Translations under genes and position numbers: made by a program | Assembly (NCBI GenBank): GCA_947579665.1 | Contig: OX388348.1 | Coordinates: 13,516,001 to 13,580,000 of the forward strand | Reading direction: 5' to 3' | Source: Sympetrum striolatum | Lineage: Eukaryota > Arthropoda > Insecta > Odonata > Libellulidae | Length of the DNA: 64,000 nt | Notes under the pieces: model-generated | The model's input: only the letters and a program-made list of their open reading frames with translations | What the model was told of the DNA's origin: nothing | Databases searched by the model: none | Shown here: positions 1 to 64,000 of the stretch, piece by piece | Numbering within the stretch: the first letter of the stretch is position 1 | Layout of the letters: each line of letters opens with the position of its first letter

Positions 1-1922
1 TTCCTCAGGGCTGCTGAAATGCCGTTTGAAATTTTCTGTCCGGTATATATACTATGCGTCAATCCGGGGGGTCTCTCCTGATTGGTCAATCTGGGGGTCT
101 CTTCTGATTGGTCGAAATTCCTTTCTCCAATTTTTCCCGAATTATTTTATCCCACGCCTTGCTGAGTATGTACCCATCATTTATCTTTGTTTTCCTTACG
201 CTCCTTTCCTTTGAATCCCAAATTCAATATTTTCTGCAATCCTTTGTCCTAAATATCCGGACCATACAATTTTCCCTTCTTTATTTTAATTTCTTCATTG
301 AAAAATCCTTTTCTCTCTCACTTTTCCCTTCCTCTTTTGTGATTCGATTAACCAGGCTCACCTTTTCCATCCTACGGCACCTCCGCATCTATAATACCTC
401 CGATTTTTAATATCTTTCTCGATGAAGTAATTTTTTACTTGGAGATGCAGAGAGGGAGAAAAATTCCTTATTGCACGTGTTTCAATTTTTAGTTAAAAAT
501 ATTCATTGATAACCAATAAAAAGATTGGATAATCACTAACATTTTCAGTATATTCATAGTTAGGGTTGAATGAATTACTTTGATCAATATCGTCCGAATA
601 TCCTAAATACGACCATCTATCGTTGTGACAATACGTGGCTTGAAACTGACCTCACCACCGTGGTAATGAAATTTATTAATTTAAATTGAATATTTTAAAA
701 ATAACCTTTCATGCCAAACCTTCTTCAAAATCAACCTTACAACCTTTTAGGTTGTACATATTTGATATTCAACTGGCTGATCTTTTCATGTGAAATATAC
801 GTCATACATCTCAAATGAAGGGCAATCTTCATGTTTCAAAGAGTAATTCTCTAGGTACAGGTTGAGAAGGAATTTGAGATATCTAGGTATTGTTAATAGG
901 CAACTTATCGTTACATATTGCCTGAAAAGGATGAATAATAGATAATTATTTTCACAAATTACCAAGGACTGTGTGTGATTAGTTATCATAATTATAAGTT
1001 ATTCGATTATCAGATATATCACTCTGATGAACGTATTGATTGTGGAGAGCATTTGAAGTCGAAGGATTTTCTTACGCTTTTATGAGGATGAGGGGTTTTA
1101 TGAGTTTCTCATAGGAAGTCCAGAAAGGCTAAATGAATGAATAAAATAAATTAATAAATGAAATAAATAACATTAGATTCGTGCAAATAGAGGTTTTGAT
1201 GATTTTTCATGCGTTATTTGATATATCATAATGCATAATGTCTTCCAATGAAGTATTCTTCATAAAATTATTTAGCTTGAATAAGTATGCATTCAGAATC
1301 TCTTCTATTGATAATTAGTATAATGTATGATAATAGCGTTAATGAATATGTTTTATGATTCATATACCTCGTGAAAATCAAAACGACCATTCCCAACTAA
1401 TAAAATCATAATATCTCCCTTAAAAATTGACTTTTTGTGTCTCCAAAGAATGATGCACGTAATCTAATTTCGAGCAGGGTCATTGAACTTGCGTCGCAGG
1501 ATATCTTCTGCCAACAAACTATTTCCAGAATTCCTTTACCTCGTTTCTAACCAAACAAACTCCGTAATGATATTCTCATACTTTAACGATGAACCTTCAA
1601 AATGCCTCGAGACGGCGCGCCGGGACGGATGCTCCCGGAATACAGATTTCCAGACGGAATTTTTCTCCCAGATATTTTCAGGCACCGTTACGTTAGATAC
1701 GCTGATTCTACGCCTCTAGCAAGTAATAGAGAGGTTGACTTATCAATAGGTCTGATGAAACTTGAAAGATTTTGGGAATTCGTCAACATTACTCTAAAAC
1801 ATTTCCCTGACGCGCTAAATGTAATTGTTTTTCGAAATTAGTAGAATAATAATCGTAATGCGTATTTTAGTAGGACGAGATTGAGAGTATTTAAAATTCG
1901 AAGAAGAAATAAGATGTTTACT
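1..1922. other. Unassigned AT-rich non-coding DNA
   Basis: Both strands are broken into short open frames with no recognisable protein motif. No tRNA-like, terminal-repeat or tandem structure stands out. A small GC-richer patch lies around 1,600-1,690. I see no promoter or exon signal I can support. Confidence 0.5.
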
Positions 1923-2176
1923 TTCTTCTTCGATTAATTCTTCTAGGATTATTTATTCTTCGCTTATTTATTCTTTGATTATTTATTCTTCGATTATTTC
2001 TTCTTCGATTATTTCTTCTTCGATTATTTCTTATTTGATTACTTCTTCTTCATTATTCCTTATAGGATTATTTTTTCTTTGATTATCTATTCTTCGATTA
2101 TTACTTCTTCGATAATTTCTTCTTCGATAAATTTTTTCTTCGATTATTTATTCTTTGATTATTGCTTCGATTATTT
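1923..2176. repeat. 15-bp minisatellite, TTCTTCGATTATTTC type
   Basis: A run of about 17 degenerate copies of a 15-base unit (TTCTTCGATTATTTC and variants with ATTTATTC or TTTGATTA). Units around 1,989-2,033 are almost identical, and the edges decay. The plus strand is strongly pyrimidine-biased. No open frame uses it. It is a simple tandem array, probably formed by replication slippage. Confidence 0.85.
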
Positions 2177-2718
2177 TAATGAAATTCCACCAGAGTTCAC
2201 ATAGTACATTTAATTTTGAGACTATTAGATCTCTTCTTACATTTGACCTCCGTCATATAGATGTTAAAGAACAGATTGCTTGAAAAAAGGACACAGAAGA
2301 AAACTACATTTCAGTTTTAAAAAACTAAGTTTCGCTTAGGAAAAAATATGCTCCTCAACAGGAAAACACCCGCGAGAAGGGGTGTGTGAAAAACCTGCTA
2401 AAGCTGCGGATAAGTTCAGTAAATTGCTATGAAAAAGCAGGTTAAGAGATGTCTGAATAAAGGAATATTTTAAATAAATAATATGTTTATTTCATTACAA
2501 ATTCAATATTTGATCGAATAAACTTTTAAAATTGCTTTTTTAGCTATCTAACAATTAATAATAATTAAGTATAAGAATTTGAAAGATGTCTCCCTTAAGA
2601 AATATACCCAAAATGATACTTTATGGACGTGGCTTAAGTTTCGACATTTACGTAAACATGTTCAAGTTGAGAATGTGTAAGAGGAGTGCAATTTGGTGGG
2701 GTGATAGAACCTTTTTGC

Positions 2719-2795
2719 CGGCCGCAGGAAAGGAGCGGTTATTAAGCATGCCAGGACAGTATGAGGTCCTGGGTTCGAGTCCTTGTTATAGCATG
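2719..2795 (+). other. tRNA-like fragment (SINE head or tRNA pseudogene)
   Basis: A good B-box/T-arm motif (GGGTTCGAGTCC, 2771-2782) sits downstream of an A-box-like GGAGCGGTTATTAAGC stretch at about tRNA spacing. Acceptor stems do not pair convincingly, so this is not called a functional tRNA. A tRNA-derived SINE remnant is the likeliest reading. Confidence 0.35.
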
Positions 2796-2799
2796 ATCG

Positions 2800-5305
2800 T
2801 AAAATCAGTACTCATGTATTTGCTGTAAAAACTTAATCGTAATTATTCTCTTTGTAATATCACCTAACCTTGGAATTCCCATAATGTTATTTTGTAGAAA
2901 TGCTCGGTCAATAAATTTAATATGTATTTATTTACAAATTTTGCATTAGTGAGCAGTTAGTTACTTCTCAGCATTTTTTAAAATCATCATAATTAACAAT
3001 AAACTCGCAACGATTTTAGCTAGAACAAGAGTTGGCGCTGATGAGGATCGATAAAATCGATTGGATCTCAGAAATGTCCATATTAATTCGTTTGTATTGC
3101 TTTGCCTTACATTTACATATGTGATCTATTTTAAGACATTATCAGGAATGCTTTCTTAACTCTTTGTATTCCTTCCTGTGATTCATCCATTTTCATTCAT
3201 TTTCACTGGCATGAAATTAAAATTAATACCATCGGAATCTACTTCACCATTTTCTTAATTACTTTCTCTGATCATTTTCCTCAAACACTCTTTGCAATCA
3301 CCTGATGCCAACTCAAGATGTGATTCTCCTTGTTTCCCTTTCTTTTCCGTTCCCTTTTATATTATTTCCTCCTCATCCGTTTTCGACACTTCCTCGTTCG
3401 CTCTCCCATTCATCCGTATTTCTATCATTTGAGCCAAATCTCAAAGGATCCCTGAATATTAAGGTGTCTCTTTTTAATAAGATCTGAATTCCTCACCCAA
3501 ACACTCTCGCACTACAATGCAAGGTTCCGACCAATCCCTTCCTGGTTCTTTATCATCTTCCCACGCTCGTCTGAGCCAATCACGCTCCTTCCTTGTAATT
3601 TAACAATGCATTATCCTCTTATTCTCACGATTGGGCTTATGCAGACACAGTTGGGCTCGGATCAGTGTATGGTCACGATGAACACTGGAATCACTGGATT
3701 TAACATTCCCCCGAAACCGCGGAAGGGACAAAAATGTCCCATCTGCGATTCCATTTATTTTGCAACTGTATCTCGACAATTTTATTTAGAATCAGTTGCT
3801 CTATCAAAGAAAGACTTTAAATCATCATAGAGCAATTTTGATTTTTAAAATTGTGTTTTCGTTCCTAAAAACATATTTTAAGTGAAGTTTTAAATGGATT
3901 TCTGCCTGGCATAGGAAATCTAAATTACTTTCCGCTAACATTACAATTTCTTCATTATTAGACTATGTATAGCCTGAGACTGAATACCAAGGGTGTAGTG
4001 ATACCATCATAAAATAGAAATTGTTTAAAACAAGACGAAAGGTCTTATTTGTATATAGATCCAGTACTTATAATCAATGCTTACTCTTCATCATAATCAT
4101 TATGGGCTACTGCTTCAAAGACTGGTTTATTGCTGTTCTCCAACCAATTGGCTGATCTAAGGATCAGGGGGCTTTTGACCCACTCTTCCTTGTTGTCTTT
4201 GCAGTGCAAGCAATTTCCCTAGGATCTTACAAGGATGTTAAATTATCTTCACATTGTGACAAGTTTTCACGTTAAACATAAATCTACTATATTCATCACT
4301 ACAAAACTACAATTAATCAGAGATGAGTCCTTGTTGGCAATTGTCTTAAACCGCCCATCCCTTTGGCAGATCGCCTCTTCTTGTTAAGTTTATAGATCCA
4401 CCCCTGTCTTAAAGAGGGCTAGTTCCCAGCCAATCGCTCAGTTCCATCTTTATTTCTGATAATTACACTAGTCATCACCTGATTCTCACAATTTAACCTC
4501 CGTTTTCATCTGTTTTTCTTCCCTCTCAAAATTCCTTCCAATATTGTTTCTAACATATCATTTCGCCTTGCTATGTACTCGATTATGTTTCCTTTTCATA
4601 TTGAAAATATTTCAAAAAGAATTATTTCGTTATTTGCGCTTAGAAGAACAGGTATCCAGCCTGTCCATTTTATTTTAATCACTCTCCTGTGAAACCACAT
4701 CTCCACAGGTTCGAATCCACAATTTTGTGCTGTCATTACAACTTATGTTCCACATCCATAATAATGTACTCACTAGGTAGGTATTTATAAACTGTTCCCT
4801 TAAATGCAAGCTGGTAATATTTGATGTCAGCAGTTTTCACGTGTAAAATTGCCTTTTATCCTTCTACCAATCTATTTACCATTTTGCTCTCTCTTCTATT
4901 TTTGCTGTAGATCTTGTTATCTAGATAGCAGAATGATTCGGCCCGTTGCGATGCCCATTAATACACTAAATTAATAATTTTCTTCCCTGACTCTGATGTA
5001 GACCATGACTTATGCGGAAGTCTATGGTTAAATAAAATACGTTTAAATAGAGATTCATGTGTCATAAATAATCTTTACTATGTACGATATAATCCTTACA
5101 TACCCTGGCATACAATATTCATTTCAAGAAATACGTATTTCTTTTATATTTTAGACTCCATATTCCTCTACATAATGAATTGAGGGTTTCGGGATGAGGG
5201 TATAGCGTAGATTGGGCTAAGTAAGTTGGGTTGATAAGAAAACAAAGACGGATGTGTGCTAGAGATGATTGGAGAAGAGAGGGTTTTGATTGAAGTAATT
5301 GAAGG
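2800..5305. other. Unassigned AT-rich non-coding DNA
   Basis: Only short chance open frames, none with a recognisable domain. I see no tandem repeat, hairpin or tRNA-like element strong enough to list. Confidence 0.45.
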
Positions 5306-5308
5306 TCA

Positions 5309-5434
5309 ACAGACGAAATGGTTGACCAAATATTGAGACGAGATCGATTGCTAAGGAAAGTAATTGAGGGTGGAATACATTTAGGAAGTCTAGGGGAAGA
5401 AAAAGGTGGGAAATGTTCAATGGCACAAGGATAG
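5309..5434 (+). pseudogene. Relic of a LINE reverse-transcriptase C-terminus
   Basis: From the ATG at 5318 a short frame reads MVDQILRRDRLLRKVIEGG and then degenerates to a stop at 5432. The pattern H/Q-ILRR-D/E-xLL-R/K-xVIEG is the familiar C-terminal segment of reverse transcriptases of RTE/CR1-like insect LINEs. Usually it is followed by a basic R-x-E-G-K-R stretch, which is not seen here. No upstream RT motifs survive in frame, so this would be a very short 5'-truncated remnant. The assignment rests on one motif from memory. A 137-residue antisense frame over 5119-5532 is best read as its shadow. Confidence 0.3.
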
Positions 5435-5934
5435 GGTAACTTACTAAGCAACGAAATGAATGGAATTAAATAATATACTACAATTATGGCGCACCGATGT
5501 CCAAAGTTCACAGGAGAAAATATTTGGCACACAGAAATTTCACAACACTATCTTTATTATGCATACTTCACTTAACAAATGAATCCCTGCAGTTAATGAA
5601 TCTAGATTATGTTAATTAGTGACGATAGTTAACGATCATTAATGCCAATTAAAAGGTATTAATTAATCCTATCGTTAACATTATAAAATGTATATCACCA
5701 TCCTCGTATATGGCTTCTCACCACATTGGCATACAATTCCTTTAACTTTAAATTTGCACTCATTTTCGCGTTCATTTACATTAATATTCTCATTTTTCAT
5801 ATTCAAGCATTCTTTCATAGTTCTCTCCTTAGTTTTAGTACCGTTCACATTCTCCTCGCAGTATTTGTCCTTATTCCTCCCACACTTTGCATACGTCAGG
5901 ACAGTGATTCTATCCCATTAGCATTCAATTTCAA

Positions 5935-6540
5935 TTCAATCCGGCGGTTAATTTCGCCACCTCATCCGAATGCCCATCGAATACTTGTCGCCAATCGCTC
6001 AAAAGGCCTCGGTTACATTTTTCTCCCTAACCAGGAGAGTTAGCCGAGCACATCCTCCGGAGCCTTCCCGGGGAGCCGCTGAATGGATCCCGAATCGAAA
6101 AGGGGAGGCGGAGGTGCTCAAAACGCTTCCGCTTGCGTGAACCATCCTCAGTTGCCATCGTAATTCAGGCCCGTCCTCAAGTAGACCAGTTGGGAGTCCC
6201 TTTAAAGGGTTTCCGAAACTCCCTTTCCTTCGCGCGGCTTAAAGCTGCGTGGTTAAGGGAAGATGGCTGAGGGGTTAGGCTCGGATCGGTTGGTTAACTT
6301 AATTCGGGTAACAATGGGAATCTGGGGCGAATTTAACTGGTTTGGGAGTAGTTCGTTAGTGGGATTACGTGAGGCCCTCAATGTTAGGGACACTTCGGTT
6401 CACTATTCAGCTTCAAAGGGATCAATTTGGAGCTGGAAAGGAAGGTGGTTTTTTATCCCCCCTGGCGGGATCTCTCTTTTAATTAACCCCGAACAAGTTG
6501 GCGAACCTCGCGCGGTGTGATTATGTAGGAAAGAATTTTT
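5935..6540. other. GC-richer island without recognised gene
   Basis: About 600 bp that is clearly richer in G, C and CpG than its surroundings. An 85-residue frame (6263-6520, plus) is open, but it has no motif I know and a GC-rich stretch yields such frames by chance. It could be a promoter or enhancer region or an unrecognised exon. Confidence 0.3.
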
Positions 6541-6671
6541 GAATTGTTGTAGTTACCTTCCCTTGGAAGATTTGTTTCCATGAAGGAGGCTCAGACGTCA
6601 GTCCTGTGGGAGGAGGGATAGGTTATGCTTTACTGGTTAATGAAGTCTACTTTCCGATTGTGTGTCAAAGC

Positions 6672-6941
6672 GAGGAGTCAATGGTGGGTCTCAGTTGAAT
6701 ATTATTTTTCCTATTACGTATTAAATGATTGTAAGTCGCTTATTCTTTCGTTAAAGAGTTCCACAATTGGTTTTTTTTCTGAATAGGCTTCCTTTGTACA
6801 AGGCCTTGATTAAATACCACATGGCCGAAAATTGTTGAGGGCGATCCCAAAGAGATACCTAGAAAATAAAGGTCACACTTTCATCAAGGTTTTATTAGCC
6901 ATGAACTTGTAATTTAAATAATATTATTTGCGATGGATGAC
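6672..6941 (+). repeat. Dispersed repeat family R1, copy i
   Basis: The first of four related copies. Landmarks shared in order are GAGTCAATGGTG, a TTGTAAGTCGC-like stretch, a GGCTTCCTTT stretch, TTGATTAAATACC, CGAAAATT, TTTCATCAAGGTTTTA, TTAGCC.TGAACTT and a final GATGGAT. All copies have the same orientation. I do not recognise the family. No ORF or clear terminal repeats are visible. Confidence 0.6.
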
Positions 6942-6949
6942 GTTTTCAA

Positions 6950-7163
6950 GGATTGAATTTCTTTTAGTATTTAATATAAGAGTTCTTTCATTTTCTTGAC
7001 TAAGTTTTCGTCGTGTAGGGCCTTGAATAAATACAAGATGATCGAAAATTATTGTAGATGTTCCTTGGGAGAATGTTTGGGAAATAATGAAAAACACTTT
7101 CATCGAGGTTTTATTAGCCTTGAACTTGTGCTTTAAATACTTATTTTGCAATGGATTCGGTTA
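6950..7163 (+). repeat. Dispersed repeat family R1, copy ii (5'-shortened)
   Basis: Abuts copy i head-to-tail. It repeats its second half: GGGCCTTGAATAAATAC, GATCGAAAATTATTG, TTTCATCGAGGTTTTATTAG, CCTTGAACTTGTG and CAATGGATTCGGTT. The first ~60 bp of the family are missing or too diverged to align by eye. Confidence 0.55.
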
Positions 7164-7404
7164 AAAAATTATATTAAAGGAGCAGTATTAATGATTCGCG
7201 AAATTTTCTGGCAGTATTATCCAAATTCAGGCTATCTCAGTAACTTCTTGCCAGATATTTTCGCTGATTCTTCTATACAGTCCTTTAAGGTTTATTTTTT
7301 ACTTCTTTTTGCTTACTTTAAGGTTTATGTTTGACTCTATTTTGCGTACACCTTGTATTTGTCAATCACTTAACAAAATGACAGAAGTGCTCTTGTTTGA
7401 TCTA

Positions 7405-8135
7405 CTACTGATCCCCATGAATAACTTCATGGGGATCAATTTAATTTATTTAATATACCTGTAATCTAATACGAGGAGTGAATAGTGAGCATCAGTAGAA
7501 TATTATTTAATCTTGCACGTATTAAGGGTTTGTAAGTAGCATAGTCTTTAGTTAAAACATTCCTTGATTCGGTTTTACTCTTGAACGGGCTTCCTTTAGA
7601 CGATCCCTAATTGAATACCGAATAGTCGAAAATTATTGAATGTATTCTGAGAGAAAAAAATCAAAAAAATAAAAATATATATTTTCATGAGCGTTTTAGC
7701 CTTGAACATTCGATTTAAATACTTTTCTTTGCAATGGATTCAGTCTTTCAGTATTATCTTATTAAGGTCCACCGTAGTTAGTGTTTGACATATATCATCA
7801 CTGGTTTTTCTTTTCAGTTTCTCTCAGCTTTATTTTTACGAGTATGACTTTTCATTATCAACCAACCAATGAAAGGAATTGACATTCAAAATTTTATATG
7901 GATCAAAATGATTAATTTTATTAACATGTTATATGTACTTTATTATCACCAACGTATTTCATAACCTATTTAGAAACTAAATTTATTATTCTTTTAGGAA
8001 ATTTATCATGAGATTAAGTGATACATAATGACTCCTTGATTCATTCTTTTCCTTGTTTGTGGATATGTAGGAAAAACAAATAGCCCTATTCAATGTTTTC
8101 TAATCTTTATCACGTTGATATCATTATAAGGTATC
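7405..8135 (+). repeat. Dispersed repeat family R1, copy iii, extended
   Basis: Begins with ATAACTTCATGGGGATCAA and runs through GTGAATAGTGAGCATCAG to the GCAATGGATTCAGTC end near 7745. A second block (8054-8135, TTTGTGGATATGTAGGAA onward) is shared with the copy at 13.5-14.0 kb. About 300 unshared bases lie between the blocks here, whereas about 30 separate them in the other copy. The two long copies therefore share a composite unit of at least 450 bp, with an insertion here or a deletion there. Confidence 0.55.
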
Positions 8136-8190
8136 AATAATATTGTCTTAAACAGCTCCCTTTTACAGCTGTGGGCGTTTCGCGCAAATA

Positions 8191-8267
8191 GGCCTCCTCC
8201 AGGAATCGAACCAGGGGCCGCTTTTACGAAAGACGAACGCGCTAGTCACGTTTCTATTCTGGAGCTC
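8191..8267 (-). other. tRNA-like sequence (SINE head)
   Basis: Read on the minus strand it contains an A-box-like GACTAGCGCGTTCGTC and a T-arm CCTGGTTCGATTCCTGG with good self-complementarity. The acceptor and anticodon stems are imperfect, so a tRNA-derived SINE or decayed tRNA is more likely than a gene. It lies just downstream of the R1 copy iii block, as a similar tRNA-like element does at 14.1 kb. Confidence 0.4.
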
Positions 8268-8388
8268 CATTCACATCAGCGGTTCTCTTATAATTTCAAA
8301 TATACTCCTTATGTTCGTCTTAATTGAATTTTATTGAAATGAACGTTCATTAGAGAACAGAAACATTGAATTCGTAAAACAGTTGACT

Positions 8389-8468
8389 TGCTTACCTTGG
8401 TGGTACAACTACTAATATGATTTTCCTTCAGAGCTAATATATTGGGTTCGAGCCCCAGCTAATCGAGC
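8389..8468 (+). other. tRNA-like fragment
   Basis: The B-box GGGTTCGAGCCCC (8454-8466) follows an A-box-like TTGGTGGTACAACTA by about 45 bases. The remaining stems do not fold as a clean cloverleaf. Probably a SINE or tRNA remnant. Confidence 0.35.
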
Positions 8469-8908
8469 TTTCCTTATTAGGGCAGGATTGTTGGCGATTA
8501 TCTCTTTACATTAATTTACGTCCCTCGTATGATTGACCTATCAAGGTTTGTTTGTTTTGATAATGCGAACGAATACATGGAAAAACCATTATGTACTATT
8601 TATTCTTATATCTCTCAATGCGTTGATGCGCTTTGAAATTCCTTGCAAGAATACTACATAATAATACTAAATTCAATTTTATTAGCTTATGATAACTAAA
8701 TTCTCCTTTTTGTATTATCTATAAAATATTTAGATAACATGCACGTTTAATCTCAGATGCAAAGCAACGTCACGAGTATTTGATACTCGTTGAGAGCATT
8801 TAAATAGTAATAATTACTCCAATGGTAACAAAAAGATCCCAATTACACCAATTTCAACAATTGTTACTATTTACAAAGAGACACAATCTTTCCCTAGCCA
8901 GAAAAATC

Positions 8909-8976
8909 CTACTAGACGGGTTCCGAACCCGGGACCTGGGCGCTCTAGCACGCCAACCACTCCGTCACCGCAGCCG
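8909..8976 (-). other. tRNA-derived SINE head or tRNA pseudogene next to tRNA-Thr
   Basis: On the minus strand a tRNA-like domain is well preserved. It has a D-arm/A-box region (GACGGAGTGGTTGGCG), an anticodon-like stem (GGCG...CGCC) and a T-arm with stem CGGG/CCCG around loop TTCGGAA. It starts only a few bases beyond the T-run that follows the tRNA-Thr on the same strand. The short anticodon arm and lack of a clean acceptor stem favour a SINE head over a second tRNA gene. Confidence 0.5.
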
Positions 8977-8978
8977 GT

Positions 8979-8982
8979 AAAA
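8979..8982 (-). terminator. Pol III T-run terminator of tRNA-Thr
   Basis: Four consecutive T residues on the minus strand, about five bases after the discriminator base of the tRNA-Thr. This is the normal position and minimal length for an RNA polymerase III terminator. Confidence 0.6.
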
Positions 8983-8986
8983 GAAT

Positions 8987-9059
8987 TGCCTCCTGAGAGA
9001 ATCGAACTATCGACCCCTGGTTTACAAGACCAGTGCTCTAACCACTGAGTTAAGGAGGC
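8987..9059 (-). tRNA. tRNA-Thr (anticodon UGU), slightly degenerate
   Basis: The minus strand folds as a 73-base cloverleaf. The acceptor stem is a perfect GCCTCCT/AGGAGGC with discriminator A at 8987. The D-arm is ACTC...GAGC with one A-C mismatch. The anticodon stem is a perfect CTGGT/ACCAG with loop CTTGTAA, giving UGU, which reads the threonine codon ACA. The variable loop is GGGTC. The T-arm is GATAG/CTCTC with one T-C mismatch around TTCGATT. The internal A and B boxes are intact and a TTTT terminator follows. Metazoan tRNA-Thr(UGU) usually has GCTC in the D stem and GAGAG in the T stem. Two stem substitutions therefore raise the chance of a recently decaying or SINE-related copy. Confidence 0.72.
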
Positions 9060-9327
9060 GGCTATTTAATTTGGGAATTATGGTTTATCGCGATTAAGTC
9101 ACTTAATGGTAGCATACATAGATTACATTTCTCATATTTTGGAAATAATTACTATGAAATATTAGTATGTAAAACGTGTGACGTAAATATTTTTCATCAT
9201 ATTAAATGTTATCATTGGAATAAATTTCAGACTATTAGGAATGTGCGTACATCTTTCTTCTCATACTTTTCGTTTATCTCACCTTCCACATCCTCAAACT
9301 ATCGGAAATCAGGCTTTAATAGGAGAG

Positions 9328-9382
9328 GCGGAGTAGCTCAGGGGTGTAATAAATTAAGCTGCGTTAGAGTCCAATAATTCCA
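9328..9382 (+). other. Degraded tRNA-like fragment
   Basis: A strong A-box-like string (GAGTAGCTCAGGGGTG) is present, but no convincing T-arm follows at the right distance. Listed as a weak tRNA-derived remnant in the cluster around 8.2-9.4 kb. Confidence 0.25.
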
Positions 9383-12300
9383 GTTGCCATAACAACTCCC
9401 TGGAAATGTGAAACGTGATAAAACGAGATAGCTCATTAATTTATTACTGGAATAGGGAATAATATAGCCCATGAGAATTATTGCATGAAGATAATTAAAA
9501 ATTTAAACCTAATTTTAATATAATTCAATATATTTTTTTAACAAAGCTATCCTTCTCGATACATTCTTCTATAAAAAATTTTCCCAAATAATTTATATAA
9601 ATTTTAGTAGCTTCTAGTGATGAATATTCAACGTTTCTAATTATTGTCTTTTTTAATATTAAAAGAAAAGATGTAGTAAACTAATTGAATCATAAATATA
9701 AATGTAGATAATTCATTCTTTCAGCACAAAATTTTTATTGAACTATTAACCGCTTCAGGGTACGTATTCTCGGTTCCCTTTAGGTATAGAATAGGGGGAA
9801 ATCTTTACACTGTTTGTTTATTATTGTATCATTGTTGTCCATGACTCTGCTGTTACGAAAGCCACTGAAGGAAATGCAAAATAAGGAAGGATGCAGAGTA
9901 ATGTCGTTCCTTTTAGTCATTGAGTGCTGTAAAAATTATTCTTCAAAAAGAAAGACTGCTGCATATCCTTTAATACTTTTCCTAGCTTTTAAAGCCATAT
10001 GTCTTTAAAATGGTCCCTTGCTTACCGAGGAATAAATGGAAATATATGTCCTATATTTCCAACAGCTTAGATACTGTTGGAGTAAACAACTCATCGTGCT
10101 TCAGTATTGCAAATTACATTACTTGAGCGATAGACCGATATCGAAATCTAATTGAATTATTCTGAAAGGATCTGTTTTTTCGACAAAAAAATACTAAGAG
10201 ACTATCGGTTTAGGCACTACAGTGTCTGAGTAAGTCTACAACGAGCATACGGTTCTGAAAACAGAAAGGAGATATGTATGTCTGAATTATATCTTTTTGC
10301 TTCAACCACTTTTCACAATATGTTTTTAGCGCTACCGTGGTCCTTATTGAATCAGGCTTTAAAAATTATAATATCAAATACAAGTCATCATCATACGTTG
10401 CTATATAGCTTGGAATTATGATAGTTATGATAGATAATCAAGAGTAGAAATAAGGGAAAATAGAAGTAGGAGTGATTGACATTTGAGCTATAATCATTCT
10501 AATTCATATGTATATCTATAAAATGTTCGTATTTTTCTGCATTATGCATTGAATACGTGAATCTGTAAAATAATTTTATGGATTTTTGATCCCGCTTGAA
10601 GTTATTTCATCACTCGAAAATTTTGGAAAAATTGTCACTTAGATTTAAGCTCATTAAAAATCCAATAATTACATGGTAGCACTATTAACTGCAATCTCAA
10701 GTGTCCTAAGCCCTTCTAAACTTGTAATCTTCCGCTCAAAGGAACGAGCGTTTTAATTACTCTTGGCATTAGCGCCACCTCTTAGAAGTTTCTCGGCGAT
10801 ATTTTTGTAAGACTTAATAATTTTGGAAGAATTCAAGGACGCGATTTTCTCTAAACTTAGACATTTTCTAGCGTGGGAACCCCTTAGATTGCAGTTTTTT
10901 GTCTGCGGACTGTAAGTATGTTGGCTTTCCTTTTAAGCCGTCCGTAGCCTACTTTCCGAAGTGAGAAAGGCTTAGAAACTCCCATGAGCGAGCACTTTCT
11001 AGTTTACGTGCCAATATTTCGAAGATATTTGACTTGGTTTTCGGCCCTGATAAAAATATGCCTCCGTAGCTTGATTTAATTTCCTGTTTATCAAGGGGCC
11101 GGAGTGAGTTGAATCCAATGGGAAGAGTTAATTTTCCATCAGTAGCTCACCAGAAACTTACTTAACTACTACTAAGTAAGACCACGCTTATGTAATGAGT
11201 TGTGAAAGATAGTACCACTTCATAGCTTCTTACTACTCTTTATGGCTCTCTTGTTGTCTATAATAGATCGGTGAAAGTTTGTAATGTATTGCTTCTCTTG
11301 TCCAACAATATCTTCATACTGTCTTTTTTCCGCTATATATCTTACATGAAATACTAAGTAATAAAAATTATCGTGTTCTATAGTTGATACATCTTTAAAA
11401 ATTTCTCTGCATGGAAAATTTGAATAATATGTAGCGTGTGAAATAATTTCTTCTACTCTCCTAATAATGATATACACACATCACATTGCTTCTATGGAAA
11501 TGGAATGGAATGAAATGATGTATATAGAAATAACTAATTATATGGGCAAGTTTTGAATTTGCAGTCTGTCTTTACTTTTGCGTTATGCGAAACATTATGC
11601 TAACTAGCTCAATAGCTACTAATTAGTATATTAACGTTGAATATTTATAAATACGATGAAACATACATTATATCGATTTTATATTACTTATCAAAGCACT
11701 TGATAAATATTTCGCGACAAACCCTCAGATCTGACTATAGATATATTAAGTGGCTAAAGGTGTAGCACATTTTATAAATTAAATTTTTAGATTGCTAGAA
11801 AATAAATCTAATTGGATCAAATGAAAAACAGAAAACCAATCTGTTACAATTTCTTAGCTCAATAAAGATAATATGAGGCTTTGATGAGGGAATAGCAGAA
11901 GACAATTAGTAAAATTTATACGTAATTTTCCGCTCATTATATATTAAAATTGAAATACTTGGTTAAATCGATTATGAAATATAGCTGTTATTACCCATGA
12001 TAATTGCTATCAAGAGGATATACGTAGTTTGTAAGTAGGTTTTGTAGATTGCTTTTCTCTAAAGAAACTGATTATATATAATTAGAGAAGGATTGATGCC
12101 TAATTATCTCTGAATTTAATTGGCCATGCGATATGTTGTTTGCAGTCATAGATGATATATCGTGATAACATGATATTCAGTTTTCAACACGTTTACAATG
12201 GCAGAGAAGAAGTTAAGAAATAGTCAGAACCCAACTCGAGAAAACGGGTAAATAAGTAGAGAGAAATTTAAGTTGCACCGTTTGTAATATGCAATGGCAA

Positions 12301-13540
12301 GTACCATTGAAAACACTTATCATTGAGACTTAAGGACTCAATGCGAACATAAACCTTTAACTAGAACTTATTACGGACTGAATGCGAAGCTAAGCCTTTC
12401 AGGGAAAAACCTTCTTCTGTACATCCTTATTCTACCCTTTACTATGGATTATGAACCACAAATGATTTGTACTTCCACGGTATCTAATGACATGGAGTTT
12501 CCACAGAGTCCGAAGTGGAAGGTCGCAGTTATAACTGCACAAGGGTTTAGAATTCAGTTCTCATCGATCATAAATTGAGTTGGAGACCATGTGCATGTGC
12601 ATTTAAATGGAGTATTGGTCCCTCCAGTTCATGGTTATTGAGAATCGAAGTTGAGATGGAGTGGATCATTATGAATCCCTTAGCAATATCCCAGTCCTAT
12701 CGCTTAAAGATTTTTAAGAAGTGTTTCATCTGATTTTGATGTTACTATTATTATAAATTATTAAATATAATTTTAATAACTTCATTCCATATGTTTGCTC
12801 TCTCCATAATTGACATCATGGCTAATGAACGCTAATTAGCTGAGCTGATTGCATTGAACATTTCTTAGTTCTGCGAATTAATGCCAATACATATTGATTT
12901 GTCATAAAACGTTTTGATAATCTTTCTTTCCTATGTTAATGAACACAATTTGGATTGTGTAGGAATTAATCAAATATTTAAAAAAGTATATACAAATTTC
13001 CACACGTTTGTAATTGCATGAAAATGGTGTTATAGATGTCTTTACACAAAAACCTCAATATTTTGTGGATCAATTTAATTACACCAATTTTCATGATCGT
13101 TTTCTTACATTGCATATCATCGATATATTTATGGTCAATAAAATTCTCTACGTAGCACTATGTTCTTTATTTTTTATAATTTATTGCACCCTTTAAGTCA
13201 TCCAATATCCTTCGCCTTCATCTACCTCTCTGTCTTTTTCAATCACATTTTACCTTCAATTACTTTATTTAATAATCCCTTATAGTTCAATATCTCGCCA
13301 ACAAATTTCCTCTATTACTTAAATTGAGGCCCTATCTTTTCTTTCTAAATCTTGGTGCTTTAATTTGTTTGTTTTTCTATCTACCTAAGTTACTTGTTCC
13401 ATTCTTTGCCGCACCCACCTCTCACATTCCTCCAATATTTAGAAGTAAGCTTTCCTTGTGGTCCCCATTTCATATACAAATATAAGTTATTATAATATAT
13501 AAATAACTTGTATTTCTCATTAAACGGAGTGAAATAACAG
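9383..13540. other. Unassigned AT-rich non-coding DNA
   Basis: No protein motif in any frame, only short open frames. A slightly GC-richer patch spans about 10,680-11,110. It contains an 11-bp inverted pair (10,687-10,697 and 10,886-10,896) that I do not consider strong enough to call an element. Confidence 0.4.
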
Positions 13541-13544
13541 ACAT

Positions 13545-13980
13545 AAATAACTTTATGGGAATCAATTTCATTTATTTTATATACCTGTTATCTAATGCTA
13601 TGAGTCAATGTTAAGCGTCAGTTGAATACAATTTAATCAAGGACGTATCAAAGATTTGTGAGTCGCATAATCTTTTCTTCAAGAATTCTCTAATTTTGTA
13701 TTATTCTTGAATAGGTTTCCTTCATGTATATTCTTGATTTAATACTGAATAGTTGAAAATTATTGAACACGTTCCAAGGCAGAACATCAAAAAAATAATA
13801 AAACACATTATTATCAAGGTTATACCCATGAAATTGAGATTTAAATTATTTTCTTTGGAATGGATTCAGTCATAAGACTAATTTCACAGGGTGACACTCG
13901 TTTGTGGATTTGTAGGAAGAATACATAGTTATGTTTAATGTTTTCCAATGTTCTACTCATTTAAATCATTATTAAGTACC
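13545..13980 (+). repeat. Dispersed repeat family R1, copy iv, extended
   Basis: Matches copy iii in order and orientation. It starts ATAACTTTATGGGAATCAA, passes through TATACCTGTTATCTAATGC and GAGTCGCATAATC, and reaches TGGATTCAGTC near 13,870. The TTTGTGGATTTGTAGGAA block follows at 13,899. The copies are diverged, roughly 70-75% by eye. A tRNA-like sequence follows about 125 bp downstream, as in copy iii. Confidence 0.55.
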
Positions 13981-14104
13981 CGGTTAAGGTTGAAATTAAA
14001 ATCTAAGAAGTAGGACTATATTGAAAGGCATAATTTTACTTTTTGAGAGAAAATATATGAATTATATTATTTACTGTATGAGAAGGGAAAAATACTGGCT
14101 TGAC

Positions 14105-14174
14105 TGAGACTCGAATCCACGTCTCCCTCTTTCGGGGCAGGCGTTATAACCACCTAATTATCAAGCTACGTCGT
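14105..14174 (-). other. tRNA-derived SINE head
   Basis: On the minus strand there is an A-box region (ACGTAGCTTGATAATTAGG), an anticodon-arm-like GCCTGCCCCGAAAGAGGG and a B-box GTGGATTCGAGTCTC. The overall order matches arthropod tRNA-derived SINE heads. Stem mismatches argue against a working tRNA. Confidence 0.5.
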
Positions 14175-14179
14175 TCTCA

Positions 14180-17100
14180 CTTCTGTAAACGTTTTACTTT
14201 ATTAGCAAGAATGCTAAAATGAATAACATTTACGTTAAAGATAATTTCCATCAATTATATTAATCTATAGCACATATATTATCTTGGATTATCTGAGTTT
14301 TTACAATATTTCTAATCATTGATTGACTATTACGAGTAGGAACTCTAGTTCCTAATCCTTGTTTCTATTGTAAGAGATGAAATCGCAACAGTTTCACGAG
14401 ATGAGCCTTTCCAACGGGATTATTAGATTACAAATGTTAGTCGAGTTCTTACTAGACAAAGCCTGAGAAGGGTATTACCATGCAAAAAGTCGTAAGATTT
14501 TCCAAGGAAAAGGGCAAGGCTAAACAAAGGGGTTGATGAGAAAAACAGTGAAACAGATGGAGTAGTTCTCTTGCTGAAAGAGTTCTTATCTGGAATGAGA
14601 GTAGTAGGAGAGATATTATGACAACGCGATAGCGAAAGAGGCTTTTGTGAGAATAAAATAATTAGTGACGAGGTGGCTTGATAAAGATAATGGAAAAGGG
14701 ATTGAAAAAAACTTTGTCTCTAGTGTGTTATTGTAAGGGCTTCTCAGACGCAGACTTAAAAAAGAGCAAGAAATGGAAGAACTGGAAGGCTCTGAGAAGA
14801 GAGATTGGGGTAAATTGAAGAAATTAAATAGGTTTGGTCGGAAAACGAACAAAAATGCATTTAATATCTAAGAGGAGCTTAATGCCGTTACATTAAGAAA
14901 TAGAGATGAAGTAAAAGAATCGGATGGCAGAAAGTTTCATCCAAGCTTCGCGGAGTAGCATATTAAATTATTCTTATCATATAACTTAGGTAGGAAACCG
15001 TATGAAGAGAAGTTTATGAAATTTTCTGGTGACGGATGTTAAAGTTTCTCTATTAAAGAATCATCCTTCCAAGGAAAGACCTATAAGTTAAAGATCTCCA
15101 TCTTAATATCTTAAATTTTTGAAGAAACCTGTAACTTACGAGATAGAAGACGAACACTTAATTTCTAAGTAGTTTTTTCTGTCAAATTCGAATTCTAAGA
15201 TCAATGCTTAATTTATGCTTCGTCATATCGATTACTATCATAATGAACAATACGTACTATTTATTACTACAAGTGTACACTATACCATTCGTACTATTGC
15301 GGATTCGCTCTGGACTGTCGTGTTTCAGCCACGTGTTCTCAGAAACTTTTGATGCTCCAATTTCATTTGATCCTTCCAAGGAAAAAAATTAGTCTTTAAA
15401 GAATTTTTCGATTCATCAAGATTCACCTAGGTTATTTTAATAGGATGAATTTCGGAATCCATATTTTAAAAAGAATTATCAAGTTGTTTCAAAATTTTTT
15501 AACAAGGTTGGTTGGTTAGATATATGTTAAGAGAAAGAAAGATGGATGTAGGTATAAAGGGGGTACATGAATCGAGGAAACTATCTGCTTACCTACCCTA
15601 AAAAGTAATTTTGTGATTATTTAGGTAGTACATATAACAGAATTGTTAATATTTCGAATAATTAACTATGCAGTACTCTGTTTTATTATTACTAATAATA
15701 CATGCTTAATGTTAATGCTTAATGCTTGGCTGACAACTTCATAGCACCTTAATATTATGAGCAGTATGGGCTTGAAAGGACAGTGGGTGCATTTATCATA
15801 ATAAGAGACAGCGCGATTGCAGAACTATCAGGCGCCCGCGTACTTCTGGCGGTCTAATATGCAGGATAACCGTGGAACGGTCCTGCAATGTCTTTTGTAT
15901 AATGGAAAGCGTTGTGGTTTATATTGTACCTATGTGAACGGTCTCGTTAAGAAAAGTGAGACTTGATTGAAATTTTGTTTTTAAGCCTAAAATGATGAAA
16001 TTCAAATCCTATTTGCACTATTAAGTTTTATTAAGGCTAATCTGGCTAGAATGTAAAGTTAAAAATGTAAGCGAAATGCATAAAAGTTGACTCAATCAAA
16101 ATTTTACTAAATATCATGAATCACGAGAGACTTTAATTTATATACTTCATAAAACTCCAAATATGCAGTGGTTTTCTAAAAATTTCCCACTCCTAGTACT
16201 TATAAATTTCCTCATGTTTTGTCATCTTCAAGATCGTTCCAATTTAAGTTAAAACCTTTCATGTTAACATACTACTGGCGATATGAGTACGCTTAAGTAG
16301 CATTTGTAAATGTTCGTGATTTGACTGTGCAAATTGTTTATCGTTACGACTCGAATCGTAGGAAATTTTTTTCTCTTCAAAGAGACTACAATCATCTTAC
16401 CACTCTTCGTAAATGGGCCTGAATTCAAACTATTCTCAAGAAAAATCTCTAATCGCAAGGTCGTCAGAAGAATAAGATAGTAAAAACATATACTAAATTT
16501 TCGTCTATTTTGTTCAAATTGTCGCAGTTTAGACTCCAAAATGAGATTCCATGACCAAAGTAAGAAATTTTGTTCAATTTTACATCTTTGTAATGTAATA
16601 GTCCGTTGGCCTTACAATGAATTCATTCATATGATAATTTTATTCAATCGGAAGATGCGTGAGATTTTTATATTAAAATAGCTTCAATGCATTCCGTATG
16701 GACTGTTAAATATATGGTATAAGTAAATAAAGAAATTCATACGAATATTAAAACTAAAAATATTTAATATATTTGTCTAGAAATTTAATTTATTTATGTT
16801 TGATTTACAGTTATTTTCAGATAAATAATCTAACAGCTTTAAAATCAATGGATAGTTTGCGAATAGTAATGTCCATCTACAACCATAACTCAGTATATGC
16901 AGCAATTGTACTGTTAATCAAAGGCTACATTTTGCCACGAATTCGCCCGTTAATAAATACACGCGAATTATCTCCCTAAATAGTAAAAGCCAGTAGTGGT
17001 CGTCCAAAAAGTTGCAATTCATAATTCATGCCCTCGAAGATGAACGAGGACTAGAAATTAAATTTACAGGTGAAGAGCTAAGTTATGAAAGATACCGGGG

Positions 17101-17988
17101 ACATTTGTAAACCGGTCCTTTGTTTTCATCTCCTCCATATGCGGGATTGGATTTCCTGCAGATCATCCCTTAAATTACATAAAATAAAAGTCCCTATAAA
17201 TCCTGCGTTTTTCACCTGACAACGAGACGGGCGACTCACTTGTTCTGTCGACATGCAAATAATGCTCGCACCCATACATCTTCCCCAGTCACTCCTTTAT
17301 TACCTCCTCCTTCCACCTCTCCTCCAACATAACTGATCGCCTTCATTTCCTACCACTTATTCATCGTATTCCCACAACATCTCCCTCTCCCTTTGGAAAT
17401 ACAAGAGGCATCAGAGCCCAAACCCCCTCGAAAAATGTCCCTACTTTCCTACTTAATATTTCATCTCTTTTTCACAAACACCACTCCCTTGCAGATTCGC
17501 CAATTTGCATCCGAAAAGAAGTTGACATGTGTATCTGTAGGTAAGCTCTTTATCTTGCCTTTTTATTTACAACTTCCTGGAATGGAAGTAAGGTATTTTT
17601 CTTTCGCGCAAACGAAGTCCGTAAGAGTGTCGTGTTTCTCAGTCAGCAGCCGAAATCATTGTAGTTGCTGTACTTCACTCGCTCTTGTCGTATTATTTAA
17701 ATTCTATTGCGTATTCATAGGTGGTGTATCAAATATCAAATTGCTATTAAAATTTTATTCGTAACTTAGTTGAGTAGGTAATTTTCTATGTAGATATTCT
17801 CTCTTGCTTAGAGTTTATCATTGCTATTATTAACAGTAGCAGCAAATCCTAGTCTCATTGCTTTAATAATCTACAGTATGTCTTAGTAATTTTGCGTTAG
17901 AAAAGGAAAGGGAATTTATTTTATTATTTTATATATTTCAACCACATTATTATTTACTTTAAGCATAACTTTCACTGTATAATTATCG
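14180..17988. other. Unassigned non-coding DNA up to the LINE insertion site
   Basis: No recognisable protein in any frame. The plus strand is purine-rich around 14,390-15,070. An imperfect hairpin (TGCAGG..ACCGT / ACGGT-CCTGCA) lies at about 15,861-15,890, and a pyrimidine-rich stretch at 17,140-17,420. The insertion site itself is AT-rich. Confidence 0.4.
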
Positions 17989-18003
17989 ATTATCTTAAGT
18001 TAG
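17989..18003. repeat. 5' target-site duplication of the Jockey LINE
   Basis: The 15 bases ATTATCTTAAGTTAG occur immediately before the element and again, without mismatch, immediately after it at 22546-22560. Target-primed reverse transcription produces this kind of duplication. The lack of any difference points to a recent insertion. Confidence 0.92.
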
Positions 18004-18036
18004 GAGTTCTAGCTCGACCTTCGTGGCGGTAGGACG
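18004..18036 (+). promoter_or_regulatory. Internal Pol II promoter of the LINE: Inr plus DPE
   Basis: If the A at 18005 is +1, the start reads AGTTC, close to the insect initiator core (TCA+1GTT). The bases GGACG at 18032-18036 then fall exactly at +28 to +32 and match the downstream promoter element consensus RGWYV. Drosophila jockey, Doc, F and I elements are known to use this Inr+DPE arrangement to start transcription at their own first base. The G at 18004 could be a cap-derived untemplated base. This argues that the 5' end is complete rather than truncated. Confidence 0.7.
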
Positions 18037-18154
18037 TGTTTTGCGTGAGCTGTTTACGGATAATTTTTGTGAGGAACTATCGGCAAGCGAGCTGTCGGCA
18101 GCCGGCGAGTTTTCGCCCAGCGGCCCCGTCAACTCGAGCAATACCTCGAGTCCG

Positions 18155-19729
18155 ATGGAGACATCGACTGCTCCAGGGATTACTCCCACACCTTTGTCAT
18201 CATCACCTGCATCATTTCCGGCACCCGGCATCAAGAACGTTATTCTCCCTCCTAGATTTACCGTCTCCGCGGGAATGTCAACGGCAAATCCATCCCCCAC
18301 GCCTGGTCTCTCCTCCCGCGACCCGCGACTTAAACGACTCGCTGAGGATACAATGGAGATCGCCAGCACCACCGAGGAGGAGGAATCATTTACTACTGTG
18401 AAGCCCAGGAGATATTTCCTCAACTTAGACGAGCAAACAGTTGCTCCGCTGGCTCTTAAAAATCGCTTCGAACCACTCGCGCCGTCTGAGGCGAAGAAAA
18501 CAAAACGCAACGCCCTTGATACTTCGGGAGGATGTCAAATGGAGGTACCCTCCCCTTCTATGCCATCCACCCCTGAGGCAGACGGGGAAACACAGCGGCC
18601 GGAACCGACCAGCGGGGCAAGGTCTCGCCCGCCTGCCCTTCAATTGTATGGGATTCTTAACATTAGGGCTTTAGCGAGGGATCTCCGAGAAGCGCTTAAT
18701 GGCGCCGATTTCGTGGCGACACGCGTTGGACTCCCGACTCCGTCGAACGTCGACTCGCGCGGGGAGGTTTGCCGAGTGTCAGTGAACTCCACGTGCGACT
18801 ACCGCAAGGCGAGGGAATTCCTCGACGGGCAAGGCATCGCCTACTCAACATGGGCTGAGCGGCAGGACCAGCTCCACTCCTTCCTTGTGCGCGGCTTGTC
18901 CACCGGAACCGCGAAGGAGGAACTGACAGAGGATCTTTTGGCGCTCGGCATTCCGGTGCGGAAGGCCTTCCAGCTCAGAGATAAGGAACAAAGAGCGCTC
19001 CCGCTTTTCGTTTTCTCGGCACCATCGACCGCTCAATGGAAACCCGCTGATATTTGCAGAATTACAGTGTTGTCATATTGTAGGGTGACTATCCGCCCCT
19101 ACAAACACCAGCAGCCGCAGATGTGCTTCCGGTGCAATAGGTTTGGGCATTCCTCAGCCCATTGTCACGCCGCCCCGCGCTGCTGGAAGTGCGCAGGTCC
19201 TCATCAAGGCCACGTCTGCACGAAACCACGAACCGAGGAAGCCCTTTGCTGCAACTGCGGCGGCGCGCACCCTGCGATGTCTCGCAAATGCCCAGTCTGG
19301 ATTGCCGCAAAAGAGAGGAAGATGCAATCTACATCCGCCAGCAGCCCCTCGCAGCGTCCGACACCAAATGCACCCACCTTCCAGCCTGCTTCTCCACCTA
19401 CCACCAACGCCTGGTCGAACTCAACACCACTCTTCGTGCCTTCGCAGGTCCAACCTCCGCGTAGGAAAACGCTAAATATGGAGTTCCCGTCCCTTCCCCA
19501 GCCATGCCGAAGCAATGAAGAAACAGCAGCCGAACTCAGCATTCCACTGCGGCAAAAGCAGAGAATATCGCCTGTTTCCAGTACCAGCGCCAAAACTCCT
19601 CACCCACCTGACGCCATCATCACAGCAATGGAGCAGATGATGGTCCGCCTTCAAGCAACCATCATCTCCCAATTCCAACAATTCGCCTTAAGCCTCCGCG
19701 ATCTCTTAGCACCGCGCAATGGACCCTAA
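18155..19729 (+). CDS. LINE ORF1: gag-like nucleic-acid-binding protein
   Basis: 524 residues from the ATG at 18155, which is the first ATG in the element. The frame is open without a stop back to the 5' end, so a non-AUG start upstream is possible. The N-terminal ~150 residues are Ser/Pro/Thr-rich and low in complexity. From about 160 there is an RRM-like/PRE_C2HC region (LYGILNI..., then STWAERQDQLHSFLVRGLS and RALPLFVF). Three zinc knuckles follow: C324-C327-H332-C337, C343-C346-H350-C355 and C365-C368-H372-C379. A Pro/Ser-rich linker and a C-terminal helix complete it. In Jockey elements this protein coats the RNA into a ribonucleoprotein. It would act in the cytoplasm and nucleus together with ORF2. 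No frame damage is seen. Confidence 0.9.
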   Translation: METSTAPGITPTPLSSSPASFPAPGIKNVILPPRFTVSAGMSTANPSPTPGLSSRDPRLKRLAEDTMEIASTTEEEESFTTVKPRRYFLNLDEQTVAPLALKNRFEPLAPSEAKKTKRNALDTSGGCQMEVPSPSMPSTPEADGETQRPEPTSGARSRPPALQLYGILNIRALARDLREALNGADFVATRVGLPTPSNVDSRGEVCRVSVNSTCDYRKAREFLDGQGIAYSTWAERQDQLHSFLVRGLSTGTAKEELTEDLLALGIPVRKAFQLRDKEQRALPLFVFSAPSTAQWKPADICRITVLSYCRVTIRPYKHQQPQMCFRCNRFGHSSAHCHAAPRCWKCAGPHQGHVCTKPRTEEALCCNCGGAHPAMSRKCPVWIAAKERKMQSTSASSPSQRPTPNAPTFQPASPPTTNAWSNSTPLFVPSQVQPPRRKTLNMEFPSLPQPCRSNEETAAELSIPLRQKQRISPVSSTSAKTPHPPDAIITAMEQMMVRLQATIISQFQQFALSLRDLLAPRNGP

Positions 19730-22433
19730 AACCACCACAAGAAGGGCACTCTCCATCCTCACATGGAATGTGGGCGGAGCTATTGTCCGGAAGACACCGG
19801 AGCTCCTACACTTCCTTGGGCAACAAAATTTTGACATCATTCTTCTGCAGGAGACACATTTGTCTCCACACACCCGATGGTCTACCCCTGGCTTCACAAT
19901 ATACCGAAAGGACCGCCCTGACAACCCGGATGGCAGCAGATCCAGCGGAGGGGGCGTCGCAATAATGGTCTCCAACAAAATTGCAGCGCGGCTTCTTGAC
20001 CCGCAGCCAACTTCACTCCATTCGCTAGAGACCATCACCATCGTCGCTAGCACATACCTGGGGGAAATGCAGTTCACCTCGTGCTACCTTCCACCACAGC
20101 ACCGCTTCCGGCAATCCTCCTTCGGGGATGTCTTCCTGCCAGGTATTCCTACCATTTTTGCGGGGGACCTTAATGCAAAGCACGGCGACTGGGGCTCCCT
20201 TAGAGACAATGCATCTGGCAGAGAGCTTCGCCGCTGGGCCACCACGAACCGGGTCCAGGTTCTCGGCCCAAGAGAACCCACCCGGTTCTCCCACACTGGG
20301 AAAGGAGATGTACTCGACATCTATCTCGTCAGCGCGTCCCCACCTCCAAGGACAATGTACACCATCCCGGCATTGACTAGCGACCACCTCCCAGTCGCAG
20401 CTTTCTTCGGAACATCACCACTCTTTCGACCCATCGCTACCAAAAGGAACCTCAGGAAGGCCAACTGGGAGGCCTTTGCTGAGGACTTAACAGCCCGTTT
20501 GTCATCACCAGGGAAGCTGGAAACTCCTGATGATGTCGATGCTGCAACACTCAACCTCGCTTCTAGCATCACTGCTGCTGCTGACGCCACCATCCCACGA
20601 AAACCTAGGGGATTCGGAGGGAGACTGGAACTTCCTCAAACCATCATCGCCTCCATTAGGGAGAAAAATAGGATCCGCCGCCGATGGACGCGCACTGGAG
20701 AACCGCATTTACGCCGGGAATTCCGGCGACTGCAGAGGGATATTCAGACTAGCATCTCTACCTGGAAAACCCAGATGTGGGAGAAGAAGATCGCCTCCAC
20801 TAAAACCCAGGACGGTTCTCTGTGGAAGTTCACCAAAGGCCTGACCCTCCGGAGTCATGCTACCATACCCACCGTAGAGCCGAGCACCATCACGGCGGAG
20901 GCCTTCGCTGACCACTTAGAGGACGCATTTTCTCCGAATCCAGGTCCTGAACTTCCTCAGATGCCTCCACATCAGCTTCCCATTAACACAGACCCGCCAA
21001 CAATCACCGCCATGGACGTGAAAGCGTCTCTCCGTCGCCTTAAGACTCGAAAAGCTCCCGGTCCGGACGGAATTGAAAACGAAATACTCCGAAGACTTCC
21101 GTCCGCGGCGGTTCTCTGGCTGGTATGCATCACAAATGCCATCATCAGACTGGGCCACTTCCCAGCTTTATGGAAAAGAGCAAAGATCATCCCGATCTTA
21201 AAAACTGGAAAGTCTCGCTCCTCCCCAGATAGCTTCCGCCCCATATCGCTGCTGGACGGACTGGGGAAGATTGTAGAAAGGACCATACTACCCTTTTTCC
21301 AGAGAACACTATCAGAAAGGAATATCCTCCCGGCGGAGCAATACGGCTTTAGAGAGGAGCACGCCACAACCCACCAACTTCTGCGCGTCCTGCAATTCGT
21401 CAGTGCTGCTTTCAACAACAAAAGGCACGTTGCAGCGGCCTTCTTCGACATCACCAAGGCCTTCGACCGAATGTGGCATGCTGGCCTTCTCCATAAGCTC
21501 CGTCGACTGGACTTTCCAACATGGCAGATAAACACCATCGCCTCATACCTCTCGGACAGGACCTTCCACGTTTTCTTCGGCGGGATCACCTCTACCACCA
21601 GAACCATCAGGGCGGGAGTTCCCCAGGGTAGCATCTGGGGGCCAATCTTGTTCAATATCTTCTGTGCGGACATTCCCACAAAGTTTTACGGCTGCATGAC
21701 AGCATTTTATGCTGACGATGCTGCGCTACTAGCGAATTCCTACTCCAGGAAACTTGCTGTAAAATACTTGCAGCGGGCCACCTACCAGCTTCTTGAATGG
21801 TACGACACCTGGAGGTTAGGGGTGAACTCCAAGAAGACACAGACCATTATCTTCTCAATGCTCCGACCGGCGGACGACCCGGACCCAATCATCGTCGGCG
21901 CTGAGGAAGTCCATTGGCGAAGCACAGCAGTCTACCTTGGAGTCACCCTCGACAGGCGACTCACTCTCCGCAATCATGCACAACAGGTTGCCATAAAAGC
22001 GAGGGTTCGCCGGAGGGTCCTCCTGCCGCTCCTAATGTCCCCGGACTTGCCGCTCCATGTTAGGCTGCACCTATACCAGGCAACCATCTTGAGTGCTCTT
22101 TTGTACGCCTCCCCCGCCTGGAGCGGGTTCCTGACCCGCACCACGTGGGAAATTCCATCTAAGGCGGAGAGAGCCGTCCTTCGCACCATCCTGCAGCTTG
22201 GCTGGCGCTTTGCTAATCCCACCAACTACATATTGACTGGAGCCACCCCAATTCAGGAATTGGCAACCATACGAGCGAAGGCCTTCTTTGCCCGCCTTCC
22301 TACCAGAAATTATGCGCACCTCCAACGACTGGCCTTGGACACCCCTCAGCGGCGCGACTTCTTCCGGAGGCCCATCTCCTCGCAAGGAGGAACTTTGGCA
22401 ATCCCCCCAAAAGGGAGGAAAAAGTGGAGGTAA
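19719..22433 (+). CDS. LINE ORF2: endonuclease and reverse transcriptase
   Basis: 904 residues, starting at the ATG that overlaps the last 11 bases of ORF1 in the +1 frame. The endonuclease (about 10-230) shows N17, E45, Y123, D150 and N152 (GDLNAKH), D200 and the S221-D222-H223 triad (SDHLPV). These are the expected catalytic positions of AP-type LINE endonucleases. The RT (about 440-720) shows KAPGPDGI (445-452), FRPIS (506-510), QYGFR (541-545), FFDITKAFD (575-583), GVPQGS (633-638) and the active-site FYADD (663-667, Asp pair at 666-667). Thumb-like YLGVTLD and SALLYASPAW motifs follow at 739-801. No RNase H is present, as is usual for Jockey. The protein nicks target DNA and primes cDNA synthesis on it. 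All key residues are present. Confidence 0.93.
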   Translation: MDPKTTTRRALSILTWNVGGAIVRKTPELLHFLGQQNFDIILLQETHLSPHTRWSTPGFTIYRKDRPDNPDGSRSSGGGVAIMVSNKIAARLLDPQPTSLHSLETITIVASTYLGEMQFTSCYLPPQHRFRQSSFGDVFLPGIPTIFAGDLNAKHGDWGSLRDNASGRELRRWATTNRVQVLGPREPTRFSHTGKGDVLDIYLVSASPPPRTMYTIPALTSDHLPVAAFFGTSPLFRPIATKRNLRKANWEAFAEDLTARLSSPGKLETPDDVDAATLNLASSITAAADATIPRKPRGFGGRLELPQTIIASIREKNRIRRRWTRTGEPHLRREFRRLQRDIQTSISTWKTQMWEKKIASTKTQDGSLWKFTKGLTLRSHATIPTVEPSTITAEAFADHLEDAFSPNPGPELPQMPPHQLPINTDPPTITAMDVKASLRRLKTRKAPGPDGIENEILRRLPSAAVLWLVCITNAIIRLGHFPALWKRAKIIPILKTGKSRSSPDSFRPISLLDGLGKIVERTILPFFQRTLSERNILPAEQYGFREEHATTHQLLRVLQFVSAAFNNKRHVAAAFFDITKAFDRMWHAGLLHKLRRLDFPTWQINTIASYLSDRTFHVFFGGITSTTRTIRAGVPQGSIWGPILFNIFCADIPTKFYGCMTAFYADDAALLANSYSRKLAVKYLQRATYQLLEWYDTWRLGVNSKKTQTIIFSMLRPADDPDPIIVGAEEVHWRSTAVYLGVTLDRRLTLRNHAQQVAIKARVRRRVLLPLLMSPDLPLHVRLHLYQATILSALLYASPAWSGFLTRTTWEIPSKAERAVLRTILQLGWRFANPTNYILTGATPIQELATIRAKAFFARLPTRNYAHLQRLALDTPQRRDFFRRPISSQGGTLAIPPKGRKKWR

Positions 22434-22545
22434 AATATCCTTGAAGGTCCACCAACGAAGGAGCCCACCAGCCCGAAGGAGCTCCCTAGGAGGACGGGCA
22501 AGGATGGAGGCAACACCACCAAACGATGTCAAATTATATATATAT
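22434..22545 (+). other. 3' UTR and TA-rich tail of the LINE
   Basis: A 112-bp GC-rich UTR ends in a short AAATTATATATATAT stretch, then the target-site duplication begins. A simple TA tail in place of poly(A) is less common in the Jockey clade but known in other non-LTR elements. Part of the tail could be ambiguous with the AT-rich target. Confidence 0.7.
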
Positions 22546-22560
22546 ATTATCTTAAGTTAG
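22546..22560. repeat. 3' target-site duplication of the Jockey LINE
   Basis: An exact second copy of the 15 bases at 17989-18003. The flanking bases differ on both sides (G versus T before, G versus C after), so the duplication is 15 bp long. Confidence 0.92.
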
Positions 22561-23615
22561 CATTAATTAATGTAGTCGGTATGTGAGTGAAAATTAGATG
22601 TTGTAGTTGAATGAATGACTCACTGAATGTCGACAAACGTTTTAGTTAAGCTGAACGTCACATCAGTATTTCAAAAAATCCTTTGAATTTTACGTGTGTA
22701 GTATTTTTTACTTGCTTTCAGCTTTAGGGACAACACAGGATTACAATACTTTTAGATGCCGGGATATACTAATCTTGTGCTTTATCTCGAATACTTACTT
22801 AATAATTCATTAAAATTAATATAACTCATTTATTATATAACATAATACGTGTGTAATTATTTCTATACGTTGAAGGAGGTATAATTTACATAGATAAACT
22901 AAAATGCAGTAAATACTTAGTATTTTATAATAAGGCAATAAAACGATAGGTAATAGAGGTACTGTCAATAAGGGTACTGTGGACTAAGGAACGCACTTTC
23001 GTTGGTGCTATTTTGCAATGAAGAAATGGCAATAAATTGTTTCTGTATTTCCGTTTACTTTCTATATTTAAAAGATTTGAATTTGGAATTTAATCTAACT
23101 GAAATTGGTTTCTTACATTTAACTGCAAGTGAGCTTATCCAGTCTGTTTTTCATAAGTTTCATAGCAATTTTTTCTCAATGTGGAAGCAGGCTAGAAAGG
23201 TCATCCTGATTTTAAACATTTTGCGTAATTAATAATTCAATTGAACATAATATATTAGGTGGAATGATTTAAAAGATAACCTAGACATTACTGATGTTAT
23301 ATAGATTTTAGGAAGTCTCAGAAAACTTCTTGAGGTTTCCGAATACTTTAGAACTAGTCTTGAATGATGGTATATTTATTTTATTCTTAGAAAATGAGAC
23401 AAGAAACTGTTTTTAATTATTTTTATAAGTTTGTCCGGGCATTAAATGTACACTTTATCTCTATTAGATCGCATGTGTCTACATTTTAAAGTAAATTGAT
23501 TGTTTCATTGCGCATTAATATTTTTATTTTGTGCATGTTGAAGCATATATAGATAGTATCGATCACAAAAACAAAACCTCAGCATCCTCTTCTAATAAGA
23601 TGAGTGGTGAGATCT
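22561..23615. other. Unassigned AT-rich DNA after the LINE
   Basis: No protein motif, tRNA-like sequence or tandem array is visible. This is the original continuation of the sequence at 17,988, interrupted by the LINE. Confidence 0.4.
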
Positions 23616-24330
23616 GTGGTCCAGGAGTCCCCCAACATAATTCCTTCCATCCCCTAAATCCCACCACCCCCATCCCCACCCAGTCATTACTTAATAGCAC
23701 GAAAATGCGGAAATCCGAACAGGACCCTTATCTCGCGATTGAATCCCCGAAAAAGCGCTATCCGTCGGAAAAGACTCGCATTAATTCCGCGCGGCTCCCA
23801 ACGATCCCTCCGCGCATCCCGAAGACCCTTTCATCCACCTAAAACCATCGCAAAAGAGAGGTCGACGGGCGCTATAAGTTCGATGAGCGATTCGGAAAAA
23901 CACCCTCTTTCTCCCGTTATTAATCACACCCGCGACCGCTCTACCCAGAGTGGATTTGAATACGAAAACTAGCTGATTTCCCCCGTCGGAGGATTTTGAA
24001 CCCGGCGTTGTGGGGGTTATCTCTTTCCGAGTTTTTTTTCTCTCTTACTCTCCTCCTTGGATGCTTCCCCCCTCCCAGAGACGTACACATACACTCCTGC
24101 GATTCATTCGAATGCTCAGCTTCCACTCACTTTGCTCCGGAAGAAGATTGAGCAATTTGTCACCGTGCGGGAGTGGGGATGCTGCGGACTACCGTGTTTG
24201 CGGCAAGGTGGTCGGGGAATTTTAAGGGCATGCCTCGCAGGGGGGTGGCAATCGGGGGGATGATGATAAGTTTGGGTTGCGCGGGTAGTAATGAAGGGGA
24301 GGGAGATGGAATTGTGCGGGAAGGAGAGGA
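23616..24330. other. GC- and CpG-richer island without recognised gene
   Basis: About 700 bp contrasting sharply with the AT-rich surroundings and containing many CpG steps. Short frames of 60-100 residues are open on both strands, but none contains a domain I recognise. Possible readings are a regulatory island, an old LINE remnant or an unrecognised 5' exon. Confidence 0.3.
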
Positions 24331-26215
24331 GGTACAGAGGGACTAATTTATTTTGGAGAGAATGAGACGTAAAAGTCTCTCTCCGAGACTCCTGAAAGAT
24401 GCTGAGCGGGGATAAACATGTTGGTGGGTGTGGGTGGTAGGACGTTAAAGTCCCTTCTTCTATTTCGGATGGGAGGAAAGGGATGGGTTTGAAGGAAGAC
24501 TTGGAATGGACTCCAAGAGGAGGATTCGCGGAATGAACGTTAGCGTGGTGTGTGAAGAGAAAAGATGGCGTGTGAATTATGCTAGATCCTCAATTGCTTT
24601 GTTAATGTAGAGGCAGAGGAAAGGAGGCTTTTATGAAAAAAAGATAGTTGGGCTATCATGAAGATGTGAACTCATCTTTGTATTTTCACTATCAAAGAAT
24701 AAATATTAGCAAGGAATATAGTAAAGCTGCTTACTTGGGGAAATTCGAACATTTTCTGTTTCCATTAATCTGATAAAATCAGGAAAGATTAACCTATGTT
24801 TTATGCTGTTTATTCATATATTTTTCCCATTTTTGATGAATTAAGTTTTTAAATTTTATATTTTATAAAAATCAAGCCATCGGTTTTTCCGATGTTTTTC
24901 AAGCGTTGTTGTGCACACCATTTTCATTTCACTTCACTTGATATGTTTTATATTTCACCTGCTTTTTTCACCAAATTATTTCTATGCGAGTCCTCTATAT
25001 ATTTTAAATCTATGGAGAAATAAAGGTAGATGAAAGCGACTGCCGTTAAAAAGAAAATTAGTGAAGTGTATAAATATTTTAGGATTAATGTGAATTTCAA
25101 TATCAGAGAATTAAACAGTCCGTTCAGGAATAAAGAAAATTATATTTTTTATGGTTTTACAATACCGATTTGTTATTAATTATACATAATTATTATGTAC
25201 AGTGCCTTCATCGTTTAGGTAGTCGTGAGTTAACGCTCTTTTCTATATCTGGGAAGATGTTGATGTATTTTTTTTTCATTGATGGTTAAACCACATTTAT
25301 TGTCTTTGCTTCCCATTTTAAATTATATTGAAGCATCAAAGGAGCTAATTAAGTATTTTGTATAATCAGCAGTTATCAATGAATTCATTTTCTGGTCCTT
25401 TGTCACCAAAAAAATATGACGTACGTTGCACGAGTTGTAAATTTGAATTTAATTAACTCAAACGTGTTTAATATTTCCAGCGGAAGTAATTTAAAGGTCT
25501 CATTTCAAACATCCAAAATGTAGTTTCGCTAATTCACATTAATTACATCGATAAACTTTTAAACTATTGACTATCAAATGCTCTTTCTAAGTTGACGTAA
25601 CAGGTCCTTTTTTAAATCAACCTTGCAGTACATTTACATTGCTATGTGGCATTCAATTGACTTTTTTTCGCGTAAATGTAAATGCTGCTTCTTCGTTATT
25701 GATTCGACAGTTGTTATGAAGATAAATTTTTAAGATTGGAACCCAAAAGTCGACTTAGAATATTACTGTGTCATATATGTCTACCTTAGGTTCACAAAGT
25801 AAGTAATAGTATTTTAGAATTTTTGGTATCCATAGATCCCGTTTTTAAACATAATATAATCAAATTTAAACCAAGTATGGCTTTTTAACAGAAAAATTTA
25901 TCATTAGGCAGGCTAATGGATCCATGGAAAATTTTAATGGGTCCCCGGGAAAACAAGTTTGGTAACATATGGTTTATACTATCATCATACCTCCATTATA
26001 CACAGTATTCTCTCATACAAAGTCTTTCAGATGTATGTTATATCGGATGTTTTTTGCCAAATTGTTCAGTTTGCATAAGTATCCTCTTGAGAATGATAAG
26101 ACCCGAGTTCGAATCCTGGTCCTGTCAGACTTTTTAATACGATTTTTTCCTTGGGAATTTCCTTTATCCGTATTGATTGAAGGCGTCTATTAACTGTTTG
26201 CACAGCTTGCGAGCC
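24331..26215. other. Unassigned AT-rich DNA
   Basis: No open frame of interest. One weak B-box-like GAGTTCGAATCC lies at 26105-26116 with no matching A-box arm that I can fold, so it is not listed as a tRNA. Confidence 0.4.
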
Positions 26216-26935
26216 TCTTAAGCAAGATAAATTCAAAAAGTATCAAACATCCCTTCCTCCCCACTGATACTCCCCTAGCGGATGGAAAGGGAGATTAGGG
26301 ACAGGGGATATTATGGAAAGTGTCAGGGAATGGGGTATGAATGAGGGGATGGATGGTTGATGTCAGAGGATGCTAGTAATTGGGTATGGAAGGAGGTTTG
26401 GAGATGAGGTGGTTGTTAGGAGATGAAACTAGGATAGGGAGAAGAAAAAGTTGGGCAGAAAGCGCGGACGATGGAAGGAATATGGGGTGTTAGTAAGGGG
26501 GGGCTGATTGTAAATGTGGGGAGGGTCGATGTGGGATATAGGGGAAGCACATACCGTGAATGTATGTCCGTCTCTCTAACCCTTCGGGCTCGTTATACGT
26601 GTTGGTAATAGGAAGGGTTGGGAGTAAATTTATAGAGGTCTCGACTCTTATCTTCCTTCCGTTGGGATGGCAACCAGAGGTTCGGCGCTCGGGAGGAGGC
26701 GTTCGGAATGGGTGATGAGGATCCCATTTCGCGCCCAGGAGGGGCTTCCTCTCGTTCGGATGGGCTGAATAAGGAGAAATGCATACTTCCTTCCCTTTAT
26801 GCCCCAAGAAAATGCTAATATATGCGTTTGATATAGGTGTATGAATATGCCCCTTAAGTTGAATAGGTGGGCGTCTGACTAACCGTTTTCTGTGGACCCG
26901 GGGTATCAAGCCGGAAGGAGTGATGGGCGGTTAAT
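26216..26935. other. GC-richer, G-rich block with a chance-like open frame
   Basis: The plus strand is rich in GGG runs (for example 26,270-26,520). A 139-residue minus-strand frame (26909 to 26490) is Pro/Arg/His-rich with no recognised domain or start context. I regard it as a composition effect, not a gene. Confidence 0.3.
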
Positions 26936-27044
26936 CCGAATTGGGAGATGATTAGGAAATGATTACTCTGGAATTTCAGACTGATTCCTCGAATGTTGAT
27001 ACTCAAATTAGTGATGAATTATAATACATATTTTTTAATGCATT

Positions 27045-27155
27045 GAAATCTCGACCTAACGTTTTTTACCGAACCAAGGATAATCGAATCTAGATGCGGA
27101 AAAACGTGAGATGCGGAAAACAAAGTGAGTACTTGCTGTAGTTAAAATAATATTT
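27045..27155 (+). repeat. Dispersed repeat R2, copy 1
   Basis: Shares with 31,076-31,185, in order, TCGA-CTAACGTTTTTTACC, ACCAAGG, AATCGA, ATGCGGAAAAACGT, AGATGCG and CAAAG. The two 110-bp copies have the same orientation and about 75% identity by eye. The family is unknown. No ORF. Confidence 0.6.
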
Positions 27156-30100
27156 CTACCTAAGAGCCGAGAAAATGTTAGAAACGAGAAATTTAGATTG
27201 GGATTTCATTGCAATTATTTTGTAAATTTCAAACATTTTTTCAGGAAGTGATTAGAACGTTGATTGGCGTACTATGAGGGGGAGCAAGGGGGATATGTTC
27301 GCTTACTTAAAACATCAAAGAGTGGGATTTAAGTTTCCTTTGAAGTTTTAATGGAAATGCAACCTCATTTGCGTTTTAATAAGTATGTACCACGCAATTC
27401 TTATATAGACTGTATACTAAGTTTGTTGTACGGAAATATAAGTTAGACATTTTTATGACTACGTATGTTGTACTTATACAATCTATGTATCCTTAAAATG
27501 AAGTACTCGTGCCATTATCTTAAAATGAATTTTGAATTGCTGCTGAAGAACTTTCGCTACTACTGACGCAATAGATTTGATACATCGCAGTAGCATCTTT
27601 TCCCAAAAAAGAAGTGGTTTTAAGGCATCAAATTGGCTTATTTTAAATTTCCTGGTTCATTTTTTTCTTCCAAATTCATAACCAAGTATTATCTAAATTT
27701 TATTCAATTTCAGTGGTAGAATTTCAATTAGAAAAAAGTTGTAAATACTTTCACGGAATGGACTAGAAACGTTTTCTTTAATATAGTATGACATTCTATT
27801 AAAATTGAGTATTTGAACTTTAATTCGTTAAATACTTTTTTTTGTTTTATTTCATGTTAAACACTTAGTAAATTGAATTATCGAATGTATTATAGTATAA
27901 AAATATCGTTTTCGATTGAACTAATATAAATATCAACCGCAAAGCTTGTAAGCGACCACTAAGGAAGGGAATAATATAGAAAACCGTAAAAGGGTTTTAT
28001 AACTTCATCTTGATTCTTCTCATACATTCTTCCAACATATGGATCGTGAATAATTGAATCTTAGCTTTTGATATTAATAATTTCTAAGAAATTTTCAATT
28101 TCGGTTGTATCTAACTAGTATTTCAACAAAGAGTTTCGTTGTGTGACAATTCCCACTGCAGCTTACTTGTGCAAAACATTTTTAATGTATCAATCCCATC
28201 TTACTTCAAATCAATTACAGGGGATTTGAATTTGTGCCATGAGTGTAAACGTAATTTAAAGACAGTATTTGTCACCATGTAATAGTTGTAAAGCATATAA
28301 TTCTCGTCGGATATAGGTTGAAAAAGCCGTTACAAGTATCGGGTGGATTGGGACGAAAAAGGAATGAGAAGATCCTTCTTTTCCTCCTTAAGGCTTATCC
28401 GTTCCAATATATCTTGATTTTCCGCGGCAGAAGAAATTTGTCTCATTCTTCGGGGAGACTCTCAGGGATGTTTTCAGATCCGCTGCTGTCGTTGGCGCAA
28501 TATCCAGGGCAGTTCTAGCTGGCGGTGCATTACCTTATATTGTACTGGAAAGTACGGTAATTTCGAGCCTTGTCTCTTATATTTCAAATCGTGAAACAAG
28601 AAGCTGAGACTCTTTGAAAACCGAATCTCTTATTATCTCTGGGTTTTACTCGTCGGATTGTATATCACACCTACTTAGGAAAGAATAAATGGATTCGACA
28701 TAAGGTAGTCTGTGGATAAGGATTTCTGTGCTTTTAAAACTACTCTTATAATCTTCATTACAGTCTTAACACGTAAAACGTATTGTGCTTTAATGTATGT
28801 GCTAGGAAGCGATCCCGTAAAACTCGGTTGGTACAATCACGTGAATTTCAAATTTAGTGTATTATTAAAGTCAAAACCTTGCACAAATAAGGGCAATTAA
28901 AAAATTAATTTGTTTCGAAAATCGTTTCTATTATGCGATCAAGAGCTAGTAGCCTAACTAGGTAAAACTCCATTACAATGGATCCGATTTGATTCAACAA
29001 GTAAAATACATTATCTTAACTATAAAATTCCGGAATAATTACAAATACGGTAGGTTTGTATTTATTGTGAAATTTTAAAGGTTATTATTTTTTTATTTTG
29101 CATGTTCAAATGAATTAAATCCATCGTTCCTTATGCCTGGGTAGTTTAATTATCAATTTCTTTATTCATTTTTATTATTCCATGAAAAATTCTGCATATT
29201 CGGGATCGATATTTGGTACATTGAGATCTAATTTCAATCAAAAAATAATAAGTTGAATTAAGTTAGAAATTTTAAGCGCTCATCATACAGGAAACGTATT
29301 GTAAATTTATTTTGGATTTTGTTTTTATCGTGCTTTTACTCATTACTCGCAATGTTAAAACAAGTGCAACTCCGTAAATATTCTCAATAAAGAGTTAATT
29401 TGAATTACATGGAATTAAAAATGACATTAATCGACTGCTTTTAATTAAATATTCTAAATTAATCTGTTGATTACATTAAAGTTATTAGTTCTCTATGGCT
29501 TGGAGTTAAGCACAAAACTGCAAATACATTTTTCTTGGAAGTGAATTCGCGGAAAAATTGTTTTTTATTCGTTTCTAGGATGATTTTTGTACTCCATTTT
29601 CCAGAACAGTTTGTAAACAAAAGTAAATAATGATTTCTGTGATACTTTTTCGTACTTTTCTTCCCACAAATTCCTCGTTTAATGGCTTAATCTTGTTAAT
29701 TAACTTACGCCCCCCTTAACTAACGGAAATCCTATTAAATGATGTTTAATGGTATCCTTTCCTACATTATTTTATAAGATATCCGTCTGTAAAGTATTGT
29801 TATCGTAATCCGGTTGGTATAAATCCTAATATTCCTTACTAACTCTAACATTACCGAGGAAAAGCTAGTATGAGGAATGGGGCTTACTGCCTAGGATGAG
29901 GAGTGTCCTTATTATCCTCACTATGCCACATTGCTCTAAGAGGAACTTGTCTATATCATTGAAGAACAATGATTCTAAGTAATATTTTTCATGAAATTCT
30001 ATATATAAAGAGATTAATTAGCGATATGATTCATACCTTATATATATCATACCTCAGTAGCTTTTATGCAATCACAACCATGATAAAGACTGTAACGTAG

Positions 30101-31075
30101 GTAAATGAAAAATATATTTATCTCTATCTTGTGCCAAATGACGCAAAATATCCCATTCATCAGAATATGTACATATATACAAGCTTTATACAGATATATA
30201 ATACTAATGAGGATAACCTTGAGATAGATAATTGGAAAGAATTCGGTAGCCATATGACTAAAAATACACAAAGGCATTCGTGCTCGGCCTAGATACAACG
30301 TCAACATGCAAGGATTTTAGTTTCCATGGATTCAATTTCTTTTTGAAGATTCGGCACATTGAATTTCGTGTATCCAAGACGTTTGGATTATAACGGAACT
30401 TTATCCGACAATTTATGTAGAAAAAGGTCCCAAATCTGAGGCGCGCGTTACACGGTCTATTTTGAGAATCATGAGAAGATCACATTCATTAATTAAAGTT
30501 CATGGTTACACGTGTTGGGAATTAGGAGGCTCATGTTACCTTAATACGTAATAAACTATGCAAGTGTGGTCGTGGAGCTCAATATGACTGAAATCGAGGC
30601 GAATTCTCCTTATTTCTGAAATTCCATCTTATGCATTCTTTTCTCTTGAGAGAATTCCAAGAGAGCTCTATTATAGGGAAATCACTGCCGATTTTTCTAA
30701 GATAATGATCCAGAGTCAATCATTTCAAAGCTTTCTTTGTTATTAATTTTCTTTTCATCCTTAGGGTTGCGTCTATTGTTATCTATTCGGTGGAGTGATT
30801 TGTAATGGCTTATTTAGTCGTTGATTTCTGAAGTAATCCAATTTGTTTTTCCCTCAGTACCCTTAAAAAATGTATACTTCTTTTATTCATATAACTCTTT
30901 AAGATGCAAAAAACGTTGTGCTATGTTGTGTGAGCCTTATTAATTTTTTTTGGAAATCGTGAACAAATCTGAGCGATTCAAAAATTATAACGAGCCGACT
31001 GGTTTCGAGGCTATATATGTGTATATTTATTTTCAGGAAAATACGTACATCAAAATATTGAAAAATACAGTGAAG
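27156..31075. other. Unassigned AT-rich DNA
   Basis: Almost 4 kb of low-GC sequence with only short frames. A slightly GC-richer patch (28,310-28,530) has a 66-residue open frame with no known motif. Nothing else could be supported. Confidence 0.4.
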
Positions 31076-31185
31076 TCTCGATCTAACGTTTTTTACCTGA
31101 CCAAGGGAAATCGACTTTAAATGCGGAAAAACGTAAGATGCGAAACACAAAGAGTTGTAGTCGCTGTAGCTGGGACCTCAAAATT
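31076..31185 (+). repeat. Dispersed repeat R2, copy 2
   Basis: Second copy of the ~110-bp repeat seen at 27,045-27,155. It has the same AACGTTTTTTACC and ATGCGGAAAAACGTAAGATGCG-type landmarks in the same order and on the same strand. Confidence 0.6.
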
Positions 31186-31540
31186 TTCTATCATTATAAA
31201 TCTATTTTTTTCCTCTACCTTTTCTCATTCAGTTTTTCGTATCATTCATCCTTGACTATACGCTATCAATCCATTCAATGACAACATATAAACACGAATG
31301 CATTTATGGGTGTCTCCTTTCTTTGACTTATAGTTAATATTCGGAATTCATTCTTTTAAGACGCCATAAAAGGATCGAATAAAACATAATTTTCCGGCGA
31401 AATGCAGTAAACGACCCCTATCTTAACCGGTCTCTCTGACTTTACTGCCACCTACAGGAAAGTTCGCCATCGTCACATTGAGTGGAACGTCTTATCGTAA
31501 AATATATCCATAAAAAAGGCCAAACTAAAAGGAGAGGAAT

Positions 31541-31620
31541 CGATCCCCATTGGTGGTTTATCGGTTGAATGCACCATCTAAGACCGGAAGCCCCGGGTTC
31601 GATTCTCGGTCATCAGTCGA
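31541..31620 (+). other. tRNA-derived SINE head
   Basis: A box-like TGGTGGTTTATCGG is followed by a possible anticodon arm and a clear T-arm/B box (CCCCGGGTTCGATTCTCGG, 31591-31609). The spacing fits a tRNA promoter. The 5' acceptor does not pair, so it is read as a SINE head or pseudogene. Confidence 0.45.
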
Positions 31621-31922
31621 CTTTTATTGTCCTCCGCTACCAGAGAGCCATAAAACGGATGGCTGGATGAAAATATGTTGCGAAAATCTTAACATTTCTT
31701 AAGGTTTTACGGGGCAGAACGATGATCGGCGTTCGAAGAGGCATTCGGGGACATCTTCTGGAAATACGCAACAAAAAGGGCCCAAGGGTAGTCCAAAACA
31801 AGGGTGTGGGAGTTGCTATATAAATGAAGTCGTTGTAACGAAACCCCTAGTAATCCATCCGTTCAGTTCCAAAACAAACGAAGTACACGACTAATTTGAA
31901 GTATCACGTGCAGATATAGGGA

Positions 31923-32174
31923 CACTCAAAGTAACAATTGATAGTATTGACTAATAGATAGATTTGCCTAATGGTTGACTTTTGGTGTCGTATTTTAACA
32001 ATATCAGGGTAATTATTGTTACTATTATCTTATTATTATGGTTGCTTAAATTTCAGTAGTATATGTAGTTATATTTATTTAGTTATATACAGATATTTAA
32101 AACTCAAAGTAACAATTGATAGTTGTCTTTATTGTTAACTTTTTGGTATCGAATTTGAACAATGTTAAGTATCA
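31923..32174 (+). repeat. 178-bp tandem duplication, second copy split by an element
   Basis: ACTCAAAGTAACAATTGATAGT-type sequence occurs at 31924 and again at 32102, and downstream landmarks keep the same offset. The first unit runs 31923-32100 and ends with the ATTATTATGGTTGC and ATTTCAG block. In the second unit the sequence stops at 32174, where the 860-bp element begins. It resumes at 33035 with AATTATTATGGTTGC and ATTTCAG. The first unit therefore serves as an empty-site reference. Confidence 0.7.
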
Positions 32175-33034
32175 TTTTTACTTTCTCCCTATACGTAGTA
32201 TAGAGAAAGTATTGCATTCGCAAAAAAATTCGACCTCCAGATTTCGACGGAAATAGATGTTTTGGGGCCCATAGAGCATGTTTTAGCTATTTTCCCGAAC
32301 ATGTCTGTCTGTGTGTCTGTCTGTGGTTAAAAAGTTTGTGTGCGCTCTATCTTCAAAAGCAATTATCCGATCATTTTCAAAATTCATATTTAGAATTTTT
32401 CTAACAATACCAAGAGTTGATTAGTTTTTGGAGAATATCGCTTAACCGGAAGTTACGGTTTATCCGGAACAAAATTTTGTTTCTTAAATATCTCTGTAAG
32501 AATGCAATATAGGTATATACAATTACATACAAAAGTTATAGATAATGTACTTTACTAGAACTTTTGTATAAAACATTTTTTCGTAACACTGATTGTTTAG
32601 GAGTTATTCTTCAATAATGGTTAACCGGAAGCTGTTGTTTACCCAGAAAAGGAAGTTTTTCATACATATCTCTGTCAAAATGCAATATAGGTATATACAT
32701 TTACGTACAAAAGTTGTAGATTATGTATTTTACTACAACTTTTGTATGAAACATTTTTTCGTAACACTGATTGTTTAGGAGTTATTCCCCAATAATGGTT
32801 AACCGGAAGTTGTTTACCCAGAAATGGAAGTTTTTCATACATATCTCGATCAGAATGCAATGTAGGTATATACAATTATGTACCAAAGTTGTAGATAATG
32901 TTTTTTACTACAAAGCTTGTATGAAACATTTTCCTGTAACACTCATTGTTTTGGAATTAGTTATATATTACCGGCATAGGCTTCTGTTTTCAATAAATAT
33001 GGAGAAAGTCATGTGTTGGCCACATCAGATTTTT
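32175..33034 (+). mobile_element. Non-autonomous element family E1, copy A (860 bp)
   Basis: Starts TTTTTACTTTCTCCC with an imperfect inverted pair (ACTTTCTC...GAGAAAGT). A GTCT/GT microsatellite follows at about 32,301-32,325. Then come ~178-bp internal tandem repeats marked by TTAACCGGA at 32442, 32621 and 32799. The 3' part carries GGAGAAAGTC, the inverse of the 5' start, and it ends GGCCACATCAGATTTTT. There is no coding capacity. A subterminal inverted repeat, a central microsatellite and central tandem repeats resemble DINE/HINE (Helentron-related) elements, but I could not identify a definitive 3' hairpin. It lies cleanly inside a local tandem duplication. Confidence 0.75.
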
Positions 33035-33080
33035 GTTTAATTATTATGGTTGCATACATTTCAGTTATACTTTTAGTACG
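33035..33080 (+). repeat. Remainder of the interrupted 178-bp tandem unit
   Basis: Continues the second tandem unit after the E1 insertion: the AATTATTATGGTTGCATAC and ATTTCAG landmarks correspond to 32028-32060 of the first unit. Confidence 0.6.
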
Positions 33081-34744
33081 TAAAATCGCATTCTATTCCA
33101 ATTTATAGTCCGAACGGAGTTTGTCTATAATGTATAATTCAACTCTAACTAATCCTATTTTAATTAAAATGTTAGCCTTCACTAGTACTCAAACGATAAT
33201 GAAGGTAAACATTAGTAAATATCTGAAAGAGCCCAAAAATTATGATGTTTATTCGAATCAATTTAACTAACTTTTTCAATCGTTATATCTTGTGAATTTT
33301 TATTGTATTTTTCAAATATTCCTTGTAATTATATTTTCTAAATTACGTAGTAATCTAATATCTGCATATAGCTATTAGTACCACTACAAGCAGTCAAAAT
33401 GTCAGAACTAATAGTAAGTGATGGTATCCATGCTGGTGTTCTTTGTTTTATTCATTCTTATTTATAGTTTTTGAAAGTTGTCACTTTTCAACATTGAAAT
33501 TTGATTTAAAAGTTCAAGATTATGGATATAAATTTAGATGATAAATTTTCGATGAGTTTAGTTTCATCTATATTGCTTTTGATTTGGAGTATATGGTGTA
33601 GTTATCATTAAACGTTACGGACTGTACTCATCCTTTCTCCTTCTTTAAAAAATTTAAGTCGAGGAAACTTTCTGCGTATAATGTCGTGAACTTTCACATA
33701 CTGAATAGACATTCTCTGCGCAAAATCCTCGATAGGATACTTTCTATTTTCTTAAATATTCTAATAGATTTAGACAATATTTTTTTTTCGAGTCTCTTCT
33801 CCGTTCCTGTTGATGAAATTCAACGGTAGAAGACTTTTCCTTTCACGGCCGTCGGCATCGAAGATATCAGAATTCGTGCGTGCTTTCCGATAACGTTCTA
33901 GCCATTTTTAATTTCTATGTTCCCTTCAACAGTCCTTTCACTATCAGTAATCTTCATTAGGCATATTCAGAACAGACATCTGACAGATATCTTAAAGCTG
34001 TATTTGCTTCGCTTTGCTGCAGAAATATATACGCATCCTTTAATTGGGCCAAGGTTCTTCTAAGTCATGATATATAGGCCTGTCGTGTTTAATTCCTGAA
34101 ATCTTGTAGACAAAGTAATTAATTTTGTATGCATTCCGGTGGAAATTACCTCTATGTTCGGACTCATACATATGACCTTAATTTTTCTCGTCCTTAGAAT
34201 TTCTTTGTAATTGTTCCTATCATCTTTAACTGTGATTTTAAGTTTAATGACAACCCTCAAAATTTTGGTCACTATCATATTTAAGCTTAAATAAGTCATG
34301 CTTTAAGAATATCAATATAAAAATGCAAGAATATGCAAGAAGGGAACTCATCTGGGGTTTCTGTTTTGATTTATCATAACTTAAAAATTTGCGAAATCCA
34401 TATATATTTATGCCTACGCACATACCTGTACCCCACCTTCTTTACGACCTTGAAAATGTTACTTATATTCCATAATTAATGAAATAATATTCTTACTTAT
34501 TTAAGAAAATTATTTATTTTGGTTTTTACTATTTTAGATATAAATTGCACAATTCACATTTATTACCGATGATACTTATTATTATTCCACTAATTTAGTT
34601 ACAGTAATGTTAACGTAACCTTAAGGTTGAGTTTCTTTTTACCGTGGTACTCCTAAGTATTTTGTGATTTTTTGCATAGTATCTTGTTTGATCATCTTCT
34701 TGAACTCACACACATACTTTGCTGTTTACAGGAGAACTGCTAAG
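33081..34744. other. Unassigned AT-rich DNA
   Basis: Only short frames. A 79-residue minus-strand frame (34299 to 34060) has no known motif. No repeats recognised. Confidence 0.4.
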
Positions 34745-34835
34745 ATACTGAGGTTGAGTTTCATGTGGTAAATATATCATCATTATCATCAGCCATTTCC
34801 AATCCAATGTAGGCCTCCCCAATAACTTTTCAATT
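34745..34835 (-). pseudogene. Possible LINE 3'-end remnant
   Basis: On the plus strand the sequence ATCATCATTATCATCAGCC followed by CCAATGTAGGCCTCCCC resembles a motif common at the 3' ends of insect LINE ORFs. On the minus strand it reads GEAYIGLEMADDNDD-like in one frame. It is too short to place in a clade. Confidence 0.3.
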
Positions 34836-34837
34836 TT

Positions 34838-34952
34838 CTTTGATTTTATATATATATCTATTATATATAGATGCTTCTCCGGATTCATTCATATATCTAT
34901 TATATATAGATGCTTCTCCGGATTCATTCATGTATCCATATATATATATAGC
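34838..34952 (+). repeat. ~40-bp repeat pair plus TA run bordering the B-box array
   Basis: Two adjacent copies of a unit containing ATCTATTATATATAGATG and CTTCTCCGGATTCATTCA, then a TATATA run. The same unit recurs at 38,246-38,330 (plus orientation) and once inverted at about 40,570-40,610. In all three places it sits at the edge of a 1.08-kb unit, so it seems to belong to the array boundary. Confidence 0.7.
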
Positions 34953-36030
34953 GAGGATACAAATTCACAGGCTAAACCACAATCGTCATTGACCTGAAAT
35001 TTTTACGACATATTGGCCATAACGTGTTACCTCAAGAAAAATTGCGATTTTGAACCTCAGTGTCATTGGTTCGATTCCAGAGGGCCCCAAAGTCCCGATT
35101 TTTCCCGTTTAAATGCATTGCCGTGATATTCGGGAATTTTTAAAATATACTTCCCGGATAGGTAGAGAATCAAAACTCATGGAGCCTATATATATGGTCA
35201 TGATCTATCGAAAACATAAATGAGTTTTACGGAAAATATCCTGGGTTCGATGCTAGGTCGAGGCAAAAATCGGCCGTTTAAAATGCATTGTGGCGATTTT
35301 TAAGATTTTTTTTGGACCCTTTCCCGATGGCAAGGAAACTTGAAATTCGGCATGAGGTTGGAGATCATACATATATTTCATAATCAAATTTTACATATTC
35401 GCCGATGGTCCTTGGTTCGATCCCAGAGGGCCATTTACATTCCTCCATGCATTTCTTATGGAGATAACAGTAAAAAGTTTTAGGTACTTCCCGGCATAAT
35501 ATCGACTTCAAAATTTTTATGAAATAAGATGAAGTCCTAATAAGTCATACTGTGCATTCACAGCTACCAATATTTCCTGGGTTCGACACCAGGCGTCTCT
35601 ACAATCAGGAGATTATCCGATTTTTAAGAATTAATTTAAACCCCTCCACAGTAATATTAAAACATGAAATTAGGCATATAGATAGAGAACATAGATACAT
35701 TTCAAAAACGAGTTTTAAATTTCCTAGATCGTCCTTGGTTCGAATCCAGAGAGCCATTTACATTATTGAAAAGTAGGACGTCGTTTGAGGCAGTTTGAGC
35801 CAATATATCTGCTTGAATTTTCACACATAGTAAGAGATGGTGATTTTCTGTTGTGCTGCATAGTAAGTTTACCATTAAGACCCAGGTTCGATGCCAGACG
35901 ATTAAATTGCAGCGAATTTTAAGAATATTTTCAATCCATTTTTTCTTTTGACGGCCTTCCCGATATGATGCCGACATGAAATTAGTGTTTTCGATCTGCT
36001 TGCAGTATGCAAGCTACATTTTACTCGTAT
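34953..36030 (+). repeat. B-box array unit 1 (1.08 kb, six monomers)
   Basis: Begins GAGGATACAAATTCACAG and ends with the hairpin GCTTGCAGTATGCAAGC followed by TACATTTTACTCGTA. TTCGA cores lie at 35070, 35246, 35416, 35582, 35739 and 35887 (spacing 176, 170, 166, 157, 148). Each is embedded in GG-TTCGA-NNCC, the tRNA T-arm/B-box pattern. The monomers share further landmarks such as CTTCCCG, GAAACTTGAAATT, GGCAT and GCATTT, so they derive from one ancestral monomer. No coding potential. The plus-strand frames here are chance. Confidence 0.88.
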
Positions 36031-36035
36031 ACCTA

Positions 36036-36060
36036 TATAGATAGATAGATAGATAGATAG
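36036..36060 (+). repeat. (GATA)n microsatellite at the unit 1/2 junction
   Basis: Six to seven GATA copies directly bridge the end of unit 1 (CTCGTATACCTATATA) and the start of unit 2 (GGATACAAATTC). Confidence 0.85.
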
Positions 36061-37136
36061 GATACAAATTCACAGCCTAAACTACAAGCGTCATTGATCT
36101 GAAATTTTTATGACATATTGGCCATAACGTGAAACCCCCAGGAAAAAAGCGACTTTGATCCTCAGTGTCATGGGTTCGATTCCAGAGGGCCCCAAAGTCC
36201 CGATTTTTCCCGTTTAAATGCATTGCTTTGATTTTCGGGAATTTAAAAAAAATACTTTCCGGATAAGTAGAGAATCGAAACTCAAGGAGCCTATATATAT
36301 GGTCATCATCTATTGAAAACATAAATGAGTTTTACGGAAAATATCCTGGGTTCGATGCTAGGTTGGGGCAAAAATCGGCCGTTTAAAATGCATTGTGGCG
36401 ATTTTTAAGATTTTTTTTGGACCCCTTTCCGATGGCATGGAAACTTGAAATTTAGCATGGGGTTAGAAATCATAAATATATTTCATAATAAATTTTTTTG
36501 TATTCGCTTATGGTCCTTGGTTCGATCCCAGAGGGCCATTTGCACTCCAGAATGCATTTCTTATGGGGATAACTTAAACAAATTTTAGGTACTTCCCGGC
36601 ATGCTATCGACTTAAAACTTAGCATGATAGAAGAACCAGACTTAACAAATCAAACAATGCATTCATAGCTATCAATGTGTCCTGGGTTCGACACCAGGTG
36701 TCTCTGCAATCAGAAGTTGATCCGATTTTTAGGAATTATTTTGAAACCTTTCCTAATAATATAGAAACTTGAAATTTGGCATATAGATTGAGATCAATAA
36801 TAACTTTCAGAAACTTTTTTAAATTTCCAAGATCGTCCTTGGTTCGAGTCCCGAGAGCCATTTACATTCGTGAACATTAGAGCGTCTTTTGAGGCAGTTG
36901 TAACCAATATTTCTGCTTGAATCTTCACACATAGTTAGAGATGGTGATCTTCTATTGTGTTTCATAGTAGGTTTTCCAGTAAGACCCGGGTTCGATTCCA
37001 GACGATGAAATTTCATCGAATTTTAAGAAAAAATTAAATACTTTTTTTTTTCTTATGAGGACCGTCCCGATGTGATGCCGATATGAAATTAGTATTGCCG
37101 ATCTGCTTGCAGTATGCAAGCTACATTTTACTCGTA
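36059..37136 (+). repeat. B-box array unit 2 (1.08 kb, six monomers)
   Basis: A direct repeat of unit 1 with the same length. TTCGA cores are at 36175, 36351, 36521, 36687, 36843 and 36991 (176, 170, 166, 156, 148). The 3' hairpin GCTTGCAGTATGCAAGC and the CTCGTATACC end are retained. The fourth monomer has a near-perfect CCTGG/CCAGG stem around GTTCGACA. Confidence 0.88.
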
Positions 37137-37142
37137 TACCTA

Positions 37143-37166
37143 TATAGATAGATAGATAGATAGGAT
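37143..37166 (+). repeat. (GATA)n microsatellite at the unit 2/3 junction
   Basis: Five to six GATA copies between the end of unit 2 and the start of unit 3, as at the previous junction. Confidence 0.8.
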
Positions 37167-38240
37167 ACTAATTCACAGCCTAAACCACTAGCGTGATTGA
37201 TTTGAAATTTTTACGACGTATTGGCCATAACGTGTAACCGCCAGAAAAATTGCGATTTTGATCCTCAGGGTCATGCGTTCGATTCCAGAGGGCCCCAAAG
37301 TCGCGATTTTCTCCATAAGAATACATGGCGGGGATTTACGAAAATTTTTTTAAGGTACTTCCCGGGGAGAGAAAGATTTGAAACTCGAGGGATCGCTAGA
37401 AGCCGTGCGTATCCAACGAAAATCAGAAAAACATCTTAGAATATAGTCCATGGTTCGATGCTTGGTCGGGGCAAAAATCGGCCGTTTAAAAAGCATTACG
37501 GCGATTTTGAAGATTTTTTTTGGATCCTTTCCCGATAACATGGATATTCGAAACTCGGCACGTGGATAGATATCATGAATATACTTCATAATCAAATTTT
37601 ACATGTTCACTGATGGTCCTTGGTTCGATCCCAGAGGGCCATTTGCACTTCTCAATGCATTTCTTACGGAGACAACGGAAACAAAATTTAGGTACTTTCC
37701 GACATGCTATCAACTTCAAACTTTGCATGATACAAGAGCAAGTCATTACAAATCAAACTGTGCATTCACAGCTTGCAATACGTCCTGGGTTCGACACCAG
37801 GTGTCTCTGAAATCAGAATTTGATCCGATTTTTAGGAATTATTTTGAAACCTTTCCCACTAAAATAGAAACTTGAAATTCGGCATATAGATAGAGATCAT
37901 AAATATCTATCAGAAACATATTTTAGAATTCCACGATCGTCCTTGGTTCGAATCCCGAGAGGCATTAACATTCGTGAAAATTAGAACGTTTTTTGAGGCA
38001 GTTTTAGCCAATATTTCTGCTTGAATTTTCACATATAGTTAGAGATGGTGATCTTCTATTGTGTTTCATACTAGGTTTACCAGTAAGACCCGGGTTCGAT
38101 GCCAGACGATGAAATTTCAGCGAATTTTAAGAAAAAATTAAATCCTTTTTTTTTCTTTTAAAGACCGTCCCGATATGATGCCGATATGAAATTAGTATTG
38201 CCGATCTGCTTGCAGTATGCAAGCTACATTTTACTCGTAT
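37162..38240 (+). repeat. B-box array unit 3 (1.08 kb, six monomers)
   Basis: Third direct copy. TTCGA cores are at 37278, 37454, 37624, 37790, 37947 and 38095 (176, 170, 166, 157, 148). In the first two monomers the text around the box differs from units 1 and 2 and is closer to units 4 and 7 (for example TCTAGAAGCC-type versus TAGATGCC-type stretches). The array thus contains at least two unit subtypes. Confidence 0.87.
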
Positions 38241-38337
38241 ATATATATATATATCTATTATATATAGACGTTTCTCCGGATATCTATTATATATAGATGC
38301 TTCTCCGGATTCATTCATGTATCCATATATATATATA
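38241..38337. repeat. Tail-to-tail junction between units 3 and 4
   Basis: A TA run, two copies of the ~40-bp boundary repeat (TATCTATTATATATAGA and TTCTCCGGAT landmarks), and another TA run separate the 3' end of unit 3 from the inverted 3' end of unit 4. The flanks (ATTTTACTCGTA and TACGAGTAAAAT) make this the centre of a large imperfect palindrome. Confidence 0.8.
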
Positions 38338-39415
38338 TACGAGTAAAATGTAGCTTGCATACTGCAAGCAGATCGGCAATACTAAATTCATATCGGCATC
38401 ACATCGGGACGGTCTTCATAAGAAAAAAAAGGATTTAATTTTTTCTTAAAATTCGCTGAAATTTCATCGTCTGGCATTCAACCCGGGTCTTACTGGTAAA
38501 CCTACTATGAAACACAATAGAAGATAACCATCTCTAACTATGTGTGAAAATTCAAGCGAAAATATTGCCTACAACTGCCTCAAAAGACGCTCTAATTTTC
38601 ACGAATGTAAATGGCTCTCGGGACTCGAACCAAGGACTATCTCTAAAATTTAAAAAATGTTTCGGAAAGTTATTAATCATCTCAATCTATATGCCAAATT
38701 TCAAGTTTCTATATTATTGGGAAAGACTTCAAAATAATTCCTAAATATCGGATCAACTTCTGATTGCAGAGACACCTGGTGTCGAACCCAGGACACATTG
38801 ATAGCTGTGAATGCATAGTTAGATTTGTTAAGACTTGCTCTTCTATCATGCAAAGTTTGAAGTCGATAGCATATCGGGAAGTACCTAAAATTTGTTTCCG
38901 TTATCTCCCTAAGAAATGCATTGAGGAATTTAAATGTCCCTCTGGGATCGAACCAAGGACCATCAGCGAATATGTAAAATTCGATTATGATATATTTTTA
39001 TGGTATCTAACCTCATACCGAATTTCAAGTTTCTATGCCATCGGGAACGGGTCCAAAAAAAATCTTCAAAATCGCCGCAATGCATTTTAAACGGCCGATT
39101 TTTGCCCCGGCCTAGCATCGAACCAAGGACAATATTCGTAGATGTCTTTATGGTTTTCTTTAGATATGCACGGCATCTAGCGATCCCTTGAATTTCAAAT
39201 CTCTCCTTTTCCGGGAAGTGCCTCAAAAAAATTTTCAAATATCCCCGCCATGTATTCTTATGGACAAAATCGCGACTTTGGGGCCTTCTGGAATCGAACC
39301 CATGACACCGAGGTTCAATGTCGGCTTTTTCCTGGAGGTTACACGTTATGGCCAATATGTCGTAAAAATTTCAAGGCATTGGCACTTGTGGAACATGGTT
39401 AGAATTTTGATCCCC
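38338..39415 (-). repeat. B-box array unit 4, inverted
   Basis: The same 1.08-kb unit on the minus strand. Core positions (plus coordinates of TCGAA) are 38477 (mutated to TTCAA), 38625, 38782, 38948, 39118 and 39294. The spacing 148, 157, 166, 170, 176 is the exact mirror of the plus copies. The start near 39,360-39,415 resembles unit 7 (GTGGAACATGG and ATTTTGATCCCCTAT) rather than units 1-2. Confidence 0.87.
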
Positions 39416-39440
39416 TATATATAACTTATATATATATAGG

Positions 39441-40551
39441 TACGAGTAAAATGTAGCTTGCATACTGCAAGCAGATCGACAACACTAATTTCATGTCGGC
39501 ATCATATCGGGAAGGCCGTCAAAAGAAAAAAAAATGCATTGAAAATATTCTGATTATTCGCTGCATTTTATTAGTCCGGCATCGAACCCGGGACTTCCTA
39601 GTGATACTTACTATGCAGCACAATAGAAGATCACCATCTCTAACTATCTGTGAAAATTCAAGCAGAAATATTATCTGAAACTGCATCGAACGACGTCCTA
39701 CTTTTCCCTTATATTTCTTATGAGAGAAATGATAATGTGGTCTGGCATCGAACCCAGGAATATTACGGTCTTCTGAAAACTGTTTTCTTAAACCAGTTTT
39801 AACCATACATCTTCCAGCCAAGCACGAACTTCCTATCATTTCGATAAGTGCATCAAAAAAATAATGAAATACAAACCCTATGTATTTTAAACGGGAGACA
39901 TATTTACCGCCCGGCATCGAACCCGGGACTTTCTGGTGAAACTTCCTATGCAACATAATAGAAGATATTATTCTTTAACTATGTGCGAAAATTCAAGCAG
40001 AAATATTGGCTGCAACTGCCTCAATCGAAGTCTTACTTTTCCCTTATATTCCTTATGAGAGAAAAGTTAATGTGCTCTGGCATCGAACCCAGGAATAGTA
40101 CGGTCTTATGAAAATTTTTTTCTTAAACTAATTCTTACCTTACACTTTCCGGCTAAGCACGAACTTCCTATTTTTTCGAGAAGTGCATCAAAAAAAATAA
40201 TGAAAAACAGCTCCCATGTATTTTAAAGGGCAGATCTTTGCATCGTCCTAGCATCGAAACCAGGATATTTTTTGTGAAAGTCATTGATGTTTTCGAAAGT
40301 CCAAGACCATAAATATAGACACCTTGAGTTTTATTTCTCTACCTTTCCGGAAACTATTTTTTTTTAATTCCCGAAAATCACGGCAATGCATTTAAACGGG
40401 AAAAATCGGGACTTTGGGGCCCTCTGGAATCGAACCTATGACACTGAGGATCAAAGTCGCTTTTTTCCTGGGGGTTATACGTTATGGCCAATATGTCATA
40501 AAAATTTCAATTCAATGACGCTTGTGGTTTAGCCTGTGAATTTGTATCCTA
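39441..40551 (-). repeat. B-box array unit 5, inverted, rearranged
   Basis: 1.11 kb, also six boxes, but with different spacing: 39582, 39748, 39917, 40083, 40254 and 40430 (166, 169, 166, 171, 176). Two distinct modules alternate, one with the AATAGAAGAT landmark and the other with CTTATGAGAGAAA. The pair is duplicated at an offset of about 335 bp. The last two modules match modules 2 and 1 of the other units. Modules 3-5 have therefore been replaced by a duplicated dimer. Confidence 0.85.
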
Positions 40552-40610
40552 TCTATATAGCTATATATATGAATGAATCCGGAGAAGCATCTATATATAA
40601 TAGATATAGA

Positions 40611-41689
40611 GAGGATACAAACTCACAGCCTAAACCACAAGAGTGATTGAGCTGAAATTTTTACGGCGTATTGGCCATAACGTGTAACCACCAGAAAAAT
40701 TGCGATTATGATTCTCAGTGTCATGGGTTCGATGCCAGGGGGCTCCAAAGTCCCGATTTTTCCCGTTTAAATGCATTGCTTTGATTTTCGGGAATTTAAA
40801 AAAAATACTTCCCGGATAGGTAGAGAATCAAAACTCAAGGAGCCTTTATATATGGTCATGATCTATCGAAAACATAAATGAGTTTTACGGAAAATAACCT
40901 GGGTTCGATGCTAGGTCGATGCAAAAATCTGCCGTTTAAAATGCATTGTGGCGATTTTTAAGATTTGTTTTGGACTCTTTCCCGATGGCATGGAAACTTG
41001 AAATTCGGTATGAGGTTAGATATCATAAATATATTTCATAATCGATTTTTATGCTTTCCCTGATGTTCCTTGGTTCGATCCCAGAGGGCCATTTACATTC
41101 CTCAATGCATTTCTTATGGAGATAACGGAAACAAGTTTAAGGTACTTCCCGGCATGCTATCGACTTAAAACTTTGCATGATAGAAGATCCAGTCTTAACA
41201 AATCTAACTATGCATTCATAGCTATCAATGTGTCCTAGGTTCGACACCAGGTGTCTCTGCAATCAGAAGTTGATCCGATTTTTAGGAATTATTTTCAAAC
41301 CTTTCCCAATAATATAGAAACTTGAAATTTGGCATATAGATTGAGATCAATAATAACTTTCAGAAACATTTTTTAAATTTCCAAGATCGTCCTTGGTTCG
41401 AGTCCCGAGAGCCATTTACATTCGTGAACATTAGAGCGTCTTTTGAGGCAGTTGTAGCCAATATTTCTGCTTGAATTTTCACACATAGTTAGAGATGGTG
41501 ATCTTCTATTGTGTTTTATAGTAGGTTTTCAGTAAGACCCGGGTTCGATTCCAGACGATGAAATTTCAGCGAATTTTAAGAAAAAATTAAATCCTTTTTT
41601 TTTTCTTAAGAGGACCGTCCCGATATGATGCCGATATGAAATTAGAATTGCCGATCTGCTTGCAGTATGCAAGCTACATTTTACTCGTA
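40611..41689 (+). repeat. B-box array unit 6 (1.08 kb, six monomers)
   Basis: Back in plus orientation and close to unit 2. TTCGA cores are at 40728, 40904, 41074, 41240, 41397 and 41544 (176, 170, 166, 157, 147). It is preceded by an inverted ~40-bp boundary repeat and ends with the hairpin and CTCGTACC. Confidence 0.87.
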
Positions 41690-41724
41690 CCTATATATAT
41701 ATATTCATATATATACACATTCAT

Positions 41725-42800
41725 AGGGGATCAAAATTCTAGCCATGTTCCACAAGTGCCACCGAGTTGAAATTTTTACGACGTTATGGCCATGACGTGT
41801 AACCTCCAGGAAAAAGCCGACATTGAACCTCGGTGTCATGGGTTCGATTCCAGAAGGCCCCAAAGTCCCGATTTTCCCCATAAGGATACATGGTGAAGAT
41901 TTTCGAAAAATTTTTTGAAGCACTTCCCGGAAAGGTAGAGAATTGAAATTCGAGGGATCGCTAGATGCCGTGGATATCTAACGAAAATCAAAAAGACATC
42001 TTCGAATATTGTCCATGGTTCGATGCTAGGTTGTGGCAAATATCGGCCGTTTAAAATACATTGCGGCGATTTTTAAGATTTTATTTGGACCATTTGCCGA
42101 TGGCATGGAAACTTGAAATTTGGCATGAGGTTAGATATCATGGATATATTTTATAATCAAATTTTACATGTTCGCTAATGGTCCTTGGTTCGATCCCAGA
42201 GGGCCATTTGCACTTCTCAATGCATTTCTTACGGAGATAACGGAAACAAAATTTTGGTACTTCCCGACATGCTATCGACTTCAAACTTTGCATTACACTA
42301 GAGCAAATTTATACAAATCAAACTGTGCATTCACAGCTTACAATATGTCCTGGGTTTGACACCAGGTGTCTCTGCAATCAGAAGTTGCTCCGATTTTTAG
42401 GAATTATTTTGAAACCTATCCCAATAATATAGAAACTTGAAATTCGGCATATAGATAGAGATCATAAATAATTCTCAGAAACACCTTTTAGATTTCCAAG
42501 ATCGTCCTTGGTTCGAATCCAGAGAGCCATTTAAATTCGTGAAAATTAGAACGTCTTTTGAGGCAGTTGTAGCCATTATTTCTGCTTGAATTTTCACACA
42601 AAGTTACAGATGGTGATCTTCTATTGTGTTTCATAGTAGGTTTACCAGTAAGACCCGGGTTCGATGCCAGACGATGAAATTTCAGCGAATTTTAAGAAAA
42701 AATTAAATCCATTTCTTTCTTTTGAGGACCGTCCCGATAGAATGCCGATATGAAATTAGTGTTGTCGATCTGCTTGCAGTATGCAAGCAACATTTTACTC

Positions 42801-42803
<3 letters not shown>
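41725..42803 (+). repeat. B-box array unit 7 (1.08 kb, six monomers)
   Basis: The last unit. Cores are at 41843, 42019, 42189, 42355 (mutated to TTTGA), 42512 and 42660 (176, 170, 166, 157, 148). The 5' part belongs to the second subtype (GATCAAAATTCTAGCCATG). It ends GCTTGCAGTATGCAAGC-AACATTTTACTCGTA and runs straight into a TA microsatellite. Confidence 0.87.
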
Positions 42804-42863
<60 letters not shown>

Positions 42864-42897
42864 CACACATGCATACATACACACACACACACTTATA
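42800..42897. repeat. (TA)n(CA)n compound microsatellite
   Basis: About 28 TA steps followed by CATACA/CACACA repeats, directly at the end of array unit 7. All IY-rich open frames here are translated microsatellite. Confidence 0.95.
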
Positions 42898-42939
42898 TTT
42901 ATATATTATCACATATTATTCTTTCCCTCATTCATCCGG

Positions 42940-44255
42940 TGGCCAGGTAAAAGCGATTCAACGAAATATATTATCTTATGCGAAAGCCCTCCCGTTGCTC
43001 CAGGAGGTACCCTTACGAATTCATTTCGCCGTATTTCCCCTTCGATCCGAAAACAGGTACAATCCGCCCTCCCATTTCCCTACCTCCCACGGCTCTCACA
43101 TATATTGCCTCTCGCGCGGCTCTTTCCACGCCGATATATTGCCTCGCCCCCAGTTCGGGCAAAAAATAAAATTGTATTCGACACATACGCTAAGGGGAAG
43201 GGGTTAGAGACCGCTCCTTCCGCGCGCTTAAACTTCTCGTTGTCGGTATGTGTCGAGTCCTTTCGCGTCTTTGGCATTCAATATAACTTTTTAAATAAGT
43301 TGGGAAAACTCGATACTTCTCCTTAAATAGTCTTTTCTCCGTTTCTTTTATCTCGGGAAAGTTTTAGCCTCCGCTTTCCATAAAGAGCTTTCTTTCCCTA
43401 GACCTCTCCCTTTTTTATGTTTTACGTTATTTTTTTCTCTATCCGTGTACCAACTCCCGGATTGTGATTTCCTCCGAGGACGTTGAGTCAACATCTTGAA
43501 AATTCGCCGGATACACGGGAATTAAATTAAATTTCTCTCTCTTTCTTTCCCGGCTTTTATAAATGTGCCATCCGCGTGTGAAATGTACTTTATTCGAGCG
43601 GTGGAATAAAACTGGCTGAATTTTCAGCAGGAGGCTAAGGAAGGGATCAGGAAGCCTTTATTTATGTAGTGCGGGGCGATATAAAATTGGGTAACAAAAG
43701 AGAAGCGGGAGAAATCTCTATATTTAAGAGGAGTAATCCACGCCGGGGCACAATGGCGGGATGAAATATCGATGAATATGAATGGATATTAAAATGGCCC
43801 TCTCATTGTTTGGACCTTCACCATCCAGCGGGGTAATTATTTATGCATTCCATAGCTCTTGGATATTCTTCCTAATCTGCTATGGAAAACCACCCCCCCC
43901 CCGACGTATATTAGCTCTCTTTCTTTGTGCTTTCTGTTACGCCATATATTTCCTCTTTTAAGTATTTATATACTTCCGATGCATATTTCTCCGGTCGATT
44001 TCATTGATGTGAAATTACTGATCATATCTCACCGCTTTTCGCGTTCCGCAAAGAGAGGAAACAATATGAAATTGCGTTCTGAGAATGCATGCGCTGGAGG
44101 TGCGCGTGAGGAAACCGTCTTCTTTCCCCAGTCTGGTCATGAATTACTTAGAGGACGATGGAACTGGGTGGAGTTAGTACTCGACCCATGTGCTGGTGGC
44201 GTCATTTTTTTGCTCGGTTTTCAAGTGTAAAATCACTAAGTCTATGAGGCTCCCG
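42940..44255. other. GC-richer block without recognised gene
   Basis: CpG-containing, pyrimidine-rich sequence with several frames of 60-180 residues open on the plus strand (the longest borrows its start from the microsatellite). No domain, splice pattern or codon bias that I can defend. It could be a conserved regulatory block or an unrecognised exon. Confidence 0.3.
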
Positions 44256-47200
44256 CGCTCTCTTATACAGGCGGGATAATTTTATCTTGTGCCTTTTGAA
44301 AATTGCACCAAGGCTCGTCGTGCATTTGATGGTCCTCAAATTTGTTTTCCGTAGTTCAAAGAAAATCCGCATATAAATGAGTGTTTGAGAGACAATATAT
44401 TTCGAAGAATTTCCCTTTAGCTGAGGATGTTCAAACAGATTCCTTTCAGCTAATTCCGTGCTGCATAGTATCAAATAGTCTGCTAAAAGATTTTTGCAAT
44501 TTTACTTTTAATTTTAATCTTGTGTTTATAAATTAAATTGTTATTTATAAGATTAAAATTCCTTAGAGCCTCCCTAAGTCAAAATATAGAGACTTATCAA
44601 GAAAGGCTAATATTAGAATGAAAAGTAACATACAACAAACTATTGGCAAAGAAATTCGTTTAAGATATGCAAAATATCTTACACATAGTATTATGATAAA
44701 TATTTTATAAAAGCGGTAATAAATAAGTATTAATATTCTATACTAATAAAATAATTAAAGCAAAACTAATGGGGCAAAAATTCATGTGTACTCAAATAGA
44801 AATTGTGAATTAATTTAACAAAATAAAGAAAGGAAAATCATATATAAAAAAAGATTGACATAATATGTATACTTCTCAGCATTCTTTATTTACAACTTTT
44901 ATAGTTAATTTATATTGCATGCTGTGTTGATGGGTAGCAATTGAAAATTATTGGGAAAGGAAAGCTTATACTTGTTTTACCAATTAACATGTAATAACTC
45001 TATCTTTAAGTTTGAAAATCGAGGCGAAAAAATAGTTTTACTATTTCTGCTGGGTCTTTACTATGATAAGTGGAACGTCTTTCTCGTTTAAATGGTATCG
45101 TAATGAAAGAGTTGAAGTTACGGATGTATGTTATTTATAAAAGTAATTTAAAAGATAATACGACCATACGCTATTTAATTTTGCAGGAGAATACTTAGCG
45201 ATAAATAATTCAACCTACCAGAAGTACATTTTAAAGTAAAGTAAATAGACACTGCTACTTAAAAATTCGGGAAATACGGAAATGGATACAGTTGGATAAT
45301 TTCGAAAATTTCTTTGCCAAGTTAATGTTTTATTTGTCCAAATGAAATCTTTGCCTCGCTGTTTAGGCTAGTTTTGAGCCGCACCGTTAGTACAATACAT
45401 TGATTTGGCATGTGCACCGTGAGTACAAGGTTATAAGCGAAGCATTATAGAAAGAGACGGTATTTTTCCATCGAAATTTCAGGCCTAATTTATTTCAACG
45501 AGCACATTAGAACAGTTTTATCTGTGCCTTTATTAAAACACATACATTTCAGAGTATTTTCTGGTATAAGGAGAAGAATTTTAAGATATGTCGATGAGCA
45601 TAGAGTAGCACGTGAGAAAAATTATCTTGCACCACGGTTTCCTGCAATAGTCGTAATAAAAATATTCTGAAATCGCATAGGTGAGCATCCAATATTGCGA
45701 AACGGTGTTAATGGCTATGCTATACTGTTGGAGTCGAATCTCCTCTTGACATAAACAATGTCACTGATAGTGTTGTAAAGTTCAGGTACAATGAAAGTAA
45801 TTTTGCATGTACTCATATCTCGTTTTAAATAACTACTGATAAATGCAAGAAAGAATGTCAATTTCATGTTGGAATTTAACTCGATTCTTGTTGTAACTAT
45901 TTTGTATGAAATAAGTTACCAAATAAGATTCGAATTATCAGGAAATGAGTTACTTCTTCTTCAAGATAGTGTTTCTTTTTAGGAAAAAAATAATTATTGA
46001 TTATAATGAATTGATTATCATCTAATTTATACACGATAATGAATCTTTTAAATGCGCCCGCATTCCCTGGAGATGTATAATGGCTTAGGAAAATAGTTAT
46101 ATAGGGATATAGTTCCCGATAAATTGGAATATTTCAAATTTTTTAGTGTAAAAAATGATAAATTAATGCCTATGATATGGATACATTTTACATAAATTAA
46201 GTCTAACAAGTTGTAAGTTTAAAGCTACTGCCTAAGAAATACATCCCATTTGTATAGTTGGTGGTAATTATTGCAATTAGAAAACAGGGTTAAACTGCTT
46301 TGCATAATATATGAGAGAGCATAAACCGTATGTTTTATGGTATGCAAATCATACGCCATTAAAATTGCAGTGTACAGTCGCGCCTCCACTTAAACAGATG
46401 CAGGACACTTGCTCGAGAAAAATTTCTTGCACGTACACTCAAGTAAATAAAAATTTACTTCTCACAATTCTATGGACACACGTGGGACAACTTGTGTGTG
46501 AAGTGGAGTTAGTCTTCCTCGAGAAGTAAACAGGACTGCAATGGGTAACAGTGGGGCCTGCCCGAGCATGACTTAGCGAAGAAGAAAATATTGAGCCAAA
46601 GGGGATTGGGTCAAAGGGTCCGCTATAAAAAAAGGAAGCCGCATGTTGAACGTCATCTTAGAGAAAGTTGGGGGAAATTTTGGAGAAGGAATGGAAAGGG
46701 ATGTGGGAATTTTGGAAGAGAGCGATGAATGGCCGAGGAGTTGGGTTGATGTGTGAATGACGTCAGTTGAGATTTTATGGATGCATGGAGCAGGATGAGA
46801 TCTAAATATTTGACTGGAATTGGGCATTATTTTGGATGATGGTAAAACAGGTTAATCCGTTTGTGCATTTTTTGTTCTCACTCGCGTGTGCTCACTATGT
46901 TAAAATAGTAAACATAACCGTACAGATAGTACGTTGCGTTACGTAGTTTACGTCGTACGTAAATGGAAAATTATAATTTATGGGTAAAAAAATGAAAGTC
47001 CAGTAAAATTGTGGGTATTTAACCTCTGTCATCCTTTGATCAATACATTTATGGATATAGATTAATTTATCTAAAATTAATGTCAACGAAATATTAATAA
47101 TTGTCAAAATCGAGCGCTTATGAAATTTAATGCGAGAATAGATTGCAAATTTCACATACAGATTTAATCCATCGCATTTTGTACAACCAAGAAAGTCAGC

Positions 47201-47640
47201 CGTTCATTTAAATCATACGGCTGAACTAACTAAATACTACTTTTTTAATTTCATTTCTAGTGGGATATCTTAGTCTTTCGGATATGATAAGTATAATTTT
47301 ACTAAACAGAATTTCATTTTTTGAATTTCACAATGAATTATTTTCAAAATCAGTGTATTCAACCCTTTCAGACTACGAATATACGAGCGTTATTTTCAGT
47401 TTAGAAACTAATTTATTTAACCTTTTGAATGTAGTTCAGTAACAGCTAAAATAAAAAAGAACGTAGAAAAAGTTTAGAAAAGAACCGAATAAATTAATGA
47501 TGCGATTTGTATTCCTATCTCAACTTTCCCCTTTTTATTGATACGGGTTAGGCCGATGGTAGTGCTGATGATGATTTACGATGCGATGATATATCCTGAT
47601 TTAGGCTCTAAATCTTACGACCGGTCGCCCCTCGTGCAGC
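44256..47640. other. Unassigned AT-rich DNA
   Basis: Short frames only. A G-rich patch (46,540-46,830) has an 84-residue minus-strand frame without a known motif. Nothing else supported. Confidence 0.4.
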
Positions 47641-47660
47641 CAACTGTTATCGGAAAATTT

Positions 47661-47730
47661 TAGGCACCATCTGGGATCGAGCTCGGGACCGCATCCACAA
47701 AGGCAGACGCGCCTTTCCACACCATCGCAA
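47661..47730 (-). other. tRNA-like SINE head
   Basis: On the minus strand, GCGATGGTGTGGAAAGGCG is followed by an anticodon-arm-like stretch and CCCGAGCTCGATCCCAG, a T-arm with a slightly altered B box (AGCTCGATCC). Read as a diverged tRNA-derived SINE. Confidence 0.38.
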
Positions 47731-47734
47731 AAAA

Positions 47735-48690
47735 CCGATATTTATTGGTGAGATATACAGCATCCCTCGAGATGCACTCTCGCAGCCTATAAATATGAGC
47801 TATTACGTTTGCAACCGTGGCGTCGATTTTTTTGCGATTAAACTGATGGGAAAACCGCGAAGAAAATGGGCTGGTTTTTTCCTCGCCAAGTTCAACGACA
47901 CTTGCATTTCGTTTTCCGATATTAACTTTAGCATCCACACACTTCGAATCGGCATAAATAACCTCCTCCTAGGCGATAAAAATGATTCTCGGGAAATATT
48001 CTCGTCTCCAAGGGAACTGATTGGGCGGGGAGCCATTAATTCGAGACTCCCACCGAGGAACGCATGCGAAAAAAGGGTTGAAGAGGTAGGGGGTAGATTT
48101 TTTTGCTCTAAGAAAATATGAAGGCATCGTAGGTGGTGGAAGAGTGTTCGCTGAAGATACCGCTGGAATAAAAGTCGGGGATCGTTGAGGATATCGCAGC
48201 AGAAAGGGGGGCCCCGTTTGATAGAGGGCGTGTTGACAAATGGCTCCCAGAAATCTTGGGATTCTTCCCTTCTCGCTACACTATTTCTCCAGCCGCCCGC
48301 CCACCCACGAAAACGGCCTTTACATCCTTCTGCCCCTAATCCCGTTGCGATGGAGGGACGTAACCCGGGGATACGGAGAATCGGAATAACACGGCGTTGG
48401 AACCGTTTTACAGAGAGTGTCACATCGCCGTGAAATCGATTCGAAACAATTTTCGAGGAGCATTGCGCTTTGTGCGATGTATGCTGCGTGTCAGTAGAAT
48501 GGTATCGAAGCCTCTCTCTCTCTCCTTGAACTGGATTTCGAACCAGACGGAGCCCTTTTTTGGTTTCTTTTCCTCGAGTAAAATCGGTCTCGTGAAGCGG
48601 TCGGTTCTCCACGTATATTTTCTGGTAGGTTATTCCAGTCAAAGTTTGGGTTGAAGAAAGCGGCGGATTCTATATATCCCATGAAAGTAA
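47735..48690. other. GC-richer block with a 279-residue minus-strand open frame
   Basis: The frame from 48642 down to 47803 (minus) is the longest open frame outside the LINE. It is Arg/Ser/Pro-rich with no recognisable domain. Overlapping frames on the plus strand (47795-48121, 48185-48433, 48397-48654) are also open, as expected where AT-rich stops are simply rare. I do not call a gene here, but it is the best place in the window to test for an unrecognised exon. Confidence 0.25.
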
Positions 48691-51265
48691 GTGGAAAGAG
48701 AGAGGTATTGGAACGTTGGATTACGGGTGCAATCGCTGTTTGGTTTGCTAAATGTAGGAGTATGTACTGTCGGAGTTAGAAAATTCGATTTCAAGTTCTT
48801 TTTCTTTCTTCTTCTCATTCTTTGGCTTCATATTTTTGCTAACAGAATATAGACGTATGGTGGAGAATATATACATTAGTTGTTCATATGCATGAATTAA
48901 TGTATAAATTACAATGTAATATCCTACATCATTATTATTAATATCATATATATTATATTATATTATATTATTAAATAATATATTGGATAATATTAGTAAA
49001 TTTTGTATTACGTATATGTCTTGACTACTGTCAGAGGGAGAGGTTTCCCTCCCTCCGTGGGCAAATGCCTGACAGGTATAGTGTTTACCCCTCAATTTAT
49101 ATTTATATTGACTATCTATATATTGCTTGACCATGTACGACTGTATGAATGTATGTTTGTATTATATGTAATGTCCAACCACTGCCACCAGATTGTTAAT
49201 CTACTTGTAGTGTAATTATAATAATCATTGTAACAATTTGTTTATCTATTGTATCTATGCTGCAGGAAGAGAAATAAGTGGAAAATTTTAATTCTCAGGA
49301 TATGTTCGTTGTCGGTTCAGTAATAGATTTCTTGAGGAAAGACGGAATTGTGAAAATATCAGACGGGGCCAGGAATCGAACCTGGAATATTTTATCCATT
49401 GCGATATTTCCTAGGTGCCTCTATGTACAATGATACCTTAGCTCTTTTCCTTTCAATAGATTTCCTCTTCACCATATAAGTATTGGAGCTAAATTATTCA
49501 AAAATCTTTCATTACTTGAACAATAGGCTTCAAAGCTGAGTGTGATTTTATGCTTGAATCTTTTCCTTTCTTTTAGCACAGAGAGTACACATAGATATAA
49601 CATTAAAAGGAGCACTTTGTGTTATGTTTGAAAACTAGGGCGAATAGTAATATTTTGGCCCTTAGGATTATGGAAATAAATTCCAATTTTTCAAGCAAGA
49701 GGGTTTTGTATTTGGCCAAGAAATACCAGCTTTTATGCTGTGTTTCTGTAGTATTCTACATACTTTTGCTGTTATACCTTAAGATGGGAAAAAGCAAGAT
49801 GTGGTACGTTTGTGAGATTTCCACGAACCGCCAAATATTTATGAGCAACTTTGCAGAAAATATTACTTTTACGGAGACTTTATAACTTTTATTTCCTAAA
49901 TTCCAAAGAATAAATTGAAATTTATAGAAATATGTTGCAATACAGAAGTAGACGGATATTAAATAACAGAAATTTTTAGTATTTCAAACTTCATCAAATG
50001 AAATAAATTAAAACTCTTTCATGTATTACGACATTGACACGACGACACGACACGACTTACGACGATATTGCGACAGAAAACGTCAAAGTTAGCATATCAA
50101 GATAGATATTTTTATCAATAAATGTTTCTCTTTATCGATACATATATTCATTTAGAAATGAGCAGGAGAGCACGTGAATAATTTTCATAACATATGAAAT
50201 TAACGTTGAAGATGAACTAAAGTAGGATTGATTTATAAATTTCAATCATCTTAAACCAATCATTACTTCAGAAAGAGACTAATCGTTATAGTACAAATAA
50301 TAATCAATAAACATTCAAAATTTTCAATCTGATATTGTAAATCCTAGATGATTAGACGTAGATTTCCTTCTTTTGTGATATCCGGATTCGTATCTATTGA
50401 TGTATAATTATAATAAAATTATAATTATTTTCATACCTTTCCCCCAGTTCTATTTTAATGACTTTTGTGAGTAAAGTATCATCCAATATGTTTTAAAGTT
50501 TGTTACGAGCAGCTTTATCTTCTTTTCCAAAAGAATTGGCATTTTTTGCGTCCCACCAAAAGATTTACAACTCCCACTAACATAAGACCCGCTTTGTCTA
50601 TTTTCCATAGCTTTAAGACTCCTAATTGCCATTTTGAAAATTTCCTCGTACTTCCAGCACGTTGTAATCTCAGCTTTGTCACTCCTAGTCACGATATCAA
50701 CGAAAACGGATTGATTCATCTACACGGGCCGAAAAGTAGCGATCACAGCAAAGTAAATTGCTCAGAATCTTTCAGCGAATGAAAAAACGTCCATCATCAA
50801 CAAGCTCATAATAGTTCGTGACAGCCATGTTGACCTATTTCACATCTTTCTTATGAAGTGTAAGGCTGTGACAAGTCCGTGACTCAGCAGTTTTCGGATC
50901 ATTCCCAGGTGCTCGGAAGTTGGAGATAATGTTACAAAAGAGAATGGCTTGGACGCATATGCTGCGTCCGCTGGTAGCTTTGGGCGCACTGCAGAGCTGG
51001 ATATTTTTATTGGATTCCATTTACTCCAGTAGCATAGGATGTATGAAGGAGAACTTAGTCCATATCAATCAAACTTCTATTTTTTTTCTGATTGCAACGA
51101 GTGATCAATTTTTAGCGAAAAAGACGTTTTGCACAATTTTAGAGGGATTCAGTACCAATATATGACTATTTTTGCATTGTTTTGGGATTTAATTTAAGAT
51201 TTATTTATTTTTAAACAATATGCTCGCAGTTAGTCGCAAGGACAGGTGATGACGTTAACTTATAA
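48691..51265. other. Unassigned AT-rich DNA
   Basis: Contains a TATTA-rich low-complexity stretch (48,920-48,990) and a tRNA-like 3' half (49,364-49,425, listed separately). No protein motif seen. Confidence 0.4.
49364..49425 (-). other. tRNA-like 3' half
   Basis: On the minus strand CCAGGTTCGATTCCTGG forms a perfect T-arm-like hairpin followed by CCCCGTCT. No A box is recognisable. Probably a SINE or tRNA remnant. Confidence 0.3.
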
Positions 51266-52142
51266 AAAAATCTGATGTGGCCAACACGACTTTCTCCGTA
51301 TTTATTGAAAACATAAGCCTATGCCGGTAATATATAAATAACTCAAAAACAATGAGTGTTACAGGAAAATGTTTCATACAAGCTTTGTAATAAAAAACAT
51401 TATCTACAACTTTGGTACATAATTGTATTTACCTAAATTGCATTCTGATAGATATATGTATGAAAAACTTCCTTTTCTGGGTAAACAACAACTTCCGGTT
51501 AACCATTATTGAAGAATAACTCCTAAACAATCAGTGTTACGAAAAAATGTTTCATACAAAAGTTGTAGTAAAAAACATTGTCTACAACTTTGGTACATAA
51601 TTGTATATACCTACATTGCATTTTGACAGAGATATGTATGAATAACTTCCATTTCTGGATTAACAACAACTTCCGGTTAACCATTATTGGGGAATAAATC
51701 CTAAACAATCAGTGTTACGAAAAAAGGTTTTTTACAAAAGTTGTAGTAAAGTACATTATCTACAACTTTTGTATGTAATTGTATATACCTATATTGCATT
51801 CTTACAGAGATATTTAAGAAACAAAAATTTGTTCCGGATAAACCGTAACTTCCGGTTAAGCGATATTCACCAAAAACTAATCAACTCTTGGCATTGTTAG
51901 GAAAATACTAAATATGAATTTTGAAAATGATCGGATAATTACTTTTTAAGATAGAGCGCACACAAACTTTTTAACCACAGACAGACAGACAGACAGACAG
52001 ACACACAGACAGACATGTTCGGGAAAATAGCTAAAACATGCTCTATGGGCCCCAAAACATCTATTTCCGTCGAAATCTGGAGGTCGAATTTTTTTGCGAA
52101 TACAATACTTTCTCTATACTACGTATAGGGAGAAAGTAAAAA
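51266..52142 (-). mobile_element. Non-autonomous element family E1, copy B (inverted, 877 bp)
   Basis: The reverse complement of copy A over its whole length: the GGCCACATCAGA-type 3' end at 51,266, tandem TTAACCGGAAG repeats, an expanded (CAGA)n microsatellite at 51,977-52,014 and the ACTTTCTCCCTATACG start at 52,142. Identity with copy A is high by eye, so the two insertions are probably not old. Confidence 0.78.
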
Positions 52143-52231
52143 TCAATTCAAACAATATTTCTATGAATTAATACAATATTGCAACTATAATAATTTTCAG
52201 TCTAAGCTGGGTTTACATAAGAATCTACAAG

Positions 52232-52919
52232 CAGTGCACACTACGGTGGATCGAAAAAGCGTTTTCTTCGAAATCCGAACAACGGCTAATGCTTAAAGTT
52301 TGTGTTTGGTGGTACTTATATAAAAAAATTCAGCTCAATCGGATTATGTCCTGAGCCTGCGAATTTTAGTCAAAAGTTTTATATTTTTTCATTTTTCCTG
52401 ATGGTTTCTCAACGTTTCCGAAGTGATTTAATGGCAAAGAAGTACATATATTGCTTGGTTGCTGCTTAATATCAAAGATTTAGTGCGTTTGAATCAAGGA
52501 AAATGGATTCTCAGTTCTCCAAAATTCGTTAAAATACGCAAAATATACAAAAATCTTACGGATGTTGGTTAGACAGTGGGGTGGGTCGTTTTATATTTTT
52601 TACTGATAGAATCATTATCTAATCCATTTTCCTGGATTAAAACGTACTAAATCTTTGATATCAAACAGCAAACAAGCAATATATGCATTTTTTTGCTGTT
52701 GAATCACTTCGGAAACGTTGAGAAACCATCAGGAAAAAAATGAAAACATGACATATTCACAAAAATTAAAAATTTTGACTAAAATTCGCAGCCACAGGAC
52801 ATAATCTGATCGAGTTGAATTTTTTTATACGTTACAAGGACCACCAACCACAAACTTTAAGCATTAGTCGGTGACGGATTTTGAAAAAAAGTTTTTTCGA
52901 TCCACCCTACTGCGCACAG
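52232..52919. mobile_element. Foldback element with ~270-bp inverted arms
   Basis: Both ends are inverted copies (CAGTGCACACTACGGTGG versus CTGTGCGCAGTAGGGTGG). Matching continues inward: ATCGAAAAA, GCTTAAAGTTTGTG, CCTGATGGTTTCTCAACG with TTTCCGAAGTG, and GGAAAATGGA. The arms leave a centre of only about 100 bp. If the outer 11 bases are host sequence, TA dinucleotides at 52242 and 52908 would fit a Tc1/mariner target duplication. If they belong to the element, no duplication is evident. No coding capacity, so it is non-autonomous. Confidence 0.8.
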
Positions 52920-55126
52920 TATCTATATTTAGCAATAATTTCAGGAATTCGTAAATGCTTTGGATATATATAAAAATATAGATTATACGATTGCAAACAA
53001 AATTGGGGACCTAATACATACGATAAAAAATACATAAATACAAAAAAATAATAGAGGTATAAAGATTCACTATCTTAGAATCCATCATGGAAAGTCGTGT
53101 TCCGCGGTGTGTAGCAATTCCTGTAATGAAACAAAACCGAAATCATAAAGTCGATGCTCCCAAAAAATTAATAGAAATAATAATTTAAGTATTCTAGATT
53201 GCTATTTATTACGATCTTCTATCATTTTTAAACTTTATATAAAATAACTTTGATTATTATAGATGTAATTGTTGAATTGAGAGAGTTGTTTCTCATTTCC
53301 CGAGTTAATTGGATGCAACAGAATTTTAAAGTTATGAATTTATACATGTTTGACAGGTTTCATATTCTCAAAAAACCAATCTTTCTTTTCTTCGGAAACT
53401 ATTCTCTTTATCGGAGGCGAGCGGTGTTTCAAATTGCATGTTCCTTGGCTTGACCATTTTCATGATCATTCCAGCAAGTAATATATTTGAACCAATAAAC
53501 TTCTCCACTTTTATGTGAATTAGAGCATAAATTATAGCTTAAAAATAGATGGTTACGTTACTCGGAAATATAGAGATAGAGAACAAATTCGTGCGTGTCG
53601 ATTTGATAAAGGAGCACTCTATTTCTCCTAAGAATTTCCGCTTTAGGTTCGTGCCAATATTGTTCCGCTATCACCTGGGATCCGTTTGTGATCAAATTTA
53701 CATGTAAAATAGTTCGTATCGATTCTATGCAAAGTTACATAATCATAATATCATTGTCACAGTCGTGGTATGATCTCTAACTGTAGTTTCTATTTCAAGG
53801 AATGAAAACAAAATAAGTATATTTTTTATCATAAAAAGCTCACTCTGTTTAGATTGATTCCCTTTTGATGGCTAATAACATACAGTAACTACAAGGATAA
53901 TTCTTTCGAAAAAAGTTGATTGTAATTTGCACTTCTCAGTAGTTAAGGCTTTAATAAAAGCTATTCCCTTTAATTTAGGAGGATTTCGAATATTTAAATT
54001 CTGTTATCTCAAAGGTTAATATTGAAATGGAGCCTTCTACATTTGCTCTAGCGAGGGAGTGTGGTGAAATATTTGGTGTAATGGGTGGCCGGGAGGATTT
54101 TCTTTCGACTGTTGTCATAGCCATCATATGTTTGGATTCAATTAAGTTTGCTTGTCATTTTACGGTCATGCATGATGTAGTTTGATGGATATTTTTTTGT
54201 TTAGAGGCACTCTTTTGGGCTTTTTAAAACTAGGTCGACGGAAAATGTTTGACATGAAATATATATTCAGTGGATTTTACGATGGTGGATCGGATATCGG
54301 TTTGCTTGAAGAGGAAGTGTATCTAATCCATTTTATGTAAATGGAAAGTGAAGGTTGAAGCGTGTTAGTGATGTATAGCAGCTTGATTGTCGTGTTAAAT
54401 TTTTGCGCTATATAAATTTGCGTTGGATGTGGATGGTTTTTGAAAGATTTTAAGCCTCAGACTTATTCAACGGTAAAATCAACCCATTTGTGCAAAGAAT
54501 AGGCTTAATTGTTAAAACCCATGAACCAGCTCAGTAGATGTTGAATTATAATTTGCTATTATAGCAAATAGCTCCCCTAAATTACTATTTTGGGTCGTGG
54601 AAATGACTCATATCAAGTAGGATAATAGATGTTCATTTTTGGAATGAATAACTAAGATTATTTAAACAAAAAACTCTCATCTTGGTGCAAATGTGGGTGA
54701 AAATAGAGGTTAGGATACTGTATTTTAAATTTTTTAACAAAAGCAATATTTTACTCAACAAAAATTTCGATGCGTATAAACGCAGGTTGTAGTATTTTCA
54801 AAATAGTCTCACGCAATGACTAGGAAAAATCCAAATACTATTTTTCAAACCCAATTACATAACGTGAGGGGCTAAATATCCTTAGATTTCTAAATTGAAA
54901 ATGATCGGCTGTAAACGTTACTTTAGTAAAATTTTCGAACTTGTTAAAAAACTTCTTGTTTAAATAATGAAATAACAAATCCGGTCTATTTAGAAAAGCA
55001 ATATTTTTTCTATATTTTGTCAAGTTCTAACTATGCTTAGTATGTCCCAGAAAAATGTAGTACTTCAATATAATGCGTTCAATATTTACTTAGTTTGCGG
55101 GAATTTGGGTTATATACCTTCAAATC
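52920..55126. other. Unassigned AT-rich DNA
   Basis: No motif or repeat recognised. Only short open frames. Confidence 0.4.
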
Positions 55127-55129
55127 CAG

Positions 55130-56044
55130 GGGGTCGATTTTGTAATTCAGAGCTATCACACGACAGTGACAGCTGTGATTTGTCACTACAAAGCTTCGAT
55201 CTCGACCGAAAACAGTTCTCATGTGATAACTGCGATTTCAGTGCAATTGTCACTATCGATCGACATGAGAGCTTTCGGTCGAGAGCCAGTCGAGAGTGTC
55301 AAGAGGGACGTTGCCATATTTCACTTGTCGCCGTAGTTCGCGCATGCGCAATTCCAATTTCGAATGAAAACAAGAAAGGCAAGAGGGCGTTCATTGAGGA
55401 TTTAAAAACCTTGGTACCAATTCAATAGCCCATTAAATCCTAAGTATTAATAGAATAAGTGTCTTAATATGCTGTAATTGAGAAATCAAATTATTTCCAT
55501 GCATTTTAAATATTATCCATGCTATGTTCTACTTTTGTATGTATTACAAATACATTTTTTCTGTGGAAAAGTACGAAGTGTTTTCATTCTGCAAATGGCT
55601 TTCCACGAAGTCATGCCTTCTTATATCGATTATATTGATAAATCTGTATCAAAGGCGCAAAATCAAGAAAAAACAATGTATTGGAATAGGGAGATACGAA
55701 ATTTCACACGTCTACATTCACTTCTTGTCATTGTCACTACGGCGAAAATTTTCGTTTATTTTGTCATAGTTTTCGTAATTTCGATTCAAAAGATGTATTT
55801 TGCTTCAATATTAAGATTCTTTAATTAATTCTACGTCCGTCTACCTCCACTTCTCACTTTTCACGCCAGTTCTCGCCTACTAAATAAAAATCGACAAATG
55901 TGTCGGAAGTTATCACCGAAGTTCTCACTCTACAGTGAGAGCAACGCTTACAAAATCGCAGAACTAGATTTCGGTCGACTAATTTCTAAAGATGGCCGAT
56001 TTCTCGACCGATAACTCCTGTCGACAAATTACAAAATCGACCCC
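55130..56044. mobile_element. 915-bp non-autonomous DNA transposon with 18-bp TIRs
   Basis: The ends are perfect inverted repeats (GGGGTCGATTTTGTAATT at 55130-55147 and its complement at 56027-56044). They are flanked by CAG on both sides (55127-55129, 56045-56047), a likely 3-bp target duplication. The subterminal regions are rich in CTCGACCGA/TCGGTCGA words. An internal 116-residue frame (55478-55828) is hydrophobic with no transposase motif. The superfamily cannot be set from this. PIF/Harbinger or Academ make 3-bp duplications. Confidence 0.78.
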
Positions 56045-56701
56045 CAGGTCCGAAATGAAATTGTAAGCAAGGTAGAAAGTCGCTTCTGGGTGCGTACTGG
56101 ATGGGTAGGGTCTAATGCTGTTATAGGCCAGAATTGCGTATGTCTTTTTAGAAAATTAAAATAACACAAAAAATCCAGCTTCTTGCAGAGATATACTAAA
56201 AGAATTAATAAGTTTAAAATAATTAAAAAGGGAAGTTAAAATTCGTAATGAAGACAAGCAAAATCAGATATTCAACCAGAAAACATTAATATAAGTAAGT
56301 ATAGTATAGTAAATATTATATATATTTTAAGTTTGTAAAGACAGTCTTGTTTAAAATCTAGATTTGTCTAATAAAATTTTAAGCTTAAAAAATCCTGCTA
56401 AATTTCTACAGGTTATAGTAAGAAAACTAAAATAATCGTTTTGTGTTTACTTTGGTATTTAGTTTATGCATAAGCACTAAAATACCAGTTCTTACATTAG
56501 TTCTGTCTAATTTTATTTCTCTGAGGTGCAATCTCAGCTCAAAGGCCTGTTGACACGTCACCCCATCTGACAAAGCTTTTAGGGAAGAATGAGGTTTACT
56601 AAGCAGGATGAGGAGTGAAGTAATTTTCCCTTTCTTTCCCCATATATAATTATACACATTAGGGAATTATTTGTCACATTTTGAAGAAACACACATATGT
56701 T

Positions 56702-57056
56702 ATTTATATACGCAGTGTAAATGATACTTAAAATGAGCTTAAAACAACTGAAATGAGTGTTCCAACGGAGAGATTTTTAATTATACACTAGCATGTAAAA
56801 ACATACAGCTAACTATATAATTCATTGAGCATTATCATAATTTGCGCATCGTTATTCAAAAAGATAATTAGGCTCGGCGTTTAAATATGCAGGGTTGACG
56901 ATACTTAAAATGATCTTAAACAACATAAATGAATGGTTTAAAGGAGAGAGATACAAATATATACACTGAAAGGTAAAACCAAACAGCTAACTATATAATT
57001 CATTGAGCATTATCATAATTTGCACATCCCCATTCAAAAAGGTTCTAATGTTCGGC
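56702..57056 (+). repeat. 177-bp tandem duplication
   Basis: Two head-to-tail units (56702-56878 and 56879-57056) share GATACTTAAAATGA, CTTAAA.CAAC, ACAGCTAACTATATAATTC, ATTGAGCATTATCATAATTTG and CATTCAAAAAG/TATTCAAAAAG. The offset is 177-178. No coding potential. Confidence 0.75.
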
Positions 57057-57420
57057 ACATTGTAAATATTACACGGGAATCGCCTTGTCCGCATTGATAT
57101 TCCAGCTGCATCAGAATTGCCCAGTAGTGCGTTTAGGGCGGCATTTGTCTGGCGCGCTGCCTCGATGCCTTTGTCGTGGGGCCCATTTGACTGCCGATCG
57201 GAGAACGCCCGGTGGTTCGTGGCAACCACAAACCAGACCGAACCCTGTTAGAAACGGTCGCCGTAGACCGAAGAAAGAGTGGGGCTTTCTCCACTGCTGA
57301 CTCTAATGACCTGAGCGTGCCGAGCGCGTTCAGACGGTTGCGGCTGCCTTCGAAACTTCCTCGAACTTCCGTTCCTAATCGGTTGAATGCATTAATGCAC
57401 CAAGAATGGGATAAATAGCA
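57057..57420. other. GC-rich block, possible remnant of a retroelement ORF
   Basis: A sharp rise in GC over about 360 bp. On the minus strand an 80-residue frame from 57229 reads DKGIEAARQTNAALNALLG, which looks more protein-like than chance frames elsewhere. I cannot assign it to a family. It may be a decayed LINE segment or a genuine exon. Confidence 0.25.
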
Positions 57421-58334
57421 GCGCGGAGTTTTTGTTATTAAAACATAATATAATAAAAGTTATTCTCGAGGGGCTCATAATATTATCAAAGTTTGTCTTG
57501 ATTTGAAGAAAGTAGGTTGAATAGTGATTTGAATAACCCTATTTTTCTTAATATACGCGTTGAAGCTTTGCGTACTTTTGTTGAAGTTATTTTTATTTGT
57601 TGAAGTTATTGTTGTTATTAAGCGATTAAGTTGTGTTAAAATTTGAAATTAAAAGCACTTGGTATTGCTACCATGTTTTAAAACTTAGCGGTGATCACAG
57701 TTTATTGATTTATGGAATTAATCATATATGAAATTTCGCAACGAAGTAATACTTTCCAAAATAAATTAATATGCTCGAGACTCGTTGATATTTTTTTTCC
57801 TTCTCAAGAATTTTTGTTTCTTATGGACTCTAGCAGATCGAATTACATCCTAAACACTCATCATAAACGTGGTTTCTCGAGTTGAAGTTTTACAACCGGC
57901 AAGGAATATCAGTAATGTGATTCCAGTGATCCTAAATAATGCATATTTTGAATGTGAATAATGCATACTGTATTGTTAATCTCAAAGGAGATTTTTAGCT
58001 TTGACAGCAGCTTTTCGGCCATGATAGAATTCCTTGGATGGAACTCTCTTAGTGATAGAAGACTTGAGTATCGACGGAAGCTTTTTGATACATTTATCAC
58101 TACCGATTCCGGGGAGGAAATAGCTGATTTTTATCCCAGTTATAAAATTTCGCGATCTTCGGGAGCAAACAAAAAATGAGCGATACAGGAAAGTAGTCAT
58201 CAGGACAGATAGTTACTTACTGTCGTTTTTCCTGCGAATCATTAGAGAAGCTAATAGCTCTTCATGTTAGATAGGGTTAGATAAATTAGACCCCCTGCGA
58301 CGCGCCACTGGCGGATTGTAGGCTTTAAATGTAA

Positions 58335-58404
58335 ATTTAAATGGGCACTTCTTTTTAATTTCGTGTAATATTTAAATGGGCACTTCTTTTTAATTTTGTG
58401 TAAT
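58335..58404 (+). repeat. 35-bp unit duplicated in tandem
   Basis: ATTTAAATGGGCACTTC and TTTTTAATTTCGTGTAAT form a 35-base unit present twice in a row (58335-58369, 58370-58404) with a single C/T difference. A recent slippage-type duplication. Confidence 0.9.
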
Positions 58405-61400
58405 AGTAATATTTGCTAATATGGTTACAGATTTAAAATGTAAGATGAATTTTCTTTGTGTAACATATGCGATTCTGGTTTATATGAGGTACCAAAATTC
58501 CAAATAATTCCAGTACTAATTCATGTAGATTAGCAAGTCTAAGCTATATAAGCAGATTACTACTCAATTATTGTCATAAGATTATTACGGACTAGAGTTT
58601 AAATTTTAGGAAGAAATTGTAATTTAACTGTGTAAGGTTAATTCGTAAGATATTATAATCGCAAATACATAGGAGTACAAAATAATGATGATTACCTATA
58701 GAACTGTCATGCGTACGCTAGTTTGATGTTAGCAAAATCCAAAGATAGTACTTGTAATAAAGGCTGAAAACGTCGAAATACGTTATATTATTATTCAGAA
58801 ATGTTGTCATACTTTTCTTTGAAATTCTCTTATGCCTCAACATTGAGGTGGCGGCTTAAGAATTATTTATAGCTCTACCAATTATTGGCAATTCTATTTC
58901 CTCGACGTAGATTATCAATATAAATACAAAATTGTGTGAATTGTACAGTTAAAATCATATTTATATTTATTTGAGCTATTTTCCCCCTGAATAAATGTTA
59001 CTCTTCATGTTTCTATTCATCCCATAAGTATTGGGATCGCTTCATCAGTAGTTCGGAGACAAATATAACTGTTGCTGAATTGGGGAAAGCGTATCAAGGG
59101 CTGGGAAAATCTGATTACATCCCAAAGCCTCGTAAGCTGCTAACCCTAAGCTTCCCTATTCCGTAGGTAGACCTTTATATTCTTCCCAATGCGTGTATTT
59201 GTGGGTAGAAGAACGTGTATATCTGGTTGCCTGAAAACACGGGACAAGTGTTGTGTGGGGGGCAGATAGTCCAGGATATGTAGTTCGCTATAGTTCTGCA
59301 TCCGATATATTTCCTCCTGTACAGTGATGCTCAAACAATACCCTCAATAGGCCTGATAACACATTATCAGAATATCAGGGAGTCATAATTACGAACGAGT
59401 ATTTACAGAAATGATTTTGTTTTTGAAATGTTCCATTTCCCGGAAATATTTTACGTATTTCATCTGAAAATTGTTGCTGTACATCGAATTAAGTAAGTGA
59501 TAGTCAAATAGATGATGGAAAGAATTATGAAATTTTATAATAGTTTAATGATCACTTATGATCTACATTAATATTATCATTGCGGGCTGAATGAAGGTGC
59601 ACAGCGGGCCGTATTAGGCACGCAGACCGTAGGTTATGCACCATTGCTCAAGTATGAAAGATGGAAATTAGAATGACTTTTCAGAATAATCTAAACATAA
59701 AAACATTCATAATTTCCAAAGAGTGGGTGTAGAATATGTGGGTGGAAATTTGACCCATAAATTACAGGATATGTGCGGAAAATGAGGACGCAAAACCATT
59801 AAATTCATAGATTGACACTTCTTTCAGTTTTGTTTCCTAACTTTACTGTCACAATTTAAGAATCTTTAAGCTGAACTTAATGGAAACATTTTAAAATAAC
59901 GATTCATTATGAGAATTTAACTGAATCCTAATAGTTATTAACTTGAAAAAGGTTTCTTTTTTGTCAAATGTAGTGGAGAAAAATTTGAAATTTTGAAGTT
60001 ATCATAGTTTGAAATTTTGTCATTTGAGTTCATTGTAATTGTTTTTACTGAAAATGAGTCTAGAAAAATATGTAATTAACTATTTTCGCTTAAGTTCATA
60101 GATAACCCCCGAAAGTATTTATACTGAAATTTTAGCACCTCCGATCATAAATCTATTTATAGTTAAACCTTGTAAATGTTTTCTATTTAAAAGTCAAAAT
60201 TAGAATTATAACCTATGTCTAACATCAAGTTAGTCTATCAACAATTTGTAAGTTAATACATGCCGATTACTTTTCTCATTAAGTATGGATTAATGAGCAG
60301 TAGAAAACTAAATCATGAAACATATTAAGATTACAGTGGGTACATGCCGTTCGTTATTAATAATTTGATGAACTGAAAGTTGTCCAACTGACAATTTTGT
60401 GCCTCATGATGCTTGATTATTCATTTAATATAACATACTTTCTATATTTTAAAATTTTGATTGATTCCAGTTAATTGACACATCTTAAAAGCAAACTACA
60501 TCCTTTTTCTATCGTGTTAGTCTAACTTAAACTGATTTACTGATCTAGAATCGTACATTAATCTGAACGACAAATGGAAAAGAACATGCATTGTAGTAAT
60601 CCCGACTGCTTCATTTGATGGAGCATTCTCTAACGTAAATAAAAATGACGAAATCCGAAAAATCGCGCACTCGGCTAGGGAACGAAAGCATTTTTCTACC
60701 TCTCTAACTTCCAAAACGCATATACCTCATTTCCTCTGCATAACTCCCTCTTTCCTACGACGTGCCCGAATATTTTCTGGGGCAAAACTCCTTGGAAAAA
60801 ACGCCCTCGCAGGTTTTGAAACTCTGGACAGCGCGAGATAAGTACTACAGCAATTGAACTGCTCCAAGGATTCTTCAATTGATCTCATAAATTGCGTTCA
60901 TTTTTTTAGAAGGACTCCTTTCCTGCGTTGCCGGAGATAAAGCATTGCCCTCTCGATATTTCTATCTTATTTCTCGCATTCCCTTGAAGACGCGGACTTT
61001 TCTCGACACTTATTCGCATATTTCTCTCACCAGACTGCGACACTGTTCTCCGATCGTCTGTTGCCGACCGCCTTTTGGATAATTCATTCCCACGACGTTT
61101 CTCACTGTCAAGACGCTATTTATATGTGTCTTATCATGTGATAGAAATACGGGGAAATTTTATTTTTAATAAGACAAGCAGCCCGCGGGTATCAGTATCT
61201 CCAGGATTGAGGGGAAGGAAGGATACGGATTCCAATAAGTCTGTCGTCGGAATAGAACGTGGGAGAAATATACGCGGAAATATTAAAGTATTCGTCTCGA
61301 AATATTTAATTCGTGCGCCGCAGAGTACTGTAATGCATGCAGAAACCTTTTTTGGTGGTTTATTTTAGTATTTCTACATCGGAATGAAGTGAGAAATACT

Positions 61401-61680
61401 AGGTCATAAAATTACGTGAAGTATATTTTCAAGAAATTTATTGGTTGCTACAATATTAAAATATCTAACTGTACACCCCAGTTTAATTTGAAATCATTGG
61501 TTATATTCTTTTGCAGAATAGTTTAGAAATATTTTTTATATATCAAGTTCAAGGAAGAGCATGAAATGCGTACTTATTTGAAATATTTATGAACCAAGGT
61601 AAAAAATAACCGGTTTCTAAGTGTAATTCTCATTTTTAATTAAAATAACCCTTAGATTGGTCACTTATTGTTTTTTGGTT
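58405..61680. other. Unassigned DNA with a slightly GC-richer stretch
   Basis: AT-rich with no recognised gene. The section 60,700-61,330 is richer in GC and CpG, with a 97-residue plus-strand frame (61075-61368) lacking known motifs. Confidence 0.4.
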
Positions 61681-61686
61681 AGCATA

Positions 61687-61735
61687 TTTTGCTTCTACCC
61701 AAAAGGCTTAGGTTTGATTCCCGGAGCCAGAATAA
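61687..61735 (+). other. Weak tRNA-like 3' fragment
   Basis: AGGTTTGATTCCCGGAGCC (61710-61728) is a T-arm-like string with a diverged B box (GGTTTGATTCC). No A box is visible. Low confidence. Confidence 0.22.
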
Positions 61736-61864
61736 TTTTTGCACTTTCAAAACGGTCGTAATAGATCACGTTTTAATTTCGTATTTGTGGCTAACATAAT
61801 TTAGTTGTAGACAGTGTCACTGAAAAGATTTCAATTTATTGGTATACCTACTTCAATTATTGTA

Positions 61865-61941
61865 CAGTCCTGGCCAAAATTAACGCAGCACCGGCCGTAA
61901 GGATCGCTAGGGAGGTGCTGCGTTAATTTTGGCCAGGAGTG
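61865..61941. mobile_element. 77-bp snapback Tc1/mariner-like micro-MITE
   Basis: Two perfect 24-bp inverted arms (61869-61892 and 61914-61937), containing CCTGGCCAAAATTAACG and its complement, close on a 21-nt loop. TA dinucleotides lie immediately outside (61863-61864 and 61942-61943). The start CAGTCCTGGCCAAAATTA is typical of Tc1/mariner terminal repeats. The whole element is little more than two termini. Confidence 0.85.
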
Positions 61942-61943
61942 TA

Positions 61944-63135
61944 CTTCAAAAAGGCTTCAAGCGATGTTTGATTTGACTGTATTAATACGTCATTCTCTGA
62001 GCATATTCGAAAAAACTAAATGTAATGTACGTCATTGCATTCAATTTCTAAAACAAATTTAAATATATGTTCACTCATTCCCTTTTAAAGTTCCGAGTAT
62101 GTATTATACATTCAAGAAAATCTCCTTCAATGCAAGTAGTAGCAAGTTTGCGTATCTATACGAATAGAGTGAGCATACAAAGCAAGGCAGATATCTAGTT
62201 CAGGTGGATGACGGAGGTCACAATAACCTTCCCGATACTCTCTCTCCCTCAAGATGAGAGTTAGAGGAAGTTTGGACAATGACGAATAAGCGAAAGTGGT
62301 ACGTTAGGCAAGTAAATTGATGATGGATAAGGCGGATGTTCAAAGCTTGCCTGTTTGCTCAGAGTCACGAGGAATGATACACTCTTATGACTCAAGTAAC
62401 GATTTTCTCCATTATAAAGAAACTTTAGATATTAATAAACATAGTTAAGTATATCTTATAGACTACAAAGTTCTTAAATAGCAAACAAAGAATACTTGGC
62501 TTCTTACTTGCCTTGAAAATAACGAAAACAAGATAAGAGAGTTCCTTATCCTTACATTTTTCTATTAGATTTCCGTTTTTGTGATAAACTAGAAGAGAAA
62601 CATGGTCAAAATGATGTTGAGTTTTCATGAAAAGTTACTATTGGATCTTGTAAGAATTTTAATAAGGAATAATAGTAAATGTTGGTGATTACTTTGGAGC
62701 TATAAAAAATATTAAACACTAGAAAACATTATTATTATGTTTGCATTATAACTGTAGTTGAGTTTGGAATCTTCTGTTTTAAAATGAATCCTAATTTCTC
62801 TGAAGGGAGATGAACTGAATAAACATTTGTTTTCGGATCTTTCGTAAGGTAGAAGCGTACCATCAAATTATATTTGGATCATCCTTGAATTTATAATTGA
62901 GAAACTAAGAATGGTCGCCTATTAGACAAAGAGATGACACAATTTCAGATAACGAGATCACTAAGTTTATCTTGGTCTCGTTTGCACGTGCAGCTTTTTG
63001 TGGTGACAATCTCTAAGAATGCTTACCATTAAAATGAGACGAATAACTCTTCTACCTTAAATAACTTTGCTTCTAAAGTACTCCCTACCGTAATATATTT
63101 TGTAATCTGCATATTTCCAGGCATTGAATAAGTGT
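61944..63135. other. Unassigned AT-rich DNA
   Basis: No motif, repeat or tRNA-like sequence I can support. Confidence 0.4.
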
Positions 63136-63839
63136 TTTTTACTTTCTCCATATACGTAGTATAAAGAAAGTATTGTTTTCATGAAAAAATCTACTTCGAG
63201 ATTTCAACAGAAATACATGTTTTGGGGTCCCTAGAACGTTTTGACCATTTTCGTAATGATGTCTGAGTGTATGTGTGTGTGTATGTGTGTGTGCTTGTGA
63301 GCGCTCTAACGTAAAAAATATTAGTTGTATCAATACCAAACTTCATATATAACACTGTGATGGTTGCTGTCAGAGTTGATTAGGTTTTGGAGTAAATCGG
63401 TTAACCGGAAGTAGAGCTTTATTTTTCGAAGCAAATTTCCGTTTTTGCAAACTATCTCCATAAATATGATATTTAGGAATATTCTATTATTTATAAAAGT
63501 TTTAGAAAATGTAATTTACAATAACTTTTGCATTTAACATATTTTAGTATAATTGATTGTTTAGGAATTATTCATGAAATATTGATAAACCGGAAGTTGC
63601 TGATCATGTACTATGTGGGCGCTCTGGGTGCTGTGGGCGAAAGGCCATTTCATCGTTTTTCATCGAACATGTCCCGAAAAACATTATTTATAATGTTTGT
63701 GACGTAAAAGATAATATGATATAAATTAATCACTTATCTTCCAAGTATATATTGAATATAGAGTTCGAAAATACTGTCGTAGAATAATATTTAGATCTTA
63801 TGTATGGAGAAAGTCAGGCGCTGGCCACATCAGATTTTT
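63136..63839 (+). mobile_element. Non-autonomous element family E1, copy C (704 bp, diverged)
   Basis: The same order as copy A: TTTTTACTTTCTCCATATACG start, GT-rich microsatellite (63,264-63,293), GGTTAACCGGAAGTAG and a second ATAAACCGGAAGTTG about 185 bp on, GGAGAAAGTCAGG, and the end GGCCACATCAGATTTTT. It has fewer internal tandem units and more substitutions than copies A and B, so it is older or from another subfamily. Confidence 0.72.
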
Positions 63840-64000
63840 CATAATAGTTGACTTATGGAAGAAAGATTGAATAAATTATTTTTTCAGCCAAATATCATAA
63901 ATATTAAGTAATTTATGTTCTGACCTTCAATTGCAAATATTTGTATTTGTGCGATTATAAGTGAATATGATTAAGTTGAAATTCCATTCCATAGAATTAC

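Follow-up and report, generated by a model that had tools for sequence, protein, structure and literature searches.

Is an array of similar units, each built from six modules that resemble the T arm of a tRNA, a satellite, a derivative of tRNA genes, a platform for TFIIIC, or something else? We asked this of a locus in Sympetrum striolatum, where "the window" denotes the whole analysed stretch of 64,000 nucleotides. Positions 34955-42805 of it hold seven units of about 1.08 kb with six GGTTCGA-type motifs apiece, two of the units being inverted. Our recount agrees with the original prediction of 42 motifs, 40 of them with an intact TTCGA; the array ends were correct to 2 bp, and the inversion of unit 4 is real, as is that of unit 5. 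The core is broken twice, at position 6 of unit 4 (GGTTGAATGCC) and at position 4 of unit 7 (GGTTTGACACC), while CGTTCGA (unit 3) and GTTTCGA (unit 5) deviate outside the core only. The nearly constant spacing claimed for six units was also recovered, at 176, 170, 166, 156-157 and 147-148 bp; unit 5 is the exception (176, 171, 166, 169, 166). The strict pattern GGTTCGANNCC matches 37 times in the window, 32 of them inside the array. That the monomers share further landmarks, and homology past the five-base core, proved true for some of them. When non-overlapping 148-bp monomers with the conserved block cut out were aligned and compared with shuffled sequence, 3 of the 15 consensus pairs were clear at z of at least 3 (m3-m5, z 17; m1-m2, z 6.6; m1-m5, z 3.9); the rest were not, and monomer 6 gave no clear match to any other.

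We found that every unit forms the body of its own transposon, about 1.14 kb long and with fixed ends: TCTATTATATATAG on the 5' side and, on the 3' side, a 17-nt hairpin followed by 13 nt with a terminal CTCG. The 21 loci that were read contain 153 pieces (109 full length, 21 cut by locus edges, 23 internal partials), and all but one of these loci carry more than one piece. In place of CTRR, the hallmark of a canonical Helitron, CTCG forms the 3' terminus at 126 of the 128 ends. The base that follows the terminus is T in all 127 cases, and A precedes the 5' TCTAT in 83 of 86 (113 leaders were found, 27 without TCTAT in front). The hairpin folds as DNA at -7.2 kcal/mol (z -3.6), while the fold of the 5' palindrome is not better than its shuffles (34/200).

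We then removed elements in silico, 52 of them across 19 of the 21 loci, with 49 removals informative for a lookup of the joined 24-mer. The flanks read A|T in 50 of the 52, and in 25 of the 49 the joined 24-mer occurs uninterrupted elsewhere, no duplicated base being needed. Shifting the right-hand flank by -7, -5, -4, -3, -2, -1, +1 or +3 restored none of the 49; shifts of +2 and +4 gave 11 and 7 matches, +5 and +7 one each, and random flank pairs matched in 370 of 2352 cases. The joined 24-mer had no uninterrupted match in the remaining 24 informative removals, for which a changed length of the TA tract may be the explanation. Because the target is restored in 25 of 49 removals, we read the array as a nest of copies, the later ones inserted in the TA-rich 5' leaders of those already there. 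A 5' TC, insertion between A and T and the absence of a target duplication are found together, as in canonical Helitrons.

Within the window (Table 1), removals are limited to elements 1, 2 and 5, and only the site of element 1 has a match elsewhere: its removal joins CGGATTCATTCATATA to TATACCTATATAGATA, and 7 of the 21 loci contain the central 24-mer without interruption. The nesting is unbalanced, the distal leader being missing for elements 3 and 4. Two pairs of identical bodies at separate loci, element 1 with a copy on contig C39 (L009; gaps aside) and L017 with L025, point to recent movement.

Table 1. Units, elements and parts of elements in the window
Feature	Position	Strand	Remark
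Unit 1	34955-36031	+	
Unit 2	36060-37138	+	
Unit 3	37163-38241	+	
Unit 4	38336-39413	-	inverted
Unit 5	39441-40549	-	inverted
Unit 6	40613-41689	+	
Unit 7	41728-42805	+	
Element 2, distal 5' leader	34857..34895	+	cut away by element 1 insertion; in-silico removal
Element 1, complete non-autonomous Helitron, 1132 bp	34896..36027	+	5' leader 34896-34954, hexamer body from 34955
Element 2, remaining leader and hexamer body	36028..37134	+	
Element 3, hexamer body	37135..38237	+	without distal leader
Distal leader, GACG type, assigned to element 7	38254..38282	+	inferred from leader type
Distal leader assigned to element 6	38283..38339	+	separated by elements 4 and 5; inferred from nesting
Element 4, hexamer body	38340..39442	-	inverted, without distal leader
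Element 5, complete, 1162 bp	39443..40604	-	inverted; second body type, 335-bp dimer duplication
Element 6, hexamer body	40605..41687	+	
Element 7, hexamer body	41688..42801	+	
Element 1, six B-box-like motifs	35068..35895	+	starts 35068, 35244, 35414, 35580, 35737, 35885
Element 2, six B-box-like motifs	36173..36999	+	starts 36173, 36349, 36519, 36685, 36841, 36989
Element 3, six B-box-like motifs	37276..38103	+	first is CGTTCGA
Element 4, six B-box-like motifs	38473..39300	-	sixth, at the low end, broken: GGTTGAATGCC
Element 5, six B-box-like motifs	39578..40436	-	second is GTTTCGA
Element 6, six B-box-like motifs	40726..41552	+	
Element 7, six B-box-like motifs	41841..42668	+	fourth broken: GGTTTGACACC
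Element 1, 3' terminal hairpin GCTTGCA-GTA-TGCAAGC	35998..36014	+	then last 13 nt TACATTTTACTCG
Same 3' hairpin, further copies	37105-37121, 38208-38224, 41658-41674, 42772-42788	+	
Same 3' hairpin, inverted copies	38353-38369, 39456-39472	-	

The array had been likened to alphoid DNA, that is, to a higher-order repeat in which the hexamer is amplified locally by unequal exchange. Such an origin would suit the regular six-part unit, the head-to-tail runs, the nucleosome-like spacing and the two adjacent units of one close type at L013, but the expected local homogenisation was not found across 93 full main-type units. The nearest relative lies in the same locus for only 8 of them (4.25 with shuffled labels, P 0.10) and elsewhere for 85; units diverge on average by 0.155 within a locus and by 0.151 between loci. 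Of the 20 loci examined besides the window, 13 hold both orientations, and 18 show either both orientations or three or more body types (the exceptions are L014 and L027, the latter one single unit); exact element ends and A|T junctions also argue against a satellite. Since neighbouring units are not homogenised, we rejected the alphoid-like repeat, to which we assign next to no probability.

A search of the genome for Helitron_like_N gave 93 matches, many within long open frames, and led to a Helitron of about 9.7 kb on contig C46. It has the leader of the units, the same six motifs, a RepHel frame of 1,756 amino acids and the 3' end of the units; leader, motifs and 3' end were read at both sides, and the frame comes from the genome-wide search. 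Its first six motifs are spaced 176, 170, 166, 157 and 148, as in the units, and its last 112 bp are 86% identical to the unit. RepHel shows Rep, Y..KY, Walker A and PIF1 features. Among six stretches of the group scoring about 160 bits, four contain a perfect match to the 30-bp 3' end. In three of these four (C27:44.8, C46:30.26 and C5:16.07 Mb) the sequence ahead of it is the 3' region of the partner itself, while at C27:89.8 Mb the preceding sequence aligns to the non-autonomous unit, not to the partner; of the other two, the read at C5:127 Mb stops upstream of the end, and C1:9.5 Mb gave no alignment. In all four autonomous copies inspected a motif array precedes the Rep domain by 3-5 kb, and the leader is present in two of the three read at the 5' side; the copy at C27:44.8 Mb, being fused to another unit, lacks its own leader. 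RepHel groups III and IV were rejected as partner on one copy each, with 2.4 kb of downstream sequence: L029 has a different hairpin, a CTAG end and an inserted unit, and L030 shows no such 3' end.

We conclude, with a probability of roughly 0.94, that the array consists of seven non-autonomous Helitrons, nested in and beside each other, which derive from the autonomous Helitron of about 9.7 kb and canonical type. This rests on the ends, the A|T junctions, the restored targets, the absent local homogenisation, the conservation of the motif and a partner that has both ends and the hexamer spacing. Of the origins proposed at the outset, the internal repeats of a rolling-circle element are thus the one borne out. 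A Helentron or HINE of the DINE-1 type would likewise be non-autonomous, with internal repeats, a microsatellite, a 3' palindrome and no target duplication, as described in PMC7492417 and PMC4067079. However, subterminal inverted repeats of at least 11 bp are absent from the copy tested, in which the longest exact inverted match is 7 bp, and Helentron ends were rejected on this ground. The target, moreover, is A|T and not TT, and a Pfam search found no endonuclease domain in the RepHel of the C27 copy, which makes a Helentron very improbable.

For the canonical-type Helitron we propose the following course. The non-autonomous units would have kept the 5' leader, the six-motif stretch and the last 110 bp or so with the 3' hairpin, and lost the RepHel gene. 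RepHel, acting in trans and presumably supplied by the partner, would nick at the 5' TC and copy one strand; copying would stop at the 3' hairpin and CTCG, and the copy would be joined between A and T. Since a (TA)n or GATA tract closes the leader, every copy supplies new A|T targets. Later copies would land in those leaders in either orientation, so that clusters enlarge by nesting, which probably reflects a target preference. An array that looks like a satellite would then be explained by nested insertions of a self-targeting transposon, whose autonomous source lies in the same genome.

What does the motif do? The original prediction would have been refuted by a B box no better conserved than neighbouring positions; the motif shows 1.42 changes per site against 3.81 elsewhere, and 0.21 against 1.20 on internal branches, with none of 1078 shifts as low in either case. 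The ratio of motif to elsewhere is 0.18 on internal and 0.46 on terminal branches, and the 23 youngest copies carry 14 motif variants where 27.4 are expected. A selfish element holds a short motif almost unchanged while the flanking sequence diverges. In the main type all six consensus motifs start with GGTTCGA and five end with CC as in GGTTCGANNCC, whose two N positions vary. Positions outside the B box are conserved too, namely a C at -4 and the A and G that stand at +11 and +12, and the commonest base at +8 is G (43%), unlike in tRNA T loops. The proposed tRNA- or SINE-derived satellite is not supported: the array has no tRNA match up to E 10 and no A box above shuffled sequence, and the tRNA-like head of such SINEs, carrying an A and a B box, was not found. 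A T-arm hairpin under structural selection was rejected, pairing being about what column composition gives (e.g., 0.73 vs 0.69 at -2/+11), and we claim no covariation.

With neither an A box nor a tRNA match, TFIIIC binding at the B-box-like motifs is no more than a possibility. Two readings concern the motif only, and the first is compatible with the Helitron. The motifs may be true B boxes that recruit TFIIIC in an extra-TFIIIC or insulator-like manner, which either the Helitron exploits or the host has domesticated. The B-box-like consensus with its variable N positions, the few internal-branch changes and the array upstream of RepHel in all four autonomous copies fit this, but the missing A box and tRNA match, the conserved positions outside the B box and the G at +8 do not, and we hold such a platform to be rather unlikely. 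Extra-TFIIIC sites have a B-box sequence and no A box; the putative sites here share this, and they come six per unit and inside a transposon. Alternatively, the motif may bind RepHel itself, or a host factor of replication or transcription that is not TFIIIC, and be retained as a cis requirement, a tentative reading at a little under even odds. It agrees with conservation in copies that lack RepHel, stronger on internal than on terminal branches, and with an array placed before RepHel, in the 5' part of the element. The shortage of variants in the 23 youngest copies, however, is not required by source-copy selection alone, and Helraiser, according to PMC4778049, requires its terminal sequences.

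We infer that the motif is a cis-acting protein-binding site required for propagation, with TFIIIC as one candidate. The bolder version, a true TFIIIC B-box array as a required cis element of autonomous and non-autonomous members of the lineage, which would use a Pol III assembly factor, seems decidedly unlikely to us. Were it true, a DNA transposon would have recruited Pol III machinery, TFIIIC might serve nucleosome clearing, replication timing or targeting, and Helitron clusters would deposit many densely grouped ectopic TFIIIC sites across the host genome. If RepHel or another host factor binds instead, an internal cis requirement of Helitron movement would be identified.

Our literature search found no publication joining a Helitron with a B box or TFIIIC, nor one on nested tandem Helitron arrays with an AT-rich insertion preference or head-to-tail insertion. 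The belief that no family with this layout is described stands for the layout itself, but not for satellite-like repeats (PMC7492417, PMC4067079) or nesting (PMC3288121, PMC5148889), as far as these sources describe them. Like Helraiser, a canonical Helitron1 (PMC4778049), the elements have a 5' TC, a near-terminal 3' hairpin, A|T insertion and a RepHel of Rep and helicase. The Helraiser hairpin has 19 bp and lies 11 nt from the end, here 17 nt and 13 nt; its 3' end is CTAG, here CTCG. The same source describes CTTG termini, some arising from truncated donors and others in maize. CTRR is a hallmark and not the definition of the RepHel lineage, and having CTCG instead, our elements are filed as a variant of the canonical Helitron. 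Compared with Helraiser as described there, they add the B-box-like array between 5' leader and RepHel, and self-nesting clusters. Cg_HINE of the oyster (PMC7492417) resembles them as a dispersed non-autonomous rolling-circle element with satellite-like internal repeats and a microsatellite, but has Helentron ends, subTIRs and a T-rich target where ours has Helitron ends; here the array, with its nearly invariant motif, is also present in the autonomous partner. DINE-1/HINE (PMC4067079) are again non-autonomous, with a microsatellite, a 3' stem-loop and no target duplication, yet have a TT target and a subTIR, whereas here the target is A|T and the subTIR absent. Finally, nested maize Helitrons (PMC3288121) and self-inserted FoHelis (PMC5148889) share the Helitron within a Helitron and the multiple termini; what sets our elements apart from these, as described, is that 20 of 21 loci are multi-piece and that insertion occurs in the element's own TA/GATA leader.

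The units of the array are separate mobile elements. When the genome was searched with unit 1 (1.35 Gb, 544 contigs), 7784 first-look candidates were obtained on many contigs, and 40 of these were scored. We examined 20 stretches, each 9.9 kb long and surrounding a unit-1-like copy; together with the window they contain 153 pieces (109 at full length, 21 cut by a stretch edge and 23 internal partials). Because the stretches were picked for a copy close to unit 1, the sample is biased for that type; the remaining copies in them are unselected. These further pieces number 126, compared to about 1.1 expected for 7784 copies spread uniformly; 7784 may be far too low, and at 30 times as many copies a 3.7-fold excess remains. 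Both orientations are present in 13 of the 20 stretches, and 18 show either both orientations or at least three types of the six-monomer body. Among the 93 full main-type units, 8 have their closest relative within their own locus (4.25 with shuffled labels, P 0.10; the 16 full second-type units, of the unit 5 kind, were excluded from this count). Mean divergence of the 93 is 0.148 for neighbours, 0.155 within loci and 0.151 between loci. Gaps aside, the body of unit 1 is identical to that of a copy on another contig (L009), and the bodies in the stretches L017 and L025 are likewise identical. In a further stretch, L014, positions 3200–3530 resemble an older, decayed unit next to younger ones.

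Complete elements extend beyond the 1.08-kb body. Their 5′ leader starts with TCTATTATATATAGATGCTTCTCCGGAT and continues into a TA or GATA tract; their 3′ end reads GCTTGCAGTATGCAAGC(T/A)ACATTTTACTCG and includes a hairpin with a 7-bp stem. Only 2 of 200 shuffles gave as good a 3′ fold; the 5′ palindrome folds no better than shuffles (34 of 200 as good). CTCG was found at 126 of 128 3′ ends, and the next base is T in 127 of 127, the one further end lying at a stretch edge. TCTAT stands before 86 of 113 leaders, preceded by A in 83 of those 86. Removing innermost elements in silico (52 removals, 19 of 21 loci) left A|T flanks in 50 cases, and 25 of 49 informative joined sites were found uninterrupted in the loci read, compared to 370 of 2352 for random flank pairings. 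With the right flank shifted by −7, −5, −4, −3, −2, −1, +1 or +3, none of the 49 joins was found; shifts of +2, +4, +5 and +7 gave 11, 7, 1 and 1, the matches at +2 and +4 being allowed by the TA repeat. The stretch L010 shows two perfect 3′-to-5′ joins, CTCG|TCTATT, between like-type elements, a pattern that circles would produce, or else insertion exactly in front of another element.

In the window, the motif count, the spacing and the inverted units of the original prediction were all reproduced on recount. Element 1 (34896–36027) lies within the leader of element 2. Once it is removed, CGGATTCATTCATATA abuts TATACCTATATAGATA, and 7 of 21 loci have the central 24-mer of this site intact. 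Elements 2 and 5 are also removable, and no intact copy of their joined sites was found elsewhere in the loci read. A leader at 38283 and the body of element 6 enclose elements 4 and 5, both inverted. The leader at 38254 belongs to the GACG type, which also precedes other elements resembling element 7. Since elements 3 and 4 are without a distal leader, nesting in the window is incomplete; our guess is that these leaders were lost by later deletion.

The monomers had been expected to share homology beyond the motif, and only 3 of 15 pairs show this clearly. The motif itself is conserved above its neighbouring positions. Across the six 11-base boxes of 93 aligned units, the major base has a mean frequency of 0.980, versus 0.893 elsewhere, and parsimony changes per site are 1.42 versus 3.81. 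The six-box mask was shifted circularly 1078 times, and no shift gave as few changes. The ratio of changes in boxes to the rest is 0.18 on internal and 0.46 on terminal branches, which include long ones, so the split is no more than a hint of selection on source copies. The 23 youngest copies hold 14 minor alleles in boxes where 27.4 are expected, a deficit that does not necessarily follow from selection on source copies alone. All six main-type consensus motifs carry GGTTCGA without variation; 5 of 6 of the second type have it, the last being GGTTCGC. Of 654 boxes expected, 627 in register (331 of them distinct) were gathered at no more than one mismatch to GGTTCGA. Positions 0–6 are 95–100% fixed, partly owing to this picking rule; C occupies position 9 in 98% and position 10 in 81%, and the variable positions are the two N of GGTTCGANNCC. 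Conservation reaches beyond GGTTCGANNCC, with C at −4 (96%), A at +11 (90%) and G at +12 (97%). No A box above shuffled-sequence level and, up to E 10, no tRNA match was found in the array. From these results we conclude that the motif is a real conserved element resembling a B box, one that TFIIIC may possibly bind. Some of the five GGTTCGANNCC sites outside the array look like tRNA-related repeats.

The Helitron Rep domain has 93 matches in the genome, many within open frames of 1,500–1,900 aa. We compared three RepHel groups over 2.4 kb downstream of one copy each. The 3′ end of the unit is present in the ~160-bit group (L031) and absent from this interval in L030; in L029 a different hairpin precedes a CTAG end, and a unit is inserted as well. 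This hairpin, CCGTTGA-GAA-TCAACGG at about 2064–2100 of L029, leads into GCACTCCGCTAG|T and may mark a canonical CTAG end of a Helitron, so the genome may harbour two types of Helitron end. Of 6 stretches from the ~160-bit group, 4 contain the 30-bp end without mismatch. It is preceded by the partner's shared 3′ region at C27:44.8, C46:30.26 and C5:16.07 Mb (contig and position), and by sequence aligning to the non-autonomous unit at C27:89.8 Mb; as to the other two, C5:127 Mb was taken too far upstream and C1:9.5 Mb is unaligned. The final 112 bp of the partner are 86% identical to the unit end. All 4 copies examined have motif arrays 3–5 kb upstream of the Rep domain, the interval up to RepHel being read through in the C27 copy only. 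The C46 copy spans about 30251912 to 30261586 with leader, ten motifs (the first six at spacing 176, 170, 166, 157, 148), the Rep domain within a 1,756-aa open frame, and the 3′ end; the frame comes from the Rep-domain search and the ends were read directly. The leader was also found in the C5:16 Mb copy, and the 5′ side of the C27 copy is fused to another unit. The C27 protein (1,770 aa without a stop) matches Helitron_like_N (2.4e-45) and PIF1 (7.9e-58) and contains a Walker A motif as well as the Rep motifs RGLPHAH and Y..KY. Best-scoring named relatives of the RepHel protein are insect proteins. Because the partner shares leader, motif array and 3′ end, the hexamer elements appear to be derivatives without RepHel, reduced to the 5′ region and the final ~110 bp. 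Elsewhere on contig C46 of genome G000, equal-scoring Rep matches at 58674151 and 58686153, 12,002 bp apart on one strand, are possibly a tandem Helitron.

The window also holds a LINE whose two long open frames measure 568 and 904 aa, the second coding for endonuclease and reverse transcriptase. Its G+C is ~0.55 versus ~0.34 in the surroundings, and its best-scoring named relatives are arachnid and insect proteins, the top one from a pseudoscorpion. Taken with the insect relatives of RepHel, these make an arthropod the most probable source of this eukaryotic DNA. The outer ends of the element with 178-bp repeats resemble short inverted CTTTCTCC/GGAGAAAG termini.

Coordinates of further features in the window and of the joins in L010
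Feature	Position	Strand	Remark
LINE	18023–22433	+	
Element with 178-bp tandem repeats	32174–33040 and 51260–52143		inverted pair, 93% identity
Piece related to the 178-bp-repeat element	about 63130–63602		
tRNA-Thr (TGT) gene	8987–9059	−	ordinary
Long imperfect palindrome	52234–52917		75% over 719 aligned columns versus own reverse complement
GGTTCGANNCC sites outside the array	2772, 4708, 8445	+	
GGTTCGANNCC sites outside the array	8202, 49372	−	
CTCG|TCTATT join in L010	6310	+	
CTCG|TCTATT join in L010	6977	−	counted on the reverse complement

Non-autonomous rolling-circle elements with satellite-like internal repeats (PMC7492417, PMC4067079) and nested Helitrons (PMC3288121, PMC5148889) are known, as the available parts of these papers describe. 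The same parts of all four contain neither one conserved B-box-like motif array common to autonomous and non-autonomous members nor clusters arising from insertion into the elements' own TA leader, and a limited literature search gave no paper on a Helitron with B box and TFIIIC. We place the hexamer elements and their partner with the canonical Helitron on the grounds of RepHel, the A|T target, the 5′ TC and the 3′ hairpin, but as a variant, since they end in CTCG where the canonical type has CTRR.
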